Positions 1 through 64,000 are shown, counted from the stretch's first letter. The stretch: DNA of 64,000 nt from Calditrichia bacterium (GCA_028284905.1 JANQQU010000060.1:1-64000), one strand, 5' to 3'. Notes: a model not told the origin generated them from the sequence alone. Translations and numbers: made by a program.

Positions 1-1176
1 AATTTGATCACATTGTCTCTTTATAATAATCAGCTAAGCAGAATGCCGGAGAGTATCGGTAATTTAACTAATTTGATCACATTGTCTCTTTATAGTAACC
101 AGTTAAGCAGAATGCCGGAGAGTATCGGTAATTTAACTAATCTGGTTAGATTGTCTCTTTCTAGTAACCAATCAAGCAGTGTGCCGGAGAGTATCGGCAA
201 TTTAACGAACCTTACAGAATTAAACCTTTCTAATAATCAGCTAAGCAGAATGCCGGAGAGTATCGGTAATTTAACGAACCTTACAGAATTAAACCTTTCT
301 AATAATCAGTTAAGCAGTGTGCCGGAAGCATTAGGCAATTTGACAAATCTCACGAAATTGCATCTTTCTAACAACCAGTTAAGCAGTATGCCGGAAGCAT
401 TAGGCAATTTGGCAAAACTCATGGAGTTGTTTCTTTCTAGTAACCAGTTAAGCAGTGTGTCGGAGAGTATCAGTAATTTAACTAACCTTACAGAATTAAA
501 CCTTTCTAGAAATCAGTTAAGCAGTTTGCCGGAAGCATTAGGCAATTTGACCAACCTCACGACATTAAATATTTCCAGGAACCAGTTAAGCAGTTTGCCG
601 GAAGCATTAGGCAATTTGACAAATCTCACGAAATTGTATCTTTCTAATAACCAGTTAAGCAGTGTGCCGGAAGCATTAGGCAATTTGGCAAAACTCATGA
701 CATTGTATCTTTCTAGTAACCAGTTAAGTAGTGTACCAGATAGTATCGGCAATTTGACCAGCCTGAACACATTGCATCTCTCTAATACCCAGCTAATCAG
801 TATTCCGGAGAGTATTTGCAATTTGAAGAACCTGACTCAACTGTATCTTTCTAGTAACCAGTTAAGTAGTGTACCAGATAGTATCGGCAATTTGACCAAC
901 CTGAACACATTGCATCTCTCTTCCAATCAGTTAAGCAGTGTGCCGGAGATCATCGGTAATTTGACAAACCTTGTGACATTACATCTTTCTAATAATCAGT
1001 TAAGTAGCATGCCGGAGAGTATCGGCAATTTGACAAACCTGGCAACATTGAATCTTTCTAACAACCAGTTAAACAGTGTGCCGGAGATCATCGGCAATTT
1101 GACCAACCTGAACACATTGCATCTTTATAGTAATAAGTTAAGCAATGTACCAGAGGGTATCGGCAAATTGGAACAT
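1..1176 (+). repeat. 17 tandem 69-bp LRR-coding units
   Basis: The LRR part of the ROCO gene is a tandem array of 69-bp units. Many units are nearly identical at the DNA level: stretches such as 'ccagttaagcagtgtgccgg' and 'ggcaatttgac' recur almost unchanged. Units containing EALGNLAKL (6th and 10th) appear to be duplicated blocks. The pattern implies recent unit duplication or exchange. Confidence 0.9.
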
Positions 1177-2898
1177 ACCTGCCGATTGGAAATTCAAGGT
1201 AATCCCCTAAAACATCCTCCTCTCGAAATTGCGAATGATGGCATCAATGCAATAAGAAATTATTTTAAAGCTAGTGAAGCAGGTATCGAGACACTTGTGG
1301 AAACAAGGATTCTCATTGTTGGGGAAGGAGCGGCTGGAAAAACTTCTTTGGCAAAACAATTTCTTGGAAAGGCTTTTAATGAAAAAGAATCACAGACTCA
1401 TGGTATTAATATTTGGCGCTGGGAACTTAACCTGGATGGTGTTCCAAATTTTAAACAACTAACCGTTCGCATGTGGGATTTTGGTGGGCAGGAAATCATG
1501 CACTCTACTCATCAATTTTTCCTCAGCAAACGCTCACTTTATATTCTGGTCGTAGATAGTCGTAGAGATGAAAAAACCGAATACTGGTTAAAACATATCG
1601 TAAGCTTTGGTGGGAACTCTCCTATTCTGGTTGTAATAAACAAATATGATCAGCACCCTGGTTTTGATCTTGACCGAAAATACTTACAAAAGAAATATCC
1701 AAGAATTATTGACTTTGTTAACACTTCATGTGCGACTGGTCATGGCATTGAAGAACTTAAGGATAAGGTTAAAGAAGAACTTGTCAAAACACCTTTGTTT
1801 GGCACCGTATGGCCGAGTAGATGGTATAGTGTGAAAGCCCATCTTGATGAATTGGAACAGCCATATATCAATCATAGTGACTATCAAGAGCTCTGCCGCG
1901 ATCAAGGAATCGAGGATAAAGGGATACAGGATACCCTTCTGGATTTCCTAAACGACTTAGGGGTAATTCTTTATTTTCGGGAGTTCGCTTTGAGCGGTAC
2001 ACCGGTACTGGAGCCGAGTTGGGCAACTCGTGGGGTATATAAATTAATCAATGCTAAACAACTTGCATTTAACAAGGGCGAAATTACTTTGGAAACCGCA
2101 GCAGATATCCTCAGTCAAGACGATGACAGCGGATCTGCCTATCCCCGAGAAAAATATGGATACATTGTGCGTTTAATGCGCAAGTTCGAACTCTGTTATG
2201 ACCTCCCAGGTGACCGCATTCTTATACCAGATCTCCTCCCGGTTGGCGAACCCGATTTTGATTTTGATGATGAAAGCGCTTTACGTTTTGTGGTAGAATA
2301 TGACTTCTTCCCGCTTTCCATTATACCGCGATTTATTGTGAAAATGCACCGGGATATTTGCAAGCAAACAGTATGGCGCAGCGGCGTGCTGTTGGAGGAC
2401 AATGGTTCCTTTCAAACTCGTGCTCTGATTCGAGCCGACAATGAAGACAAAAAGATACATTTGTATGTAACCGGAAAAGACCGCCGGGGATATTTGTCAA
2501 TTCTGCGGTATTATCTTAATGAAATTCATTCTGGCTTTGAAAAACTAGAATACCAGGAACGGGTGCCTCTTCCGGATAATCCGAAGATATCCATTGGCTA
2601 CGAGGATCTTCTGCTACGCATCGAGGATGGCGAAAAAAGCTTTCGCCCGGAAGGTGCGAAAAAGAAATATGATTTATTGGAGCTCTATGGCACTATTAAC
2701 GCTGCAACCACTGCAGAGGCATATTTGGCGGAGCTGAAAACTATCCTCATGAAAGTGGAAGCAGACATTCAAAACAAGGAAGATCTTGCTGAGCATGTAA
2801 ATAAGATCGTTAGGATAAAACCGAAAGTGTTCGGGGTTGAGATTGATGTAAATGAGCTTGTCGAAAGATTAGCGGGCTGGTGGCAGAGTCGACAATAA
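1..2898 (+). CDS. LRR-Roc-COR (ROCO family) GTPase, 5' end outside window
   Basis: The reading frame is open from the first base, so the N-terminus is missing. About 965 residues are visible. Residues 1-390 are 17 leucine-rich repeats of 23 residues (pattern LxxLxLSxNQLSSxPExxGNLTN) plus a divergent capping repeat. A Roc GTPase follows: P-loop GEGAAGKTS near residue 440, switch motif WDFGGQE near 491, and NKYD base-recognition motif near 546. The remaining ~350 residues match a COR-type dimerisation region in position and length. Roco proteins are GTPases that act through COR dimers, and the LRR usually senses a ligand. The gene lies 30 bp upstream of an integrase in the same direction, so it is probably cargo of an integrated element. 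It looks more AT-rich than the genes to its right. No kinase or protease domain follows COR, so the output is unknown. Confidence 0.93.
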   Translation, partial: NLITLSLYNNQLSRMPESIGNLTNLITLSLYSNQLSRMPESIGNLTNLVRLSLSSNQSSSVPESIGNLTNLTELNLSNNQLSRMPESIGNLTNLTELNLSNNQLSSVPEALGNLTNLTKLHLSNNQLSSMPEALGNLAKLMELFLSSNQLSSVSESISNLTNLTELNLSRNQLSSLPEALGNLTNLTTLNISRNQLSSLPEALGNLTNLTKLYLSNNQLSSVPEALGNLAKLMTLYLSSNQLSSVPDSIGNLTSLNTLHLSNTQLISIPESICNLKNLTQLYLSSNQLSSVPDSIGNLTNLNTLHLSSNQLSSVPEIIGNLTNLVTLHLSNNQLSSMPESIGNLTNLATLNLSNNQLNSVPEIIGNLTNLNTLHLYSNKLSNVPEGIGKLEHTCRLEIQGNPLKHPPLEIANDGINAIRNYFKASEAGIETLVETRILIVGEGAAGKTSLAKQFLGKAFNEKESQTHGINIWRWELNLDGVPNFKQLTVRMWDFGGQEIMHSTHQFFLSKRSLYILVVDSRRDEKTEYWLKHIVSFGGNSPILVVINKYDQHPGFDLDRKYLQKKYPRIIDFVNTSCATGHGIEELKDKVKEELVKTPLFGTVWPSRWYSVKAHLDELEQPYINHSDYQELCRDQGIEDKGIQDTLLDFLNDLGVILYFREFALSGTPVLEPSWATRGVYKLINAKQLAFNKGEITLETAADILSQDDDSGSAYPREKYGYIVRLMRKFELCYDLPGDRILIPDLLPVGEPDFDFDDESALRFVVEYDFFPLSIIPRFIVKMHRDICKQTVWRSGVLLEDNGSFQTRALIRADNEDKKIHLYVTGKDRRGYLSILRYYLNEIHSGFEKLEYQERVPLPDNPKISIGYEDLLLRIEDGEKSFRPEGAKKKYDLLELYGTINAATTAEAYLAELKTILMKVEADIQNKEDLAEHVNKIVRIKPKVFGVEIDVNELVERLAGWWQSRQ

Positions 2899-2928
2899 GG
2901 CTAAAACTTAATCTTTTGGGGGAAAGAG

Positions 2929-4113
2929 ATGCAGGAAGTTATTATCACCTACGTCGGGCTGCGCCAGGCGGATCAGAAACGGCGCAATCCCTGCCTGGTT
3001 TACCATCTCAGCAACGAAAGCCGTAAATACGTTACAATTGCCTGCTCCAATGCTACTGCACAGGATATACTCCGCACCAAACGGGATGAGATTGCCAAAG
3101 GCAAAAATCGTCCGGAGCTGCACATTCCCGGCTATGGCCAATATCGGGAAACATTGTTGGCGTTTTGCGAGCGCTATCTTTCTACCTTGACAGAGCGAAT
3201 TGGGGATCCGCTCGACCCTATTTCTCCAAAGACCTACCGGATCCGTGAGCAGAGTCTGAAAAAGTTCTATAAATTTCTCGGCAACAAGGAAGTAGCCAGG
3301 GTTGGTAAAAAGGAAGTTTTCGCCTTCAAAAAGCACCTTGCAAAAACACACTCAACCGGTTCAATCAACACTTATATCCGTCACTGCTCGGCTGCTTTCA
3401 GCTTTCTGGTTGAAGATGAGAACAACAACATTACCCGCAACCCATTCCTGGGACAGCAAGTGCCCGGCCCCTCCGGGAAATTCGCCGGCGCCCGATACTA
3501 CACGGATGAAGAGCAACGACGGATAGATCAGCACCTTGCCGCCTGGCCGGTCTCCTGGCATTACTTCTCTGTAATGTTTTCCCTGCTAAGTGGTGCGCGG
3601 GTTGGAGGAGTGCTTAATGCCAATCATAAGCGGATGTATCAGGATGGCGGCATCTGGATGATCGAGATTCAGGAAAAAGGCAGCAAAACCCGCGATGTGC
3701 CGATTCCCCAGTATCTAATGGGCATGATTGAACAACGCATCGAAAAAATGCACTCACCAGAGCTACCGGACATAATCGGTAAAGTGATAAGCAACCGGGA
3801 CATTGCCCCCTACCTGCAGCGTGCAGCGGAGGGATTCCTGGTTTGGGAGGTCATGAGCGAGGAGAATGGCGACAGCGTCACCCGCATGTTTGCTCGCCAC
3901 TTAAAACGCTTGCATCTGCATGGCTCCTTTCATTGGTTGCGCCACAGCTATGCCAAGAACTACCTCGACGCCGGCGGGGACATGGCCACCCTTTCCGAAT
4001 TGCTTGGCCATTCCGATATTCGGATCACCTACAAACATTACGGGCACATTACCAATCGCCGGAAAATTATTGGCATCAACGACAAGGTGTATCGCCCAAT
4101 GGGATCGGATTAG
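2929..4113 (+). CDS. tyrosine recombinase / phage-type integrase
   Basis: A 394-residue site-specific recombinase. The N-terminal half (about 60-165) is a core-binding (SAM-like) domain. The catalytic domain carries Arg224 (GARVGG), His335-x-x-Arg338 (HWLRH), His361 in LLGH and Tyr371 in the HYGH context, which completes the R-H-R-H-Y set. The start ATG follows a good ribosome-binding site (ggggaaagag, 2917-2926). It lies 30 bp after the ROCO gene and about 140 bp before a truncated tRNA-Thr 3' end in the same orientation, which is the usual arrangement for an integrase next to its attachment site. It probably catalyses integration and excision of the element that extends leftwards out of the window. 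No excisionase is visible. Confidence 0.92.
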   Translation: MQEVIITYVGLRQADQKRRNPCLVYHLSNESRKYVTIACSNATAQDILRTKRDEIAKGKNRPELHIPGYGQYRETLLAFCERYLSTLTERIGDPLDPISPKTYRIREQSLKKFYKFLGNKEVARVGKKEVFAFKKHLAKTHSTGSINTYIRHCSAAFSFLVEDENNNITRNPFLGQQVPGPSGKFAGARYYTDEEQRRIDQHLAAWPVSWHYFSVMFSLLSGARVGGVLNANHKRMYQDGGIWMIEIQEKGSKTRDVPIPQYLMGMIEQRIEKMHSPELPDIIGKVISNRDIAPYLQRAAEGFLVWEVMSEENGDSVTRMFARHLKRLHLHGSFHWLRHSYAKNYLDAGGDMATLSELLGHSDIRITYKHYGHITNRRKIIGINDKVYRPMGSD

Positions 4114-4132
4114 AATTACATGAGAGGTAGTG

Positions 4133-4153
4133 CAGATCACTTCGGCTGATCTG
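4133..4153. other. perfect 7-bp stem hairpin downstream of the integrase
   Basis: CAGATCA and TGATCTG are perfectly complementary around a 7-base loop, 20 bp after the integrase stop codon. There is no T-run, so it is not a standard terminator. It could be an accessory recombinase site or a weak terminator. Confidence 0.45.
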
Positions 4154-4252
4154 TATTGCTCCAGGCATAGAAATTCAGTCAAATAGCAGTCAAAGAGATT
4201 TTTTGCATGATCAACCCTTTGTTTGCAGGCTTTCAGGCACATGATTGCTTTT

Positions 4253-4297
4253 CTCGTAATGATCAGGTCAGCGGTTCGATTCCGCTCAGTGGCTCCA
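4253..4297 (+). other. attachment site: 3' fragment of a tRNA-Thr(CGU) gene
   Basis: The sequence from the anticodon loop (ctCGTaa) through the 3' anticodon stem, variable loop (aggtc), T-arm (AGCGG-TTCGATT-CCGCT), acceptor strand (cagtggc), discriminator T and CCA is tRNA-like and complete. The sequence upstream of the anticodon loop does not pair to form the D-arm or the 5' acceptor. This is the footprint left at the distal end of an element that integrated into the 3' half of a tRNA gene. With the fragment on the + strand, the intact tRNA copy should lie to the left, beyond the window, and bases 1 to ~4250 belong to the element. Confidence 0.82.
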
Positions 4298-4301
4298 CAG
4301 G

Positions 4302-4345
4302 AAAGCCCTTACTCTATTACTAGAATAAGGGCTTTTTCTTTTTTT
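4302..4345 (+). terminator. rho-independent terminator behind the tRNA fragment
   Basis: AAAGCCCTTA pairs with TAAGGGCTTT (10-bp stem, 14-base loop) and runs into a T-rich tail (cttttttttt-like, ending near 4345). It directly follows the CCA end, so it is probably the original terminator of the tRNA-Thr gene, left on the chromosomal side of the junction. Confidence 0.8.
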
Positions 4346-4385
4346 ATGAACGACTAGCTAATTGAACCAAACAAAAACGTTCGGA

Positions 4386-6221
4386 TTATTCTGCCAATTC
4401 TACGACAACATCATTTTCAACAGGCTTCAACACCCGGCCGGGAAATACAATCGGCGGAAGCGGGAAGAGCACCAAAGGCGCACGCTTCGCAATCGCAGGC
4501 TTCAATTGCTGGCCGGATGAAACGCGATTGACCTTGATCGGGGCAAACAGCTCGCTGCCTTCCGCAGTAAATCCACGGGCATAGATTTCGTAAAATCCGT
4601 TTTGGTCTTTGTCATCTTCCCAAACGACCACAAAATCCCGGCCGCGACCAATCGCGACTTTTGGTTTTAATTGCTGACCGGAGGCGACGGTATTCACGGT
4701 AAAGTCGGAGAAGCGCTCCGCACCACTGGCGCTGAATCCACGAGCATAAATCTGATAGTAGCCATTGCCATCTTTATCATCCTGCCAGACAACGACAAAA
4801 CTGCCATCCGAGGCCACGGCGATATCCGGTTTCAACTGCTGGCCAGCGGCCACTGAATTCACCGTAAAATCGGCGAAACGTTCAGTGCCATTGGCATTGA
4901 ATCCACGAGCATAAATCTGATAGTAACCATTGTTGTCTTTATCATCTTCCCAGACGACCACAAAGTTGCCATTGGCCGCCATACCGACTTGCGGCTTCAA
5001 CTGTTGGCCGGATCCTGCTGAGTTTACGGTAATATCTGAAAACAGCTCGGATCCATCGGCATTAAATCCGCGGGCGTAGATCTGGTAGTAACCATTGCCA
5101 TCTTTGTCATCTTCCCAAACCACCACAAAACTACCGTTGGCCGCCATAGCAATTTGCGGTTTCAGCTGCTGACCAGCAGCAACGGAGTTGATAGTAAAGT
5201 CGGAAAAACGCTCGGAACCATCAGCATTAAATCCGCGGGCATAGATCTGATAGTAGCCGTTACGATCTTTGTCATCTTCCCAAACAACAACGAAATTCCC
5301 AAATGGGGAAATGGCGATTTGCGGTTTTAATTGCTGTCCGGCAGCGGCGGAATTGACGGTAAAGTCGGAAAAACGCTCGGTGCCATCGGCGTTAAATCCG
5401 CGGGCATAGATCTGGTAGTAGCCGTTACGATCCTTATCATCTTCCCAAACGACCACAGTACCGCCAAAAATGTCTAGACCAATCTGCGGTTTGAACTGCT
5501 GGCCCGCAGCAACGCTGTTTACAGTGATGTCACCACTGCAGCGCCGCCCGGTGCGATTAAAACTGGCCATTTTAATTTGGTAGAAATTGTTGCGGTCTTT
5601 GTCGTCTTCCCAGACGATGGCAAAATCCGAGTTGCCATATAGCTGGCAAATACCCCAGACGTCCCCACCACTCAGTTTGTCCCGCTGGCCAATACTGACT
5701 CCGGCAGGTGGTGTAATAGTATCGATTGCAGCATTCTTCGCAAATGCCCGACGTGGATAATGCATAATTGAGCCATAATCATATTCGCCCAGCATCAGAC
5801 CGCTTTCACGAATATCAAAATTATGCTCCTTGCCTTCCTGAATATTGTCTGTGTTAACGGTGATGAAATCATCGCGATCGGGGCGTTGCTGCTCGTGGTA
5901 AAGCCCGGCGGCATGACCGATTTCGTGAATAACGCTGCCGGTGTCAAAGCTGCTGCTGGCGACATCACAACGTACCTCCTGACGACCGCCGAGGCGACCG
6001 ACAAAAGAACTGCAGGATGCACTGGCGGCAACGAAGACGACATAGTCCGTTTCCGCCACTCTTGGCACTAATGTCATTACAGTGTAAGTATTCCAGTGGG
6101 CGATGGCCTTCAAGATGCTGTTATGATCATCCGATCCCGGGGGGAACGCACTCTCATCAATCTCATAAGGCATCCGGCCATCCGGCCAGCGCCTGGTGGT
6201 GCTGTCAATTGCGAATCCCAT
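4386..6221 (-). CDS. astacin-type zinc metalloprotease with seven 55-residue repeats
   Basis: 611 residues. The N-terminal ~195 residues form an M12A astacin catalytic domain: zinc motif HEIGHAAGLYHE (His99, Glu100, His103, His109) and the Met-turn SIMHY (Met153, Tyr155). Residues ~200-584 are seven consecutive 55-residue repeats (core VVVWEDDKDxNGYYQIYARGF...GQQLKP), which suggest a seven-bladed beta-propeller. The tail is proline-rich. The start ATG follows AAGGAG with a 7-base spacer. No signal peptide or propeptide is visible although astacins are normally secreted, so it may leave the cell by a leaderless route or act inside. It stands alone on the minus strand next to the tRNA junction. 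Confidence 0.9.
   Translation of the reverse strand: MGFAIDSTTRRWPDGRMPYEIDESAFPPGSDDHNSILKAIAHWNTYTVMTLVPRVAETDYVVFVAASASCSSFVGRLGGRQEVRCDVASSSFDTGSVIHEIGHAAGLYHEQQRPDRDDFITVNTDNIQEGKEHNFDIRESGLMLGEYDYGSIMHYPRRAFAKNAAIDTITPPAGVSIGQRDKLSGGDVWGICQLYGNSDFAIVWEDDKDRNNFYQIKMASFNRTGRRCSGDITVNSVAAGQQFKPQIGLDIFGGTVVVWEDDKDRNGYYQIYARGFNADGTERFSDFTVNSAAAGQQLKPQIAISPFGNFVVVWEDDKDRNGYYQIYARGFNADGSERFSDFTINSVAAGQQLKPQIAMAANGSFVVVWEDDKDGNGYYQIYARGFNADGSELFSDITVNSAGSGQQLKPQVGMAANGNFVVVWEDDKDNNGYYQIYARGFNANGTERFADFTVNSVAAGQQLKPDIAVASDGSFVVVWQDDKDGNGYYQIYARGFSASGAERFSDFTVNTVASGQQLKPKVAIGRGRDFVVVWEDDKDQNGFYEIYARGFTAEGSELFAPIKVNRVSSGQQLKPAIAKRAPLVLFPLPPIVFPGRVLKPVENDVVVELAE
4470..5624 (-). repeat. seven tandem 165-bp units in the astacin gene
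   Basis: Seven in-frame units of 55 codons. Units 2-6 are highly alike in DNA (for example the shared 'catagatctg' and 'tagtagccgtt' blocks), which indicates recent internal amplification. The first and last units have diverged most, as expected at array ends. Confidence 0.85.
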
Positions 6222-6401
6222 GATTCGACTCCTTTCTGAACAGGTTGATAAAAAACATTCGACTTCCGCTTTAGAAGAGCGAAAAAATGTTTTTTATTCT
6301 CATTAAGTTTTTCAGAAAGTGATTTTAATGATATTGGCTGGAGGAAATAACCGGGGCCCTGCCAACAGCCCCGGTCCAGTAAATCTTGTTACTAGTCGCT
6401 G

Positions 6402-6434
6402 GTTGCTGGTTTGTCTTTACCAATAACCAGCAAC
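6402..6434. repeat. intergenic palindrome of tandem GCTGGTT units
   Basis: GTTGCTGGTT (6402-6411) pairs with AACCAGCAAC (6425-6434) around a 13-base loop. The left arm contains a short tandem repeat (GCTGGTTGCTGGTT). It lies between the astacin gene start and the end of the next minus-strand gene and may act as a transcript-end structure. It belongs to the class of repeat-built palindromes seen elsewhere in this window. Confidence 0.55.
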
Positions 6435-6478
6435 TTTAAATTCAGAGAACTTATTTGACAGTCTGGTAAACGCTACCC

Positions 6479-6829
6479 TTACTGCAAAATTTTCATTCGC
6501 TTACCGATAAATTCATTGCCGTGCATATGGCCAAACAGTTCGACAACTTTCGCATTGATCAACGCTTCACTCGCCGGAATTTCCAGGCCAACCCTTGCCA
6601 AAGCATTGCTTCTATCCCGGATGTAAAAGGAGATAATCTGACCCTGCTGGTTTCTGGCAAACCCCTTTTCGCTGGCGACCAGGAAGATGGCACTCTGATT
6701 AATCTCTCCACTCGCCCGAACAGTACCGAAAGAACCAAGTTTGTTACTCGGCATTAAGAGTAAAGCAAGAAAAAGAACAAGTACAGTAAAGACAGGAATA
6801 AGCACTTTCGCTTTTTTGCTGAGTTTCAT
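6479..6829 (-). CDS. small signal-anchored hypothetical protein
   Basis: 116 residues. A basic N-terminus (MKLSKKAK) precedes a ~20-residue hydrophobic stretch (about 9-27), so the protein is either exported or anchored in the inner membrane with its C-terminus outside. The rest is a soluble alpha/beta-looking domain with no motif I recognise. The ribosome-binding site is weak. It is a monocistronic-looking minus-strand gene about 240 bp from the divergent gene at 7072. Function unknown. Confidence 0.6.
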   Translation of the reverse strand: MKLSKKAKVLIPVFTVLVLFLALLLMPSNKLGSFGTVRASGEINQSAIFLVASEKGFARNQQGQIISFYIRDRSNALARVGLEIPASEALINAKVVELFGHMHGNEFIGKRMKILQ

Positions 6830-7071
6830 TTCGCGCTCTTTGTTTTATTATTCAACATACATCCAGCAATTTCTACAGAAAAACAGCAGACTTCTCTCTT
6901 TTTGACTGTTTTCTGATTCGATTATAAAAAGACTCTCTGTAATAAAAAAGTAAAATTTTATACGCCTGTGAAGCAAAAACCTTGTTCCGAATTCCGGAAA
7001 ATATTGTTATTTTTCAGGGTGACTTTCCCAATGAATTTTAGAATTTCTTTTTTACTATTTGGAGGTGTCTT

Positions 7072-7752
7072 ATGCAAAAGAAAGATACTCAAGACCTCGC
7101 TTTAAAGGATGTCCTCACCGCTTCCCGCTTGATGGTTTCTCATCTTACCCTGCGGCGCATTATCGGCATTATGGGATTTGTCCTCCCCCCTGCCCTGGTG
7201 CTGGGCTGCTTGCTTTTCGGCGATTGCCCGGGCATTCTGGAGACGCTCAGCGATTATTATGAAACGATCATGCGCGATATTTTTGTCGGCATCCTCTTCA
7301 CCATGGCGTTGTTCTTTTTTTCCTACCGCGGCTACGACAAGCGGGACGATCGCGCCGGGGATCTTGCCTGTCTTTTCGCTCTCGGCGTAGCGCTCTGCCC
7401 GACCAATAGTGATATTTGGCTGGTTGCCGTCCTCCACTATGTTTCCGCGGTGCTGCTCTTTGGCACCCTCGCCTATTTTTCCATTCGTTTGTTTACCGAG
7501 ACAGGTAACCCGGCGACAATGACAGCGGAGAAACATCAGCGAAACCGGATTTACCGCTGGTGCGGCTATACCATTATTTTCTGCATGCTCTCCGTCGGCA
7601 TCTGCACCTTCTTTCTACCAAAGGAGCACTGGATCGCCAGCCTGATGCCGGTATTTTGGCTGGAGTGGCTAATGCTCTGGGCCTTTGGTTACTCCTGGCT
7701 GGTAAAAGGCAACACCTACTGGAAGGATGTCGTTCCTGAGAATACCAAATAG
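7072..7752 (+). CDS. multi-pass membrane protein, DUF998-like
   Basis: 226 residues with about six hydrophobic segments. The sequence around residues 60-110 (SDYYETIMRDIFVG, FSYRGYDKRDD, LFALGVALCPT) resembles a conserved bacterial membrane-protein family close to DUF998, with polar D, Y and R residues between helices 2 and 4. No enzymatic activity can be assigned. The ATG at 7072 follows a strong GGAGGTG at 7061-7067. A second small membrane protein gene follows about 100 bp downstream on the same strand. Confidence 0.75.
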   Translation: MQKKDTQDLALKDVLTASRLMVSHLTLRRIIGIMGFVLPPALVLGCLLFGDCPGILETLSDYYETIMRDIFVGILFTMALFFFSYRGYDKRDDRAGDLACLFALGVALCPTNSDIWLVAVLHYVSAVLLFGTLAYFSIRLFTETGNPATMTAEKHQRNRIYRWCGYTIIFCMLSVGICTFFLPKEHWIASLMPVFWLEWLMLWAFGYSWLVKGNTYWKDVVPENTK

Positions 7753-7757
7753 CTCCC

Positions 7758-7795
7758 GAAAAGAATTCAAAGATGCTACTTTGCGATTCCTTTTC
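7758..7795. terminator. imperfect hairpin after the membrane protein gene
   Basis: GAAAAG-AAT-CAAAG pairs with CTTTG-ATT-CTTTTC (with small bulges) 5 bp after the stop codon at 7752. There is no clear T-run downstream, so it would be a weak terminator or a 3'-end stabilising stem. Confidence 0.35.
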
Positions 7796-7850
7796 AAGGT
7801 ATATTGAATTAGTTAGATAATGATATTTGGTATACGGAAAGGAGCGATTC

Positions 7851-8240
7851 ATGAACGCCTGGATGCTTATAATGGTTATCACTGGTGTGCTACTGTTGGT
7901 ATTAGCCTTCTTTGGTTTTAAACAGTCGAAAAAGATGGCGGCTATTCGCGAGAAGCACCCTGGTTATCCGAAAGGCCACTGGCAGGAAAAAGGCATGGGA
8001 GTTGGCGTCGCTATCGGTACCGGCATTGGCGTCGCAATGGGCAAAATCGCCATTGGTGTTGCGATTGGCGTGGCCATCGGTGCGGCTATCGGTGCAGCCT
8101 GGGAAAAGAAACATAAAGATGAAATCCGCCCTATTACCGATGAAGAACGCGCAATCAAAAAAGAGTCCATGATCTACACCATTGCAATTCTTTTCGTGGG
8201 TTTTCTGGCATTTTTTCTAACCTACTTTTTGAATCGCTAA
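7851..8240 (+). CDS. small glycine-zipper membrane protein
   Basis: 129 residues from the ATG at 7851, which is preceded by AAGGAG (7839-7844) at good spacing; an upstream in-frame TTG at 7827 lacks a site. One hydrophobic helix is near the N-terminus (residues 4-22), one is at the C-terminus (about 108-126), and a central glycine-zipper stretch (repeated GVAIG / GAAIG, about residues 48-84) lies between them. Glycine zippers pack membrane helices and are found in pore-forming or oligomeric membrane proteins. No known family assigned. It may be co-transcribed with the membrane protein gene upstream. Confidence 0.65.
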   Translation: MNAWMLIMVITGVLLLVLAFFGFKQSKKMAAIREKHPGYPKGHWQEKGMGVGVAIGTGIGVAMGKIAIGVAIGVAIGAAIGAAWEKKHKDEIRPITDEERAIKKESMIYTIAILFVGFLAFFLTYFLNR

Positions 8241-8244
8241 TCGC

Positions 8245-9495
8245 TTAGCAAAGGCGCAGTTCTCCCCAACGGGTGGTATAACGTGGCGAGAGACTCCCCT
8301 GCCGCATTCCCCAGGGTTTTGCAATGCCTTCGGCGGCAAAGTGGGCCATGCTGCGTCCAAAGCGTTGATTAAGATCGTCCACTGCTTGCATCAGGCGGCT
8401 ATCACGTTTTTCGTCATGCTCGTAAAAGAGATCTCCCTGCACTTGCTGGCTTGGCACAATGTTGGTGATCATTACACCGGCTTTTTTATAGCGATGGCCG
8501 GGGCGATAGATCATCCCCAATGCCGTTAAGGCGTAGCGGATCAGGGCCGCGGTAGAGCTAGTAGCGACCGGCAGGGTGATCGTGCGGTGATTGCAGTATT
8601 GCGCTTCATCCTGGCGGAAATAGTTGGTGTGGATAAACACCGATACCATATTGGTACAACACTTCTGTTTACGCAATTTCAAGGCACAATTCGCGGCAAA
8701 ACTGGCCACGGCCTCGGAAAGCGCTTCCTCTCTTTCAATGGATTGTCCAAAAGTTCGTGCTGTGCAAATACCTTTGCGGGGTGGGGCCTCAATTTCCAAA
8801 TCAATACAGGGCGTGCCGCGCAGCTCGTGCGCCATGCGCGCCCCAACAACAGTAAGATGCTTGCGCAACCAACTTTCTGGCTGACGACGTAACTGCAAGG
8901 CCGTTTCAACACCATTACCCAGCAAGAACTTTTTATACTGACGGCCAATCCCCCAAATTTTCCCCACCGGAAAATCGCCGAGCACCCGGTCGGCATCCCA
9001 CATATCCTTCAACACACAAATGCCCTGGTAGCCCGGCCAGCGTTTGGCAATATGGTTCGCTACTTTTGCTAACGTTTTTGTTGGTCCCATACCGACGGAA
9101 ACCGGAATACCGGTCCACTGCCGCACCTGGCGATGAATATTGGCGGCGATGCGATGAGCATCATCGGCTTTCGGGAAATAGAGGAAAGCTTCATCAATGG
9201 AATAGACTTCCACATCGGGCGTAAAATGGCGCAGCGTGTTCATCACCCGCTCGGACATGTCGCCGTAAAGCGGATAGTTAGAGGAGAAAATTGCCACTTT
9301 TCTTTCTTTGAGAAAATTGGCGATTTTAAACACCGGCTCCCCCATGGGCACGCCAAGTTTTTTTGCTTCCGCAGAACGGGCAACAATGCAGCCGTCGTTG
9401 TTGCTGAGCACAACGACAGGCCTGCCCCTTAAATCAGGCCGAAACACCTGTTCACAGGAAGCGTAAAAGCTGTTGCAATCGACGAGCGCGAACAT
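8245..9495 (-). CDS. umuC: DNA polymerase V catalytic subunit UmuC (Y family)
   Basis: 416 residues, full length for UmuC. The Y-family catalytic carboxylates are present: Asp6 (ALVDCNSFY) and Asp101-Glu102 (YSIDEAF). Palm/fingers motifs such as VVVLSNNDGC, helix-hairpin-helix residues around 180-195 (IWGIGRQYKK), the little finger and a C-terminal DUF4113 region (LMQAVDDLNQRFG) follow. It performs translesion synthesis with UmuD'. Its start codon overlaps the umuD stop (TGATG at 9497-9493), so the two are translationally coupled. Confidence 0.96.
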   Translation of the reverse strand: MFALVDCNSFYASCEQVFRPDLRGRPVVVLSNNDGCIVARSAEAKKLGVPMGEPVFKIANFLKERKVAIFSSNYPLYGDMSERVMNTLRHFTPDVEVYSIDEAFLYFPKADDAHRIAANIHRQVRQWTGIPVSVGMGPTKTLAKVANHIAKRWPGYQGICVLKDMWDADRVLGDFPVGKIWGIGRQYKKFLLGNGVETALQLRRQPESWLRKHLTVVGARMAHELRGTPCIDLEIEAPPRKGICTARTFGQSIEREEALSEAVASFAANCALKLRKQKCCTNMVSVFIHTNYFRQDEAQYCNHRTITLPVATSSTAALIRYALTALGMIYRPGHRYKKAGVMITNIVPSQQVQGDLFYEHDEKRDSRLMQAVDDLNQRFGRSMAHFAAEGIAKPWGMRQGSLSPRYTTRWGELRLC

Positions 9496-9953
9496 CAGTT
9501 CTTGTGGATGGTGTAGGTAACCACGCCCCAGACTTCGAAATCCATTTCCCGGCCGACCAGAATGGATTCATACGCAGGGTTATCGGAAACCAGTTGAATC
9601 TGCTTGCCGTCCTTGATAAAACGGCGAACGCAAAATTCGCCATTTAAGACGCAGACAACAATATCGCCACTCCTGGCGGTGCGTGCCCGGTCGACAACGA
9701 GGATATCGTCTTCGAAGATATTGGCGTCTTCCATCGAGTCGCCCTTGACCCGCAGAAAAAAAGTAGCGCTGGGATGACGAATGATCAGCTCGTTCAGGTC
9801 CAGACGTTTGTCGATATGATCATCTGCAGGTGATGGGAATCCTGCGGAAATACGAGATGCAAATAGGGGGATTTTTAACGCTTCGTTAATATCCACCTGG
9901 TAAAAAACCAACCCTCCACGTCCCTTATGCCGGTTCATGACAAGTCCTTTCAT
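9495..9953 (-). CDS. umuD: UmuD-like S24 peptidase subunit with Lys-to-Arg change at the active site
   Basis: About 152 residues from the ATG at 9953, which has AAGGAG 4 bases upstream; a GTG at 9956 and an ATG at 9935 (own AAAGGA) are alternatives. Numbering from the GTG, the self-cleavage site is Ala38-Gly39 (ISA/GFPSPADD) and the nucleophile Ser74 lies in GDSMED. At the position of the catalytic Lys (E. coli K97 in FTVKK) this protein reads FCVRR (Arg111). The next Lys is four residues later. Arg is not expected to act as the general base, so autocleavage may be impaired, or the protein may work as the uncleaved partner of UmuC. It precedes umuC with a 1-base stop/start overlap. Confidence 0.93.
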   Translation of the reverse strand: MKGLVMNRHKGRGGLVFYQVDINEALKIPLFASRISAGFPSPADDHIDKRLDLNELIIRHPSATFFLRVKGDSMEDANIFEDDILVVDRARTARSGDIVVCVLNGEFCVRRFIKDGKQIQLVSDNPAYESILVGREMDFEVWGVVTYTIHKN

Positions 9954-10274
9954 CACACTCCTTTTAGCAGGTGTTGCGTGAACAAATTTTCACCAAAAAT
10001 ATGTTTTTCGGACCTTTTCCGCAAGGATAAAATTTAAAATATTTCGAGAAAATTTACGGAGAATTCTTGCGAATATTCAGCCCTGTTTTTCTGATTTTTT
10101 TCTTCCGTCGGGCAGTTTTTCTAAGACGTTTCGAAGCGTGTAAAATCTTCTTAGATTTGAGATAAAGATTTTCCGGTGATACTACTAAAAAGTCGTAATA
10201 AAGATAGTTATCATAAAACAATATATTTTGAGCACTTTCAACTCGAAGTGATCACTTGACAGAGGGATAAGCAT
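9954..10274. promoter_or_regulatory. divergent umuD / 10275-gene intergenic region
   Basis: 320 AT-rich bases between divergent starts, so both promoters must lie here. Two palindrome-like sites are visible: TGAACAAATTTTCA (9979-9992, 26 bp from the umuD start) and ACGTTTCGAAGCGT (10126-10139). Neither matches the E. coli (CTG-N10-CAG) or Gram-positive LexA box well. Either could be the local SOS operator, but this cannot be decided from one site. Confidence 0.4.
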
Positions 10275-10748
10275 ATGACAGCCCAGGTTCATGAAAAGCT
10301 TCTCTACAACGGAGAAGAATCATCAATGGCTTTTTGCCCGCCATTGCCGGAAAATCATCCGCGCATCATCGAACTTGAAGATGATGAAATAGAGCGAACT
10401 GACGCGATTATCTTCTCCACGGCATGTTGGCGTCAGTATATTGGCGAATGGGAAATTAAGGACGGGAAATTCTATCTTGTGAATATTCTCGGCAGATACA
10501 AGATGGTTGGCAACACGCCGATTTTCGCGGATTGGTTTAGCGGGGTGATTGTAATTCCCCGGGGCAAAATGCTCCGTTACGTTCATATGGGATTTGCATC
10601 GGTTTTTGAAGAAGAAATCCATGTCGAAATCAAGCAAGGAATCGTAATAAAAACTGATAAGCGCGTCAACCAGGAGGAGAAACCGCCAGCAAGCAACTTT
10701 GACTGGTTGAAGTTTCCCTGGCGCAAAAACAAGCCGGATAAAGAATAG
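10275..10748 (+). CDS. conserved hypothetical protein
   Basis: 157 residues, soluble, no signal peptide. The sequence has a distinctive conserved-looking core (AFCPPLPENHPRI, FSTACWRQYIGEWEI, FADWFSGVI, YVHMGFASVFEEEI) that I associate with uncharacterised bacterial proteins but cannot name. Aromatic and acidic residues suggest a small beta-rich domain. The C-terminus is basic and Pro/Lys-rich. The start is supported by AGAGGG about 10 bases upstream. It is transcribed divergently from umuDC. Function unknown. Confidence 0.7.
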   Translation: MTAQVHEKLLYNGEESSMAFCPPLPENHPRIIELEDDEIERTDAIIFSTACWRQYIGEWEIKDGKFYLVNILGRYKMVGNTPIFADWFSGVIVIPRGKMLRYVHMGFASVFEEEIHVEIKQGIVIKTDKRVNQEEKPPASNFDWLKFPWRKNKPDKE

Positions 10749-10774
10749 CCGCTGCCGAAAAAAGCACAGCGGCT
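10747..10774. terminator. GC-rich hairpin at the end of the 10275 gene
   Basis: AGCCGCTG and CAGCGGCT form an 8-bp perfect stem overlapping the stop codon, with a 12-base A-rich loop. No T-run follows, so it is a terminator-like or mRNA-protecting stem only. Confidence 0.4.
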
Positions 10775-10846
10775 GCAAACTTCTAATGTTTAAAACCTGG
10801 GGAGAGCAGTACTTAATGCAGCGCTACGCCGAACAAGCGACATTCT

Positions 10847-13132
10847 CTACTTTTCCCACTGCACGGATTTACTTTGCACCGCCGCCGAGTGAGTGCCAAT
10901 CATGATTTCAAACTCGCCCGCCTCCCAGTCATATTCCAAATCGTAGTTGTAAAACTTCAGCAGCTCCGTATCAATCTCAAAAGTGACGTCTTGCTTCTCC
11001 CCGGCTTTCAGGAACACTTTTTGAAATCCCTTCAGCTCTTTCACCGGACGGGTAACGCTGCCGACCTTATCGCGAATGTAAAGCTGCACTACTTCGGCAC
11101 CATCATATTTGCCGGTATTGCTTAGCGTAACGGTCGCCTGCAGGGTCTCGTCGCCCTTCAATTGACTGGCGCTGAGGCGGATATCAGAGTATTCAAAGGA
11201 AGTATAGCTGAGGCCATAGCCAAAGGGATACAATGGCTCGTTCCACTCATCGAGATAGTTGGAACGGAATTTTTCGAATCGGCCTTCCTTGTTGTATTGC
11301 GGTCGCCCGGTATTTTTGTGGTTGTAGTAAAGGGGGATTTGTCCGACACTGCGCGGGAAGGTCATGGTCAGCTTGCCGGATGGGTTTACATCGCCAAACA
11401 AAACATCGGCGATGGCATGGCCAGCCTCGCTACCGGCGAACCAGACATTTAGTATCGTCTGCACTTTTTCTTTTTCCTCGCCCAAAACCAGCGGTCGCCC
11501 GGTGAACAGAACCAGCACTACTGGTTTTCCGGTTTTTAGCAAACCATCCAGTAATGCCTTCTGCACTTCTGGTATTTCAATGTTTGTGCGACTGCTCGAT
11601 TCACCGCTCATCTCACTTGCTTCCCCCAATGCGGCGACAATAACATCCGCTTTGTTGGCAACATTCAAGGCCTCTTCGAGCATTTCTGCGTCCGTGCGAT
11701 CATCTCTGCCCAATGATCGGCCGAACATTGTCGAATTGTTTTCCAGGTCTACATCATAGGTTAAATTTGAGCCTTTTGCATAAAGTACCTCAACACCTTC
11801 CAGGGATGAGAGTCCATCCCTTAAGGAAACCGCATTGGCATGTACTGCCGCCACGCTCCAGGTGCCGGGCATATTTTCCCGCGTATCGGCCAGCGGACCA
11901 ACGAGGGCAATTTTGCCGGATTTCTTCAATGGTAAGATACCGGCAGAATTTTCCATCAACACCATACTCTCGGCAGCGACTTTACGGGCAACGGCCCGGT
12001 TTTCCGGAGAGAACACCGTTTTGCGGGATCTCTCTTCATCAAGATAGCGGTATGGATCAGCAAAAAGCCCCAACTGATACTTCGTTTGCAAAATCAGCTT
12101 CACGGCACGATCAATGTCTGCTAGGGAGGCTTTCCCTTCATCGAGGGATTTCCTCAGCGTGGTAAGCATCCCTTCTCCGGCCATGTCCATATCTGCCCCG
12201 GCTTTTAAGGCCATTGCGCTAACGGCCTGGAAGTCCCCCATGCCATGGTCGACCATCTCGTCGATTGAAGTATAATCCGTCACAATAAACCCTGAAAAGC
12301 CCCACTGGTTGCGCAACACCTCCGTCAGCAGCCATTTATTGCCGGTGGCCGGAATGCCGTCGACTTCATTGAATGCGGTCATTACACTACCGGCGCCGGC
12401 ATCGACGCCGGCTTTGTACGGGGGGAAATACTCGTTATACATCCGGATGCGGCTCATATCGACAGTGTTATAGTCTCGTCCGCCCTCCGGAGCGCCATAA
12501 AGCGCAAAATGTTTCACCGTTGCCAACAAGGTATTTTTTCGGGAAAGATCATTACCCTGATATCCTTTCACCATCGCCCGGGCAATGGCACTGCCAAGGA
12601 ACGGATCTTCTCCCGACCCTTCGGAGACTCTGCCCCAACGGGGATCGCGGGAAATGTCCGTCATTGGGGAGAATGTCCAGTTGATGCCATCAGCGGAGGC
12701 TTCTTCCGCAGCAATTCGTGCAGACTTTTCAATCAACTCGAGATCCCAGGATGCGGACAACCCCAGCGGGATCGGGAAAACGCTTTCGTAACCATGAATA
12801 ACATCCATGCCAAAAATGATGGGAATACCCAGGCGACTTTCTTCGACAGCAATTTTTTGCAGCGCCTTAATTTTCGCGACCGACTTAACATTGAACAAGC
12901 CTCCCACTTTGCCGGCAACAATCTTTCCGGCGATATCGGATTTTCGCGGTTCACCGGTGACGATGTCTCCTGCAGTCGGCAAATTCAACTGGCCAAGTTT
13001 CTCTTCCAGGGTCATTTTGTTCATTAACTCATCTATAAATTGATTCATTTTGGTATTGTCAGACTGGGAAAAACCCCCGGCAGGAATAATGAGTAGCAAC
13101 AAGAGAAATCGGAACCAGCGAGCAAATTTCAT
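10847..13132 (-). CDS. bglX: secreted beta-glucosidase, GH3 family (BglX-like)
   Basis: 761 residues, the usual BglX length. An N-terminal signal peptide (about 1-22, hydrophobic LLLLLIIPAGG) is followed by the GH3 N domain with KHFALYG (Lys207-His208) and the predicted nucleophile Asp286 in GFIVTDYTS. The GH3 C domain carries the region that supplies the acid/base Glu (GEASEMSGESSSR), and a fibronectin-III-like domain forms the C-terminus. It hydrolyses terminal beta-linked glucose or oligosaccharides in the periplasm. The start ATG has GGAAAG 3 bases upstream. It is a single gene with a palindromic repeat in its upstream region. Confidence 0.95.
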   Translation of the reverse strand: MKFARWFRFLLLLLIIPAGGFSQSDNTKMNQFIDELMNKMTLEEKLGQLNLPTAGDIVTGEPRKSDIAGKIVAGKVGGLFNVKSVAKIKALQKIAVEESRLGIPIIFGMDVIHGYESVFPIPLGLSASWDLELIEKSARIAAEEASADGINWTFSPMTDISRDPRWGRVSEGSGEDPFLGSAIARAMVKGYQGNDLSRKNTLLATVKHFALYGAPEGGRDYNTVDMSRIRMYNEYFPPYKAGVDAGAGSVMTAFNEVDGIPATGNKWLLTEVLRNQWGFSGFIVTDYTSIDEMVDHGMGDFQAVSAMALKAGADMDMAGEGMLTTLRKSLDEGKASLADIDRAVKLILQTKYQLGLFADPYRYLDEERSRKTVFSPENRAVARKVAAESMVLMENSAGILPLKKSGKIALVGPLADTRENMPGTWSVAAVHANAVSLRDGLSSLEGVEVLYAKGSNLTYDVDLENNSTMFGRSLGRDDRTDAEMLEEALNVANKADVIVAALGEASEMSGESSSRTNIEIPEVQKALLDGLLKTGKPVVLVLFTGRPLVLGEEKEKVQTILNVWFAGSEAGHAIADVLFGDVNPSGKLTMTFPRSVGQIPLYYNHKNTGRPQYNKEGRFEKFRSNYLDEWNEPLYPFGYGLSYTSFEYSDIRLSASQLKGDETLQATVTLSNTGKYDGAEVVQLYIRDKVGSVTRPVKELKGFQKVFLKAGEKQDVTFEIDTELLKFYNYDLEYDWEAGEFEIMIGTHSAAVQSKSVQWEK

Positions 13133-13242
13133 AATCTTTCCTTAAATAATTGTTTGTGATCGCGCCATACCATAGTTACCAGCAAGTGCGCAATCTACTA
13201 AATTTTGGAGGTAAATGTCAAAAATGTTCTGGAAGATAGTTA

Positions 13243-13377
13243 GTGGCAGTAGCAGTTGGCAGTGGCAGTCGACAAAAAAATTTTGTGAAGAGTCACTGAA
13301 AAGGCAAAAAGTGGCAGTGGGCAGTAGCAATAAGCAGATAATGTTTTTACTGCCGACTGCCACTGCTACTGCCACTT
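13243..13377. repeat. inverted repeat built from GGCAGT units
   Basis: The left arm (13243-13270) is a run of GGCAGT/AGCAGT hexamers, a middle block repeats the motif (13310-13330), and the right arm (13349-13377) carries the reverse complement (ACTGCC/ACTGCTACTGCC). The whole 135-bp region can fold into a long stem. It fills the gap between the beta-glucosidase start and the 3' end of the next minus-strand gene. No coding capacity. Confidence 0.7.
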
Positions 13378-13408
13378 GTTATAAACTTGCTATAAACACC
13401 TCTCGCGA

Positions 13409-14494
13409 CTATTTACCGGCAACGCCAGCGACATCAGTTAGGTAGGCCTCCCCAAAATCAATGGCCAGTTCCAGCCACATCGGCAGGTGGTCGGACATCT
13501 GGAAGGTGCGCCATTGCTTATAATGCCTGGTTTTTTGCGCGGCGGTACGGACCTTCCCCGAGCTATTTTTCAAATAAGCCGCCCCAATCGTTTTCGCGTA
13601 TTCTTTTTCCTCGTTCTCGCGATAAACCGCATCGAAGAAATTGATGACGCCGGCGCGGCTGTTCCGCAAGCGTGCCTGCATGGTCTTCTTCTCGTATTCG
13701 GAGCTAATAAAAGCCATCTGGTCGTAGTGTTTATTCTGAATAGCATTTGAGGGCAGCTTTTGTAATTGCTCCGGAATAAAAAATCCGGCCTTGGTGATTG
13801 CCTTGAAAGTAGCATCCTCGGGACTGAAAATGTTAAAGTCTCCCATCAGGACCAGATTCTTCGACCAGGTGGTCGGTTTTTTTACCCGGCTGGCGAGGAA
13901 TTTGGAAAGGATTTCTATTTCTTTCACCCGGATGGGGTCTTCGGCTTTTGCTTTTCCGTAGTAGATATGCACGGTGCTCAGCATAAACTTCAGCCAGCCA
14001 GCCTGAAAGCCACACACCATTGGGGTGCGAGCCAGCTGCCGCGCCGGCTCATAGGTTCTCCCGGAAACCCTTTGCGGCGGGATGACGATTTCCCCGGAGA
14101 GTCCTCCGAATTTCACCTTGCGGGTATCGTAGATAAAGGCCATCCGCTCGTTGTTTCCGCCGGTGCCGGCCGTAACATCAGTAATCAGGAAACGCCACCA
14201 TTGGCCAAGAATCTTTTGCACTTCATTCAAAGCGACCAGGTTGGCATTCACTTCCTGGATGGCAACAATGTCGAAACGGGAAATAATTTCCGCGATGTAG
14301 TAGAGCGATTCACGGGTACGATTACCATACTTATTCGAGTCGAACTCGCGGATATTCCAGGTAGCAACAATCAGGCGGTCGGAAACACTGCGGTCCGGCA
14401 CTTCCTCTAATAACTCCCGCAGGCGCAACAAGCCCTGGGCAGTGCGTTTATCTTCTTTGGTGGGGGGATCATTAAACTGATAGTAGAATGGCAT
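13409..14494 (-). CDS. endonuclease/exonuclease/phosphatase-fold protein
   Basis: 361 residues from the ATG at 14494, which has GGAGG 8 bases upstream; the frame is open 35 codons further up but without a site. All fold-defining motifs are visible: ATWNIREF (metal/active-site Asn), AIQEVNAN (metal Glu), LMGDFNIF (catalytic Asp-x-Asn) and the C-terminal SDHLPMW (Ser-Asp-His). This superfamily includes DNases, sphingomyelinases and inositol phosphatases, and the substrate cannot be read from the sequence. No signal peptide. It is a monocistronic minus-strand gene between two palindromic repeats. Confidence 0.88.
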   Translation of the reverse strand: MPFYYQFNDPPTKEDKRTAQGLLRLRELLEEVPDRSVSDRLIVATWNIREFDSNKYGNRTRESLYYIAEIISRFDIVAIQEVNANLVALNEVQKILGQWWRFLITDVTAGTGGNNERMAFIYDTRKVKFGGLSGEIVIPPQRVSGRTYEPARQLARTPMVCGFQAGWLKFMLSTVHIYYGKAKAEDPIRVKEIEILSKFLASRVKKPTTWSKNLVLMGDFNIFSPEDATFKAITKAGFFIPEQLQKLPSNAIQNKHYDQMAFISSEYEKKTMQARLRNSRAGVINFFDAVYRENEEKEYAKTIGAAYLKNSSGKVRTAAQKTRHYKQWRTFQMSDHLPMWLELAIDFGEAYLTDVAGVAGK

Positions 14495-14733
14495 AGTGAG
14501 AACCTCCGTTAGACGCTGATGGGCAAAGATACCCAACGCAGCTGATGATTGTTTAGAATATCGCTCTTTCGTATATAAGTCATAGTCATTAAAAATCAAA
14601 GAAACCGGCTATTTATTCTTTCAGCATAGCCAATGAAAGTTGAGTTTACTGTCATCGCGAGGCGCTTTTTGCCGAAGCGATCTTCTGGTTGCATGCACCG
14701 TTGAGATTGCTTCGTCGTTGCACTCCTCGCAAT

Positions 14734-15821
14734 GGGCATATTAGTTACAGATGTGTGCTAAACATTTTTATTTAGTTTTTAAATAGAAATACCACTTAAA
14801 GTAATTTTTTCTTTTCATGACGCTCAATCCTCTGTGGTTTCTGTATTGAGTTTTGAGCCGTGAAAAATATCCTTCAACCCCATTAGTTGTTCGTGGGATA
14901 TTAGGGTTTTGTAAATAATAGAACATATCAGGCAGCGCTTTGAGGAGCATGCTTCGCGCACGCTTTATATCACTAAATACACGACCTTTTTCGGGCTGCT
15001 TTGATATTTTGAATCCATAATTTTGTTCCCAAGACTCAACAAGCTCAAGGAAATACACTTTGTCAGTTTCATTACGAATACTGCATACCTTCAGGAAGAT
15101 TTCCCTTAATTTCTTTGCATCCGTACGTTTTGGGTTGCTCCGACACCATCTAAGGCCTTGTCTTTGAATATGAACCAGGCATCTCTGTATAAGTATGTCT
15201 GGCCAAACGGCCCTAAGCGTTCTGATTACCTGAGGGTTACCATCAACAGTGCAACTATGCGGAGATAGTCCTCTGTTCCTTTGTGGCTCAAAAAACGACA
15301 ACAATTGTGAATCAGAGTTCTCATGAATATCATATTCTCCGGCAATAATCCTCATCGATTCGCCATCCATTAAAGCGACTATGCTTGTTGGACGATGGAG
15401 AAAAGTGCCGTCAAAAATGACATAGCTATGACTGCTCAACGAAGATTCATTGATTGATGGAGGATGCTTCAGCCAATAATTGATAATTCCATAAAGCTTA
15501 AAGGAGCTGTATCCACTTTGATGAGACAGTTGTCGTACTGAGTAACCTTCGATAACCCATCGCTCAAACCAGATCCGTTCTCGGTAATGTTTGTTAAGAA
15601 CGTTTTTCCAGGAATATGATTTCCTGCAAAATAGACAATAATACCTTTGCCGACCATTTGAGTAAAACCCATTGCGTTTTACTTTAGAAGTGCCGCAAAA
15701 AGGGCACTTTTTTAGCCATCAAGCACCATATAATTGAAATGTTTTAATAATTATTGCCAGAATAACAATAAGATTAATTACTTAAACAAGTTTTTAGCAC
15801 ACATCTGTAACTAATATGCCC
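14734..15821 (-). mobile_element. complete insertion sequence, 1088 bp, IS256/IS1249-like
   Basis: The terminal inverted repeats are perfect over 29 bp (14734-14762 and 15793-15821, starting GGGCATATTAGTTACAGATG). The element interrupts a palindromic repeat. The flanks give a target duplication of 5 bp (GCAAT) or, if the terminus starts one base later, 7 bp (CGCAATG); the two cannot be told apart because the terminal G/C is shared. One transposase gene fills the element. Perfect termini and target repeat indicate a recent insertion. Confidence 0.9.
14768..15719 (-). pseudogene. zinc-ribbon/DDE transposase with a homopolymer frame break near the start
   Basis: From 15707 down to 14768 one frame is open: an N-terminal zinc ribbon (KKCPFCGT and YYCLFCRK) followed by a Mutator-type DDE domain (Asp in VIFDGTF, Asp in TVDGNPQ, Glu in NGVEGYFS, then RNHRGLS), as in IS1249-like members of the IS256 family. 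That frame has no ATG, GTG or TTG before the catalytic domain (first TTG at 15439). An ATG at 15717-15719 reads M-A-K-K and would enter the zinc-ribbon frame exactly if the run of six A (15708-15713 on the minus strand) were five. So this is a 1-base insertion, a sequencing error, or expression by transcriptional slippage on the A-run. Confidence 0.8.
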
Positions 15822-15833
15822 GCAATGACAGAG

Positions 15834-18800
15834 TCAATTCGCATTGTTGTTTAACACTATTTTATTCCCTATATCCTCTATCGCTTTGATGATTGCCGGG
15901 TGTTGCACACTGTTTTTCAAGGAATCGCGCAGGGCCGGGTGGTAATTGAAGGCCTGAACCAATATTTCTTCCAGGGAGTTATTCGGTCTCAAAGCCAACT
16001 GACAATGCGCTTGTTTCAGGTAAGTTTTTGCGATCATCAAGCTATCACCAACATATGGGACCGTTAAAATTCCAAGTGCCTTATCCCAATCGCTACATGC
16101 CTGAACGAAATTTTTGTCAGCAAATCCTGTTTCCCCTTCTTTTAAGTGGTGTTCAGCCAGTGCTATCGACCTTTCTCGTTTATTTATTAAATAACCAGCA
16201 TCCCAAGCTGACATGCGCACCCAGGGCTTTCCATTGTTCTTCAATTCGGAAATTTTCTCAAGCACTTCTTTTTGAGCATATGCTTTCCGCGCTAAAAGTA
16301 TTGCAGCGATATACCTGTAGCCAGAATCGTATTCCTGAAGCATTTCCAACAATTCATCTACTGATTTTTTCTGGAAAACCTCAACCAACGAGTTCACAGC
16401 TGTTAAAGCAACATACTCTTTTGTATTTATCAAATTTGCAAATGTCTGGGAAACAACAGTGTTCACTGCTCCATCACGATCCTTTACCATAGAAAACAAA
16501 ACATTTGTTGCAACATCATTGTTACTAGCAATTTTTCCTAAAGCAGATACTGCATCTCTGCGAACTTCCCAATTCTCATCATCGAGCAAATCAATCCAGG
16601 CTTCAATTTCAGCATCGCTGCCAGTGCCAATCTTTTTCAATGATCTTATAGCGACATTTTTATTTTCCTTTTTAAGCGCTTTAATTAAGATATCCACAAC
16701 TTCAGGGCTGCCAATGCCAATTTCACCCAGTGCAGTGATTGCACTAAATCTCACATCATTTTCTTCTTCGCCAGAAACAGCAATCACTGCTTTTAACACT
16801 TTCTCATTGCCGACACCGACTTTTCCAAGCGCGCGCAATGCTGCTTTACGTACATTTATATCCTCATCATCAAGCGCCGCTATAAGAGAATTTAAAACGT
16901 CAACATTACCGGGCTTCATTTCTGACAATATATTTACAGCACTTATACGCACCGATGATTTTTCATCTTTGAGTTTAGTGACTACAACATCTACCGGAAA
17001 GCTATCTACATCGGCAACTGATGTAAACGCTTTAAAAACCTGACTTATATCGACAGTTAAGGTTTTGCGATCCAGCATATTGACCAATGCCATCTTTGCC
17101 GCGGTATTTTCTTTGCCCATCGCGCCCAGGCTTAACACTGCAGATGTTCGTACATCTTTATTGTTATCATCAAGCGTATTAATCAATGCATTAACAACAG
17201 CATTGTTTCCTGCACCAATTTTACCTAACGCAATTACAGCTTCTTGACAAACAGCTTTATTATTATCATCAAGCATATTAATCAATGCATTAACAGCAGC
17301 AGCATTTCCTGCGCCAATATCCCCGAGATCACTTGCAAATTTTTTGCGAACATATTCATCTGAATCATTTATTATATTGAGCGGCGCATCTATAGCATCA
17401 GGGTTTTCCAAAAACAAATGCCCGAAGGCCCTTGTTGCATTTTTACGAATATTTTGATTTTCATTTTTCAGATTTAAAATTAAAACATCTGTTAAGCCAG
17501 AGGTGTCATCACTCTGATTTTTGATCATGTGTAGCAGTGTATCCCAGGCTGCAACAGAATTGGAATAATCTTCCTCATTAAGCTTTTTGATCAACGCATT
17601 TATATTGCTAGACCTTTTTACCGCAACTAAGGCGACCCCATTCTCGTTTTGGATACCCCCCAAAGCACTTTTTGCAGATGCTCGTACGTATTCATTTTTA
17701 TCCTTGGTTGCCCCAATTAGTGCATCAATAGCTGCCGTACTATTACGACCGATAATGCCCAAGGCTTTTACTGCGGCTTCTCTTACATATGCAGCTTCAC
17801 CTTCATCTTTTGTTACTACGATAACTGCTTCAATTGCGTCGGTGTTATCATGGGCAATAACGCCTAAGACTTCTACTGCAGCTTCTCTTACATATGCATC
17901 TTCATCTCTAGTTGCCACAATTACTGCGTCAATTGATTCCGTGCTTTCCGTATTTACATACCTCATTGCACTTATTGCAAGCATCCGGATTTCAGAATCT
18001 TTATCTTGGGTTGCCCCAATTAGTACATCGATAGCTGCCGTATTGCTGCCGCCGATTACTCCCAAGACTTTTATTGCAGTTCGCCGAATCATCAGATTCT
18101 CATCTTTGGCCGCATCGACAACTAAATTTAGTTCTTTCTCAGTACCGACAGCTGCCTCGCCAATAATTTCCAATATACACGAACTTTTTGTTGAGTCATT
18201 TTTGTCAAACATCTCTAACAGGCTTTTTACGAACTCAGTATTTTGTTTTCTAATCTCAACCAATATTTCTAATCGAAAACTATCAACCTCCGAGTCTTGA
18301 TTTTCTAAATTAGCAAGCATGCGTTTGGCGATATCTAAATCATTACTTCCTGCTTCGGCCAACACACTTTTTAATGCAGTGCTGTCTTCTCTATTCATAT
18401 CTTGCAAACTGAGCAACAATGAATCTACACCAGCTTGCGTGTTGCCTGTTTTTACCAAGAAAAAACCAACAGCTTCTAGTTTTAAATAATCGACTAACGG
18501 CGACCAATTGGTTCGTTCACCAAAGCCTATATTTATTGAAGCTTCAGCATCACTACGTTTTTTCTGAGAACGAATGTCATCTGTAAAAAACCCGGTGGTT
18601 ACAGCCCTTTTAAATGGTTCGCCTCTAAAAAAATGAATTTCCTCCCGGGTCCACTCATATTCAGGTTTAGCCATTCCCAGATACGCACTGTTATATTGAA
18701 AAATTAACCAGGCAAAAGCGGCGATGAGCATCGGCCCTACTGCCGCGGCAGCAATGCGGCGCTGCAACTGACGGCGTCGCTGCAACTGGGCTTTTTCACT

Positions 18801-20978
18801 GGCAGCAAGCATTCGTTCTTCGTCTGTATTTAAATCACGCCTGCCTTCTGCTCCTGCGGCTAAAACAGTCATATCCTGTCGATCAAGCAACTCTCCGGTG
18901 TTCCCATCTTTCCAGCCATGGCTGCGATTGGCCAATACGCGCATCGCTTTCTGCCCCGGGCGGTCAGAGATGTTAAATTCACGGATCACCACTGGCGCAA
19001 GAATATCGTGGGCGAGCACGGTGTTGTTTTTATCGATGCGCAATATCAGCGAATATTCGATGCATTTATCGATCAACTTCTTGATGGTCGGCAGACGCTT
19101 TGAATAGTAAGTCTCCAGCTGGGCCTGACTGCAGCGTCCAGCGGTACCTAGATCGGTAGTATGATGTTTCAGGAGATCAAGGGCGAGGCCGGAGGCCACT
19201 GCTTTCGGCATATCCGCCTCCAGCAAGGCCATCTGTTGTTCAAAGAACTCCCCCATGGAAATGCCGTCTTTTTTTAACTGCTGGTATTGCTCGCTGGTAA
19301 AGCGCGGAGCATCTTCATTTTTCTCGTTGGCGCTTTCCCAGAGTTTTTTCAGGATAATTTGCAGCACCGGTGCAATCGGCGATTCCTGATCAGCCAGCAG
19401 ATCTTCCGCGAGGGTCTCCGGTAAACTACCGGCGGAATTGGGAGAAATTTCCAGGCGGTATTTCGCTTGAATATTGGCATCTTTGGTAACGCCGGTGATC
19501 GCTTCTACCACCCCTTCCCGGTCGAGGCGCTTCAGGAAGACCTCGGCATAGGGCAGCTTTTTATCCTGAAAAGTATCGCGAATTTCCGGGTGATACTCCT
19601 TGCGATAACTAAGGATCAGTTTCCCCTGGATAGCACCGGCAGCGCTGCCAAAGAGTGGTTGAATCGCGTCGAGAAACTCACCGAGCTCATCGATGCCTTC
19701 ACCCTCATCCATCGGACGGGTGTAGTGCTCCTCTACCTGGTCGAGGATGACGATCAAGGGCTTCCCCTCCCCTGCTTCAATCGCCTGCCATTGTTTCAGG
19801 ATCTCCGGTAAACCATCCACTGCCGCTATTGGTTGGGTGCTGGGAGCATCCTTGAGCTGGCCAAGCATTTTCTCTACCTGCTCAGCAATTACTTTATCCG
19901 GCAGTTGTGTTTTCCATTCGCCGAGCAAGCGCAGGGATTCCTGGCGTTGGTCAATCTTTTCGGAGATTTTCTCTTCATTCGGCACGTCCGCTCCCAATTC
20001 TTTCTTCAGCGTGCCAAGCAGACCCAATTCCTGGTTGCGCCGGCAGTAAATAACATTGAACTGGTCTTTAATGCGCGGGAGCAGTCCGGCATAAAGCAGG
20101 GAAGATTTCCCCACCCCGGATTTTCCGTAAAAGAGGATAATCGGATGCACACCATCGATATGGCTGTGCAGGGCGCGGATTTGCGCGCCGCGTCCGAAAA
20201 ACAAGGCTGCGTCATCTTCCTGAAAATAGTTCAGTCCAAGGAACGGCGCCGGAGGCAGATTGGCATAATACTTTTTCGGCAGCGGCAGGCCAAAGAGCGG
20301 ATTCTTCGAGGCACGGGGGAGGTTCCAGTCCTCAACTTTCTCCGCACCGGGGCAAATGTAGAGCTCCCAGGGGAAGCTGATCCGCCCTTCGTTTTTCTTG
20401 GCATGACCCGGCCAAACCGCGCGGTAACCGACCGCTGCATCGGTACGGGTTTTCACCTTCGCTTCCGCCGCTTGCCAGGATTGGGCGATGGTGCGACCGG
20501 CCGCGAGACTTTCGTAGAACTGGGTAGATAGGATTGTGGCAGCGGCATCGTCAATCGGTTGTGCGGTGCCGACGACTGCCGGTACGCCAAGATTGCGTAA
20601 TTTCTCCGCCTGTTGCTTCGAGCAGCAGCCGTTGATGAAGACCAACTGCAAGCCTTTCTGCGCGGCGAGAAAAGCAGTAAGACCATCGCTATTAGCATAT
20701 TGGCGGCTGCCGTCCGCTGCTTTCAGGAGGAGCGTATAATCTTCGGCATGACCGCCATAGTGGAAGACGGCGATGCGGTCCTGGTATTTGTCGAAGACCC
20801 GGAAAATTTTGTCAACGTCGGTGTCGGTTTCGTAAACGACCTCGCAGAGGCCTTCCCGTTCGGCATTCTCCAGGGCGGTGCGAATGCCGTCCTGTTCTTC
20901 GGTGAGTTTGTAGAGATAGGACTGGTGGTCGTTGGCGAAGGCGAGGAAGATGACCGGTTTTCCGTTTTGGTTTTTCAT
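15834..20978 (-). CDS. CHAT protease - nSTAND-like ATPase - TM - HEAT-repeat protein
   Basis: 1714 residues. The N-terminal ~215 residues are a CHAT (caspase-like) domain: His77 in FHYGGHAED and Cys118 in FINGCCS. An nSTAND-type ATPase follows, introduced by FFGR: Walker A GKSGVGKSS (285-293) and Walker B LIVILDQVEE (Asp414). A single hydrophobic helix lies near residues 745-765. From about 860 to 1600 come many HEAT/PBS-lyase-type helical repeats (AVxALGxIGxxNxxAVxxLIxxLxD), then a TPR-like tail. STAND ATPases oligomerise on sensing and activate their effector, here a protease of unknown target. Its N-terminal half is paralogous to the protein at 31656-36245, with a different sensor attached. 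The 3' end abuts the palindrome carrying the IS. Confidence 0.92.
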   Translation of the reverse strand: MKNQNGKPVIFLAFANDHQSYLYKLTEEQDGIRTALENAEREGLCEVVYETDTDVDKIFRVFDKYQDRIAVFHYGGHAEDYTLLLKAADGSRQYANSDGLTAFLAAQKGLQLVFINGCCSKQQAEKLRNLGVPAVVGTAQPIDDAAATILSTQFYESLAAGRTIAQSWQAAEAKVKTRTDAAVGYRAVWPGHAKKNEGRISFPWELYICPGAEKVEDWNLPRASKNPLFGLPLPKKYYANLPPAPFLGLNYFQEDDAALFFGRGAQIRALHSHIDGVHPIILFYGKSGVGKSSLLYAGLLPRIKDQFNVIYCRRNQELGLLGTLKKELGADVPNEEKISEKIDQRQESLRLLGEWKTQLPDKVIAEQVEKMLGQLKDAPSTQPIAAVDGLPEILKQWQAIEAGEGKPLIVILDQVEEHYTRPMDEGEGIDELGEFLDAIQPLFGSAAGAIQGKLILSYRKEYHPEIRDTFQDKKLPYAEVFLKRLDREGVVEAITGVTKDANIQAKYRLEISPNSAGSLPETLAEDLLADQESPIAPVLQIILKKLWESANEKNEDAPRFTSEQYQQLKKDGISMGEFFEQQMALLEADMPKAVASGLALDLLKHHTTDLGTAGRCSQAQLETYYSKRLPTIKKLIDKCIEYSLILRIDKNNTVLAHDILAPVVIREFNISDRPGQKAMRVLANRSHGWKDGNTGELLDRQDMTVLAAGAEGRRDLNTDEERMLAASEKAQLQRRRQLQRRIAAAAVGPMLIAAFAWLIFQYNSAYLGMAKPEYEWTREEIHFFRGEPFKRAVTTGFFTDDIRSQKKRSDAEASINIGFGERTNWSPLVDYLKLEAVGFFLVKTGNTQAGVDSLLLSLQDMNREDSTALKSVLAEAGSNDLDIAKRMLANLENQDSEVDSFRLEILVEIRKQNTEFVKSLLEMFDKNDSTKSSCILEIIGEAAVGTEKELNLVVDAAKDENLMIRRTAIKVLGVIGGSNTAAIDVLIGATQDKDSEIRMLAISAMRYVNTESTESIDAVIVATRDEDAYVREAAVEVLGVIAHDNTDAIEAVIVVTKDEGEAAYVREAAVKALGIIGRNSTAAIDALIGATKDKNEYVRASAKSALGGIQNENGVALVAVKRSSNINALIKKLNEEDYSNSVAAWDTLLHMIKNQSDDTSGLTDVLILNLKNENQNIRKNATRAFGHLFLENPDAIDAPLNIINDSDEYVRKKFASDLGDIGAGNAAAVNALINMLDDNNKAVCQEAVIALGKIGAGNNAVVNALINTLDDNNKDVRTSAVLSLGAMGKENTAAKMALVNMLDRKTLTVDISQVFKAFTSVADVDSFPVDVVVTKLKDEKSSVRISAVNILSEMKPGNVDVLNSLIAALDDEDINVRKAALRALGKVGVGNEKVLKAVIAVSGEEENDVRFSAITALGEIGIGSPEVVDILIKALKKENKNVAIRSLKKIGTGSDAEIEAWIDLLDDENWEVRRDAVSALGKIASNNDVATNVLFSMVKDRDGAVNTVVSQTFANLINTKEYVALTAVNSLVEVFQKKSVDELLEMLQEYDSGYRYIAAILLARKAYAQKEVLEKISELKNNGKPWVRMSAWDAGYLINKRERSIALAEHHLKEGETGFADKNFVQACSDWDKALGILTVPYVGDSLMIAKTYLKQAHCQLALRPNNSLEEILVQAFNYHPALRDSLKNSVQHPAIIKAIEDIGNKIVLNNNAN

Positions 20979-21131
20979 CTGTTGCGCAGTCCTTTCAATG
21001 ACGATTTACTGTATGCTGTCTTTTTGCGAAGCTGGCGTTTCGCATATAATTGCGTTCCCCCATAAAGTGATGGCTTTGCCAAAAGAGACTTTGGGAACGA
21101 GGTTGCAAACGGGTTTAGAGCCATGCTTCTA

Positions 21132-21304
21132 TGTCGCCCCGCTGGGGCTAAAAAAGAAAATTCCTTAAGAGCTATAAACATTTCGCTCCTGACGGAGCTT
21201 TTGCTTTCTTGTTATGATTGTTCTCGAACCCAGCCCCAGCGGGGTGATATATTTATAGCTTACGAACACAATCAACGACGAAGCTCCAGCGGAGCGAAAT
21301 ATTA
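21132..21304. repeat. intergenic element of four ATATTTCGCYCC-GCT-GGRGCT units
   Basis: Four versions of one ~21-bp palindromic unit occur here: two on the + strand (around 21131-21149 and 21179-21199) and two on the minus strand (21230-21252 and 21282-21301). The whole element is therefore an inverted repeat of units that are themselves hairpins (GCCCCGCTGGGGC, GCTCCAGCGGAGC). It occupies most of the 339-bp gap between the CHAT gene start and the next gene's stop. No coding capacity. Confidence 0.75.
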
Positions 21305-21317
21305 AAATTGCCAATAC

Positions 21318-22544
21318 CTAACTAATCTTGTTCAAAATATCCTTCGCGGCACGGGCACCGATTTCCGGATGTAGTTCCAAATCCCTCTCGTAAAGCAGGG
21401 TATAATTCGCTGCATGAATATCGCCAGAAAAAGCGGCTACCAGATCGGCCATTACGGTGTAGGCCCCCTTGGTCATGTAGTGCCCATTTTGGTATTTGCC
21501 CAGGCTGGGATAAAAAGTCGCGGCAAAATCCGAACAATCAATCTTATCTCCTTTATGATTGATGTAGCCGCTACCGCAAATCACCTGGCAGCCCTGCGAC
21601 CAATTACTGGCCCCTTTCCCACCCCAATGGATGTTGATGGAATTATTGCGCTCCGGGCGGCGATTGAGCACATCGCTTTCCGCGAGATTTGGATTCTGTC
21701 TTTCCCCGCTGCGAATCACCAAAACGCCGGTAGTCATTGGCTTCAAAGCCAGATAGGACCTCTCTACACCGAACTTACTGTCAAACACTTTATGCCACCC
21801 AAAACGATATTTATGCTGGCCCTGCATCAGGAATGGCGCACCGGCATCATTGCTGGATTTACCGGGATCGGTGGTGCCATAAAATTTGAAGACCAGGCCA
21901 TTAATCAGTAACAAAAAGACATCATCATTCATTCTGGCACCGGGCTTCGCTTCATCGCGGCGCACACCGACTATCTGCACCCGGTCCGGGCGTAAATCCC
22001 AGTCGCGCACTTTAACGGTATCGCAAGGTTGTGAATACTCATTGATCATCCGGAGCATGGTGCTGGGGGTACTGATGTTTTTGTCCCGCACCCGCTGCAG
22101 CAGATTCATCCAACGCGTATACTCCGGGTCGGGATTGTTAGCAGTAACATTCACCCAATCCGCCTTAACGTCATCGCGCTGCCAGCGGCGAATTTGATCA
22201 TATGTTTTCTTGCCAAAAACTGCATCGGCCGGGCCAATCGATGTTTGCCCTTCAATGGTATGCACATACTCCTGGAAAAGCCGCATCGAGGCTACCAGAC
22301 GATACCCACAGACACCATCAATTTTCCCAAAGGGAAAGAATCCGACATCTTTCAAAAATTGCTGTACTTGTTTGATCGTCATTGGCTGATTGCGTACTTC
22401 TGAAAATGGCACCCAGTTTTTTTCCGGCTCACCCCGCAGCTTGATACCTTTTTTCTTGATCATTTGGTCTTCATGGTTGGTATGGATGTAGTTTTCCAGA
22501 TCAGATTTGTTTACACCCGGATCAATTGCGCCTAACTTAATCAT
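21318..22544 (-). CDS. peptidoglycan-binding-domain protein with a cysteine-containing C-terminal domain
   Basis: 408 residues from the second ATG (22544), which has AAGGAG at a 6-base spacing; the first ATG at 22550 touches the site. Residues ~50-125 look like a peptidoglycan-binding module (TIKQVQQFLKDVGFFPFGKIDGVCG, in two pieces, then VFGKKTYDQIRRWQ). Around residues 310-330 the motif INIHWGGKG...WSQGCQVI places a His upstream of S-x-G-C, reminiscent of L,D-transpeptidase (YkuD) active sites, although the spacing is shorter. A later DCSDFAATF could be part of a peptidase. No signal peptide. It lies inside the protease island, 5' of the CHAT gene and 3' of the MscS-like gene. The role is probably in cell-wall binding or modification. 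Confidence 0.65.
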   Translation of the reverse strand: MIKLGAIDPGVNKSDLENYIHTNHEDQMIKKKGIKLRGEPEKNWVPFSEVRNQPMTIKQVQQFLKDVGFFPFGKIDGVCGYRLVASMRLFQEYVHTIEGQTSIGPADAVFGKKTYDQIRRWQRDDVKADWVNVTANNPDPEYTRWMNLLQRVRDKNISTPSTMLRMINEYSQPCDTVKVRDWDLRPDRVQIVGVRRDEAKPGARMNDDVFLLLINGLVFKFYGTTDPGKSSNDAGAPFLMQGQHKYRFGWHKVFDSKFGVERSYLALKPMTTGVLVIRSGERQNPNLAESDVLNRRPERNNSINIHWGGKGASNWSQGCQVICGSGYINHKGDKIDCSDFAATFYPSLGKYQNGHYMTKGAYTVMADLVAAFSGDIHAANYTLLYERDLELHPEIGARAAKDILNKIS

Positions 22545-22657
22545 GGCCATCTCCTTTACTTATCAGGTGAATTACACCCAGCCGGGCAGATGCAGGTAGC
22601 ACATCGTCCAGGCAAGATTGTTCTCGATTTTTGTTAAGAATTATTTTCTGATTACTA

Positions 22658-23653
22658 TCATTCTTGTTTTTCTGTGGCTGCATCGATGGTCGATGCGATT
22701 CTGCTAATGCGATATTCCAGTGCTGCGACTTCTTTTTCCAACGCGTCCGCGGCATCCTTATCAGCATCTTTTAGCTGAATCTTTAATTCCTCAACTTCTT
22801 TTTCCAGCGCGTCTTGTTTATCGCGAAAGTCCTGAATTTTACCAATACGTTGCGACTTTGTTTGGGAGACATCCTCCAAATCCTTTTCTTCGTCTCCCGT
22901 TGCTTTAACATTGTGTTTGGGTGGTATAAATTGCTTTTGCTGAGAAACATCCCGGCTGTACGAAAACGACGGAGAAACAATTTCAATTTTAGCGGCATGT
23001 AATTCATCAACGATATAGCAGCGCAGGAGCGAGCGAACGGTTATCAGTTTGTTGACATTTTTCAGCATTGCACTCACCCGGTAAGTGATTGCATAATCAC
23101 CCAATTCCAGTATATGCACTACCGAATTCTCCAGCTCAACATCTTCCTTGCTGTCAGACAGCTTTCGTACTGCTAATTTCAGCACTTCTTCTATTTTTGT
23201 CCGGGGAATGTCATATCCCAGGGATAGCGTGATCGAGATAATCGTTTCCGCTTTTTTAATCACCTTCACCGGACGGGTAACCAGGTAAAGATTCGGGAGA
23301 GTGATTAATGCGCTTTCTTCGGTTTCGATTTCCACATGAAAGAGTCCCCGCTCGGTTACCCGGCCGAATTTGTCCTCGACTTCTATCCAGTCCAGCTTAT
23401 CGAAATTGCGCACCAGGCGCAGCATAAAACCGCTCATCAGGTTTGCGACAAAGGAAGTGGAGGCCAGGGCAACGACCGCGGAAATAATCAACCCTAAAAT
23501 TTTCAAAGCTTCCGCCTGCGCCGTTTCACCTTGCTCGTATGGATAGAAAATTACCACAGCGAGAACGACGATCAATGGCAACAGAAAGAGCGTCAGCTGC
23601 CGTTTGAAACGGTTGAATGCGAATATCTCTCTTATTGCTTTGAATGTCTTCAT
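22658..23653 (-). CDS. MscS-like mechanosensitive channel protein
   Basis: 331 residues. There are two hydrophobic segments near residues 20-40 and 48-72; the second continues into the pore-lining-like FVANLMSGFMLRLVRNFDKLDWIEV, then the beta domain (EDKFGRVTERGLFHVEIETEE, LITLPN). This is the MscS core order, with fewer N-terminal helices than E. coli MscS. The last ~90 residues form an acidic/basic coiled coil not found in standard MscS. It would sit in the inner membrane and gate on tension or a cytoplasmic signal. The ribosome-binding site is weak. It lies in the middle of the CHAT/caspase island, which hints at an envelope or osmotic role there. Confidence 0.8.
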   Translation of the reverse strand: MKTFKAIREIFAFNRFKRQLTLFLLPLIVVLAVVIFYPYEQGETAQAEALKILGLIISAVVALASTSFVANLMSGFMLRLVRNFDKLDWIEVEDKFGRVTERGLFHVEIETEESALITLPNLYLVTRPVKVIKKAETIISITLSLGYDIPRTKIEEVLKLAVRKLSDSKEDVELENSVVHILELGDYAITYRVSAMLKNVNKLITVRSLLRCYIVDELHAAKIEIVSPSFSYSRDVSQQKQFIPPKHNVKATGDEEKDLEDVSQTKSQRIGKIQDFRDKQDALEKEVEELKIQLKDADKDAADALEKEVAALEYRISRIASTIDAATEKQE

Positions 23654-23729
23654 AGTTTATCAAGTTTAGCTTTGATATAATATTTTGAGACAAAAATTGC
23701 CTTCGTCTACAAAACTAGCAAAACAATTT

Positions 23730-23850
23730 CCATTCATTCTGAGCCCGTCGAAGAATGATTCGTTGGCAAAGGGCTCGTTTAGTCCCGGGATACATTAGCT
23801 CGCTTTAGAGCAAGTCCTTTTTCACCCTTCGACAGGCTCAGGGTGAATGG
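23730..23850. repeat. intergenic inverted repeat (CATTCTGAGCCCGTCGAAG type)
   Basis: The left arm at 23730 (CCATTCATTCTGAGCCCGTC...) and the right arm ending at 23850 (...CGACAGGCTCAGGGTGAATGG) are imperfect inverted repeats about 120 bp apart. The sequence type CTTCGACAGGCTCAG is a widespread bacterial extragenic repeat. It lies between the hydrolase stop and the MscS-like start. Confidence 0.7.
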
Positions 23851-23882
23851 AGATTGCTGGTTTAGTGCATCCAGGAAACCCC

Positions 23883-24809
23883 TCACGCTTCCAGGAATTT
23901 CTTAATATGCGTGGAGACTTCCGGACAGCGCAGATAGCCGTAGGACTTGTGTTGATTGCGCTTCCCGTCTTTCGGACGCTGATAAGTGTTCCGCACGAGG
24001 TCATCGATCACACGAACATTGTGCTTGTTGCCACGGTAATCATCGCGTAAATGGGTGTCGGCGGATACCGGATCTTTCCGGTCGGCAAAATTCATCCAGC
24101 TTTTAGTAACGATGGTTGGCGTGCGCACCCGCGGATCATATTTCCGTTGATCAATGATCTTTCCTTTTACCAGCGGCAAACCCAATGGCGAACCGATGGT
24201 CACAAAGTAGGGCACTGCTACATCGGGCGCCTCCTGACCGACATCTCTAAGCACGTCATAAGAAATAATTGTCCCCATCGAATGGGAGATTAACATAATC
24301 TCCTTATCCTTTTCGGCGAGGATCGTTTCTTTTAATTCATCCTTCAGCACTTGCTGGGCAATCATTTTCACACTCTGGCGATTAAAGACTTCCCGGTCAT
24401 TGTCATAGTAAAATGCCAGATCCCGCACTACTTTACCCAACAACGGTCCAGTGAGAACATCAAAGTTGATGTTCTCTTTTAGGAAGTCAATAGCATCACC
24501 GACCACACCGCGCGCTGAGGCAAGCAGTTCATCCATCCGGCTATCATTGTGGGTTTGCAACATACCGGGTTCAGCAGGCACATACGGTTCCTCATTGAAA
24601 AGTTTATCAAAGAAGAACATGGCGTCATCATGCAATGGAGATTTGTAAAAGAGGTCTGCCCAATAGACCATCCGGAATTCAAACTCGGGATCGGACATTG
24701 CACAATTGCCCTCCAGTCCTTCCCGGATTGCTAAATTCCACCACTCCGCCAGCGTATCTCGTGGCGGCTTGTTTGCCAGTCCATGAATACCAATTATCAT
24801 CTTTTTCAT
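23883..24809 (-). CDS. alpha/beta-hydrolase (lipase/esterase-like)
   Basis: 308 residues. The hydrolase fold starts at once with IIGIHGLANKPP (oxyanion-side HG motif). The nucleophile elbow is ISHSMGT (Ser177), and FVTIGSPLGLP follows. Candidate acid and base are the Asp in FADRKDPVSAD and the His in NQHKSYGYL near the C-terminus. No signal peptide, so it is probably cytosolic. The substrate may be a lipid or ester and cannot be read directly. It has its own ribosome-binding site (AGAGGGTGAC) and starts 15 bp after the stop of the secreted propeller gene, so the two are probably co-transcribed. The hydrolase domain of the caspase fusion at 50950 has the same fold class. Confidence 0.8.
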   Translation of the reverse strand: MKKMIIGIHGLANKPPRDTLAEWWNLAIREGLEGNCAMSDPEFEFRMVYWADLFYKSPLHDDAMFFFDKLFNEEPYVPAEPGMLQTHNDSRMDELLASARGVVGDAIDFLKENINFDVLTGPLLGKVVRDLAFYYDNDREVFNRQSVKMIAQQVLKDELKETILAEKDKEIMLISHSMGTIISYDVLRDVGQEAPDVAVPYFVTIGSPLGLPLVKGKIIDQRKYDPRVRTPTIVTKSWMNFADRKDPVSADTHLRDDYRGNKHNVRVIDDLVRNTYQRPKDGKRNQHKSYGYLRCPEVSTHIKKFLEA

Positions 24810-24824
24810 AATGTCACCCTCTCT

Positions 24825-27800
24825 TTATTTCACCAGAAGCATCTTTTTAACTGCCTGGAATTTTTCCGCGCCATCAATAATAATTCGATAGAAGTAAAGT
24901 CCCGATGCAAAATCACTGAAATCTACCACAGACTCGTAAAAGCCCGCCTCGCGGCTGCGCTGATTTTCGACGGTGTAAACTTCTCTACCCAGCGTATCAT
25001 AGATTTTTAAAGTTACTTTACCGGATTGTGGCAATGCATAACGAATGGTTGTCGCCGGGTTAAACGGATTAGGATAATTCTGATGCAACGCGAAAGTTGC
25101 CGGTACCAGTGCGATTCCATCAGTTTCCTGGTTGATGTAGAACTCATCTCCCACCAGTAAAGTTAACAATTTTTCGTTGGCATCCTTCGGGATGCGCACA
25201 TCGACCAATGGCTGAATGCGCAAGTCCCGAACGATTCCGGTCGCTTCATCCAGCAGGACAACCTTAAACCTGTTCGGCACGGTTTCCAGCTCGGAGAAGT
25301 TTAACTGAACTGCTTTTTTCGCGCTGGTCACCTTCACCTGCCAGCGATAGCCGGATTGCGCCAGCGGCCGAATGTCGGCTGTTAATTCCGCGGGTGTTTC
25401 CCATTCCGGATGTGAGAAGAAAAGCGACACAGCGCCGGGCAGCAGTGGCAATTCATGTAAATCCAGCTTGTCCAATTCATCTTTGGCATCTTCTTTAACA
25501 CCGGCATAATTATATGTATCGCGGTAGCCATCTGCATCGGCAGTAATTTGCATCCGCCATTCATCATCGGTCAATTTTCCGTAGATTCCTTTGGATACTG
25601 GATTCTTACTGACAATCGCATCCGCATTATACGGATCTTTCGGATTGGCAAAAACAATACGGTCCGCCTCGGAAGAACGGACAAACAATCCGGACCAGCG
25701 CTTCAGAGAAATATCGTTCTGCGTCCACTGCCCACCACGATAAGCCCAAACCTGCAGATTCTCATCCTGGTTGCTGAGAAGCGTGCCCCGGGTTTGCAGC
25801 TTCAGCAGCTTCAGGTCGATGTCGAAATTGTAGGGATTGCCGATCAGCGTCCAGTCGTTTGCAGCGAGTTCCCAGCCGGGAATCGTCCCCATCACACCAT
25901 CGGTTGTTGGGGTAGAAGTGCCGGTCACCTGATTGGTTAAACCGCGGCTATTGCGCAGGATGATGAAGTGGGCGCTACCATTGCTAACGCTGAGATTTTC
26001 ACCTTCCTGCCAGTTATTGCCGCCGTTGTAGCTGTAGAAGCGCCAATCGCCGCTGGCGCCGTATTTTCCGAGATCGCCAAGTACCGACTTCACCGAGGTG
26101 GCACTGCCAAGCTTCATTGGGAGAGAAACGATTGCAAACGCGCTTCCTTCGAATCCACCGGACAAATTCTCGGAACGACCGGCCTCGCCGGCATTAAGAT
26201 TCGTGGGCAGAGAGAAGAAATCCAGCACGGTGCCATCGGGCAGTGTTGCACCACGCAATGTATCGGTGTTCTGGGCCAGATCGTCTGCGATGATGCGATA
26301 GTCCAGGCCGCGATTGGAGACAAATCCGGCATCAATCATCGCACGATTATTCTCGAAGAATGAAAAGTTGTTGCGGGAGAACTTATCCCCGACCCGGCGA
26401 TAAAAAAGGCGCATATCATCGAGATTCGGTTCGTTCACAGCTTGACTGATCTCGACGAAGTTCTGCTGGGTAACCGTTGGCAAAGTCGCCGGAGGTTGAT
26501 GGGCGACTTCAAACTGCGGTTTGGTTTGGTCGAGTGTAATTTGTGATTTTACGAAACCGGAAACATTCCAGGATTGATCGCGAAAGCGCCCATAGACTGT
26601 TTTCGAGCCGTCCGTTGTACTCAAACCATATCCGCTAACGCGGGTATCAAACGCCATCCATTCGCTATTCGCAAAAGTGGAATCTTCGGATATTTGCATA
26701 AAATCTGCCAGATCGGCATCGAGGTCAACAATGACGCTATTCGTCTTGGTGTATTGATCTCCGGTATTAATGTCCAGGAACGAAGGTGTTGGCTTATTAA
26801 AATCCAGCAGCTGCAGAAAAAGGCCATTATCCGTTGCGGCAAACAGCCGAGTCGCTTCACCCTCGAATTCAAATGTAGTAAAACCGCGCACTTCCAGCAC
26901 CGAGGTCAATCCAAATGTGAGCGGCGTCCAGGAAAGACCGTTGTCAATGCTGCGATAGAGACCATTGGTTTCCTGCGAACCGGCATACCAAACATTCTCC
27001 TGCTTGGAAAGGCTGGTTAAAGTTTTAATATTTTTGCCGTTCAAAAAAGGATCCGCCGGAGACCAGCTTTGACCGTCATCTCCAGTAATGTAAACACCAT
27101 TATTACTACCGGCCAATGTCGTCGAGAATGTCGGCATAATCACATTAACCGTATAATTATTGATTTCGCCGGTACTTTGCGCCCAGGTGGCCCCGGCGTC
27201 CAGACTGTAGTAAACACCGCTACTTTCCACCCCGGCATATTGCACGCTGTTGCGCCCGGCCTGGTTTTGATCGATCAGGATTTCAATGCTTTGATTTTCA
27301 ATATTGTCCCCGGTCGCCTGGGTCCAGTTTACCCCAAAATCATCGCTGTAAAAGATGCCATTGTCTTCATTGTCTGCCAGCAATCGTAGATTTTGCCCAA
27401 CGAGTACGATCACGGTTGCGACATTACCGGTGTTCATCGGGGCATTGGCCGAAGTCCAGTCCCGCCCACTATTGGTGCTATAAAAAATGCCATCGCTCTC
27501 CGTGGTCGCGATCGCCCGCCCTCCGAAGAACACTAACAGGCTCCGCACATTTTTATCATCAATTGGAGCATTGGCCTGGGTCCAGGTTCTGCCACCATCG
27601 CCGCTAACGAAAACTCCCTGTCCGTCTGTACCGGCATAGAGCGTATCCAGGATGAAGTTGTCTTCTGTTGCCATAATATTTACATCCTGCTTCAAACTAC
27701 GCTGCCAGCTAATGCCGCCATCTTCAGATTTAAACACACCCTCTTCTGAGTATCCGAAAAGTACCTGCTCATCCGCGGTAACCAGAACCCCGAAATAGTT

Positions 27801-28934
27801 CGGCTGCACTGTAATCTCCCCGCCGGACTTGAACCAGTCATTGCCAACATTGCGGAAAATGCCGTTTTCCTGGGTGCCGGCAAATATTCGATCTGACCCA
27901 AAAGCAGTTTGGTTTTGCATATAGGCGAGGCTGATCACCCGAAACGTATCCATCGGGGCACTGGCTTGCTGCCAGTTGATGCCATCACTGCTGGTAAACA
28001 CTCCGGATTCCGGGGTCCCGGCCATGGCAAAGTCTATGGTTTCCGGTGCATCCAGCACAAGCACTTCGGTCGCATTCAGGCTGCTATGGATCCAGGAGGT
28101 CCCATTGTCATCGCTGTAATAGATGCCTTCCAATCCTCTGTCCGCCAGCAGTCTGCCACTGGCCATTCTGGTGATATTGGAAACAACACCATCATCCATC
28201 GGAGATGCAGCGTTGGCCCAATTGACACCATCAGTGCGAGCGCTGTAATAGATACCACTGCCATTGCTACCGGCAAAAAGTCGGTCGCCGTATGTTTTCA
28301 GAGTACTAATGCCGTCATCAGTGACGGTAGTTGCCTGCCAGTTCACACCGCCATCTTCACTAAAGTAGATACCGACTTCAACGGTACCTACATAAATACG
28401 GCCATCGCTGTAGAGCAATCTGCTAGCGTCGACATCACCAAAATTGTCAGACTTTGTCCAGTTCAGACCATCATCATCACTAAAAAAGACGCCGGTGGTC
28501 GTGCCGATAAAGATGCGGCCATTGCCAATCTGTATGTCCCTGATGGTGATTTCGCCATTGAGTGGGGCATTTGCAGATGTCCAGGAGCGTCCATCCCGGC
28601 TGCGGAAGAAGCCGAATTGAGTGCCAGCCAAATACCAGCCATTGTTGTAGAGCAGACTGGTTGTTGCTTTACCTGCGATCGGTTCCGTCGGCTTGTTCCA
28701 GCCAACGCCCTGATCCGCGCTCCAGTAAACCCCACGAGAAGTGGCAGCGAACAGACGGCTTAAAGTTGTATCGGTTGGGTCGGCAATAATCTTCATAATA
28801 TCCGGCGATGTATTCGGATCACGGGTAATCCACTCGCCGGGTGTTAAATCCTGGGCATACAATAGTGAGGAATTTATCAGTGCAAGAAAGCACCAGAGAA
28901 AGAAAGCTCGTATCTTATGATTTGTTCTCATCAT
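24825..28934 (-). CDS. secreted BNR/sortilin-like propeller protein with type IX secretion C-terminal domain
   Basis: 1369 residues. It has a signal peptide (about 1-28, ending LLYAQ). Residues ~30-690 are repeated BNR/YCF48-like propeller units (GIFYSDDNGTSW, GVYYSxDxGxTW), predicting large beta-propellers. A fibronectin-like region (about 700-800) and mixed beta domains follow. The C-terminal ~90 residues (QNYPNPFNPATTIRYALP, LKIYDTLGREV, SGLYFYRI) form a type A type IX secretion sorting domain, related to FlgD-type Ig folds. It is therefore exported and attached to or released from the cell surface. AGGAGAG precedes the two adjacent ATGs (28934/28931). It sits amid proteases and may be a surface sensor or their substrate; nothing shows enzymatic activity. 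Confidence 0.88.
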   Translation of the reverse strand: MMRTNHKIRAFFLWCFLALINSSLLYAQDLTPGEWITRDPNTSPDIMKIIADPTDTTLSRLFAATSRGVYWSADQGVGWNKPTEPIAGKATTSLLYNNGWYLAGTQFGFFRSRDGRSWTSANAPLNGEITIRDIQIGNGRIFIGTTTGVFFSDDDGLNWTKSDNFGDVDASRLLYSDGRIYVGTVEVGIYFSEDGGVNWQATTVTDDGISTLKTYGDRLFAGSNGSGIYYSARTDGVNWANAASPMDDGVVSNITRMASGRLLADRGLEGIYYSDDNGTSWIHSSLNATEVLVLDAPETIDFAMAGTPESGVFTSSDGINWQQASAPMDTFRVISLAYMQNQTAFGSDRIFAGTQENGIFRNVGNDWFKSGGEITVQPNYFGVLVTADEQVLFGYSEEGVFKSEDGGISWQRSLKQDVNIMATEDNFILDTLYAGTDGQGVFVSGDGGRTWTQANAPIDDKNVRSLLVFFGGRAIATTESDGIFYSTNSGRDWTSANAPMNTGNVATVIVLVGQNLRLLADNEDNGIFYSDDFGVNWTQATGDNIENQSIEILIDQNQAGRNSVQYAGVESSGVYYSLDAGATWAQSTGEINNYTVNVIMPTFSTTLAGSNNGVYITGDDGQSWSPADPFLNGKNIKTLTSLSKQENVWYAGSQETNGLYRSIDNGLSWTPLTFGLTSVLEVRGFTTFEFEGEATRLFAATDNGLFLQLLDFNKPTPSFLDINTGDQYTKTNSVIVDLDADLADFMQISEDSTFANSEWMAFDTRVSGYGLSTTDGSKTVYGRFRDQSWNVSGFVKSQITLDQTKPQFEVAHQPPATLPTVTQQNFVEISQAVNEPNLDDMRLFYRRVGDKFSRNNFSFFENNRAMIDAGFVSNRGLDYRIIADDLAQNTDTLRGATLPDGTVLDFFSLPTNLNAGEAGRSENLSGGFEGSAFAIVSLPMKLGSATSVKSVLGDLGKYGASGDWRFYSYNGGNNWQEGENLSVSNGSAHFIILRNSRGLTNQVTGTSTPTTDGVMGTIPGWELAANDWTLIGNPYNFDIDLKLLKLQTRGTLLSNQDENLQVWAYRGGQWTQNDISLKRWSGLFVRSSEADRIVFANPKDPYNADAIVSKNPVSKGIYGKLTDDEWRMQITADADGYRDTYNYAGVKEDAKDELDKLDLHELPLLPGAVSLFFSHPEWETPAELTADIRPLAQSGYRWQVKVTSAKKAVQLNFSELETVPNRFKVVLLDEATGIVRDLRIQPLVDVRIPKDANEKLLTLLVGDEFYINQETDGIALVPATFALHQNYPNPFNPATTIRYALPQSGKVTLKIYDTLGREVYTVENQRSREAGFYESVVDFSDFASGLYFYRIIIDGAEKFQAVKKMLLVK

Positions 28935-29008
28935 ATCTCTCCTGTAATGCGTTTAGAAGAACATACCTTACGCTTTATTACATTAATCATTCACTAACTG
29001 TATCCATC

Positions 29009-30487
29009 TCAGTTGCCGATGGATGGAAAGCCGATAGCATCAATACCGGAGAGATCCGGCGGTGGCGTCTGGCCTCCTGTAGCGATAAAGACTCCCGCAC
29101 CGACCGCGGATGCGGCGGTGACCGGGATAATCCAGGAGCGATTTTTCTTCCAGAAAGTGGGTTTTTCGAGGAACTGCCACTTTTCCGTGAAATCTATAGA
29201 TTTTGTGTTTTTGTCGAGATATTCCAATAAAGTACGAACATTGCTGGCGATTGAGAGCGAGTCCGCACTTTCTTCCGAAAGCTCTGTTTTCAGATTGATG
29301 CCGACGATTTCCGCGTTCTCGTTAAACAACGGCCCGCCGCTGTCGCCACTTTGCAGGGGGAGGTCGGTTTCGATGGTTTTATCAGTCACCTTCGTCATTG
29401 AGCCGTATTTATACTGAAAGAAATTGTTCTCTTCATCATATTCGGCGGAATAACCAACATTTGCAACGGTTTGCGGCGCGAATACTTTCTCCAGTCGCTT
29501 AAGATCGGCAACTGTCCAGAAGGTTACCGGGCGCACCGGCGGACTGTTTTCCACTTTCACAATTGCCAAATCGAGATCGACGTTTTGGGTTTCTCCCATT
29601 ACTTTCCCGAGAATATCTTCCTGAAGATGGTCGGAGAAAGAAATGCTGAAAAATTCCGGGTCCGATTCCACCACGTGATTAGCGGTCAGGATGTAACCGG
29701 ATTCGTTTTTGTCCCGCCCGATAAAAAATCCGGCACCGGGTTTTTCAGTATCCAGCAGGGCTGTGCTGGCCCGAACTTTTTCAATGGCAAATTGAGTGGG
29801 ATAAACTTCCCGCCAGATCGGATACAAATCCAGACCGGCAAAAGCGCTGACAGCCAGATCGATTATTGGCGTGATGGCCACTGCCTGGTAACTACCATCA
29901 TCATTTTTAGCGGCAATAACACCGAGCACCATGCCGGCATTGTCAAAAATCGCTTTACCGGCATAGTCACTATCCAGCTCAGCATTAACTGTGAAATATT
30001 TCTTGTCGGCGGAAAGCGCCCCACCCTGTACGCTAATCAAGGCACCGCGAGCACTTGACGATCCAATCGTCCATAAATCTGATTGAAGACCTTCTTCGAT
30101 ATTGGGATGGCGTGTGATCGGCTGCAGATTTTTCGTCGAGGCCTTCACCTTATAGATTGCGACGCCAAGTCCTTCGTCAGCACCGAACTCTTCTGCTTCC
30201 GCCTCCTTGCTTTTGCCCTCAAGGTTGGTATACTGCATTTTCGTTTCGATGCCGACTGCCAGCGTGTTCAACCCCAGTAAGTAGATAAACTTTTTGCTTT
30301 TTGCCCCGGCCAGGTAGATGCCGAAGCTTTCGTTACGACCATCGTTCAGTTGAAAAAAGCTACTTTCCACCCGCTGGAAAATTTCTACGGGAGAATTGCC
30401 GGTGTTCGTGCCGTCCTGCCCGGTCAATGGTAGAGAAAGACAGATAGCTAGAAGTAATATTGCTCTCATCAAGAAAAAACGTTTCAT
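29009..30487 (-). CDS. secreted trypsin-like serine protease with a degenerate N-terminal repeat of the fold
   Basis: 492 residues. Signal peptide (1-23). Residues ~235-430 are a chymotrypsin/DegP-like domain with the complete triad: His271 (TANHVVES), Asp306 (DLDLAIV) and Ser383 (SGDSGGP). Residues ~35-225 look like a second, inactive copy: the order of strands is similar (GLGVAIYKV, NAGMVLGVIAAK) but the His and GDSGG motifs are absent. A hydrophobic helix follows near residues 452-472 (WIIPVTAASAVGAGVFIA), so the protein may be membrane-tethered. No PDZ domain. It is expressed in line with the propeller gene downstream (75 bp gap) and probably acts in the periplasm. Confidence 0.85.
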   Translation of the reverse strand: MKRFFLMRAILLLAICLSLPLTGQDGTNTGNSPVEIFQRVESSFFQLNDGRNESFGIYLAGAKSKKFIYLLGLNTLAVGIETKMQYTNLEGKSKEAEAEEFGADEGLGVAIYKVKASTKNLQPITRHPNIEEGLQSDLWTIGSSSARGALISVQGGALSADKKYFTVNAELDSDYAGKAIFDNAGMVLGVIAAKNDDGSYQAVAITPIIDLAVSAFAGLDLYPIWREVYPTQFAIEKVRASTALLDTEKPGAGFFIGRDKNESGYILTANHVVESDPEFFSISFSDHLQEDILGKVMGETQNVDLDLAIVKVENSPPVRPVTFWTVADLKRLEKVFAPQTVANVGYSAEYDEENNFFQYKYGSMTKVTDKTIETDLPLQSGDSGGPLFNENAEIVGINLKTELSEESADSLSIASNVRTLLEYLDKNTKSIDFTEKWQFLEKPTFWKKNRSWIIPVTAASAVGAGVFIATGGQTPPPDLSGIDAIGFPSIGN

Positions 30488-30571
30488 TTACCGCTCCTTG
30501 CTGGCTTATGGTGGTGGTAAAAAAGGCCGTCCTGGATATCACGACCAAGCCTGAGATCATTTCAGAAACAG

Positions 30572-31345
30572 CTAGTTCTTAAACATTGCGATATGGAAAG
30601 TATGCTTACGGATAACGTCGAACGATGTCCCGGATTTCGACTTTTCCGTGGCGATTATTGAGTAGTCAGAGACTTTTCCGGAAAGCACTTCTTTCGGTAG
30701 ATCAATGATATGCGGCGCATCGGACTTCACAGCAAGATCGCTCCAGGTTTTGATTGCCTTGCCGGATTTCTGGGAAACGAGAACGACATCCAGGACCATA
30801 TCCTTGTCTGGCACCAGGGTGATTTGCGCGGTTGCCTTCTTTGATGCTTCCGACGGTTTTTGAAAACTGATCGGCGCCCAAACTTTGCTATTCCCTTTTT
30901 TAGCTTCGACTACCCCATTAAGCTTGCTTAAGGGAATTTCCACTTCGTTGAGAATCGCTGCAGACCAGGAGAAGGCGTTCCATCCCTTTTTAAACTGCTC
31001 CGCTTTTGGATTCATGAAGTACTTAATCTTCCGGTAATAAATTGAAGGCTTTATGCTTCCGGCAACGGGCGAATAAAAATGGATAGTGATCGAATCACTT
31101 TGGGCAGCATCATTGGCAGCCAGCCAGTTCTTGTCCACGATCATAAAAGAGCTAAGCTCCAAAGTGCCTGATACCGGCTTCCACTTTTTGGTTTTGATGC
31201 CTTCAAAACGGTTGTTGTCGCGGAATTTGTAAAGATGTTTGCGCTTGATTTGCCCCTGAAGCGCTGCGCTTAAGCCAAATAAAAAAATCAGGAAAAAAAT
31301 TAAAATAGAAGTTACCCGCTGCTTCTCACGATTTTCCTTAATCAT
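30572..31345 (-). CDS. exported hypothetical protein
   Basis: 257 residues from the ATG at 31345, which follows GGAGAG at a 6-base spacing; the frame is open 12 codons further up without a site. An N-terminal hydrophobic segment (VTSILIFFLIFLFGLSAALQ) is a signal peptide. The mature part is rich in Lys and beta-branched residues, with Ser/Ala/Lys-rich strands suggesting beta-sandwich domains. No motif is recognised. It lies 84 bp upstream of the trypsin-like protease gene on the same strand and may form a unit with it, perhaps as its substrate or partner, but that is only positional. Confidence 0.6.
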   Translation of the reverse strand: MIKENREKQRVTSILIFFLIFLFGLSAALQGQIKRKHLYKFRDNNRFEGIKTKKWKPVSGTLELSSFMIVDKNWLAANDAAQSDSITIHFYSPVAGSIKPSIYYRKIKYFMNPKAEQFKKGWNAFSWSAAILNEVEIPLSKLNGVVEAKKGNSKVWAPISFQKPSEASKKATAQITLVPDKDMVLDVVLVSQKSGKAIKTWSDLAVKSDAPHIIDLPKEVLSGKVSDYSIIATEKSKSGTSFDVIRKHTFHIAMFKN

Positions 31346-31655
31346 AGTGCTCTCTCCACACTTTGTTTTGGTTGAATGCATTGCTGAAAGAAACTACTGT
31401 TTATATCAACCAACCCTCCATTGTTGCTATATAAAAATCAATGATAATCAATATTAAAACGTTGAAGGCATGCCTAACGACATTCTACCTGTCCGCCCCT
31501 GTAATTATTGAATTTACCAAAGAAACTCTTAACTTCAAAGCTATATAGGTATAAAAGCATTTTCTCTCCAACATTACTTTCCCGGCTCAATTTTATACCA
31601 GAATTATCCCAAGCTATTGAAAAAGTTGGTCATTAAGCGCGGAAAAGCAGCAGTT
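31346..31655. other. gene-free gap, probable promoter of the 30572 gene
   Basis: 310 AT-rich bases between the start of the exported protein gene and the stop of the CHAT-WD40 gene. No ORF, no strong hairpin and no repeat is seen. It should hold the promoter of the minus-strand unit starting at 31345. Confidence 0.4.
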
Positions 31656-34600
31656 TTAGAAATTATACTGTTGTCGATCTTGTTCGGAAAGCTTGTAAAC
31701 TGGCGTATTCTGAAGCCATTGAAAGATGCCTTCGGAGGTTTTCCAGAGACGCACAGTACCATCGGAAGCGGCGGTTAATATTTGTAATCCATCCAGGGTA
31801 AACCCACCTGCTGTTACACCGCCAGAATGAGCAAACAGGGCCAATTCATCACCATCCAAAGACCAAAGCTTTGCGGTATTGTCGTCGGAAATTGTTAGCA
31901 ACTGTCCGCCGTCCGGAGAAAAGGCAGCATTCACTACCCAGTCATCGTGCATCATTGTCACCAGCAACTTTCCTTCTCTTTCCCAGAGGCGGGCAGAGTT
32001 ATCCCAGGAGGTCGTCAATACATAATTGCCATCCGGAGAAAAGACTGCCCGGGAAACAGTGCCATTATGGCGATAAGTTGCCAGGGAATCGCCATTTGTT
32101 CCCCAGAGCCGGGCAGTTCTGTCCCAGGAGGTAGTTAGCACTGATTCGCCGTCCGGGGAAAATACTGCCGAGAAGAGTGAGCTGTCGTGACGGAATGTTG
32201 TTAGAACATCACCACCGATAGTCCACAGCCGGGCAGTTGAGTCGCCGGAAGCGGTAAGTACATTTGCGCCATCCGGAGAAAAATCAGCGGATATCACCCA
32301 CCCATCATGGGCGTAATTTTGCAGGAGTTCTCCCTGCTTAGACCAAAGCCGCGCTGCCCCATCCAGGGAAGCTGTTAGTATTTTTTCGCCATCCGGGGAG
32401 AACTTGGCAGCGTATACAGTACTATCATGCGGCAGACTTACGATCATCGCCCCATGAATCGACCACAGGCGGGCGCTCTTATCCCGGGAAGCGGTTAGGA
32501 TCTGGCTTTCATCCGGAGAAATCGTCGTCATTAGCACCGCGTCGGTATGATTCATTTTTGCTTTTTGTTCGCCCTCGCCGGACCAGATATAAACATCCCC
32601 GCTTTCCGTGCCACTGGCAATATGCGCGCTGCTGTTGGCGATATCCGCAGATGTTACTCCGACATATCCCGGATGTTCGATAGATATGCCTGCTGTTGCA
32701 GCAGCTTGCCAAATACGAACACTCCTATCCCGACTGGCAGTAATCAGCAGTTGACCATTCCGGGTAGCAGTTGCCCAATTGACAATATCCGGATGTCGGC
32801 AAACAACAATATCATCACTATCTTCATTCCAGATTCTGGCAGTATTATCTTCAAAGGCGCTAAGTATGTTCAGGCCTTGTCCGAAGAATTCCGCATGAGT
32901 AAATGTTTTATGAACCCTGCCACCGATGATGATACCGTAGTCTTCACCAATCTCATAAATTTTACCGAGACCTTGCCCTTCTATTACAAAGATATGGCTG
33001 CCATCCGGGGAAAATTGTGGTGGCACTTTATAAGTATAATGCCGGTAGCTGGCAAGCGTATCTCCGGATGCCGTCCATAATCGCGCGTAGTCATCATATG
33101 CTGCTGTCAGGACCATGCTGCCATCCGGGGAAAAGCGGGCACTATATGCCGGATCATTATGCGGGAGCACCACAGATGCCCGCAAAGAATCCTGCATGGC
33201 ATCTTCACTGATATCCCAAACTCTCACCGTGCCGTCTCTTCCTGCTGTAAGCACTTTATTGCCATCCGGGGAAAATGCAGCATCGTTAATCCCGACAAAA
33301 ATCCCATGCCGAAAACTGGCAACTTTTTTCCCATCCAGTAACCAAAGCGCTGCTTCCCCATCATCCGAGGCCGTAAGCACTTTTTCACCTTTCGGAGAAA
33401 ACACCGCACTGTAAACATTGCTGATATGTTTAAAGACTTGCAACGAATCCCCTCCGCCGGACCATAAACGAGCGGTGGCATCTTCCGATGCACTCAGGAT
33501 GTAATCTCCATTCCGGGAAAAGGTTGCCGAGTAAACGGTTGTGTCGTGACCGAATGTGTTGATCAGATTGCCTTCTATCGTCCAGAGTCGAATTTTATGA
33601 TCTTCTGCGACCGTTAGCAGCTTGCTTTCATCCGGTGAGAGCGTTACCTGTTTTACTTCTGCAGGATGGGACAGATAGTGTTTGTAAAACCATTCCCGTT
33701 CTTCTTTCGCATTATAAAATGTACTGAGCAGTGATTTTTGAGCTGCAACTGTTTTATCGTGCGCATAGGCAGATTCTGCCAGTCGCAAGGCAATGGTATG
33801 GTCATTACTGCGGCTTTCGCTGGAGTGCATGGCAAACAGGTTGCTCTTCGCTCTTTTCGCGGCTTGCTCTGCTTCCTGCTTGGCAACAAATGCTGAAATA
33901 GACAAGACAATAATCGCTGCCACCATTAGCAGACCGCCAATAAAGAGGCGTTTCCGTAGTTGCTCTCGTTCGGCTTTTTTCTGCCGACTTATCTCCAAAA
34001 GTTCTTTCTCTTTATCGGAAAGTTGACGCATACCCAGCGCACCGGCTTCAACGATTTCCAGATCGGCATCATCCAGCCAAACCGATTTTTCATCGCGCCA
34101 GAAATCGGGCATTTTATTGCCCAACACGCGTGCAGCGCGCTGTCCCGGTTTGTCGGAGCGATGATATTCCTGAATAACCACCGGGGCGAGTGTGTCATGG
34201 GACAAGCTGGTATACTCGGCACTACGCTGGGACTCCGAGAGCAGGTAGAGCGTTTTGCAGCGATTGAGTAAATCGTTAAGAATGTCCGGCCGATGGGCAT
34301 AAGTGTTTTTCAGTTCTTCGGCACCGCGAACGCCGGATGTGCCCAGCTCGGTGGTATGATGATGCAAGACATCCATTGCCAGCCCGGAATCGACCACCTC
34401 CGGCCGCCATTGTTGTAAGTGCGACATTTGTTTCGCAAAAAACTCGCCCATCGCCAACCCTTCTTTGCGAATGTGCTGGTATAGTGCGACAGAAAAACGC
34501 GGGGCAGCAGGATTCTCTTCATAAGCGCCATTCCACATCTTTGTCAACAGAATTTGCAACACCGGGGCAACCGGGGAATCTTTGTCTTCCAGCAAGTCAT

Positions 34601-36245
34601 CGGCGATCATTACCGGTAATTCATCTTCAACAGTGAGATGATAGCGTTTCGCCAGAGCAGGCGTTTCCGTTAGTCCACGAAAGATATCGAGGATGTCTTT
34701 CCGCTGGAGATGTTCCATAAACATCGTGGAGCGTGGGAGATGCCGTTGTTTTAGTTGCTCTTCAAATTCCGGATGAAACTCTTTCCGATATCCCAGCACC
34801 AGCTTGCCTTTGGGGCGATCTGCCGGGCGACCGAATATGCCACTAAGCATATCGCAAAAGCGCTGCAGTTCATCCGGCTGCTCAACATTTGGTCGGGTGA
34901 AAATTTCTTCTACCTGATCGAGTATAATCACGACCGGTTTACCAATCCGTGCTTCCAGGGCAAGCCATAATTGTCCCGGGGTCATCTTCTCCGGATCAAT
35001 TGCTATAGATTCAGGCTTATTGCTGCCAGCGGATACTTCGTCCTCTGAATTGTCGGGTTGTATTATTTTTCGCTCCTGCTCACCTTTCAAACGTTCAACA
35101 AGAGCTTCTACTTCCGATCTGATTGACTCGTCTGCACTTGCTGCCAGCGCTTCCAACTGTTCCAGAGCATTGTCATATTTTACTTGAGAATTATTTTCCG
35201 GAGGAGCATCATCGATTTTTGCCGGGGTGTCCCCAGGCATCTTCGGAAGTGTTTCCACCAGCTCTTTCAGCGCGACAGACAGCGTCCCGGCTGCGCCCTT
35301 GCCACGTATGCGTCGGATATAAGTAACTTGATACCCGGATTCCAGGCGAGGGTTTAGCCCGGCATCAAACAGGGAGGATTTACCAGCGCCGGATTGGCCA
35401 TACAGCAAGACAATTGGTGGGGAGTTTTTATCATGAATCCGATGATAGAGATCGCGAATGTAGTAAGAACGGCCAAAGAATATCTCGGCATGAGTGCGTT
35501 TGTAAGGTTGCAGAAAAAGGCAAGGCATTTCCGGAAGATCATGTTTGGGCGGTATCTCCGGCAATCCGAAAAGCGGATTCTCCGCCGCTTCCGGCAAACT
35601 CCATTTTTTCACTATTTCCGCGCCATCACGATAATAGATCGACCAGGGGAAGGCACTAACAGTCTTAAACTTTCCGTGAGGATAAACGGCGCGAAACTCG
35701 GATTTTCCTTTTTTGATTTTTACCTGGTCTACGGCTTCTTTCCAGGCGCGCTCCAGTGTGATGCCACTGGCGAGACCGCGATAAAATCTTTCCGACAAAT
35801 CCGTCGCGACAGCGTCATCGATCGGCTGCGCAGTACCAACGACAGCCGGCACACCGGCAGCAACCAGGTCTTCCGCTTGTTGCCGGGAAGAGCAACCATT
35901 GATGAAGACAAACTTCAGTCCTCTTTGCCGGGCCAAAAAGGAAACCAAGCCTTCGCTATGTGCCAGAGAACGTTCGCCTTCCGCAGTTTCCAGCAAGAGC
36001 AGATAATCCGAAGCATGCCCGCCATAATGGAACACCGCGATTCTGTCCTGGTATTGCTGGAAAACATCAAGGATGTCGTTGATGGAGGTGTTGGTTTCAT
36101 AGACCACCTCACAAAGCCCCGCTTGCTCAGCTTTCTGCAGGGCAGTACGAATCCGCCGTTGCTCCACCTTGAGATTGTGAAGGTAATCCTGCTGGTCATT
36201 GGCAAAGGCGAGGAAGATGACCGGTTTGCCGTTGTTTTTAGTCAT
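31656..36245 (-). CDS. CHAT protease - nSTAND-like ATPase - TM - WD40 protein
   Basis: 1529 residues. CHAT domain with His77 (FHYGGHASD) and Cys118 (FINGCSS). nSTAND-type ATPase with Walker A GQSGAGKSS (283-291) and Walker B IILDQVEEIF (Asp443), plus a helical C-lobe to about 740. A single membrane helix (LFIGGLLMVAAIIVLSISAFVA) lies near 765-790, then a short helical linker (ALRLAESAYA). From about 850 to 1500 come WD40 repeats (FSPDGxxVLTASxDxTARLW), at least 14, enough for two propellers. The first ~740 residues are collinear with the protein at 15834-20978, so the two differ mainly in the sensor. It probably assembles into an ATP-dependent oligomer that activates CHAT proteolysis when the propellers bind a signal. 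Confidence 0.93.
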   Translation of the reverse strand: MTKNNGKPVIFLAFANDQQDYLHNLKVEQRRIRTALQKAEQAGLCEVVYETNTSINDILDVFQQYQDRIAVFHYGGHASDYLLLLETAEGERSLAHSEGLVSFLARQRGLKFVFINGCSSRQQAEDLVAAGVPAVVGTAQPIDDAVATDLSERFYRGLASGITLERAWKEAVDQVKIKKGKSEFRAVYPHGKFKTVSAFPWSIYYRDGAEIVKKWSLPEAAENPLFGLPEIPPKHDLPEMPCLFLQPYKRTHAEIFFGRSYYIRDLYHRIHDKNSPPIVLLYGQSGAGKSSLFDAGLNPRLESGYQVTYIRRIRGKGAAGTLSVALKELVETLPKMPGDTPAKIDDAPPENNSQVKYDNALEQLEALAASADESIRSEVEALVERLKGEQERKIIQPDNSEDEVSAGSNKPESIAIDPEKMTPGQLWLALEARIGKPVVIILDQVEEIFTRPNVEQPDELQRFCDMLSGIFGRPADRPKGKLVLGYRKEFHPEFEEQLKQRHLPRSTMFMEHLQRKDILDIFRGLTETPALAKRYHLTVEDELPVMIADDLLEDKDSPVAPVLQILLTKMWNGAYEENPAAPRFSVALYQHIRKEGLAMGEFFAKQMSHLQQWRPEVVDSGLAMDVLHHHTTELGTSGVRGAEELKNTYAHRPDILNDLLNRCKTLYLLSESQRSAEYTSLSHDTLAPVVIQEYHRSDKPGQRAARVLGNKMPDFWRDEKSVWLDDADLEIVEAGALGMRQLSDKEKELLEISRQKKAEREQLRKRLFIGGLLMVAAIIVLSISAFVAKQEAEQAAKRAKSNLFAMHSSESRSNDHTIALRLAESAYAHDKTVAAQKSLLSTFYNAKEEREWFYKHYLSHPAEVKQVTLSPDESKLLTVAEDHKIRLWTIEGNLINTFGHDTTVYSATFSRNGDYILSASEDATARLWSGGGDSLQVFKHISNVYSAVFSPKGEKVLTASDDGEAALWLLDGKKVASFRHGIFVGINDAAFSPDGNKVLTAGRDGTVRVWDISEDAMQDSLRASVVLPHNDPAYSARFSPDGSMVLTAAYDDYARLWTASGDTLASYRHYTYKVPPQFSPDGSHIFVIEGQGLGKIYEIGEDYGIIIGGRVHKTFTHAEFFGQGLNILSAFEDNTARIWNEDSDDIVVCRHPDIVNWATATRNGQLLITASRDRSVRIWQAAATAGISIEHPGYVGVTSADIANSSAHIASGTESGDVYIWSGEGEQKAKMNHTDAVLMTTISPDESQILTASRDKSARLWSIHGAMIVSLPHDSTVYAAKFSPDGEKILTASLDGAARLWSKQGELLQNYAHDGWVISADFSPDGANVLTASGDSTARLWTIGGDVLTTFRHDSSLFSAVFSPDGESVLTTSWDRTARLWGTNGDSLATYRHNGTVSRAVFSPDGNYVLTTSWDNSARLWEREGKLLVTMMHDDWVVNAAFSPDGGQLLTISDDNTAKLWSLDGDELALFAHSGGVTAGGFTLDGLQILTAASDGTVRLWKTSEGIFQWLQNTPVYKLSEQDRQQYNF

Positions 36246-36270
36246 TTGGTTTTCCCTGTAAATGATTTTT

Positions 36271-36439
36271 CGTTGCTCGTTCTTCGTTGCTCGTCGATCG
36301 TTGTTTGTTAGTACTTCCCACAGAACAGTGGACTATAATTCAAGCTACATGTTTGATCTGTTCGAATTGATACACTTTCTAAAACATCAAGGAAGCTAAA
36401 GTTGGAAACGAAGAACGATCAACGATCAATGAACAACGG
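36271..36439. repeat. inverted repeat built from CGTTG/TCGTT units
   Basis: The left arm (36271-36311) has tandem CGTTGCTCGTTCTTCGTTGC-type units. The right arm (36401-36439) has the complementary type (ACGAAGAACGATCAACGATC...). They flank a 90-bp spacer between the CHAT-WD40 gene start and the caspase gene stop. The design is the same as the GGCAGT element at 13.2 kb. Confidence 0.65.
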
Positions 36440-36450
36440 CTATTCTCCCC

Positions 36451-39400
36451 TCACGATAAATTGCCGAGTTCTTTTTCTAACGTTTCATATTCATCCCGCC
36501 GCTTTTCCCATTCGCCAGCAGGTATTAATTGTAAAATCCCGTGGTCATCCATAGTCGTACCGGTGGACGCTTCAACCAACCTTGGCAGATGCTCTCCGGG
36601 GAAATCCAAATCTGCACGAATATTCAGTGTTTGCAGATTTTCTTCAGTGCTCCAAACATAGATTCTGGATTGCTCCCGATTAAAAACCGCCCCGGCGATT
36701 TTTGTATTCATGCGATCATACTTAAACGGGGCGGCCGCCGGCGTACCGTCTTTGGTATGCCAGAGGTTAACTGCGTAATCATCGGTCCAGGAGAGGATCA
36801 GTTTATTGTCAGGGCTTAGCAGTGCACCCCGTATATTCGCGGTATGCTTCATTGGCGGGGCTGCGGGGGCACCATCGCTCGATTGCCATAATCGTAGCCG
36901 GTCACCGCTCCAGCCAAGTATGAGCGTATCATCGTTGCTAAAAAGCATATCGTTCCGACCCCCGCCACTCATCAGCAGGGCACATGGCGCCCCGCCAGCT
37001 TTAAAATCTTCTGTTCGACATAGATTACCATTAAAAACGAAACAGGTCCCATCGTTGCTCATTATCGGAGCGGTATGCTCCGCTTCAGCTCGTTGAAAAC
37101 ATTCCGTTTTACCGTTCACTTGCATCCATAAATAAAGCATTTTTTTATGCTCAGAGTGGGAAAGGATCACAGATGCGTCGTGATTGAATACAGGGTCTGA
37201 ATAATCTCCACTCAGTCTGTGCTTTTCAATTTGCGCACCTTCAGCCACAGACCACACCCGTAAAGTGGTGCCGCCCCAGCTGACAATCCGCTCGCCATCC
37301 GCCGTAAATTTCGCCCCGGCCAGATTAGAATGTTTCAGAGTGGCGATCCGTTTCCCGCCACACGCATCCCAGAGTCGTATGCTACCATTTCCCCCTTCCG
37401 TTCCCGTCAGGACAATTGTCCCTTGCGCGTTAAAAGCTGGGCCGATCTCTACAAAGACATCCCGCTTTAAATAGGAAACAGCCGGTTGAAAAAAGACAAC
37501 GCCTGGATTACGATGGGATTGCTTAAGCGTATGCCGGGTTTCCAGGAGCAATCGTCCATCCGCTGCATCCCACAAATGCGCGAGCGCCTGCCTGTCACTC
37601 CATGTCAGTATTCGCGAGCAGTCTCTGTTATAAACTGAACCATTCACAGCGAGATCTTCGATGCCATAACTCCGCATATGATCATTACTGCGATCTACCG
37701 CCTCATTTAGCGCTTCGATTTGCGGGTTTTCATTCAACGCCAGCGTTTTCGCCTGGTGTTTTCCGTTTGCGACCTTTAATTCGGTTAAGGCGCCAGTGCT
37801 CTTTGCCAGCAATAATCGAGAATGTTCACTGCTCGCACTAAGGCTCCCGCTATGGGGCAAATAGACCGGATCGGAAGGCCGCATTTCCCACAAACGCAAA
37901 GTGCCGTCATTATGTTTACTAAGAATAGCCGTTTGGGCAGGCAGAAAACGAACACTTTTCGTATCCACTATCATCCCACACTGATTTCCGGTTTTCGCAT
38001 CCCACACTCGCGCGACTTCATCGGCCAGGGTAAGTATCCTTACGCATTCATTGTCCTCAAAAAATTTCCCACTCCAGTAAGTGTCGGGATTGGCCCGAGC
38101 TTCCGAAGTTTCGTCCGTCTGCTGGTAAAATTGTGCCTCGGTAACCTCAGCCGAATGATGCAACCGCGCGACAATCTTACCCCATCTATCCCACAGAATC
38201 GCTGTGTTGGCGCCGCAGGAAAGTATCAGGGAATCATAGTCATCGCGGCAAAAAAAGGCCTGTTCTACATTGCCCGGTTTTTCCCACACGCCCCGGCCGT
38301 CTGCGGTGACCATTTCTTTGGAGCGCACTTCATTATAGAGATGCTGCACCGAAGCCACTTCCCCACCTGTCTGAAAGTCCCAAAGGCGCACAATGCCATT
38401 ATCATAACCGATTAATAGCAGAGACCCGTCATAATTAAACTCAGTCACTAATACATGCAGCATATCTCCCGGCGGCTGAATGATTTTCGAGTTTTTAGGC
38501 TGTGTACTGTCCCATATTCCCACCAGGCCATTATCCGTCGAGGTTACCAGTCGTTTACCATCTTTACTGAATCGATGGTTCATAGACTTGATTTCACCTT
38601 CATGGTCCAGTTCGGCGAGTAATTTGCCGTTTTTAGTTTGCCTTAATTGCATCTTGCCTGCCGCTTTAAACCAACTAAGCACCAGCGAACCATCGTCGTT
38701 GAAGCAGGCGTCACCTTGTAAATCCATCAATTTCCAATGAGCGAGTAGTTTTTTCTTCTCAAAATTCCAGAGTTGGAAATGGATCATATAGCGACCTTCA
38801 TAGCCATCTACGTTAGGTATAAAATCACCTCTCATACAGCTAATCAATACCCCGGCGCGGCGGCGGATCGTCAAGCTTCGGATATCCCCTCCATCTTCAC
38901 CGATCGCTTCATGAACGATCTCTGTTGTCTCCCCGCTTAGCGCATCCCATAAGCGGACTGTTAAGCCGTCCGTTTCGCGATAAATGTCTTCATTTAGAAC
39001 AAAGTAGCCCTCGCCTTCCTGTTTCGAATAAACCACATCCCCGCTCTTTACATCCCAGGCGTAAATGTTTACTTCCCAACCGGACTCACCATCGCCCGAT
39101 GCCCTCAGTTTCAGCACTGCACCATCCCCACTGAAATCAAGATTTAGATGTTCGCCCTTATATCTCATCTGCTTGCCAATCGGTTTTCCGTCTTCCGCAC
39201 GCCAAAGGCGTAAATGCTGACTGTCGCGAGTAAGGACAAAGGTATCATTGCAGACGAAGTATGCCTCCTTCAGATTACGGTGTTTCAAAATTGCCAGCGG
39301 TTTATTCTCAGAAATCTGCCATAAGTATACGGTGTTTTTACCAACGCTGAGCATCCGGCTACTGTCCGCATTGAGTTGAAATTCACCACTGTCTTCGTGA

Positions 39401-41865
39401 TTCAGGATGTTGGTCAATTGTAAATTCAGATGAGGGAAATTGTGGAGATTAAAATTCTGTTGAAAGGCCGTTTTTCCGATTTGCGCCATTACTTCCCCGG
39501 AGCGGGACAGGTAGTGTGCCGATTGGAGCAGATTGCCTTTCTCACGGGCGGTTTGTGCATTAATGATGTAATTACGAGATAAACGGGTGGCCAACTCCTC
39601 GCGTTCCTTTTCGATGCGGGCAATAATATCTGCCCGCCGTGCCAGGCTTGCCTCTACAAAATCGGTCTCCCGTTTGTTCAACCAATTACTTTCTGATTCA
39701 AGCACATTTTTCAACTGATCCAGCCGGGGATCGTTTTCCCACAGCAGGGATTCTCCGGTGCGAGGATCAACCCCATCTCCGGCACTTTCCCCTTCATGCT
39801 TTTGTCGGTGGGCCAGGTAATCGATCACTCTTTGATTGAGTCGTCGTTGTAAATGAATGGTGTCATTACCAAACGTATTCATCCATTCATACAGCGTTCC
39901 CCAGGCACGCATCAGGGCATCGTGGGCCGGCTCGATATATTTTTCGCTGCTTTCTTCGGAAGTACCGCTAACAATCAGCCGGCTATCTACCAAATCGGCA
40001 ATCGCCTTTTCTACCCGCTTATTCTCTGCCGCATCAGCATAAACCAGTTCATCAACCATCACCCGGCGGCTGGTCACTTCTCCGCCCTCAATGGATACCA
40101 TCCGCAGGAAAAGATTGCGCAGAGTTATTTTCAAAGCATCATCAAATTGCTCGTAAAGGCGATCAGCCTTGCTGCGTAATGCACCGCGCACACCGCCCAG
40201 CTTCTGGTAATCTTTCTCATTGAAATTGCGGAACTTGCTGCCACCACTGCGTTGTACATAAGTTTCGTAAAGTTCACTCATTGTATATGACAACAAGGGC
40301 AACGCTCCCGGCGCTTGTAGCACTTCTTCAACAATTTTATCGACAAGTTGCGGCGGCTCAAAAACAAAGGAGGCCTGGATCGCCGGCATTGCTACGACCT
40401 CTTTTAAATCCTCTGCACTAAACGGCGGCACATTGAAGCGCCCGGATTGCCAGTATTCGCCTAAATATCCTTTATCCAGCTGTGGCTCAAAATCGGAGCG
40501 CAGCGTGAGGATGATTTTCAGGTCGTCTTCACCGGTTTTGTCGAGTAATTCTCTTAACGCCGCAACATACTGATCCCGCTCATCCTTATCGGCGCAGCGG
40601 GTGATCAGCTCTTCATATTGATCGATCAAGAGAACGGTTGGTTTTTCTGAAAAGGCTTTTAATAAATCTGCTCTAATTCCTTTATCCAGAGATTTCGGCG
40701 CTTGGGTGACCCCGGATTGCAAAAGCACTTCTTCAAGAGTTTCTATCGGCGCATTTCCCGGACGAACAACTGGAAGGATTCGAAAACCGTCATCGCGCAG
40801 TCGTGGTAAAAGGCCGGCCTTAATCACCGAAGATTTGCCGCTGCCGGAAGGCCCGGTAATAACCATCAGGCGATTGCCGGGAATCTTTGCCTGCAAATCC
40901 TTAACAACCTGGTCCCGACCGTAAAACAACTCCCGGTCGGATTCATTATAGGATTTCAATCCTTTATAGGGATTCTGATCCGGCACCGGGGGAAGATTGA
41001 GGCGATGGGTGGGATGAAGAAAAACGAACTCTCCCTTGTCATGTTTGCCTAAAGGGAAAAAACCGGGTGTTTGCCGCTTCTTCTCACTGGCCTTGATGGT
41101 GGCCGGTTCCACCCGGTCGCGGATATAGGAGTACAATTCTGTTGCGGTAATTACGCCATCACCTTCTTCACCATCCTTGACATCCGCCTTTCCGGCAAGA
41201 CCATCCATTAAGGCGAGGGCGAAGGGAGAATGCTCTCGATTGCGATCATCCACGCCGCGGTCGCCCGGTTTACCGAGCAGCATGTCGAGCGCCTTCTGGT
41301 CGTAGGAAGCAGAGGTAATCACCTGCCAGGCCGGATCGGTAATAAATCGATCGAAGCGTTCCTTGTAGAGTTTCTTCGGACGGAAAACACCACCGGCGCG
41401 GGTGCCGTCAGACCATTTGAATGCGCCGGAAAAGCAACAATCCAACACCAGCAGCACATGTCTGCACTCCAGACGGGTGATGGCTTTGTGGAATATTTCC
41501 ATCGGGATAAAAGTCTTTTTATTTGCAGGATCCGCATCCACCGGCAGAATATAGCCGGCCGGACCTTCGTCGCTATCGTCGGCAATACCATGTCCTGCAT
41601 AGTAGAAGAACACCCGGTCTTTCGGGCCCACTTTTTCCTGCAGGGTTTTCTCCAACAGATTACTCAGTTCATCCCCATTGGCATTCAGCAGGGGAGGATA
41701 TACTTTAAAGTGTTGTTGCTGTGCCAACACCTCGGCCACTTTCCGGGCATCGCTTACAGCCGTTTGCAACGCGGCGAGGTGCTGATAATCATCGATGCCC
41801 ACCAGAAAGGCATGACTGGTAGAAAACTTTTTATCGAGTGCTGTTGAAGTATAAGAATCGGACAT
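36451..41865 (-). CDS. caspase (C14) - nSTAND-like ATPase - WD40 protein
   Basis: 1804 residues. The N-terminal caspase/metacaspase-like domain has His92 (YYAGHGIAD) and Cys144 (LDCCFSG). After a linker (GLKSYNESDRELFYGRD) comes the ATPase: Walker A GPSGSGKSS (Lys344) and Walker B LLIDQYEEL (Asp415), then a winged-helix/helical part (EGGEVTSRR). From about 830 to the end lie long, partly degenerate WD40 repeats. Unlike its relatives I see no membrane helix between ATPase and WD40. Caspase-STAND-WD40 proteins are known in bacteria as regulated-death or signalling candidates; the substrate here is unknown. The next gene upstream is divergent, so this is the first gene of its transcript. Confidence 0.93.
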   Translation of the reverse strand: MSDSYTSTALDKKFSTSHAFLVGIDDYQHLAALQTAVSDARKVAEVLAQQQHFKVYPPLLNANGDELSNLLEKTLQEKVGPKDRVFFYYAGHGIADDSDEGPAGYILPVDADPANKKTFIPMEIFHKAITRLECRHVLLVLDCCFSGAFKWSDGTRAGGVFRPKKLYKERFDRFITDPAWQVITSASYDQKALDMLLGKPGDRGVDDRNREHSPFALALMDGLAGKADVKDGEEGDGVITATELYSYIRDRVEPATIKASEKKRQTPGFFPLGKHDKGEFVFLHPTHRLNLPPVPDQNPYKGLKSYNESDRELFYGRDQVVKDLQAKIPGNRLMVITGPSGSGKSSVIKAGLLPRLRDDGFRILPVVRPGNAPIETLEEVLLQSGVTQAPKSLDKGIRADLLKAFSEKPTVLLIDQYEELITRCADKDERDQYVAALRELLDKTGEDDLKIILTLRSDFEPQLDKGYLGEYWQSGRFNVPPFSAEDLKEVVAMPAIQASFVFEPPQLVDKIVEEVLQAPGALPLLSYTMSELYETYVQRSGGSKFRNFNEKDYQKLGGVRGALRSKADRLYEQFDDALKITLRNLFLRMVSIEGGEVTSRRVMVDELVYADAAENKRVEKAIADLVDSRLIVSGTSEESSEKYIEPAHDALMRAWGTLYEWMNTFGNDTIHLQRRLNQRVIDYLAHRQKHEGESAGDGVDPRTGESLLWENDPRLDQLKNVLESESNWLNKRETDFVEASLARRADIIARIEKEREELATRLSRNYIINAQTAREKGNLLQSAHYLSRSGEVMAQIGKTAFQQNFNLHNFPHLNLQLTNILNHEDSGEFQLNADSSRMLSVGKNTVYLWQISENKPLAILKHRNLKEAYFVCNDTFVLTRDSQHLRLWRAEDGKPIGKQMRYKGEHLNLDFSGDGAVLKLRASGDGESGWEVNIYAWDVKSGDVVYSKQEGEGYFVLNEDIYRETDGLTVRLWDALSGETTEIVHEAIGEDGGDIRSLTIRRRAGVLISCMRGDFIPNVDGYEGRYMIHFQLWNFEKKKLLAHWKLMDLQGDACFNDDGSLVLSWFKAAGKMQLRQTKNGKLLAELDHEGEIKSMNHRFSKDGKRLVTSTDNGLVGIWDSTQPKNSKIIQPPGDMLHVLVTEFNYDGSLLLIGYDNGIVRLWDFQTGGEVASVQHLYNEVRSKEMVTADGRGVWEKPGNVEQAFFCRDDYDSLILSCGANTAILWDRWGKIVARLHHSAEVTEAQFYQQTDETSEARANPDTYWSGKFFEDNECVRILTLADEVARVWDAKTGNQCGMIVDTKSVRFLPAQTAILSKHNDGTLRLWEMRPSDPVYLPHSGSLSASSEHSRLLLAKSTGALTELKVANGKHQAKTLALNENPQIEALNEAVDRSNDHMRSYGIEDLAVNGSVYNRDCSRILTWSDRQALAHLWDAADGRLLLETRHTLKQSHRNPGVVFFQPAVSYLKRDVFVEIGPAFNAQGTIVLTGTEGGNGSIRLWDACGGKRIATLKHSNLAGAKFTADGERIVSWGGTTLRVWSVAEGAQIEKHRLSGDYSDPVFNHDASVILSHSEHKKMLYLWMQVNGKTECFQRAEAEHTAPIMSNDGTCFVFNGNLCRTEDFKAGGAPCALLMSGGGRNDMLFSNDDTLILGWSGDRLRLWQSSDGAPAAPPMKHTANIRGALLSPDNKLILSWTDDYAVNLWHTKDGTPAAAPFKYDRMNTKIAGAVFNREQSRIYVWSTEENLQTLNIRADLDFPGEHLPRLVEASTGTTMDDHGILQLIPAGEWEKRRDEYETLEKELGNLS

Positions 41866-42065
41866 GCGTTTCTCGAAAATGATTTGTCTTAAGAATTGCT
41901 CAGGAAATCACCGGGAATTTATCGTTTCGGCCGGAGATATACAAATCGCACCAACTTTATTTAAGTTCTGAAATAATTAGGATATATCCCGGAGATAAAA
42001 TTGTCTATTTCAGGGTTAATCAATATATTTTCTGGAAATTTCATATTCACGAGAAAGGGGCTTTT
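41866..42065. promoter_or_regulatory. divergent promoter region, caspase-WD40 / secreted protease
   Basis: 200 AT-rich bases between the divergent starts at 41865 and 42066. Both promoters must lie here, so the caspase hub and the secreted protease pair could be co-regulated. No convincing operator palindrome is seen. Confidence 0.45.
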
Positions 42066-43754
42066 ATGCAGCGCAATTCGTTTGTTCTTTTGGTTTCTGG
42101 CTTACTTCTATTCAGCAGCGCTTTTTTCTATTTGACTGCGCAGCAATCTGTCGTTGCTATTGATGTGAATAATGACAATAAGTACGATGGCCATGGCGTT
42201 GCCTGGAAAGCACCTGGCGCCCCCGGAAATTTCGTGGTGACAACCCTGCATCTCGTCGCCGGAAGGCATAACATGAACGTCCAGACATCAGCCGGCGTTG
42301 GCAAAGCGAATATCGTTAAGGTATACACCGATGCCGATCTGGCATTGCTGGGAGTGCAAGGCCTAGCGCTCCAGCATATCCAGGCGGACAATGCCGCGGT
42401 GCCGCCCCAGTCTGCCCAATATTGGGCCTTTGACAACCTGAACAGGCGGTTTGATAATAGCCCAATCAAGATGCGCGGCAACAAGGCTCTGGGAAATTTG
42501 CATGTAAAGCTGAAAAAACCGCAAAATTTGCAAAAATTCACCCAAAATTTGTGTAAACCGCAGTACCCATCGTTGCAGGCAAGTGTGATCAAATTGAAAA
42601 CCCCGGTTCGCCCCGGCCATTCCGGTTCGCCAATTATCAATGCCAATGGACAGCTGGTTGGCTTAATCGATGGTGGGCTGGTGAATATCGGTATTCAAAA
42701 CGTATTTTGGTCCGTACCGGCAAAACATTTCAACACGCTTTGGAACCAGCCCCCGTACCAAAATCAACTGGGGCAATGCAAGAGCGACACAAAATTTCTC
42801 TACAGCGGTGCCAGAACGGTTGTCGAAGATGATCGCCGCTACATTGAGATCTTCTCTCTCGGCAAATCCGGGCAAATGAAATTTGAGGAGATTTATTATA
42901 CTATGCTGGAAGAAGATCAGCGATATGTCCAGGAGCTGCTACAAGAAGAAAGAGAATACTTAAGTCAGGCTTCATTTGAAGAGCAACAACGTCTCGGAGC
43001 GCCTGTAATGCTCGAGGAGTTGCTTCAAGAAACCGTCGAGGTTTATGTCGACTACACCACTGGTGCAACTATTGCGTTTCCGGTTGGATACGACATCACC
43101 CAGCAAGAGAAACGGAATGACGGTGATGAAGACCAACCACCCGCCGGGGTAAATCTGATCGAATTTGATGGCAGCGGCGAATGGGCAGATCTGGACGGAT
43201 TCATTGTTGTCGCAAATAAAGACAACAGATATGACACGGAAATTGTTCGGGAATGGTACAACAGATACCTGGAAGATGAATATGAAGTCTCGGAGCTAAA
43301 GCTCGAATTTTCATCGGCATTTAGCGATGCTTACGACGATAGTGAAGACTCCTTCTTTGACAGCTTTCATGCATATGTTTCCTATGATGGTGACAACAAC
43401 CAGGGTGAAGGAAACGAACAATTCGATTTTCAGAATCAGGATCAGTTTAACAATCAGAATGAATTCGAGAATCAGGATCCGGAACAATTTAACAATGAAA
43501 ACGAGAATGCTTTTGATAATCAGTTTCAGGAGAACAATAATGAGAACGAGTTTAACAATCAGTTCCAGGATGATGCCGGCAACCAGGAAGGCCAGGATGA
43601 ATTCTCAGTAACTTCTGCGATCACCATCGATGATTTTCAATTTTTAGGCATCGCTTTCAAGTCCGACAATCTGGAGAAACAAGGCCGGGATACCCGGAAA
43701 CGTTTTTACCTGATGGAGATTTGTATTTCACTGGCTGGCTTCCAGTACAATTAA
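42066..43754 (+). CDS. secreted trypsin-like protease with Asn/Gln-rich C-terminal segment
   Basis: 562 residues. Signal peptide (about 1-26). A Ca-loop-like stretch (DVNNDNKYDG, residues 33-42) opens the mature protein. Trypsin-like triad: His62 (TTLHLVAG), Asp91 (DADLALL), Ser186 (PGHSGSPI). A middle domain of acidic alpha/beta character follows, then an Asn/Gln/Glu/Phe-rich low-complexity tract (about 445-515, NQ- and FN-type repeats) that looks prion-like. The last ~45 residues (ITIDDFQFLGIAF ... FYLMEICISLAGFQYN) are almost the same as in the next gene. Start supported by AAAGGGG. It and its paralog are the only plus-strand genes in the island and probably act outside the cytoplasm. Confidence 0.87.
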   Translation: MQRNSFVLLVSGLLLFSSAFFYLTAQQSVVAIDVNNDNKYDGHGVAWKAPGAPGNFVVTTLHLVAGRHNMNVQTSAGVGKANIVKVYTDADLALLGVQGLALQHIQADNAAVPPQSAQYWAFDNLNRRFDNSPIKMRGNKALGNLHVKLKKPQNLQKFTQNLCKPQYPSLQASVIKLKTPVRPGHSGSPIINANGQLVGLIDGGLVNIGIQNVFWSVPAKHFNTLWNQPPYQNQLGQCKSDTKFLYSGARTVVEDDRRYIEIFSLGKSGQMKFEEIYYTMLEEDQRYVQELLQEEREYLSQASFEEQQRLGAPVMLEELLQETVEVYVDYTTGATIAFPVGYDITQQEKRNDGDEDQPPAGVNLIEFDGSGEWADLDGFIVVANKDNRYDTEIVREWYNRYLEDEYEVSELKLEFSSAFSDAYDDSEDSFFDSFHAYVSYDGDNNQGEGNEQFDFQNQDQFNNQNEFENQDPEQFNNENENAFDNQFQENNNENEFNNQFQDDAGNQEGQDEFSVTSAITIDDFQFLGIAFKSDNLEKQGRDTRKRFYLMEICISLAGFQYN

Positions 43755-43789
43755 TGTTTTCGGTAGTGTTAAAGAAGCAATGCTGCAAG

Positions 43790-43879
43790 CTGTCATCGCG
43801 AGGAGTGCAGCGACGTGGCGATCTTTCTATGGATGCAACTTATGAGATTGCTTCGGCAAAAAACGCCTCGCAATGACAG
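43790..43879. repeat. intergenic palindrome (CTGTCATCGCGAGG type), intact copy
   Basis: A 90-bp element beginning CTGTCATCGCGAGGAGTG and ending CGCCTCGCAATGACAG, an imperfect inverted repeat. It is the reverse complement of the copy at 14649-15831 (same internal GCCGAAGC.AT, GTTGCAT and GCACTCCTCGC blocks). It lies between the two paralogous protease genes. Confidence 0.82.
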
Positions 43880-43947
43880 ATCCAATAGCATTACATGTTT
43901 ATCACTACCATGCTTTCTAAATATTGATTTCACAAGGAGGCTACAGA

Positions 43948-45762
43948 ATGAACGTTTTAAGAGCATTTTCCTGCGCAGCTTTTTTGTCCATAACATTTCT
44001 GCTAACGATTGTAGCTTTCGCTCCTCTTTTAGCAGAGAGTCCTGCTGGTGCGGTAGTGGCCATAGACGCTAATCAGGATGGTAAATTTGATGGTCATGGC
44101 GTTGCCTGGAAACTGGATCCCGCGGATCCCGGTAGCTATGTCGTTACCACATTACACCTGGTCGCCGGTCGGGGAGAGATGACGATTCATTCCGAATATG
44201 GCCAGGGCAGCGCCGTTCTGGATCGGGCGTATACAGATGTCGACCTTGCCTTGCTGCGAGTCAGCGGCGTCGATTTACCTTCGATCGAACTGGACCTTTC
44301 CCCTACCCCTCCCCGTTCCGCGAATTATTGGGCCTATGACAATCTCGGTCGTAAATTCGACAATTTTCCGATCAAGCTCCGGGGAAAGAAGCAGTTGAAT
44401 AGTTTGCACGTTCAGCTTAAGAAGCCGGCGAATCTGGAAAAATTTACTGAGAATCTTTGTAAACCGGCGTACCCATCGATTGATTCAGACGTCCTCAAAC
44501 TTAAAACGCCGGTTCAGCCGGGGCATTCCGGCTCGCCGATCATCAATGATAATGGACAACTGGTCGGACTGGTCGATGGAGGTTTGATCAATATTGGCAT
44601 TCAGAACGTTTTCTGGTCAATCCCCGCCCATTCATTCGAACAACTTTGGCATCAGGACTTTTCCGGCAGAGAATTGGCACTGTGCAGCAGTGATGAGAAA
44701 TTCCTCTACAGTGGGGTTGTCACTGAAATCGACGAAGCGAACCGGTATGCCCAACTGGTTTCGCTTGGCTACTCCCATTCGATGCTATTTCGCGATATCT
44801 ATCAATCTTTACTTGACGAGGACCGCAAGAATGTTGACGATCTTCTTGAGGGGGATTATCTTTACAAAAACGGCCCGGCAATAACCATTGACGAACTTTT
44901 CCGCGACACGCTGGATATCTACATGGACTTTACCAGCGGAGCGATCATTTCTTTTCCCAGGTTCCGTTTTGCCGTCCAGCAGTTTGACATGGACGATCTC
45001 CGTGACAAGTTCCTGGAATTAGAGAACGAATTAAAACAGAAAAAAGCGCATTTAGATCGGGAAATTCAGGAAGAGAAAGAAATGAACGGTGGTGTTAGTG
45101 AAGAAATTAAACGTGAATATAACAAACGGCTCGCCGAAATTAAGCAAAACTATATTCCGGCACCTCCACCTGGTATGAATTTAATTTATTTTGATGGCAG
45201 CAATTTTCTTGAAGGAGAATTAAACGGGGTCATCGCTGTCGCACAAAACAACTCAAAAGCAGAAAGCGATGCGGTAAAAAAATGGTTTGAAAAATTCCTT
45301 AACCATGAATCTTTTAATATCTACATCATGGGAGAAATGCGCTTCGATAAAAGCTTCACCAGTCAATTCGACTACAATGTTGAAGATTGGATGGACAGGT
45401 TTGGCTATGAGGATGATTTAGATTATGACGATTCAGAATCATCTTTCTACAGTGGATACTCTGAATTGATGATGTACAAAGTAAATGGCCTCGCTCCCGG
45501 ATATTTTGACTTGATAGACCGTCAGGAATCACTTGAAGAAGGGACGGCTGAATATGCCGCCTTAGATCAGGAAATTCGCCAGTTTGAAATCGACAACCAG
45601 ATCCTCGACTATGTCATCGAGTCTTCAATTACAATCGACCAGTTTGATTTTCTCGGTGTTGCGTTTAGAGCGGGTGATTATGCTGAATTAGAGCGGCATA
45701 TTCGCAAGCGTTATTATTTGATGAAGATTTGCAATATTCTTTCCGGTTTCCAATACAACTAA
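43948..45762 (+). CDS. secreted trypsin-like protease, paralog of the preceding gene
   Basis: 604 residues from the ATG at 43948, which follows AAGGAGG at a 7-base spacing; an upstream ATT-type extension has no site. Signal peptide (about 1-30), then a DANQDGKFDG calcium-loop-like stretch (residues 40-49). Triad: His70 (TTLHLVAG), Asp99 (DVDLALL), Ser194 (PGHSGSPI). The middle has a charged coiled-coil-like insertion (about 355-400, KFLELENELKQKK) instead of the Asn/Gln-rich tract of its neighbour. The C-terminal ~45 residues (ITIDQFDFLGVAF ... YYLMKICNILSGFQYN) are shared with the neighbour and are probably a targeting or interaction tag. It converges on the caspase gene at 45773 with only 10 bases between. 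Confidence 0.88.
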   Translation: MNVLRAFSCAAFLSITFLLTIVAFAPLLAESPAGAVVAIDANQDGKFDGHGVAWKLDPADPGSYVVTTLHLVAGRGEMTIHSEYGQGSAVLDRAYTDVDLALLRVSGVDLPSIELDLSPTPPRSANYWAYDNLGRKFDNFPIKLRGKKQLNSLHVQLKKPANLEKFTENLCKPAYPSIDSDVLKLKTPVQPGHSGSPIINDNGQLVGLVDGGLINIGIQNVFWSIPAHSFEQLWHQDFSGRELALCSSDEKFLYSGVVTEIDEANRYAQLVSLGYSHSMLFRDIYQSLLDEDRKNVDDLLEGDYLYKNGPAITIDELFRDTLDIYMDFTSGAIISFPRFRFAVQQFDMDDLRDKFLELENELKQKKAHLDREIQEEKEMNGGVSEEIKREYNKRLAEIKQNYIPAPPPGMNLIYFDGSNFLEGELNGVIAVAQNNSKAESDAVKKWFEKFLNHESFNIYIMGEMRFDKSFTSQFDYNVEDWMDRFGYEDDLDYDDSESSFYSGYSELMMYKVNGLAPGYFDLIDRQESLEEGTAEYAALDQEIRQFEIDNQILDYVIESSITIDQFDFLGVAFRAGDYAELERHIRKRYYLMKICNILSGFQYN

Positions 45763-45772
45763 GCTGAATCTT

Positions 45773-48700
45773 TCAGCGCTGAATATCCAGCGCTGTTTCT
45801 TCCATTTTATTCAGCTGATAGATCGGCGCTGTTTTTAACCACTGATAAATATTGTCCGGGGTGCGCCAGTAGTGCAACCGCCCCTGGCGGGTTATTGTGT
45901 ATATACCTTTTTTATCCGCAGAGAATACCGCTTGCAGCACATCATCGTCATGCTCCAAATTTGCCAGCATCAACCCATCCGCCTGCCAGAGACGGGCAAA
46001 TTTTTCGGAAATTGTGAGGATGAACTTACCGTCTGCAGCGTAAATCGCCTGCATCACATTGTTGGCATGAATCAGTGTATCCAGCGGCTGTTTCGTATCT
46101 TCAACATCCCAGAGATAAGCATTCTGGTCTGTACAAGCTGTAAGGATGTATTTGTCATCGGGAGAGAAAACCGCCATGTTTACCTCGCCGTTATGAACCA
46201 GCGAGTCCGCTTTTTTCAGATCGCTTCCCCAGATGTAAACGCTATTCCCCTCAAATGCGCTTACAATGTATTGAGCATTGTGGGAATACATGGCAGAATA
46301 GACCTCCCCATCGTGCGCGACGGAATCTTTTCGGCCCCTTTGCCACTGCCAATCATAGGCATAACCGCCCTCGGTCGCAATTACCACCCGGGAAGCATCA
46401 CCGGAAAAACTCGCAGCGCTAACGGCGTCGTAGTGCAAAGAGGAATCCAACACATTACCGTTATGATCCCACAATCGCACCAAGCCATCATCTTCGGTAA
46501 CGGTGAGTAACCAGGCGCTGGCAGGGTTTAGCGAAAAAACAATTTTGGTCAGAGCGTTTTCAGTAACACTCTCCAGCCGACCGGGTAAATCGACTAGCAC
46601 TTCCTGTTGGTTATATTGAAATAGTTCACCATCATGTGTTGCCAGGAAGAAATTGTTTCCCGTTGGTGAAATCGAAATATGACTAATTGTGCCATGTCTA
46701 TTCAAGCTGTCTGCGAATACCGACAGCGGCAAATGCCAGCGACGGGCTGTACTGTCCTCAGCGGCAGTGAGCACTACCTTGCTATCCCGGGAAAAAATCG
46801 CATGATTTATTTCATTGTTGTGCTTAAAACGCGTAACTAATTCGCCACCGTCATCCCATAAACCAGCAGTTGAGTCCCCGGAAGTTGTCAGGAGATAATT
46901 CCCATCCGGAGAAATTTGTAAGTGAGTAATATCCGCCGTGTGGCTCTCCGGCAAATTTTTCAGGAATGCACCATTGCTTTGCCAGAACTTGACACTACCA
47001 TCTGTTCCGGCGGTTGCGAAACGTCCATCAGGATAAAAAACGGCATGGCTGATTCGCTTTGGATGAACCAGCGTATCAACGATCTGCTTTGCAACGATAT
47101 TCCACAGCCAGGCGGTAGAATCCATGGAGATACTCAACACCTGATTGCCATCGGGAGAGAACATCGCTTGTATAACATCCCGCGAATGCGCCAACGTATC
47201 TGCACAAACGCCTCCCTCAGTCCATAAATATACATAGCCACTATCAGCCACAGACAAAAGTTTTAGCGGTGTAGCGTCTTCAAGAAATCTGGCGTTTTTT
47301 ACTGCCATCCCATGCGGAAATTGTATAAGGGGCTCCGCATTCCCATTCAGCATGGATAGCGTATCCAACGCAGAAATTGTCAGGATTTTTTGCCTGTCGG
47401 CAGAAAGCTGCGGCAGCATATTGCTCAACTGATGTGGCACTCGCCGAGCAACAGTGCCATCTCTGTTCCACAGTGTCAAAGAATCGCCGGATGCCGTCAA
47501 CACCTGATTCTCATCGGCAGCAAACACTGCCCAGCGAACCTCCCGGTTAAATTTTGGCAGCTCAAACACCTGACCATTTTCGTTCCAACCAACGACGTTT
47601 CCGTTTAATGCATCGCCGGATGCCGTTAGCCATTCCTGGCCATCCCGGGAAAAATCTACCCAGTACACCTGGCTATTGTGGGTCATATTATCCACATAAT
47701 GAGACTTCCCCGCCAGCTTCCCCTGATAAGCATCGCTAATGATTCGGGATACAGAAGCCGGAGGATAATTTTCCGCAGTACGATATGCTGCTTCGGCAAT
47801 GCGCAAGGCGCGGGTATTATCCTTCGGCAAAGTTTTTTGGGCCTCAATCGCCAGCAAATTTGCTTTGGCAATATTGGCTTCCCGGATTGCTTCTTCCCGT
47901 TCAAATAACGCCCAAACTGTTAACCCGGTCAATGCAAGAATGACGCTGAGAATAATATTCCGTCTCCGGCGATCAAGCTTCTCTTTTAGGCGCACGCTGC
48001 CTTTAACAAACTTGTTCTCTACAGCATTAAACCAGCGCCCGGTTTTATCAAGATCCCCGCGCAAAAGGCTCAGGCGAGGGTTACTATTCCAGAGGTACTT
48101 CTCATTTTCCTCTTTGTCCCGCCAGTCCCTTGCCGCATTGTTTACCTGCCCACGCAACAACAAACGGTCCTTACCGGCTTCTCCGACCCATTTCCAGAGG
48201 GTGCCCCAGGCACTAATAAGCGCATCGTGAGCAGGCTCAACATATTGTTGCTTCTCGCGATCGACACCGCGCGTAACCAGGCGGGATTGCACCAGCAGAT
48301 CGATCACTTTCTTGACGCGAGCATTCTCAGCCTCATCGCCATAATCCAGCTCATCCATCAAGGCCCGCCGGCTGGCCATTTCACCACCCTCGAGAGAAAC
48401 CAATCGCAGAACGATTCGCCGCATCGTGTCCCGATAGTCATATTTTTTACATATTTCAAGTATGACGTCGATATCGCCCTTAGGAGTGTTTTCGCCCAGG
48501 GCAAGAACCAGCGCCTCTCGAAATGCGGAAGCATCATTATATTTCTTTCCAATCAATGATTGCAATTTTTCTGAGTTCGCAGATCCCGTTTCACCCTTCT
48601 GTAATCGTTGCAAATCGTTTTCCGTCAGGGAAAAACTACACAGTTCCCGCTTTGCAGCAGAAGAAAGCACTTGCTTGCCATAATGCTCATCAACAGCGGC

Positions 48701-50845
48701 ATAATTGAGTAAAATAGATTGACATTGATCGAGCAACTCGCTTCCCAACAATTGTTTCATCTCGTCGAGAAAGCGCAACTCATCCGGAAAGTGTTGGTCT
48801 TTTGCATCCGTTAATTTCTGAACGACTTCCGGGGAGATCTCCTCCGCGGCAAACTCAGCAACCAGTTTATCCCACAATTCTGTAGTAACCATATAACCCA
48901 TAGCGGACTTAATTTCTTCCCGCAGGGTTCTTTCCCCAAGGAATTCCTTGTTAACGATTTTGCCCAGCTTTTCTATGAGTATCCGGGGGCATTCGCTTTC
49001 GCGCAGCTTGTTTAAGCTGCCCTCGTCGATCATATATCCAAATTTCAATTCAGACTCATAAATCTCATCCGCCCGGCTGCGTAAAGCGCCACGTACGCCA
49101 CCCAGCTGCCGATAGTCATCGGCTTTCAACGCCCGATCTTCCCGGCCGCTGCTTTTGTACGCTTCATATAATTCACTCAGGGTATACGAAAGTAGTGGTA
49201 AAGCGCCGGGTGACAGGCTCACCTCATTAATAATTTCATCAACTATTTTCGGAGGGTCGAAAATCAATACGACTTGAAAGGTGGGCATAACAACCACCTC
49301 CCGCAGCTCTTCCGGGGTAAACCAGGGCACCGTCACCCGGCCATCCTGCCAATAACTTTGCAATGCCCCCTTGTCCAGTTGGGGCTCAAAATCCGAGCGT
49401 ACTGTAATAATTAACAGAAATTGATTCTCCGGCGCTGCATCCAACAACGATTTTACTAACAGGGCGAAGTTCTCTCTTTCTGTTTCATCAGTACAGCGAG
49501 TGATCAATTCTTCGTACTGGTCGATCACCAGCACTGTTCGCTTTATTTCCAATTGAGTCTGCCAATGCTTCAACTGGGCTTCGCTGAATCCATTGTTTTC
49601 GACAGCTCCCTCTGGCAGCAAACCTTTTCCCTGCAGATCTTTCATTAATGCGCTTGTCGGATGTTCACCGGGACGCATCACGGGTAAAATATTAAACCCT
49701 TCCCTTCGTAAACGCGGTAATAGTCCCGCTTTTACCACTGACGATTTTCCGGCTCCGGAAGCAGCAGCAACAACAAGCATCTTTCGTTTTAACAGCGAGA
49801 AGTCAGTTTCCGTAGGACCTTCTGCGGCTTCGTTTGCCGTAGTTCCATCAACAAACACTTTGCTCTGCAAATCGCTTATCACCCTATCCCGACCAAAGAA
49901 TAGATCATGGTGTTTTTCCTCGAAAGCGGTTAATCCTCTGTAGGGGTTCTCGCGGGGAATCGGCTCCAGGTTCAAGCGATGGCGGGGATGTAGGAAGATG
50001 AACTCTCCCTTATCATGTTTCTTTAGCGGGAAGAAGCCCGGAGTTTGCCGCTTTTGCTCACCGGCACCAATCGTTTGTGGCTCTACCTGGTCGCGGATAT
50101 ATGCATATAGCTCAGTCGCCGTGATAACGCCATCCCCTTCGTCCTGTACTTTCGCATCCGCTTCTCCACTAACGCCCTGTATAAGCGCGCGGGCAAATGG
50201 TGAATGATCCTCCAGGTCATTATCGGTGCCGCGATCGCCTAACGCCTTCTTGTCTGTCTTCAACACATCCAACGCTTTCTGGTCGTATGCGGAAGAGGTG
50301 ATGACCTGCCAGGCCGGTTCCCGGATAAAGCGATCGAACCTTTCCTGGTAGATCTTCTTCGGACGGAAGACCCCACCGGCCCGGGTGGATGACCACTTGA
50401 AAGCGCCGGAAAAGCAGCAATCCAGCACCAGCATGACATGACGGCACGGTAGCGACAACAAAGCTTCATGCATCAAATTCATGGGCACGAATGTCTTTAC
50501 GTCAGACTGACTGGCATCCGCCGGCAGGATGTAGCCAGCGGGTCCATCATCGCCATCATCAGCAATGCCATGGCCGGCGTAATAAAAAAAGACCCGGTCT
50601 TTTTGGCCAACTTTCTCTTTGATGGTTTTCGTCAGAAGGGTTTCAATGTCTTTCCGGGTGGCATCTAACAGCGGCGGGTATACCCGAAAAGCATGCTGCG
50701 TAGCGAGCACTTCCCCAATCTTCTGCGCATCATTGACAGCGGTTTGCAGCTTCGAGAAGTGCTGATATTCGTTGATACCAATAATAAAGGCATGACTATT
50801 CTCGAATCTCTTCGCAAGCTTGTTATCCGTGTTGGCTTTTGGCAC
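45773..50845 (-). CDS. caspase (C14) - STAND ATPase - TM - WD40 protein
   Basis: 1690 residues from a GTG start (GGGAG 8 bases upstream). Caspase domain with His92 and Cys144 in the same motifs as the paralog at 36451. ATPase with Walker A AASGAGKSS, in which the first Gly is Ala361 while Lys367-Ser368 are intact, and Walker B LVIDQYEEL. A ~200-residue insertion (about 600-805) splits the part that is continuous in the paralog (between RSRADEIYES and RRIVLRLVS). A membrane helix (NIILSVILALTGLTVWALF) is near 965-985, then WD40 repeats to the end. The protein is otherwise collinear with 36451-41865. It starts 104 bp downstream of the caspase-hydrolase gene and could be co-transcribed with it. 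Confidence 0.92.
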   Translation of the reverse strand: MPKANTDNKLAKRFENSHAFIIGINEYQHFSKLQTAVNDAQKIGEVLATQHAFRVYPPLLDATRKDIETLLTKTIKEKVGQKDRVFFYYAGHGIADDGDDGPAGYILPADASQSDVKTFVPMNLMHEALLSLPCRHVMLVLDCCFSGAFKWSSTRAGGVFRPKKIYQERFDRFIREPAWQVITSSAYDQKALDVLKTDKKALGDRGTDNDLEDHSPFARALIQGVSGEADAKVQDEGDGVITATELYAYIRDQVEPQTIGAGEQKRQTPGFFPLKKHDKGEFIFLHPRHRLNLEPIPRENPYRGLTAFEEKHHDLFFGRDRVISDLQSKVFVDGTTANEAAEGPTETDFSLLKRKMLVVAAASGAGKSSVVKAGLLPRLRREGFNILPVMRPGEHPTSALMKDLQGKGLLPEGAVENNGFSEAQLKHWQTQLEIKRTVLVIDQYEELITRCTDETERENFALLVKSLLDAAPENQFLLIITVRSDFEPQLDKGALQSYWQDGRVTVPWFTPEELREVVVMPTFQVVLIFDPPKIVDEIINEVSLSPGALPLLSYTLSELYEAYKSSGREDRALKADDYRQLGGVRGALRSRADEIYESELKFGYMIDEGSLNKLRESECPRILIEKLGKIVNKEFLGERTLREEIKSAMGYMVTTELWDKLVAEFAAEEISPEVVQKLTDAKDQHFPDELRFLDEMKQLLGSELLDQCQSILLNYAAVDEHYGKQVLSSAAKRELCSFSLTENDLQRLQKGETGSANSEKLQSLIGKKYNDASAFREALVLALGENTPKGDIDVILEICKKYDYRDTMRRIVLRLVSLEGGEMASRRALMDELDYGDEAENARVKKVIDLLVQSRLVTRGVDREKQQYVEPAHDALISAWGTLWKWVGEAGKDRLLLRGQVNNAARDWRDKEENEKYLWNSNPRLSLLRGDLDKTGRWFNAVENKFVKGSVRLKEKLDRRRRNIILSVILALTGLTVWALFEREEAIREANIAKANLLAIEAQKTLPKDNTRALRIAEAAYRTAENYPPASVSRIISDAYQGKLAGKSHYVDNMTHNSQVYWVDFSRDGQEWLTASGDALNGNVVGWNENGQVFELPKFNREVRWAVFAADENQVLTASGDSLTLWNRDGTVARRVPHQLSNMLPQLSADRQKILTISALDTLSMLNGNAEPLIQFPHGMAVKNARFLEDATPLKLLSVADSGYVYLWTEGGVCADTLAHSRDVIQAMFSPDGNQVLSISMDSTAWLWNIVAKQIVDTLVHPKRISHAVFYPDGRFATAGTDGSVKFWQSNGAFLKNLPESHTADITHLQISPDGNYLLTTSGDSTAGLWDDGGELVTRFKHNNEINHAIFSRDSKVVLTAAEDSTARRWHLPLSVFADSLNRHGTISHISISPTGNNFFLATHDGELFQYNQQEVLVDLPGRLESVTENALTKIVFSLNPASAWLLTVTEDDGLVRLWDHNGNVLDSSLHYDAVSAASFSGDASRVVIATEGGYAYDWQWQRGRKDSVAHDGEVYSAMYSHNAQYIVSAFEGNSVYIWGSDLKKADSLVHNGEVNMAVFSPDDKYILTACTDQNAYLWDVEDTKQPLDTLIHANNVMQAIYAADGKFILTISEKFARLWQADGLMLANLEHDDDVLQAVFSADKKGIYTITRQGRLHYWRTPDNIYQWLKTAPIYQLNKMEETALDIQR

Positions 50846-50871
50846 AGAAATACTCCCGGGGGATTATATTC

Positions 50872-50908
50872 AAATACCCGGACGGAATTAGTTTCCGCCG
50901 GGTATTTT
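50872..50908. terminator. strong hairpin between two caspase genes
   Basis: AAATACCCGGACGGAA pairs with TTCCGCCGGGTATTT (one mismatch, short TTAG loop). It lies 41 bp after the stop of the caspase-hydrolase gene and 27 bp before the GTG of the next caspase gene. T-tracts are short on both strands, so it may only attenuate read-through into the caspase-WD40 gene. Confidence 0.5.
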
Positions 50909-50949
50909 CTCTATTGCTATTTTTGAATATGCTGAATGTCAGACCTGGC

Positions 50950-53900
50950 TTACCATTCAACTTCCTTCAGAGCGGCCAGGCCGGTTTCTGAGGAGAAGTA
51001 ATTCAAGTGGTGACAGGCAACATTGTTCCGCACCGGTGCCGGGTTACGATTGCTATCCACACCGAGGATACTGTCTACTTGCACAGCGATGTCATGGGAT
51101 TGATTGCTGAAGAGCAGCCTTAGCGCCCCGGATTTCGCCAGCTTGTTAAACAGCTGCGGAAAGAGCTTATCCGATGGCTCATCATAGTTTTCTGCTTCAC
51201 CGGCAAGAATGGTATAGCGAATACAGGGATCGCCACTGCCGTTTAACCCTTTAATGAAATCGGATGTTGGATTCATTTGCTCCAGGGTTTTGGTGATTTT
51301 CTTGGAGCGATTCAGCAATGTTAACGCAAACGGTGCAATCATCGGCACGGTATTGATGGATAGCGTCGCCAGTGTGCCGAGCAGTTTACGGCCTTTGTCG
51401 ACCATACCAAAAGGAGAGCCAACATTCGGGGTGCCGCACATTACCAGGTGATCGACCATGCCATTGCCGCCATTCTGCTCAATAAAGCAACGGGAAACCA
51501 ATCCACCCATGGAGTGGGCCAACACGGTCAGCTTCTTGTCGTCGTTCGGGCCAAAGCCGGCGGTTTCCAGCTGCGTCTTTAGCGCTTTTGCGGTATCATC
51601 AATTAAAGTGCTGAGGTTTTCATAGTCGTAGGTAAGCACCAGGTCAAATTTTTGATCCAGTGTTTTGCCATCCGCATCTTTCGCATCGCGCAGACCTTTG
51701 GCAATAATTTCTGTATCACCAATAATGCCATGCACGCAAAGCAAGACGTTCTTCGCGTCCTTCACCTTGCTGGCGAGTCCGGTATTCTTGCGTTCTACGC
51801 TGCCGTCGTCTTTATAATCTACCCAACAGAGCTGGTTTGGATTGTCCTGCTTCAGGTAAGTTTTGAAGAAATACATCTTCAGTGCTTTACCAAGACTACG
51901 ACGGTTGTCGGGAATATCCGGCACGTAATCGATGCTGACATTGGTCTTACCATCATCTCCTTTATCGACATCGCCGATTAGCCAGATATGCTCACCATCG
52001 AACGCCATCGGGAGTACCTGCTCATCATCCTTCAGCTTCATATCCAGTTCCATTTCCAATGGATTGTCGGCGAGGGTGTCGTTTACGTCCTGCGGCAAAT
52101 CGCTGATTTCGAGGATGTTCTCATCATTACCATCAGCATCACGCGTGCCACCAGCAAAATTCACCATCTCCATGCCGCGGTTTTCCAGGTATTCATAAAT
52201 ACCGGAACCAGCGCTGACGCTACGACTATTGGTCTTAGCAGCTGACAGACTAAGATCTGCCTTGATAGATGGATGGCCTTTGATCTTGATCTTATTATTG
52301 GCCAGGGCAACGTCTTTTTTCCCTACCTGATCTAGTTTCCGAACCGTTTTCAGACGAATGGTTTTGGTAAACCACTCATTCTTATACATCTTCTTGCCTT
52401 TCGGCGGTGCGCCACCGGCACGAGAGCTGCTCACTTCAACATCCAGGCCGATCTCTTCAGTTTCAAAGAGAAAATCATCGACTTTCTCCGTGCTGACAAT
52501 CAGCTTGAAGATGTCAATGTTTTCGTTGTCTGCATCATCCAGCCAGATTGAAAAGTTGTTCGGGTTGTCTTCATCCAACCCTACCTCTAAAGCAACCGGA
52601 TCTTTCCCCGCCTTAATCGGTGGGTAATTGTAATAGGATTTAATACCATATCCTTTTTTCTCAGTCTCATCCGTATCCCAGTCTCTAACGGTATGGACAT
52701 CAGAAAAATGCAGCAGTGTAAAGAATAGCTCTTGCCCACTTTTATTCGTCACTTCGAAGTTCAGATTAAAGTATGGTGCATCTTCCGGCAATTGGGCCGG
52801 GTCGAAGTCGATGGTTATTTCCTGCTCATTGTCGAAATCGCCTTCATTAAAAATAAAATTGTCATTTCCTTCGGTTATATCGCGAACATTAAAGGATATC
52901 TTTTTGCCGTCGATTTTCGTAAAGGCATTTTGCAGATTAACTGTTCTTTCCCAGTGGATCACTTTTTCCAAGATGCCAACGATCTGTTCTGCCGAAGCGT
53001 CGGAGGTACCTTTCGCATATTGCACGACTATGTCGAGTTCTAATTGCTTGAGTGTAATTTTGTTATCTTTGGCGATCAACCCATATTTAACGCCCTTGGT
53101 GTCATCCGTGAAAGCAACATGCACTTTCCGGTTCTTTGCCACGGCTTTTTCGATGGCAGCTTTTTCAGATTTACCGGCATCGAGGAAAACGACCATCGGC
53201 TCCAGCGGAATGTCGGTTACTTCTCCCCAATATTCCTGCCCGATTTCACCTTCAAAATCTCCGCTAAATTCAATTTCACTTTCTGTTGGACCAACAACAG
53301 TGGTGCTGGCGCCCCCCAAAGAGCGGCCTTTTAACTGCTCGGTATAAATTTCCAGCTGGGTGCTCTTGGAGGGATCGTTCGGCAAGCCGTAAATTGAGCC
53401 GTGGGCCAAACGCCACTTTTTCTTTTCATAATGAATCATAAACCGTTCACTGCTCGCAGCCTCCCCACCCAAAAAACCGGCATTGGCATTGAATCCCATA
53501 AATGTTTCAAATTGCGGATTTTGCTTCAGGGCGTTTTTCCGTACTTCCGAGCGGCAGCGCACAAAGATATCTTTGTAGGTAAGTGACTGCTTACTATTTT
53601 CTAGAATAGACATTAGCGCTTCGGTAAAGATACCGGATGGCACGGTGGGATCTTCTTTTGCTGTTTCGGCCCGGTCGCAAGCAGCCAGGAGGATGTGCTT
53701 ACTGCCGGGAATGATCACTTCGGGGTTTTTGCTGGTATCTTTATCAAGGATTTTTTGGTATGCGCCGTCGAGATAACTTTCCAGGGGACGCGGCTCTTTT
53801 CTACCAGCGGAAAAACGAGGTACTAATTGATTGAACTCATCGACATCGCGGGTGGCGGAACCGGAGTGACAGCTGTCGAGGATTAACACCAGATGTGGAT

Positions 53901-54309
53901 TGTTCTTCGCAATCCTGTGCAGCAGCATGGCAAATTCTTTATCAGCCAGGTCGTATTTGCCGTCCTCGCGGCTATCCTGAAGTACAATACCTTCATCCTT
54001 GCCATCCGGGAAGTATTTTTTAAACTCCGCCGCGGAGGGGTTTTGGGCACCATGGCCCCCGTAAAACAGCACTGCAACGTCATCGGCCGTTGCCTTGGTC
54101 AGGAAGTCGTTCATATAAGCAATGACATTTTCCCGGGTAGGCTTCTCGCTGCCACTGCTTCGCAGAGATTTCATTTCCAGATTTTTAGTAAAGCGTTTTT
54201 TCAGGTATGCTTCAAAACGATCGGCATCATGCTCACATCCTTTTAGAGCACTGACACCGCCGAGATATTCATTGATTCCGATGGTTAAGGCATAAACTTT
54301 ACTGGCCAT
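50950..54309 (-). CDS. caspase (C14) fused to an alpha/beta-hydrolase
   Basis: 1119 residues with a strong AGGAGG site. Residues 1-280 are a caspase-like domain: His86 (LFYGGHGAQ) and Cys147 (LILDSCHSG). Residues ~310-640 include a region with the spacing and composition of DUF4384-type sandwiches often joined to bacterial caspases, and an acidic linker follows. From about 860 a hydrolase domain begins: LLCVHGIIGD, nucleophile elbow LAHSMGG (Ser933), CGTPNVGSPFG, and His1100/1101 in VACHHLNYF, resembling PGAP1-like or lipase-type enzymes. Protease and presumed esterase/lipase in one chain suggests that the caspase frees or activates the hydrolase, but no cleavage site is demonstrated. First of the two minus-strand caspase genes; the small VHL-like gene lies just upstream. 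Confidence 0.9.
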   Translation of the reverse strand: MASKVYALTIGINEYLGGVSALKGCEHDADRFEAYLKKRFTKNLEMKSLRSSGSEKPTRENVIAYMNDFLTKATADDVAVLFYGGHGAQNPSAAEFKKYFPDGKDEGIVLQDSREDGKYDLADKEFAMLLHRIAKNNPHLVLILDSCHSGSATRDVDEFNQLVPRFSAGRKEPRPLESYLDGAYQKILDKDTSKNPEVIIPGSKHILLAACDRAETAKEDPTVPSGIFTEALMSILENSKQSLTYKDIFVRCRSEVRKNALKQNPQFETFMGFNANAGFLGGEAASSERFMIHYEKKKWRLAHGSIYGLPNDPSKSTQLEIYTEQLKGRSLGGASTTVVGPTESEIEFSGDFEGEIGQEYWGEVTDIPLEPMVVFLDAGKSEKAAIEKAVAKNRKVHVAFTDDTKGVKYGLIAKDNKITLKQLELDIVVQYAKGTSDASAEQIVGILEKVIHWERTVNLQNAFTKIDGKKISFNVRDITEGNDNFIFNEGDFDNEQEITIDFDPAQLPEDAPYFNLNFEVTNKSGQELFFTLLHFSDVHTVRDWDTDETEKKGYGIKSYYNYPPIKAGKDPVALEVGLDEDNPNNFSIWLDDADNENIDIFKLIVSTEKVDDFLFETEEIGLDVEVSSSRAGGAPPKGKKMYKNEWFTKTIRLKTVRKLDQVGKKDVALANNKIKIKGHPSIKADLSLSAAKTNSRSVSAGSGIYEYLENRGMEMVNFAGGTRDADGNDENILEISDLPQDVNDTLADNPLEMELDMKLKDDEQVLPMAFDGEHIWLIGDVDKGDDGKTNVSIDYVPDIPDNRRSLGKALKMYFFKTYLKQDNPNQLCWVDYKDDGSVERKNTGLASKVKDAKNVLLCVHGIIGDTEIIAKGLRDAKDADGKTLDQKFDLVLTYDYENLSTLIDDTAKALKTQLETAGFGPNDDKKLTVLAHSMGGLVSRCFIEQNGGNGMVDHLVMCGTPNVGSPFGMVDKGRKLLGTLATLSINTVPMIAPFALTLLNRSKKITKTLEQMNPTSDFIKGLNGSGDPCIRYTILAGEAENYDEPSDKLFPQLFNKLAKSGALRLLFSNQSHDIAVQVDSILGVDSNRNPAPVRNNVACHHLNYFSSETGLAALKEVEW

Positions 54310-54605
54310 GAAAACCTCCTGTAATGTAATTAAAAACCGATTGGGCCGAATAGAATTAGCTAAGCTTGTAAGATCTGCTATGCAATATTATTTCTGCGAG
54401 GAACAACCACTCAGCATCTTTTAGAGATGTATATACACCGATATGGCGTGACTATCATTATGCACAAACAATGCAGACCTAAACGATCTGCATTGTTATC
54501 CAAGAATTGATACAGTTGAATTACTTTGTAGAATAGAAAAAGTTGGTAAAAAATATCTTGCTGTATTATACGGTTATGAACCGCCCGCTCCGATTTTACT
54601 GAAGA
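54310..54605. other. gene-free gap before the caspase-hydrolase gene
   Basis: 296 AT-rich bases between the start of the caspase-hydrolase gene and the end of the small VHL-like gene. I see no ORF, repeat or clear terminator. It likely contains the caspase-hydrolase promoter. Confidence 0.4.
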
Positions 54606-54881
54606 TCATTCATCAGTACCAGCGTCCCCACGGCCTGTCCAAAGAATGCGATAAGTTTTCGGACCAGCGACTGCCATCGTTTTTCCGAGCATATTATTAT
54701 TGGTTTTCTTCCTTACAACCCATTCATCGCCAGCAGTCGTTTGTTTTTCTTCTTCCTGAGAAGGCAACACTTCGCCTTTAAACTCTTCACTCTCTTCATC
54801 ATTGTCATCGTAAGTCAAAAGATAAAGTTTGGCTGTTTCAGTATCACTGGTATTGACAAACTTGATTGAACTTCCTGGCAT
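54606..54881 (-). CDS. small VHL beta-domain-like protein
   Basis: 91 residues, cytosolic, with AGGAG 7 bases before the ATG. The sequence follows the pattern of the von Hippel-Lindau beta domain: SSIKFVNTSD (first strand with the F-x-N-x-S/T motif), KLYLLTYDDND, EVLPSQEEEKQTTAGDEWVV (the LxPGxxxxxxTxxGxxW region). In eukaryotes this fold binds hydroxyproline peptides; bacterial versions occur as small stand-alone or fused domains of unknown role. The acidic C-terminal tail (RGDAGTDE) is unusual. It lies 297 bp upstream of the caspase-hydrolase gene, same strand, so it may be a recognition partner or inhibitor. The family call is by pattern only. Confidence 0.6.
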   Translation of the reverse strand: MPGSSIKFVNTSDTETAKLYLLTYDDNDEESEEFKGEVLPSQEEEKQTTAGDEWVVRKKTNNNMLGKTMAVAGPKTYRILWTGRGDAGTDE

Positions 54882-55070
54882 GATAATTCTCCTCGTTTTT
54901 ACAGTTTCGGGAAGTTACTCTTCTCAGATATTATATCAAAATTTTTTTTACTGCTCTTTCTACTATGAAAAACACTACATTAGGTATTGCTTCAGGCCTA
55001 TATTGGAAGTATGATGTTTTCTAATTATATTATGTGATATTGTCGGGAAAACTTGCTAGGGTTCAAGGAC

Positions 55071-58000
55071 ATGAATCGATTGATTGGCTACGGGATTTTT
55101 ATTTACTCGCTGATTCTGACAGTTTTAATATTTGGTCAGTCTTCCTCCTCCAATTCTTCAATAGACATTCCCTCCATTTACAACATCAAGTTTGATCATT
55201 TTACTGTTGAAGATGGTCTCTCTCAAAATTCGATAGAATGCATTATACAAGATCACAAGGGCTTTCTTTGGTTCGGCACTAATGATGGCCTTAATCGCTA
55301 TGATGGGTATCGCTTCAATGTTTACAAACACAACCCTCAAGAGAAAAGCACCTTAAGCAACAACAACGTTCTTTCACTTTACGAAGACACTTCCGGTACA
55401 CTGTGGATCGGCACTCTCGGCGGCGGCTTGAACCGCTTTGATCGCTCGACTGAGACTTTTACCCATTTTCAATTTGACGAGAAAAACCCCAACAGTATCA
55501 GTGACAATATCGTCTGGTCGATTCTTGAAGATCATCAGGGGCAGCTATGGATTGCCACACAAAACGGCCTGAATAAATATTTGCCTGGCAACCAGTCTTT
55601 TCAACGTTTCATGGCTGATCCCGGTAGCCAAGACAGCTTAAGTGATCCCTGGACAATTTCATTGGCAGAAGATCGCCACAATAATCTTTGGGTTGGCACT
55701 ACCGGAGGGGGGCTTAATAAATTCGATCCTGCAAAGAATGTTTTTAAGCATTATCGCCATGACAATCAAAATTCAGCGAGTTTGAGTTTTGACAGGGTTC
55801 GGACAATTTACCGGGATCGATCCGGGGCTCTCTGGGTTGGTACCTGGGGCGGTGGATTAAACAAATACATCGAAGAAACAGACAACTTCAAGCAATTTCG
55901 ACATCAAGCGAATGATCCAAGCAGTATTGGCAGTGATCGGGTGCGGGCAGTTTATGAAGATGCTGTTGGCAACTTCTGGGTTGCAACACGCAGAGGATTG
56001 GATCTCTTCGATCCATCGACAGAGACTTTTATCCATTTTCAACACTCTCCGGACAACCCGCAAAGCCTTAGCAAGAACAGTATTTTATCTATCAATGAAG
56101 ACCGATCCGGAGTGCTTTGGGTGGGCACTCGTGACGGTGGATTGAACCGGCATGACCGGGCAACAGAGATCTTTCACCATTTTCGGCATGATCCTTCAAA
56201 CCGGTCCGGACTAATTGAAAACAATATTCGCGCTTTCCAGGAAGATGCCCAGGGGAATATTTGGGTGGGAACATCTACCCAGGGTGTTCAGGTCTTTGAT
56301 CGAAAAACCGGCATTTTCAATCATTTCAACGCCAGTAATAGCAGCAGTGCATTACAAGGCAACTCTGTTTGGTCTCTCTATGAGGACAATCAAAATAGAA
56401 TGTGGATCGGCACACGTGCAGCCGGTCTGGCATTATACAATCGGCAACAAAACACATTTCGTCATTTTAAACCGGTTGCGAACAACAGCAATAGTATTAG
56501 CGATGATTGGGTGATGACAATTTTCCAGGATTCCCGGGGCAGCATTTGGGCCGGTACCTGGGGTGGTGGATTGAATCGCTTTGACGAAACAAGCCAAACC
56601 TTTCAACGCTTTCAACATTCGCCGGATGATCTGGCAAGTTTAAGCAACAACCTGGTTCGTTCTATTTGCGAAGACCAAGCCGGTAATCTTTGGGTAGGCA
56701 CTTCAAACGGTTTAAACCAGTTTCAGCCTGCTACACAAACATTCAAGCGCTTCATCCATGATCCTGAGACTCAAAACAGTCTTAGCCATAACCGCATCAA
56801 CTCCGTTTACAAGGATAGCCAAGGGCGGCTTTGGATCGGCACCTTCGGCGGCGGCTTAAACCTGTGGGACCCGCAAACGGAAACTTTTACAGCTTATCGG
56901 GAAAACGATGGACTTCCCAATGATGTTGTTTATGGCATACTGGAAGACGAAAATGGGCACTTGTGGCTAAGCACCAATTTTGGTATATCCAACTTCAACC
57001 CGGCAACGAAAGAGTTTAAAAATTATGATGCCCGGGATGGATTGCAAAGCAATGAGTTTAATGGCGGTGCCTACGCAAAAACCGGGAGTGGTGAGCTGCT
57101 TTTCGGTGGTATTAATGGCTTCAATCTCTTTCATCCGAAAGAAATTGTCGATAACGCATATACACCTCCAATCGTTATTTCCGCATTCCAGCGCTACAAC
57201 AGCGACGATGCCGCCGGTGTTGCCATTGTTGAAAAAGGAATTTCCGAGAAGGACGGTCTGGAATTAACCTACAAAGACAATATCATTTCTTTTGAATTTG
57301 CAGCATTAAGCTTTCGCAACGTATTAAAGAACCAGTACGCATACAAGCTGGAAGGCTTCAATGATCACTGGATCCAGCTGGGCACCAAGCGCGACGTCAC
57401 ATTCACCAATCTTGATCCGGGCGATTATACGCTGCGCGTACGCGGCAGTAACAACGACGGTCTCTGGAACGAAGCAGGCGCCTCTCTCAATATTACCGTA
57501 ATCCCTCCCTGGTGGAAAACCTGGTGGGCTTACGCGATGTATACGCTACTGATTGTCGGCTTCCTGTATTGGCTGCGCCAGTCGGAATTGGAAAAAGCCC
57601 AGGAGAAACTGGCACAGGAACGCCGGGTCAGCGAACGGCTTCGCAAAGTAGATAAATTGAAAGATGAATTTTTAGCCAATACTTCTCATGAGCTTCGCAC
57701 ACCTTTAAATGGCATCATCGGTATCAGCGAATCGATCATTGACGGCAGCACCGGGGATATTACCGATGCCACGAAACGCAATCTGGTGCTGGTCGCATCC
57801 TCCGGTAGAAGACTGGCCAGCCTGGTAAACGACATTCTCGATTTTTCCAAGCTTAAAACCCATGACCTGACTTTGCAAACAAAGCCACTGGACATTAATG
57901 TACTTGTGGACTTAATGCTAAAATTTACCGAGCCACTGTTAGCATCGAACAAAAACTTACAGATGATCAAAGATATCCCTGCGGATATCCCGGCGGTTAG

Positions 58001-59687
58001 TGGGGATGAAAATCGTTTGCAGCAAATTCTCCACAACCTCATTGGCAATGCCATTAAATTTACCGCCGAGGGCACTGTATTAATTAAAGCGCGCCTTGAG
58101 GGAGATTTTGTCAGGCTATCGATTACCGATTCTGGGATTGGCATTCCAGAGGATAAATTAGAAGCTATTTTCAAATCGTTTGAGCAGGTAGATGCATCGA
58201 CAACCCGCGAGTATGGCGGTACCGGGTTAGGATTACCGATCACCAAACAATTGGTGGAACTGCATGGCGGCAGCATCCAGGCGACCTCCACCCTGGGACA
58301 GGGCTCAACATTCTCCTTTACCTTGCCAATTGCGGATACCGCGCCGGAAGCACCTGCAAGTTCTGCCCCCGGCATATCCCGGATTCACACAACGGATGCA
58401 CCACAATCATCGCCAATTTCCGTTCGGGCCAATGGAAATCCTTCCGAGTTTCGGATCCTGGTTGTCGATGATGAACCCATCAACCAGCAAGTGTTGGTCA
58501 ACCATTTAAACAATCTAAACTACGAAGTGATTCAGGCCTTTAGTGGCACAGAGGCGCTTGAATTGTTAAAAAGCACCCAGCAGTTTGATCTAATTCTTCT
58601 GGATATCATGATGCCTCGCATGTCCGGCTACGAAGTTTGCCAAAAGATCCGGGAGACCTATTTACCCAGTGAATTACCGGTCATCATGATCACTGCCAAA
58701 AATCAGTTAGTGGACCTTGTGGAAGGATTCTCTTCCGGCGCGAATGATTACCTGAGCAAACCTTTTTCCAAGGATGAATTGATTGCCCGGATGAAGACCC
58801 AGTTAAACCTGGCAAATATTAACACGGCTTACGGACGATTTGTGCCGCATGAGTTTTTGCATTCTTTACATCGGGAGAGCATTGTAGACGTAAAATTGGG
58901 CGACCATGCCCACAAGGAAATGACCGTTCTTTTTTCCGACATACGTAACTACAGCTCTTTCTCGGAACAAATGACCCCGGAAGAAAATTTCAAATTCCTC
59001 AACGCTTACCTGAGACGAATTGGCCCGATTATCCGCAAGCACAATGGATTTGTAAATCAGTATTATGGCGATGGTATAATGGCACTCTATCCAGAGAAAG
59101 CAGATGATGCCGTCAATGCCGCAATTGAGATGCAAAAGAAGCTGATTGATTATAATCAATATCGGCAAAGAAAAAATCGTCAGGTTATCCGCATTGGCGT
59201 TGGCCTCCACACCGGGCCTCTAATGATTGGTATTATCGGCGATGAATTACGGTTGAATGCCGGCGTTGTCGCAGACACGGTAAATACTTCCTCGCGAATG
59301 GAGGGATTGACTAAATACTATGGCGCACCAATTATTATCAGCGAAGACACCATGAGCAGAATGTCTGACCCGGAAAAACATGAGTGTAGATACCTTGGGC
59401 GCGTCCAGGTAAAAGGCAAGAAAAAGCCGATCCGTATTTATGAGATCCTTGAGGGGAATCAACCGGAAGATATTCGTTTAAAACTGGAAACAAACGCTGA
59501 CTTTGATCGTGGCCTGGCCCTCTATTTCGAAGGAAATTTCGCAGAAGCCGGTGTCTTCTTCAAAAAAGTTTTCAACATCCACGCCGGGGACAAAGCGGCT
59601 GAGCATTATCTTAAGCGCTGTGCGGAGTATCTGGTTAAAGGTTCTCCCGAAAACTGGGATGGCGTTGAAACCATGGAAAGCAAGTAG
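55071..59687 (+). CDS. hybrid sensor histidine kinase with Reg_prop/Y_Y_Y sensor, receiver and class III nucleotide cyclase
   Basis: About 1538 residues from the ATG at 55071 (AGGG 8 bases upstream; a TTG at 55053 is less likely). N-terminal hydrophobic signal/anchor, then ~14 two-component-regulator propeller units (LWIGTxGGGLNRFD) to residue ~690, a Y_Y_Y domain and a membrane helix (WAYAMYTLLIVGFLYWL). Cytoplasmic part: HisKA with His873 (TSHELRTPLN), HATPase_c, a receiver with Asp1178 (LILLDIMMP), and a class III cyclase with metal Asp1290 (FSDIR) and Asp1334 (YYGDG), and Asn/Arg in DTVNTSSRME. The usual adenine-contacting Lys is Gln1330. The output is a cyclic nucleotide rather than a DNA-binding domain. 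Single gene, divergent from the VHL-like gene. Confidence 0.93.
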   Translation: MNRLIGYGIFIYSLILTVLIFGQSSSSNSSIDIPSIYNIKFDHFTVEDGLSQNSIECIIQDHKGFLWFGTNDGLNRYDGYRFNVYKHNPQEKSTLSNNNVLSLYEDTSGTLWIGTLGGGLNRFDRSTETFTHFQFDEKNPNSISDNIVWSILEDHQGQLWIATQNGLNKYLPGNQSFQRFMADPGSQDSLSDPWTISLAEDRHNNLWVGTTGGGLNKFDPAKNVFKHYRHDNQNSASLSFDRVRTIYRDRSGALWVGTWGGGLNKYIEETDNFKQFRHQANDPSSIGSDRVRAVYEDAVGNFWVATRRGLDLFDPSTETFIHFQHSPDNPQSLSKNSILSINEDRSGVLWVGTRDGGLNRHDRATEIFHHFRHDPSNRSGLIENNIRAFQEDAQGNIWVGTSTQGVQVFDRKTGIFNHFNASNSSSALQGNSVWSLYEDNQNRMWIGTRAAGLALYNRQQNTFRHFKPVANNSNSISDDWVMTIFQDSRGSIWAGTWGGGLNRFDETSQTFQRFQHSPDDLASLSNNLVRSICEDQAGNLWVGTSNGLNQFQPATQTFKRFIHDPETQNSLSHNRINSVYKDSQGRLWIGTFGGGLNLWDPQTETFTAYRENDGLPNDVVYGILEDENGHLWLSTNFGISNFNPATKEFKNYDARDGLQSNEFNGGAYAKTGSGELLFGGINGFNLFHPKEIVDNAYTPPIVISAFQRYNSDDAAGVAIVEKGISEKDGLELTYKDNIISFEFAALSFRNVLKNQYAYKLEGFNDHWIQLGTKRDVTFTNLDPGDYTLRVRGSNNDGLWNEAGASLNITVIPPWWKTWWAYAMYTLLIVGFLYWLRQSELEKAQEKLAQERRVSERLRKVDKLKDEFLANTSHELRTPLNGIIGISESIIDGSTGDITDATKRNLVLVASSGRRLASLVNDILDFSKLKTHDLTLQTKPLDINVLVDLMLKFTEPLLASNKNLQMIKDIPADIPAVSGDENRLQQILHNLIGNAIKFTAEGTVLIKARLEGDFVRLSITDSGIGIPEDKLEAIFKSFEQVDASTTREYGGTGLGLPITKQLVELHGGSIQATSTLGQGSTFSFTLPIADTAPEAPASSAPGISRIHTTDAPQSSPISVRANGNPSEFRILVVDDEPINQQVLVNHLNNLNYEVIQAFSGTEALELLKSTQQFDLILLDIMMPRMSGYEVCQKIRETYLPSELPVIMITAKNQLVDLVEGFSSGANDYLSKPFSKDELIARMKTQLNLANINTAYGRFVPHEFLHSLHRESIVDVKLGDHAHKEMTVLFSDIRNYSSFSEQMTPEENFKFLNAYLRRIGPIIRKHNGFVNQYYGDGIMALYPEKADDAVNAAIEMQKKLIDYNQYRQRKNRQVIRIGVGLHTGPLMIGIIGDELRLNAGVVADTVNTSSRMEGLTKYYGAPIIISEDTMSRMSDPEKHECRYLGRVQVKGKKKPIRIYEILEGNQPEDIRLKLETNADFDRGLALYFEGNFAEAGVFFKKVFNIHAGDKAAEHYLKRCAEYLVKGSPENWDGVETMESK

Positions 59688-59707
59688 TCATTTCCCCTAT
59701 TTATAGC

Positions 59708-59743
59708 TGAGCGATAAATTCTCGACCGGGAGTTTTTCGCTCA
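59708..59743. terminator. hairpin after the sensor kinase gene
   Basis: TGAGCGA...TTCTC and GAG..TTTTTCGCTCA pair as an imperfect 12-14-bp stem 21 bases after the stop codon of the kinase gene. The T-rich sequence is within the right arm, so it is a plausible but weak terminator. Confidence 0.45.
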
Positions 59744-59778
59744 ACGTCACAGCAATCGCATTTTTTTCCCGTTTTTTA

Positions 59779-59798
59779 GTTGAAGCAGAAGCTTCAAC
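59779..59798. promoter_or_regulatory. short perfect palindrome upstream of the synthetase operon
   Basis: GTTGAAGC and GCTTCAAC form an 8-bp perfect inverted repeat with a 4-base AGAA centre, 46 bases before the synthetase start. Position and symmetry would suit an operator. No factor can be named. Confidence 0.35.
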
Positions 59799-59843
59799 CA
59801 ACGCCCGCAATATTTGACAGGGCACGACTTAGAGGGATTTAAG

Positions 59844-61304
59844 ATGCAACGGATTGCGTTTATTAAGACCCCCGCCTACCAGGCAGGCAAGCCAGTATTT
59901 ATTTCTGGCGATAGCAAACACACGCTGGAATCAATCTTGGCTGAGACGCAAAAGGTCAAGGCCACATTGATTGAGAATGGAATCAATCCATCCTCCCGTG
60001 TCGGTATTCACCTGGGAAACACCCCACATTTTATTTATGCACTCTTAGCTGTTGCAGATATTGGCGCCAGTGCGATCCTTTTCAACAATCGCTTCAAACA
60101 ATATGAACTGGAAAAGTATTGCCAGGAAACCCAGCCTGAAATTATTATTACCAGCCCTGCAACCACAGGCAGCATCGAAACCTTAGCATCAGAGAAACAG
60201 ATGCTGGCATCTGCAGAATGTCCCAATCTTGCATTCTTCAAAATTCAATACGCAACTGCAGACCACCTTCAGCCGAAAGACCCGGATGAGTTTATTCTGC
60301 AATTCACTTCCGGCATTACCGGTGAGTCGCGAATTGTCCCTCGGACCTACGAGGAAGTACGCAAAGAACTGGCCGCACTTAGTGCAACGCTTGGCGTCAT
60401 CACTACAGATACGGTCATTTGCCCGGCACCAATGTTTCATTCATACGGACTTATCCCCGGTTTACTGACAGCCCTGACAAATGGTGCAACATTTGTTTTA
60501 ATGGATGGTTTTATGCCGAACGACTTCCTGGATCTTGTCAAACTACATCAGCCGACCATCTTTATTGGTGTCCCTTTTATGTACAGTCTGCTGAACCGAA
60601 CATTTCTGGAAGGGCAAACAGATCTGTCCTCATTACGCATAAACCTCTCTGCTGGTGCCAAGCTATCCAGAGAAATTGCTAAAGAATTTAAAGAGCGATA
60701 TGGGTTAAAAATAAATCAACTTTACGGCTCTACTGAAAGTGGCGCAATTACTATCAACACTTATCAGACATCCGGCGTAAGCAGCGACGCCGTAGGTACT
60801 GCCCTTCCCGGAAAAACATTGCAAATTGTTAATGAAGACGACCAGGTATTGCCAGCTGGTACAGAAGGATTTATTCGCATGAAAAGCTCGGCAACCATGC
60901 AAGGCTACATTGGTCAACCGGAGAGGAGTCAGCAAATCCTGAAAGATGGCTGGCTTTATACCGGGGACATTGGCAAAATGGACAATAATGGCAATCTCTT
61001 CATTACCGGCCGTAAAAGCGCATTTATCAACGTTGCCGGCTTAAAAGTAGATCCCTTTGAAGTTGAAGCGGCAATCAATCAACATCCTTCCATTACAGAG
61101 TGTGCGGTTGTAGGTATCGATCACCCACATAATGGTGAATCCGTGAAAGCATTCATTGTATGTGAGGATCAAATTTCCCCAACAGATCTACGCAGGTTCT
61201 GCAAAGAGCGCCTGGCGGAATATAAAATTCCGCAAGATATCGCAATCATCGACCAACTTCCCCGGAACCCAACAGGGAAAGTGTTGAAAAAATACCTGAC
61301 ATAA
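59844..61304 (+). CDS. AMP-binding acyl/aryl-CoA (or ACP) synthetase
   Basis: 486 residues from the ATG at 59844, preceded by AGAGGGA; an upstream TTG at 59814 lacks a site. ANL-family motifs in order: FTSGITGESRIV (variant of the SGTTGxPK loop, with ESR in place of the usual PK), LYGSTESGAI, GWLYTGDIG, the ITGRK hinge and the C-terminal catalytic Lys479 (NPTGKVLKKYL). It activates a carboxylic acid as an adenylate and transfers it to CoA or a carrier protein. First gene of an operon with two halogenase-like flavoenzymes, which points to a specialised metabolite or pigment rather than bulk fatty-acid use. The substrate is unknown. Confidence 0.88.
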   Translation: MQRIAFIKTPAYQAGKPVFISGDSKHTLESILAETQKVKATLIENGINPSSRVGIHLGNTPHFIYALLAVADIGASAILFNNRFKQYELEKYCQETQPEIIITSPATTGSIETLASEKQMLASAECPNLAFFKIQYATADHLQPKDPDEFILQFTSGITGESRIVPRTYEEVRKELAALSATLGVITTDTVICPAPMFHSYGLIPGLLTALTNGATFVLMDGFMPNDFLDLVKLHQPTIFIGVPFMYSLLNRTFLEGQTDLSSLRINLSAGAKLSREIAKEFKERYGLKINQLYGSTESGAITINTYQTSGVSSDAVGTALPGKTLQIVNEDDQVLPAGTEGFIRMKSSATMQGYIGQPERSQQILKDGWLYTGDIGKMDNNGNLFITGRKSAFINVAGLKVDPFEVEAAINQHPSITECAVVGIDHPHNGESVKAFIVCEDQISPTDLRRFCKERLAEYKIPQDIAIIDQLPRNPTGKVLKKYLT

Positions 61305-61360
61305 ACAACAGGATATAAGAATGAATATGATCCCTGAGATTAACATACAGTGAGGAATCC

Positions 61361-62764
61361 ATGGAAAGGAACGAACAAATACAGGATGTAATCATCATTG
61401 GCGGCGGCCCGGCAGGCTCTACAGCCGCAACATATTTGGCCCGCATGGGATACCAGGTCACCCTCCTTGAAAAAGACAAATTCCCCCGCGACCACGTGGG
61501 AGAATCGTTACTACCGTTCTGTTATGAGCTTTTTGAAGAGCTGGACGTACTTGAAGATATGAAAAAACGGTTCGCTCGCAAACCCGGTGTGCGCTTTGTC
61601 GGCAGAGATGGCGGCGCGCAAGGCACTTGGTGTTTTGGTCGGGTAATCAAAAGCCCCAGCGCACTTTCTTTCCATGTATTTCGTGCGGATTTTGACGACA
61701 TGCTACTAAGAAACAGCGCCAAAAATGGCGCCACCGTTTTGGAGGAAATGAAGGTTCGTAAAGTCACCTTTGATACCCCTGAAGCGAATGTTTCTGTAGA
61801 AGCAACGGATGCGAACGGTGAAGCACATACCTTTAACGGCCGTTATTTAATCGACGCCAGTGGCCGTGACACTTTCCTCGCTCGCCAGAACAAATGGAAA
61901 AGAAGTATTGAAGATTTGGATCGCGTTGCCTTTTCTACCCATTGGGTGGATGTTGAGCTTGATGATTCTTTGAAAGACGGCTTATTGCAAATTGTCTATT
62001 TAGGCACCGAGAAAAAAGGATGGGGTTGGGTAAATCCCATTCGTCATGATCGCCTGAGTATTGGTATTGTTTTAAACAATGACTATGTAAAGGCACAACG
62101 CAAATTGCTGACGGAAAATGGCGAAAGCGATTGGAAAGCAGCATTATACAAAAAAGAGCTTTTTGCTTCGGAATACCTCCAGTCCTTGTTGGCAAAGGCT
62201 AAAACTGCTATGCCAATTATAGTCAACGGAAACTACTCGTACTATTCCGAAAAGAAATACGGCGACAACTTTGTTATGATCGGTGATGCCGCTTCATTCC
62301 TCGACCCGATTTTTGCCAGCGGGGTATATCTCGCCATGAATAGCGCACGATTGATCGCTAAATCTGTCGATCATATGTTTCGCGGCTATGAAGGTGAAGA
62401 CAAGTTGACTATAGAAGGCGCATACGAAACGATCAACGGCGCCTACGGCCTGATGGATAAATTTATCCGACTATTTTATGATCCGGAAACAATCGACTTT
62501 GCACAGTTGGGACATGCCTTTCAAACTTTTGATAGCAAACTGGAGTTTGCATACGCCCTCTCCTATTATCTCGTTGCCGGGGATTTTTTCCATAATCATG
62601 ATGAATACCATCAGCTATTGGACAAACTGCGTGATCCGCAAGTTGTTGCTGCATACAAACGGATTTACATGGACAACCCGGTTTTCGAAGAGGAAGTGAT
62701 TTCCTGCGGTGTTGATCGAAACGTAATTTTTGCAGCTTCATTAAGCGAGGAAACGACAACGTAA
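61361..62764 (+). CDS. flavin-dependent halogenase-like enzyme, variant WxW motif
   Basis: 467 residues. Rossmann FAD motif GGGPAGS (14-20), LEKDKFPRDHVGESLLP typical of flavin-dependent halogenases, and a later FAD motif GDAASFLDPIFASGV. At the halogenase WxWxIP position it reads WGWVNP (Trp221-Trp223, Asn225 in place of Ile). It belongs with halogenases acting on phenol/pyrrole or carrier-tethered substrates, or with related oxidoreductases; loss of the Ile may alter chemistry. It starts 56 bp after the synthetase gene with GTGAGG upstream. The next gene is a close paralog. Confidence 0.85.
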   Translation: MERNEQIQDVIIIGGGPAGSTAATYLARMGYQVTLLEKDKFPRDHVGESLLPFCYELFEELDVLEDMKKRFARKPGVRFVGRDGGAQGTWCFGRVIKSPSALSFHVFRADFDDMLLRNSAKNGATVLEEMKVRKVTFDTPEANVSVEATDANGEAHTFNGRYLIDASGRDTFLARQNKWKRSIEDLDRVAFSTHWVDVELDDSLKDGLLQIVYLGTEKKGWGWVNPIRHDRLSIGIVLNNDYVKAQRKLLTENGESDWKAALYKKELFASEYLQSLLAKAKTAMPIIVNGNYSYYSEKKYGDNFVMIGDAASFLDPIFASGVYLAMNSARLIAKSVDHMFRGYEGEDKLTIEGAYETINGAYGLMDKFIRLFYDPETIDFAQLGHAFQTFDSKLEFAYALSYYLVAGDFFHNHDEYHQLLDKLRDPQVVAAYKRIYMDNPVFEEEVISCGVDRNVIFAASLSEETTT

Positions 62765-62827
62765 TTTTTCTAATCAAAGGAATTTTCACATTATCGAATA
62801 AATCTTAAACAGGGTGATTTTAAAAGC

Positions 62828-64000
62828 ATGGATGCAAAAAATCAAATATTAGATGTCGCGATCATCGGCGGCGGTCCGGCAGGGTCTACAGCAGCGACCT
62901 ACCTGACACGAATGGGTTATTCCGTAACGGTTCTGGAAAAAGAAAAATTCCCCCGGGAGCATGTCGGTGAGTCTTTATTGCCATTTTGCTATGAAGTTTT
63001 CGAGGAACTTGGCGTTTTGGAGGAAATGAAAAAACGGTTCGTACGCAAGCCGGGTGTACGCTTTGTTGGTACAGATGGAGAGACGCAGAACACCTGGTGT
63101 TTTGGACATGTCATCAAAGATCCCAGTGCGTTGTCCTTTCATGTTATTCGCGCAGAATTTGACGATCTCCTTCTAAAAAACAGCGCGAAGAATGGCGCAA
63201 CTGTCCATGAAGAAATGCGCGTTAAAAAAGTAACGCATGACACACCGGATGATATCGCACAAATCGAAGCCGTCGATGCTGCTGGCGAAGCCCACACTTT
63301 TCAGGCACGCTTCGTAATCGACGCTAGTGGACAACAAACCTTTATGGCTCGCCAGAATAAGTGGAAAAGCAGCATTGAAGACCTGGATCGGGTAGCACTT
63401 TCTACCCACTGGACCGGTGCAGAGTTTGTTGATTCTCTCTCTGAAGGGCTTCTGCAAATCGTCTATCTCGGCGGAGAAAAAAAAGGCTGGATATGGGTTA
63501 TTCCCGTTAGTGATCAGCGCTTGAGCATCGGTGTTGTTTTAAACAACAGCTATGTAAAGGAGCAACGGAAAAAACTCGAAGGTGACGGGGCAGACAGCTG
63601 GCGGGAAGCGCTTTATCGCCAGGAACTGTTTTCCTCTCCATTCCTCGCTAAAATTCTTGCCAATGCTGAGATCGCACAGCCGTTAATGCTAAATGGCAAC
63701 TATTCATATTATTCGCAGAAAAAATATGGAAAGAACTTTGCGATGATCGGAGACGCTGCATCCTTTTTAGATCCGATCTTTGCCAGCGGCGTCTATCTTG
63801 CAATGAATAGTGGGCGGATGATCGCAAAAGCAATTGACCAAAAACTTTCAGCCTCCGAAGCAAGTGAAGCATTAACAATCGATGTTGCATACCAGAAGAT
63901 AGAAGGCGCTTATGTTTTAATGGACAAGCTCATTCGTCTTTTCTATGACCCGGACGCAATTAATTTTGCCCAGTTGGGTCATGCCTTCCAGGTATTTGAT
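62828..64000 (+). CDS. flavin-dependent halogenase, 3' end outside window
   Basis: 391 residues are visible from the ATG at 62828 (MDAKNQILDVAIIGGG) to the window end without a stop. FAD motif GGGPAGS, LEKEKFPREHVGESLLP, and the canonical WIWVIP (Trp221, Trp223, Ile225-Pro226) that marks flavin-dependent halogenases. It is closely collinear with the preceding protein (same length to every motif), so the two arose by tandem duplication. It lies 63 bp downstream in the same operon. A reduced-flavin-dependent halogenase needs a flavin reductase, which is not visible here. Confidence 0.87.
   Translation, partial: MDAKNQILDVAIIGGGPAGSTAATYLTRMGYSVTVLEKEKFPREHVGESLLPFCYEVFEELGVLEEMKKRFVRKPGVRFVGTDGETQNTWCFGHVIKDPSALSFHVIRAEFDDLLLKNSAKNGATVHEEMRVKKVTHDTPDDIAQIEAVDAAGEAHTFQARFVIDASGQQTFMARQNKWKSSIEDLDRVALSTHWTGAEFVDSLSEGLLQIVYLGGEKKGWIWVIPVSDQRLSIGVVLNNSYVKEQRKKLEGDGADSWREALYRQELFSSPFLAKILANAEIAQPLMLNGNYSYYSQKKYGKNFAMIGDAASFLDPIFASGVYLAMNSGRMIAKAIDQKLSASEASEALTIDVAYQKIEGAYVLMDKLIRLFYDPDAINFAQLGHAFQVFD

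Follow-up and report, generated by a model that had tools for sequence, protein, structure and literature searches.

A caspase–α/β-hydrolase fusion with conserved arginine loops from a Calditrichia bacterium: a candidate zymogen encoded beside a caspase-STAND gene

The stretch of DNA analysed here, referred to as the window, comprises 64,000 nucleotides from a Calditrichia bacterium (GCA_028284905.1, JANQQU010000060.1:1-64000) whose genome of 8.55 Mb is distributed over 93 contigs. Between positions 50950 and 54309 only the minus strand is open, as a single frame of 1119 amino acids, the plus strand being rich in stop codons. The gene runs from an ATG at 54309 down to 50950 and is preceded by an AGGAGG ribosome-binding site (54315–54320, minus strand). 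A preliminary description of the region, which gave no strand, had proposed a C14 caspase and an α/β-hydrolase within one polypeptide, and Pfam matches both domains: Peptidase_C14 at residues 6–269 (E 7.7e-25) and DUF7379, an α/β-hydrolase-type family, at residues 856–1012 (E 1.9e-15). H86, C147, and S933 lie where they had been placed, and all three are conserved among relatives. Pairs of caspase and hydrolase genes in NTPase conflict systems have been predicted earlier; here, both enzymes are on one polypeptide.

The caspase domain (residues 1–275; 53485–54309, minus strand) is delimited by Pfam, by conservation, and by similarity to metacaspase structures in both sequence and fold. Its membership in C14 is indicated by the profile match, by the metacaspase fold matches, and by an intact dyad of the conserved catalytic residues H86 (codon 54052–54054, minus strand) and C147 (codon 53869–53871, minus strand). 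The acidic S1-pocket residues C25, D28, and D145—arranged as C-x-x-D and D-x-C—are present and conserved; sequence comparison aligns them with Cys92, Asp95, and Asp211 of TbMCA2, which have been described as S1-pocket residues (PMC4357240). By analogy, the fusion caspase should prefer arginine or lysine at P1, not aspartate. Between the two halves of the domain, a p20/p10 linker predicted to be flexible (residues 149–183; 53761–53865, minus strand; AlphaFold2 pLDDT below 50, conservation) holds the conserved residues R154, R165, and R174 and constitutes a candidate autoprocessing region. In its fold, His-Cys dyad, acidic S1 residues, and expected Arg/Lys preference, the domain resembles metacaspases and orthocaspases such as TbMCA2 and Arabidopsis metacaspases 4 and 9. 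In contrast to these enzymes, it is fused to a β-rich module, a joiner, and a hydrolase.

The hydrolase domain (residues 851–1119; 50953–51759, minus strand) was placed by Pfam, conservation, similarity to lipase A structures, and AlphaFold2 modelling. Its nucleophile S933 (codon 51511–51513, minus strand) resides in an AHSMGG motif and is conserved in hydrolase-bearing members, as are D1073 (codon 51091–51093) and H1101 (codon 51007–51009, both minus strand); judged by position and conservation, the latter two probably complete a Ser-Asp-His triad. The AlphaFold2 model falls below a pLDDT of 50 at residues 1045–1082, the region of D1073. A hydrophobic helical stretch at about residues 970–1004, recognized by hydropathy and in the model, may represent a lipase lid. 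DUF7379 scores 57.7 bits against a curated cut-off of 33 and is matched with E ≤ 0.01 in 16 of the 17 aligned members. Weaker Pfam matches over the same region comprise PGAP1, LCAT, Abhydrolase_1, and palmitoyl-protein thioesterase; sequence matches to lipase A-type structures are weak, and the fold matches are those of a generic α/β-hydrolase. On plasmids, close relatives of this domain were found only within the fusion, and the surroundings of stand-alone DUF7379 genes in two distant genomes, probed with the window's own domains, yielded no caspase, CHAT, or STAND match. A literature search that left most subscription papers out of reach returned no paper on DUF7379 and none on this fusion. 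A second, stand-alone hydrolase at 23883, to which the same fold had been ascribed, indeed shares that fold, but it belongs to another family: identity amounts to 25% over 88 amino acids at the nucleophile elbow, and since the protein matches LCAT/DUF900 rather than DUF7379, it was discarded as a sister domain.

The region between the two enzymes had been regarded as a long β-rich and acidic linker. Such stretches do exist, the acidic ones at residues 481–600 and 721–780, yet the region is more than a linker, as it is predicted to form conserved β-rich structure. Its first part, a β-rich module termed N-middle (residues 281–665; 52315–53469, minus strand), was defined by hhalign comparison with paralogues from the genome, AlphaFold2, and conservation. 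It matches (hhalign probability 97.8, E 4e-12) the C-terminal portions of two caspases that lack the hydrolase; the same genome encodes them, as open frames of 691 and 699 amino acids, beside a CHAT-nSTAND1 gene. A Nostoc plasmid likewise carries a hydrolase-less version. In the N-middle of the paralogues, a sub-threshold Pfam match to DUF4384 hints at a DUF4384-like module; the middle region of the window protein has no Pfam match. Comparison of the whole middle region with the PDB yielded no convincing fold match: query TM-scores stayed under 0.2, and one partial, weak similarity, to an Ig-like domain of a Pycsar cyclase, was seen. The paralogues stop where the second part, the joiner, begins (residues 666–850; 51760–52314, minus strand). 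Delimited by conservation, AlphaFold2, and comparison with the paralogues, the joiner occurs only in hydrolase-bearing members and contains three predicted flexible loops with conserved arginines.

A scan of a genome collection identified nine relatives, mostly full length and with identities of 40–49%, in Calditrichota, KSB1, Methylibium, Polymorphobacter (two copies in one isolate), Desulfobulbaceae, and Sphingomonadales. End-to-end versions of the fusion, at about 28–30% identity, reside on plasmids of Nostoc, Anabaena, Rhizobium, and Deinococcus. The family is nevertheless rare: including the window's own, 4 of 385 sampled genomes possess the fusion; it is present in two genomes of the family to which the window genome belongs, one of them with two copies, and in a distant genome, G370, from a phylum in which 1 of 301 genomes has the fusion. 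Full-length relatives with intact catalytic residues thus far span Calditrichota, KSB1, Proteobacteria, cyanobacteria, and Deinococcus. A search for the same fusion elsewhere, suggested in the preliminary description, returned full-length proteins with the same order of parts in distant bacteria, and the concern raised there that the fusion might be unique and due to a local assembly error is answered by these homologues. The chance that it reflects an artefact of assembly or annotation, or a one-off fusion event, appears vanishingly small, since genomes and isolates independent of one another, as well as complete plasmids, share the architecture. Trees built separately from the caspase, middle, and hydrolase parts recover an identical, fully supported main split—cyanobacteria, Rhizobium, Deinococcus, and G370 on one side, the rest on the other—as well as several common subclades. 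The shared main split points to one old fusion that has moved between lineages, which is the simplest reading of the trees. The fusion was not found in phage records or viral contigs, and a phage or viral origin was rejected for lack of any match among them. The preliminary description had not mentioned that such fusions form an old, conserved family.

Conservation singles out arginines in the loops of the region between the two enzymes. AlphaFold2 models, based on an alignment of 13 rows, reached a mean pLDDT of 68.5 for the whole protein and 74.6 for the middle region alone. Low-confidence loops, each with a conserved basic residue, appear at residues 625–642, 693–702, about 721–728, and 800–807, the low pLDDT partly reflecting the shallow and gappy 13-row alignment. 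Loop A (residues 625–642) lies in N-middle, and its R630 is arginine in most, and lysine in two, of the 17 hydrolase-bearing members whose alignment underlies the loop statistics; every one of the 17 has an arginine or lysine in this loop. Three further loops belong to the joiner and are candidate cleavage sites: loop B (residues 693–702, NSRSVSAG; 52204–52233, minus strand), in which R696 is conserved in 16/17 sequences; loop C (residues 721–728, GTRDADG; 52126–52149, minus strand), whose R723 is invariant (17/17); and loop D (residues 800–807, NRRSLG; 51889–51912, minus strand), with R804 conserved in 16/17. Ranked by conservation relative to its surroundings, R723 is the top column of the entire protein, and R165 and R174 of the p20/p10 linker are within the top six. 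R696, R723, and R804 are the only residues conserved to at least 90% in the predicted flexible loops of the joiner. Across the middle region (288–850), all three arginines conserved to at least 90% fall into low-pLDDT loops, as compared with 0/27 of the other columns conserved to this degree (Fisher p 2.5e-4), a statistic that is partly post hoc, because the motif was first spotted in an initial alignment of the window protein and eight homologues before being tested on the enlarged set, and whose alignment rows, sharing ancestry, are not independent draws. Within residues 600–830, each sequence has on average 2.9 matches to the pattern [ST]R[GSADN] versus 0.6 in shuffles, and the caspase domain has 2.6 versus 0.7; relative to shuffles, the pattern is not enriched in residues 281–599 or in the hydrolase. 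These counts are likewise partly post hoc and come from related sequences.

The arginines of the joiner loops are candidate cut sites; they could instead be structural or inhibitory. The protein had previously been proposed to be a zymogen in which caspase cleavage within the linker frees or activates the hydrolase. In favor of this idea are the acidic S1 residues, the conserved arginines in otherwise variable, flexible loops, and the STAND, CHAT, or caspase genes in the neighborhood. Less likely is the assumed site of the Asp type in the acidic linker: the S1 residues are those of metacaspases with basic P1 preference, and cleavage within the acidic linker was set aside on these residues and on arginine being the conserved loop residue. 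For the same two reasons, a zymogen cut after arginine in the joiner is favored. An alternative that we consider improbable holds that the caspase and the hydrolase are independent effectors on one scaffold that never separate, the conserved arginines being structural or engaged in partner binding. Conserved residues other than arginine are indeed found in the folded parts of the joiner as well; on the other hand, the conserved arginines are confined to predicted flexible loops, where conservation for structural reasons is least expected. It is more doubtful still that the joiner arginines act as pseudo-substrates, occupying the caspase S1 pocket and holding the enzyme off, with activation by conformational change and any cleavage being secondary. 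A precedent exists in RgpB, a gingipain and clan-CD protease blocked by a prodomain arginine in its S1 pocket (PMC4357240), and the acidic S1 residues conserved in the fusion caspase would suit this arrangement. However, a set of arginines spread over different loops suggests multiple cut sites rather than a single inhibitor, and the motif recurs in the p20/p10 linker region and past the catalytic loop of the partner caspase.

This partner is encoded downstream of the fusion gene, across a gap of 104 bp (45773–50845, minus strand), and consists, as assigned by Pfam and by an intact H92/C144 dyad, of a caspase, an nSTAND1 ATPase, and a WD40 sensor. The locus thus exhibits one trait of caspase-STAND (apoptosome-like) cell-death systems, the linkage of a caspase with an intact protease dyad to a STAND NTPase and sensor repeats. 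TRAGG, resembling SRAGG of loop A, stands shortly past the catalytic loop in the partner caspases from both the window and genome G003. A strong hairpin (50871–50907, minus strand; z −3.4) separates the two genes, and the T run behind it is weak; that fusion and partner are co-transcribed is therefore not assured. By our own count over 17 loci with readable context, a STAND, CHAT, or caspase partner is present in 13, and nSTAND1 specifically in 9; the loci devoid of such a partner are L012, L017, L036, and L043. Partners of the caspase-nSTAND1 type lie downstream in G003 (L035), in Methylibium (L015, two copies), and, beside the hydrolase-less form, in Nostoc ATCC 53789 (L033), and in convergent orientation in Desulfobulbaceae (L018). 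On a Nostoc plasmid (L029), a coding sequence of 3,057 amino acids fuses the entire protein to a caspase and nSTAND1. CHAT-nSTAND or CHAT partners occur at L013, L014, L019 (on both sides), L020, L030, and L031, and at L032 another caspase gene lies two genes from the fusion. With some 14 nSTAND1 genes across the 8.55 Mb of the host genome, including four inside the window, chance adjacency should be uncommon, although clustering of these genes renders a simple adjacency probability unsafe. The partner genes did not figure in the preliminary description. Genes for trypsin-like proteins with apparent signal peptides are located at 42066–45762 on the opposite strand.

Taken together, these data lead us to favor, at roughly even chances, a caspase-lipase zymogen that is armed by arginine-directed proteolysis and operates within a STAND-ATPase conflict or cell-death system. 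First, the partner—a clan-CD protease (caspase or CHAT) linked to nSTAND1 and to sensor repeats, here WD40—would sense a trigger, possibly related to phage, and then oligomerize. In a second step, the protease of the partner, or mere proximity, would activate the fusion caspase, for which the conserved acidic S1 residues suggest an Arg/Lys preference. Next, cuts after R696, R723, and R804, and possibly after R630 and in the p20/p10 linker, would split the DUF7379 hydrolase off the caspase module, as conservation and predicted flexibility of these sites suggest. The freed hydrolase could then attack membrane lipids or lipid-linked substrates, resulting in cell death or arrest, and the caspase may cut further targets. 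The fuller version of this scheme, somewhat short of even odds in our estimation, is a death module on a single polypeptide, in which an Arg-specific caspase and its own lipase, silenced by a joiner with several conserved arginine cut sites, are armed by a caspase- or CHAT-STAND partner resembling an apoptosome; it would be a bacterial equivalent of membrane killing activated by caspases, except that a lipase would take the role of gasdermin. Compatible with the zymogen mechanism, and somewhat unlikely in our view, is a different purpose: regulated death, development, or stress signalling rather than phage defence, with a hydrolase that may work on proteins or small lipids as an esterase or thioesterase. 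The large host genome (8.55 Mb), rich in caspase and STAND genes, the weak Pfam matches to palmitoyl-protein thioesterase and PGAP1 besides LCAT, and the finding that no phage or defence record carries the fusion speak for such a role. In contrast, the patchy distribution, carriage on plasmids, and STAND/CHAT neighbors fit conflict systems, and caspase and α/β-hydrolase effectors are placed by the literature in predicted counter-invader systems (PMC7159879, PMC8195603). If correct, the zymogen scheme would offer a compact and easily tested bacterial case of caspase-armed membrane attack. Since one protein contains the protease, the lytic enzyme, and the candidate sites of cleavage, point mutations could probe whether proteolysis arms the lipase. 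The scheme would further account for the association of caspase with α/β-hydrolase genes in NTPase-centred conflict systems and extend the gasdermin-like theme by a lipase branch.

Several known systems share parts of this design. Kaur et al. (2020) reported that caspases of VMAP systems are always accompanied by an α/β-hydrolase encoded next door; in their proposal, deployment closes with proteolytic processing (PMC7159879). These ternary, NTP-dependent conflict systems likewise combine the predicted action of a caspase and an α/β-hydrolase beside NTPase sensors, whereas they employ a separate hydrolase gene together with MoxR and vWA instead of one polypeptide with an Arg-loop joiner and a caspase- or CHAT-nSTAND1 partner. 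No MoxR ATPase, vWA, or VMAP was detected among the neighboring window ORFs scanned with Pfam, and membership in the VMAP and MoxR-vWA ternary systems was rejected on this account. EACC1-caspase membership was also rejected, the NCBIfam model caspase_w_EACC1 reaching 45.3 bits for the fusion and 75.8 bits for the partner against a cut-off of 140. The absence of MoxR/vWA and these sub-threshold scores set the fusion apart from both groups. Caspase, trypsin, and lipid-hydrolase effectors and nSTAND1 are listed by Kaur et al. (2021; PMC8195603), in whose nSTAND1 and death-domain-type effector systems STAND NTPases including nSTAND1 are coupled to caspase or membrane-lipid α/β-hydrolase effectors, as here; in contrast, the effectors of the present locus are fused, and no EAD adaptor was recognized in a non-exhaustive adaptor search. 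An NLR-like ATPase, one or more proteases, and a lytic effector are also found in CARD-NLR/gasdermin systems and in LypABC, work on which notes that phospholipases can substitute for gasdermin in CARD-NLR variants (PMC13236601). The proteases of the CARD-NLR/gasdermin systems are trypsin-like, in contrast to a caspase fused to a hydrolase, and neither gasdermin nor CARD was matched among the window proteins scanned. The SAVED-CHAT effector of type III CRISPR, as far as its summary in PMC11229360 goes, confers immunity via a proteolysis cascade involving a CHAT protease, CHAT being a common partner of the fusion as well; in that summary, it is triggered by cyclic nucleotides via CRISPR and lacks a lipase fusion. 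Finally, a caspase homologue and a lipase within one protein have been described by Asplund-Samuelsson et al. (2012; PMC3501461) in a single sequence from Chitinophaga pinensis, a metacaspase-amidase-GDSL-lipase protein whose GDSL lipase and amidase, in contrast to the present fusion, constitute an unrelated architecture.

Four large nSTAND1 ATPase genes, all on the minus strand (15834-20978, 31656-36245, 36451-41865, and 45773-50845), are packed into approximately 35 kb of the window and make up a dense group of predicted conflict-system sensors. Two of them encode a caspase at the N-terminus together with WD40-type repeats, the other two CHAT-like N-termini with WD40 or HEAT repeats. A CHAT-nSTAND1-WD40 gene is adjoined by a gene (30572-31381) whose small product apparently carries a signal peptide and has no Pfam match. 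The same arrangement is found in a KSB1 genome, where the counterpart (E 2e-57) lies at 18284-19009 of locus L014, so the small protein might be a conserved partner. Two related trypsin-like proteases, both with apparent signal peptides, are encoded in tandem on the plus strand (42066-43754 and 43924-45762), convergent with the caspase-STAND gene. A hybrid two-component protein at 55053-59687 combines regulator propellers, a kinase, a receiver, and a C-terminal guanylate-cyclase domain.

In the distant genome G370, the caspase-hydrolase fusion is adjoined not by a STAND or CHAT partner but by a gene (L043, 13503-15098) whose product, judged from its N-terminal sequence only, resembles an Hsp70-type ATPase. 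The Nostoc plasmid protein (L029, 3491-12664) appears, by eye only, to end in a periplasmic-binding-protein-type sensor region. On contig 92 of the window's own genome, tandem caspases lacking the hydrolase (L044; 4884-6956, 7397-9493, and 9497-12001 being the genes of this locus) share the beta-rich module of the fusion and are adjoined by a CHAT-nSTAND gene.
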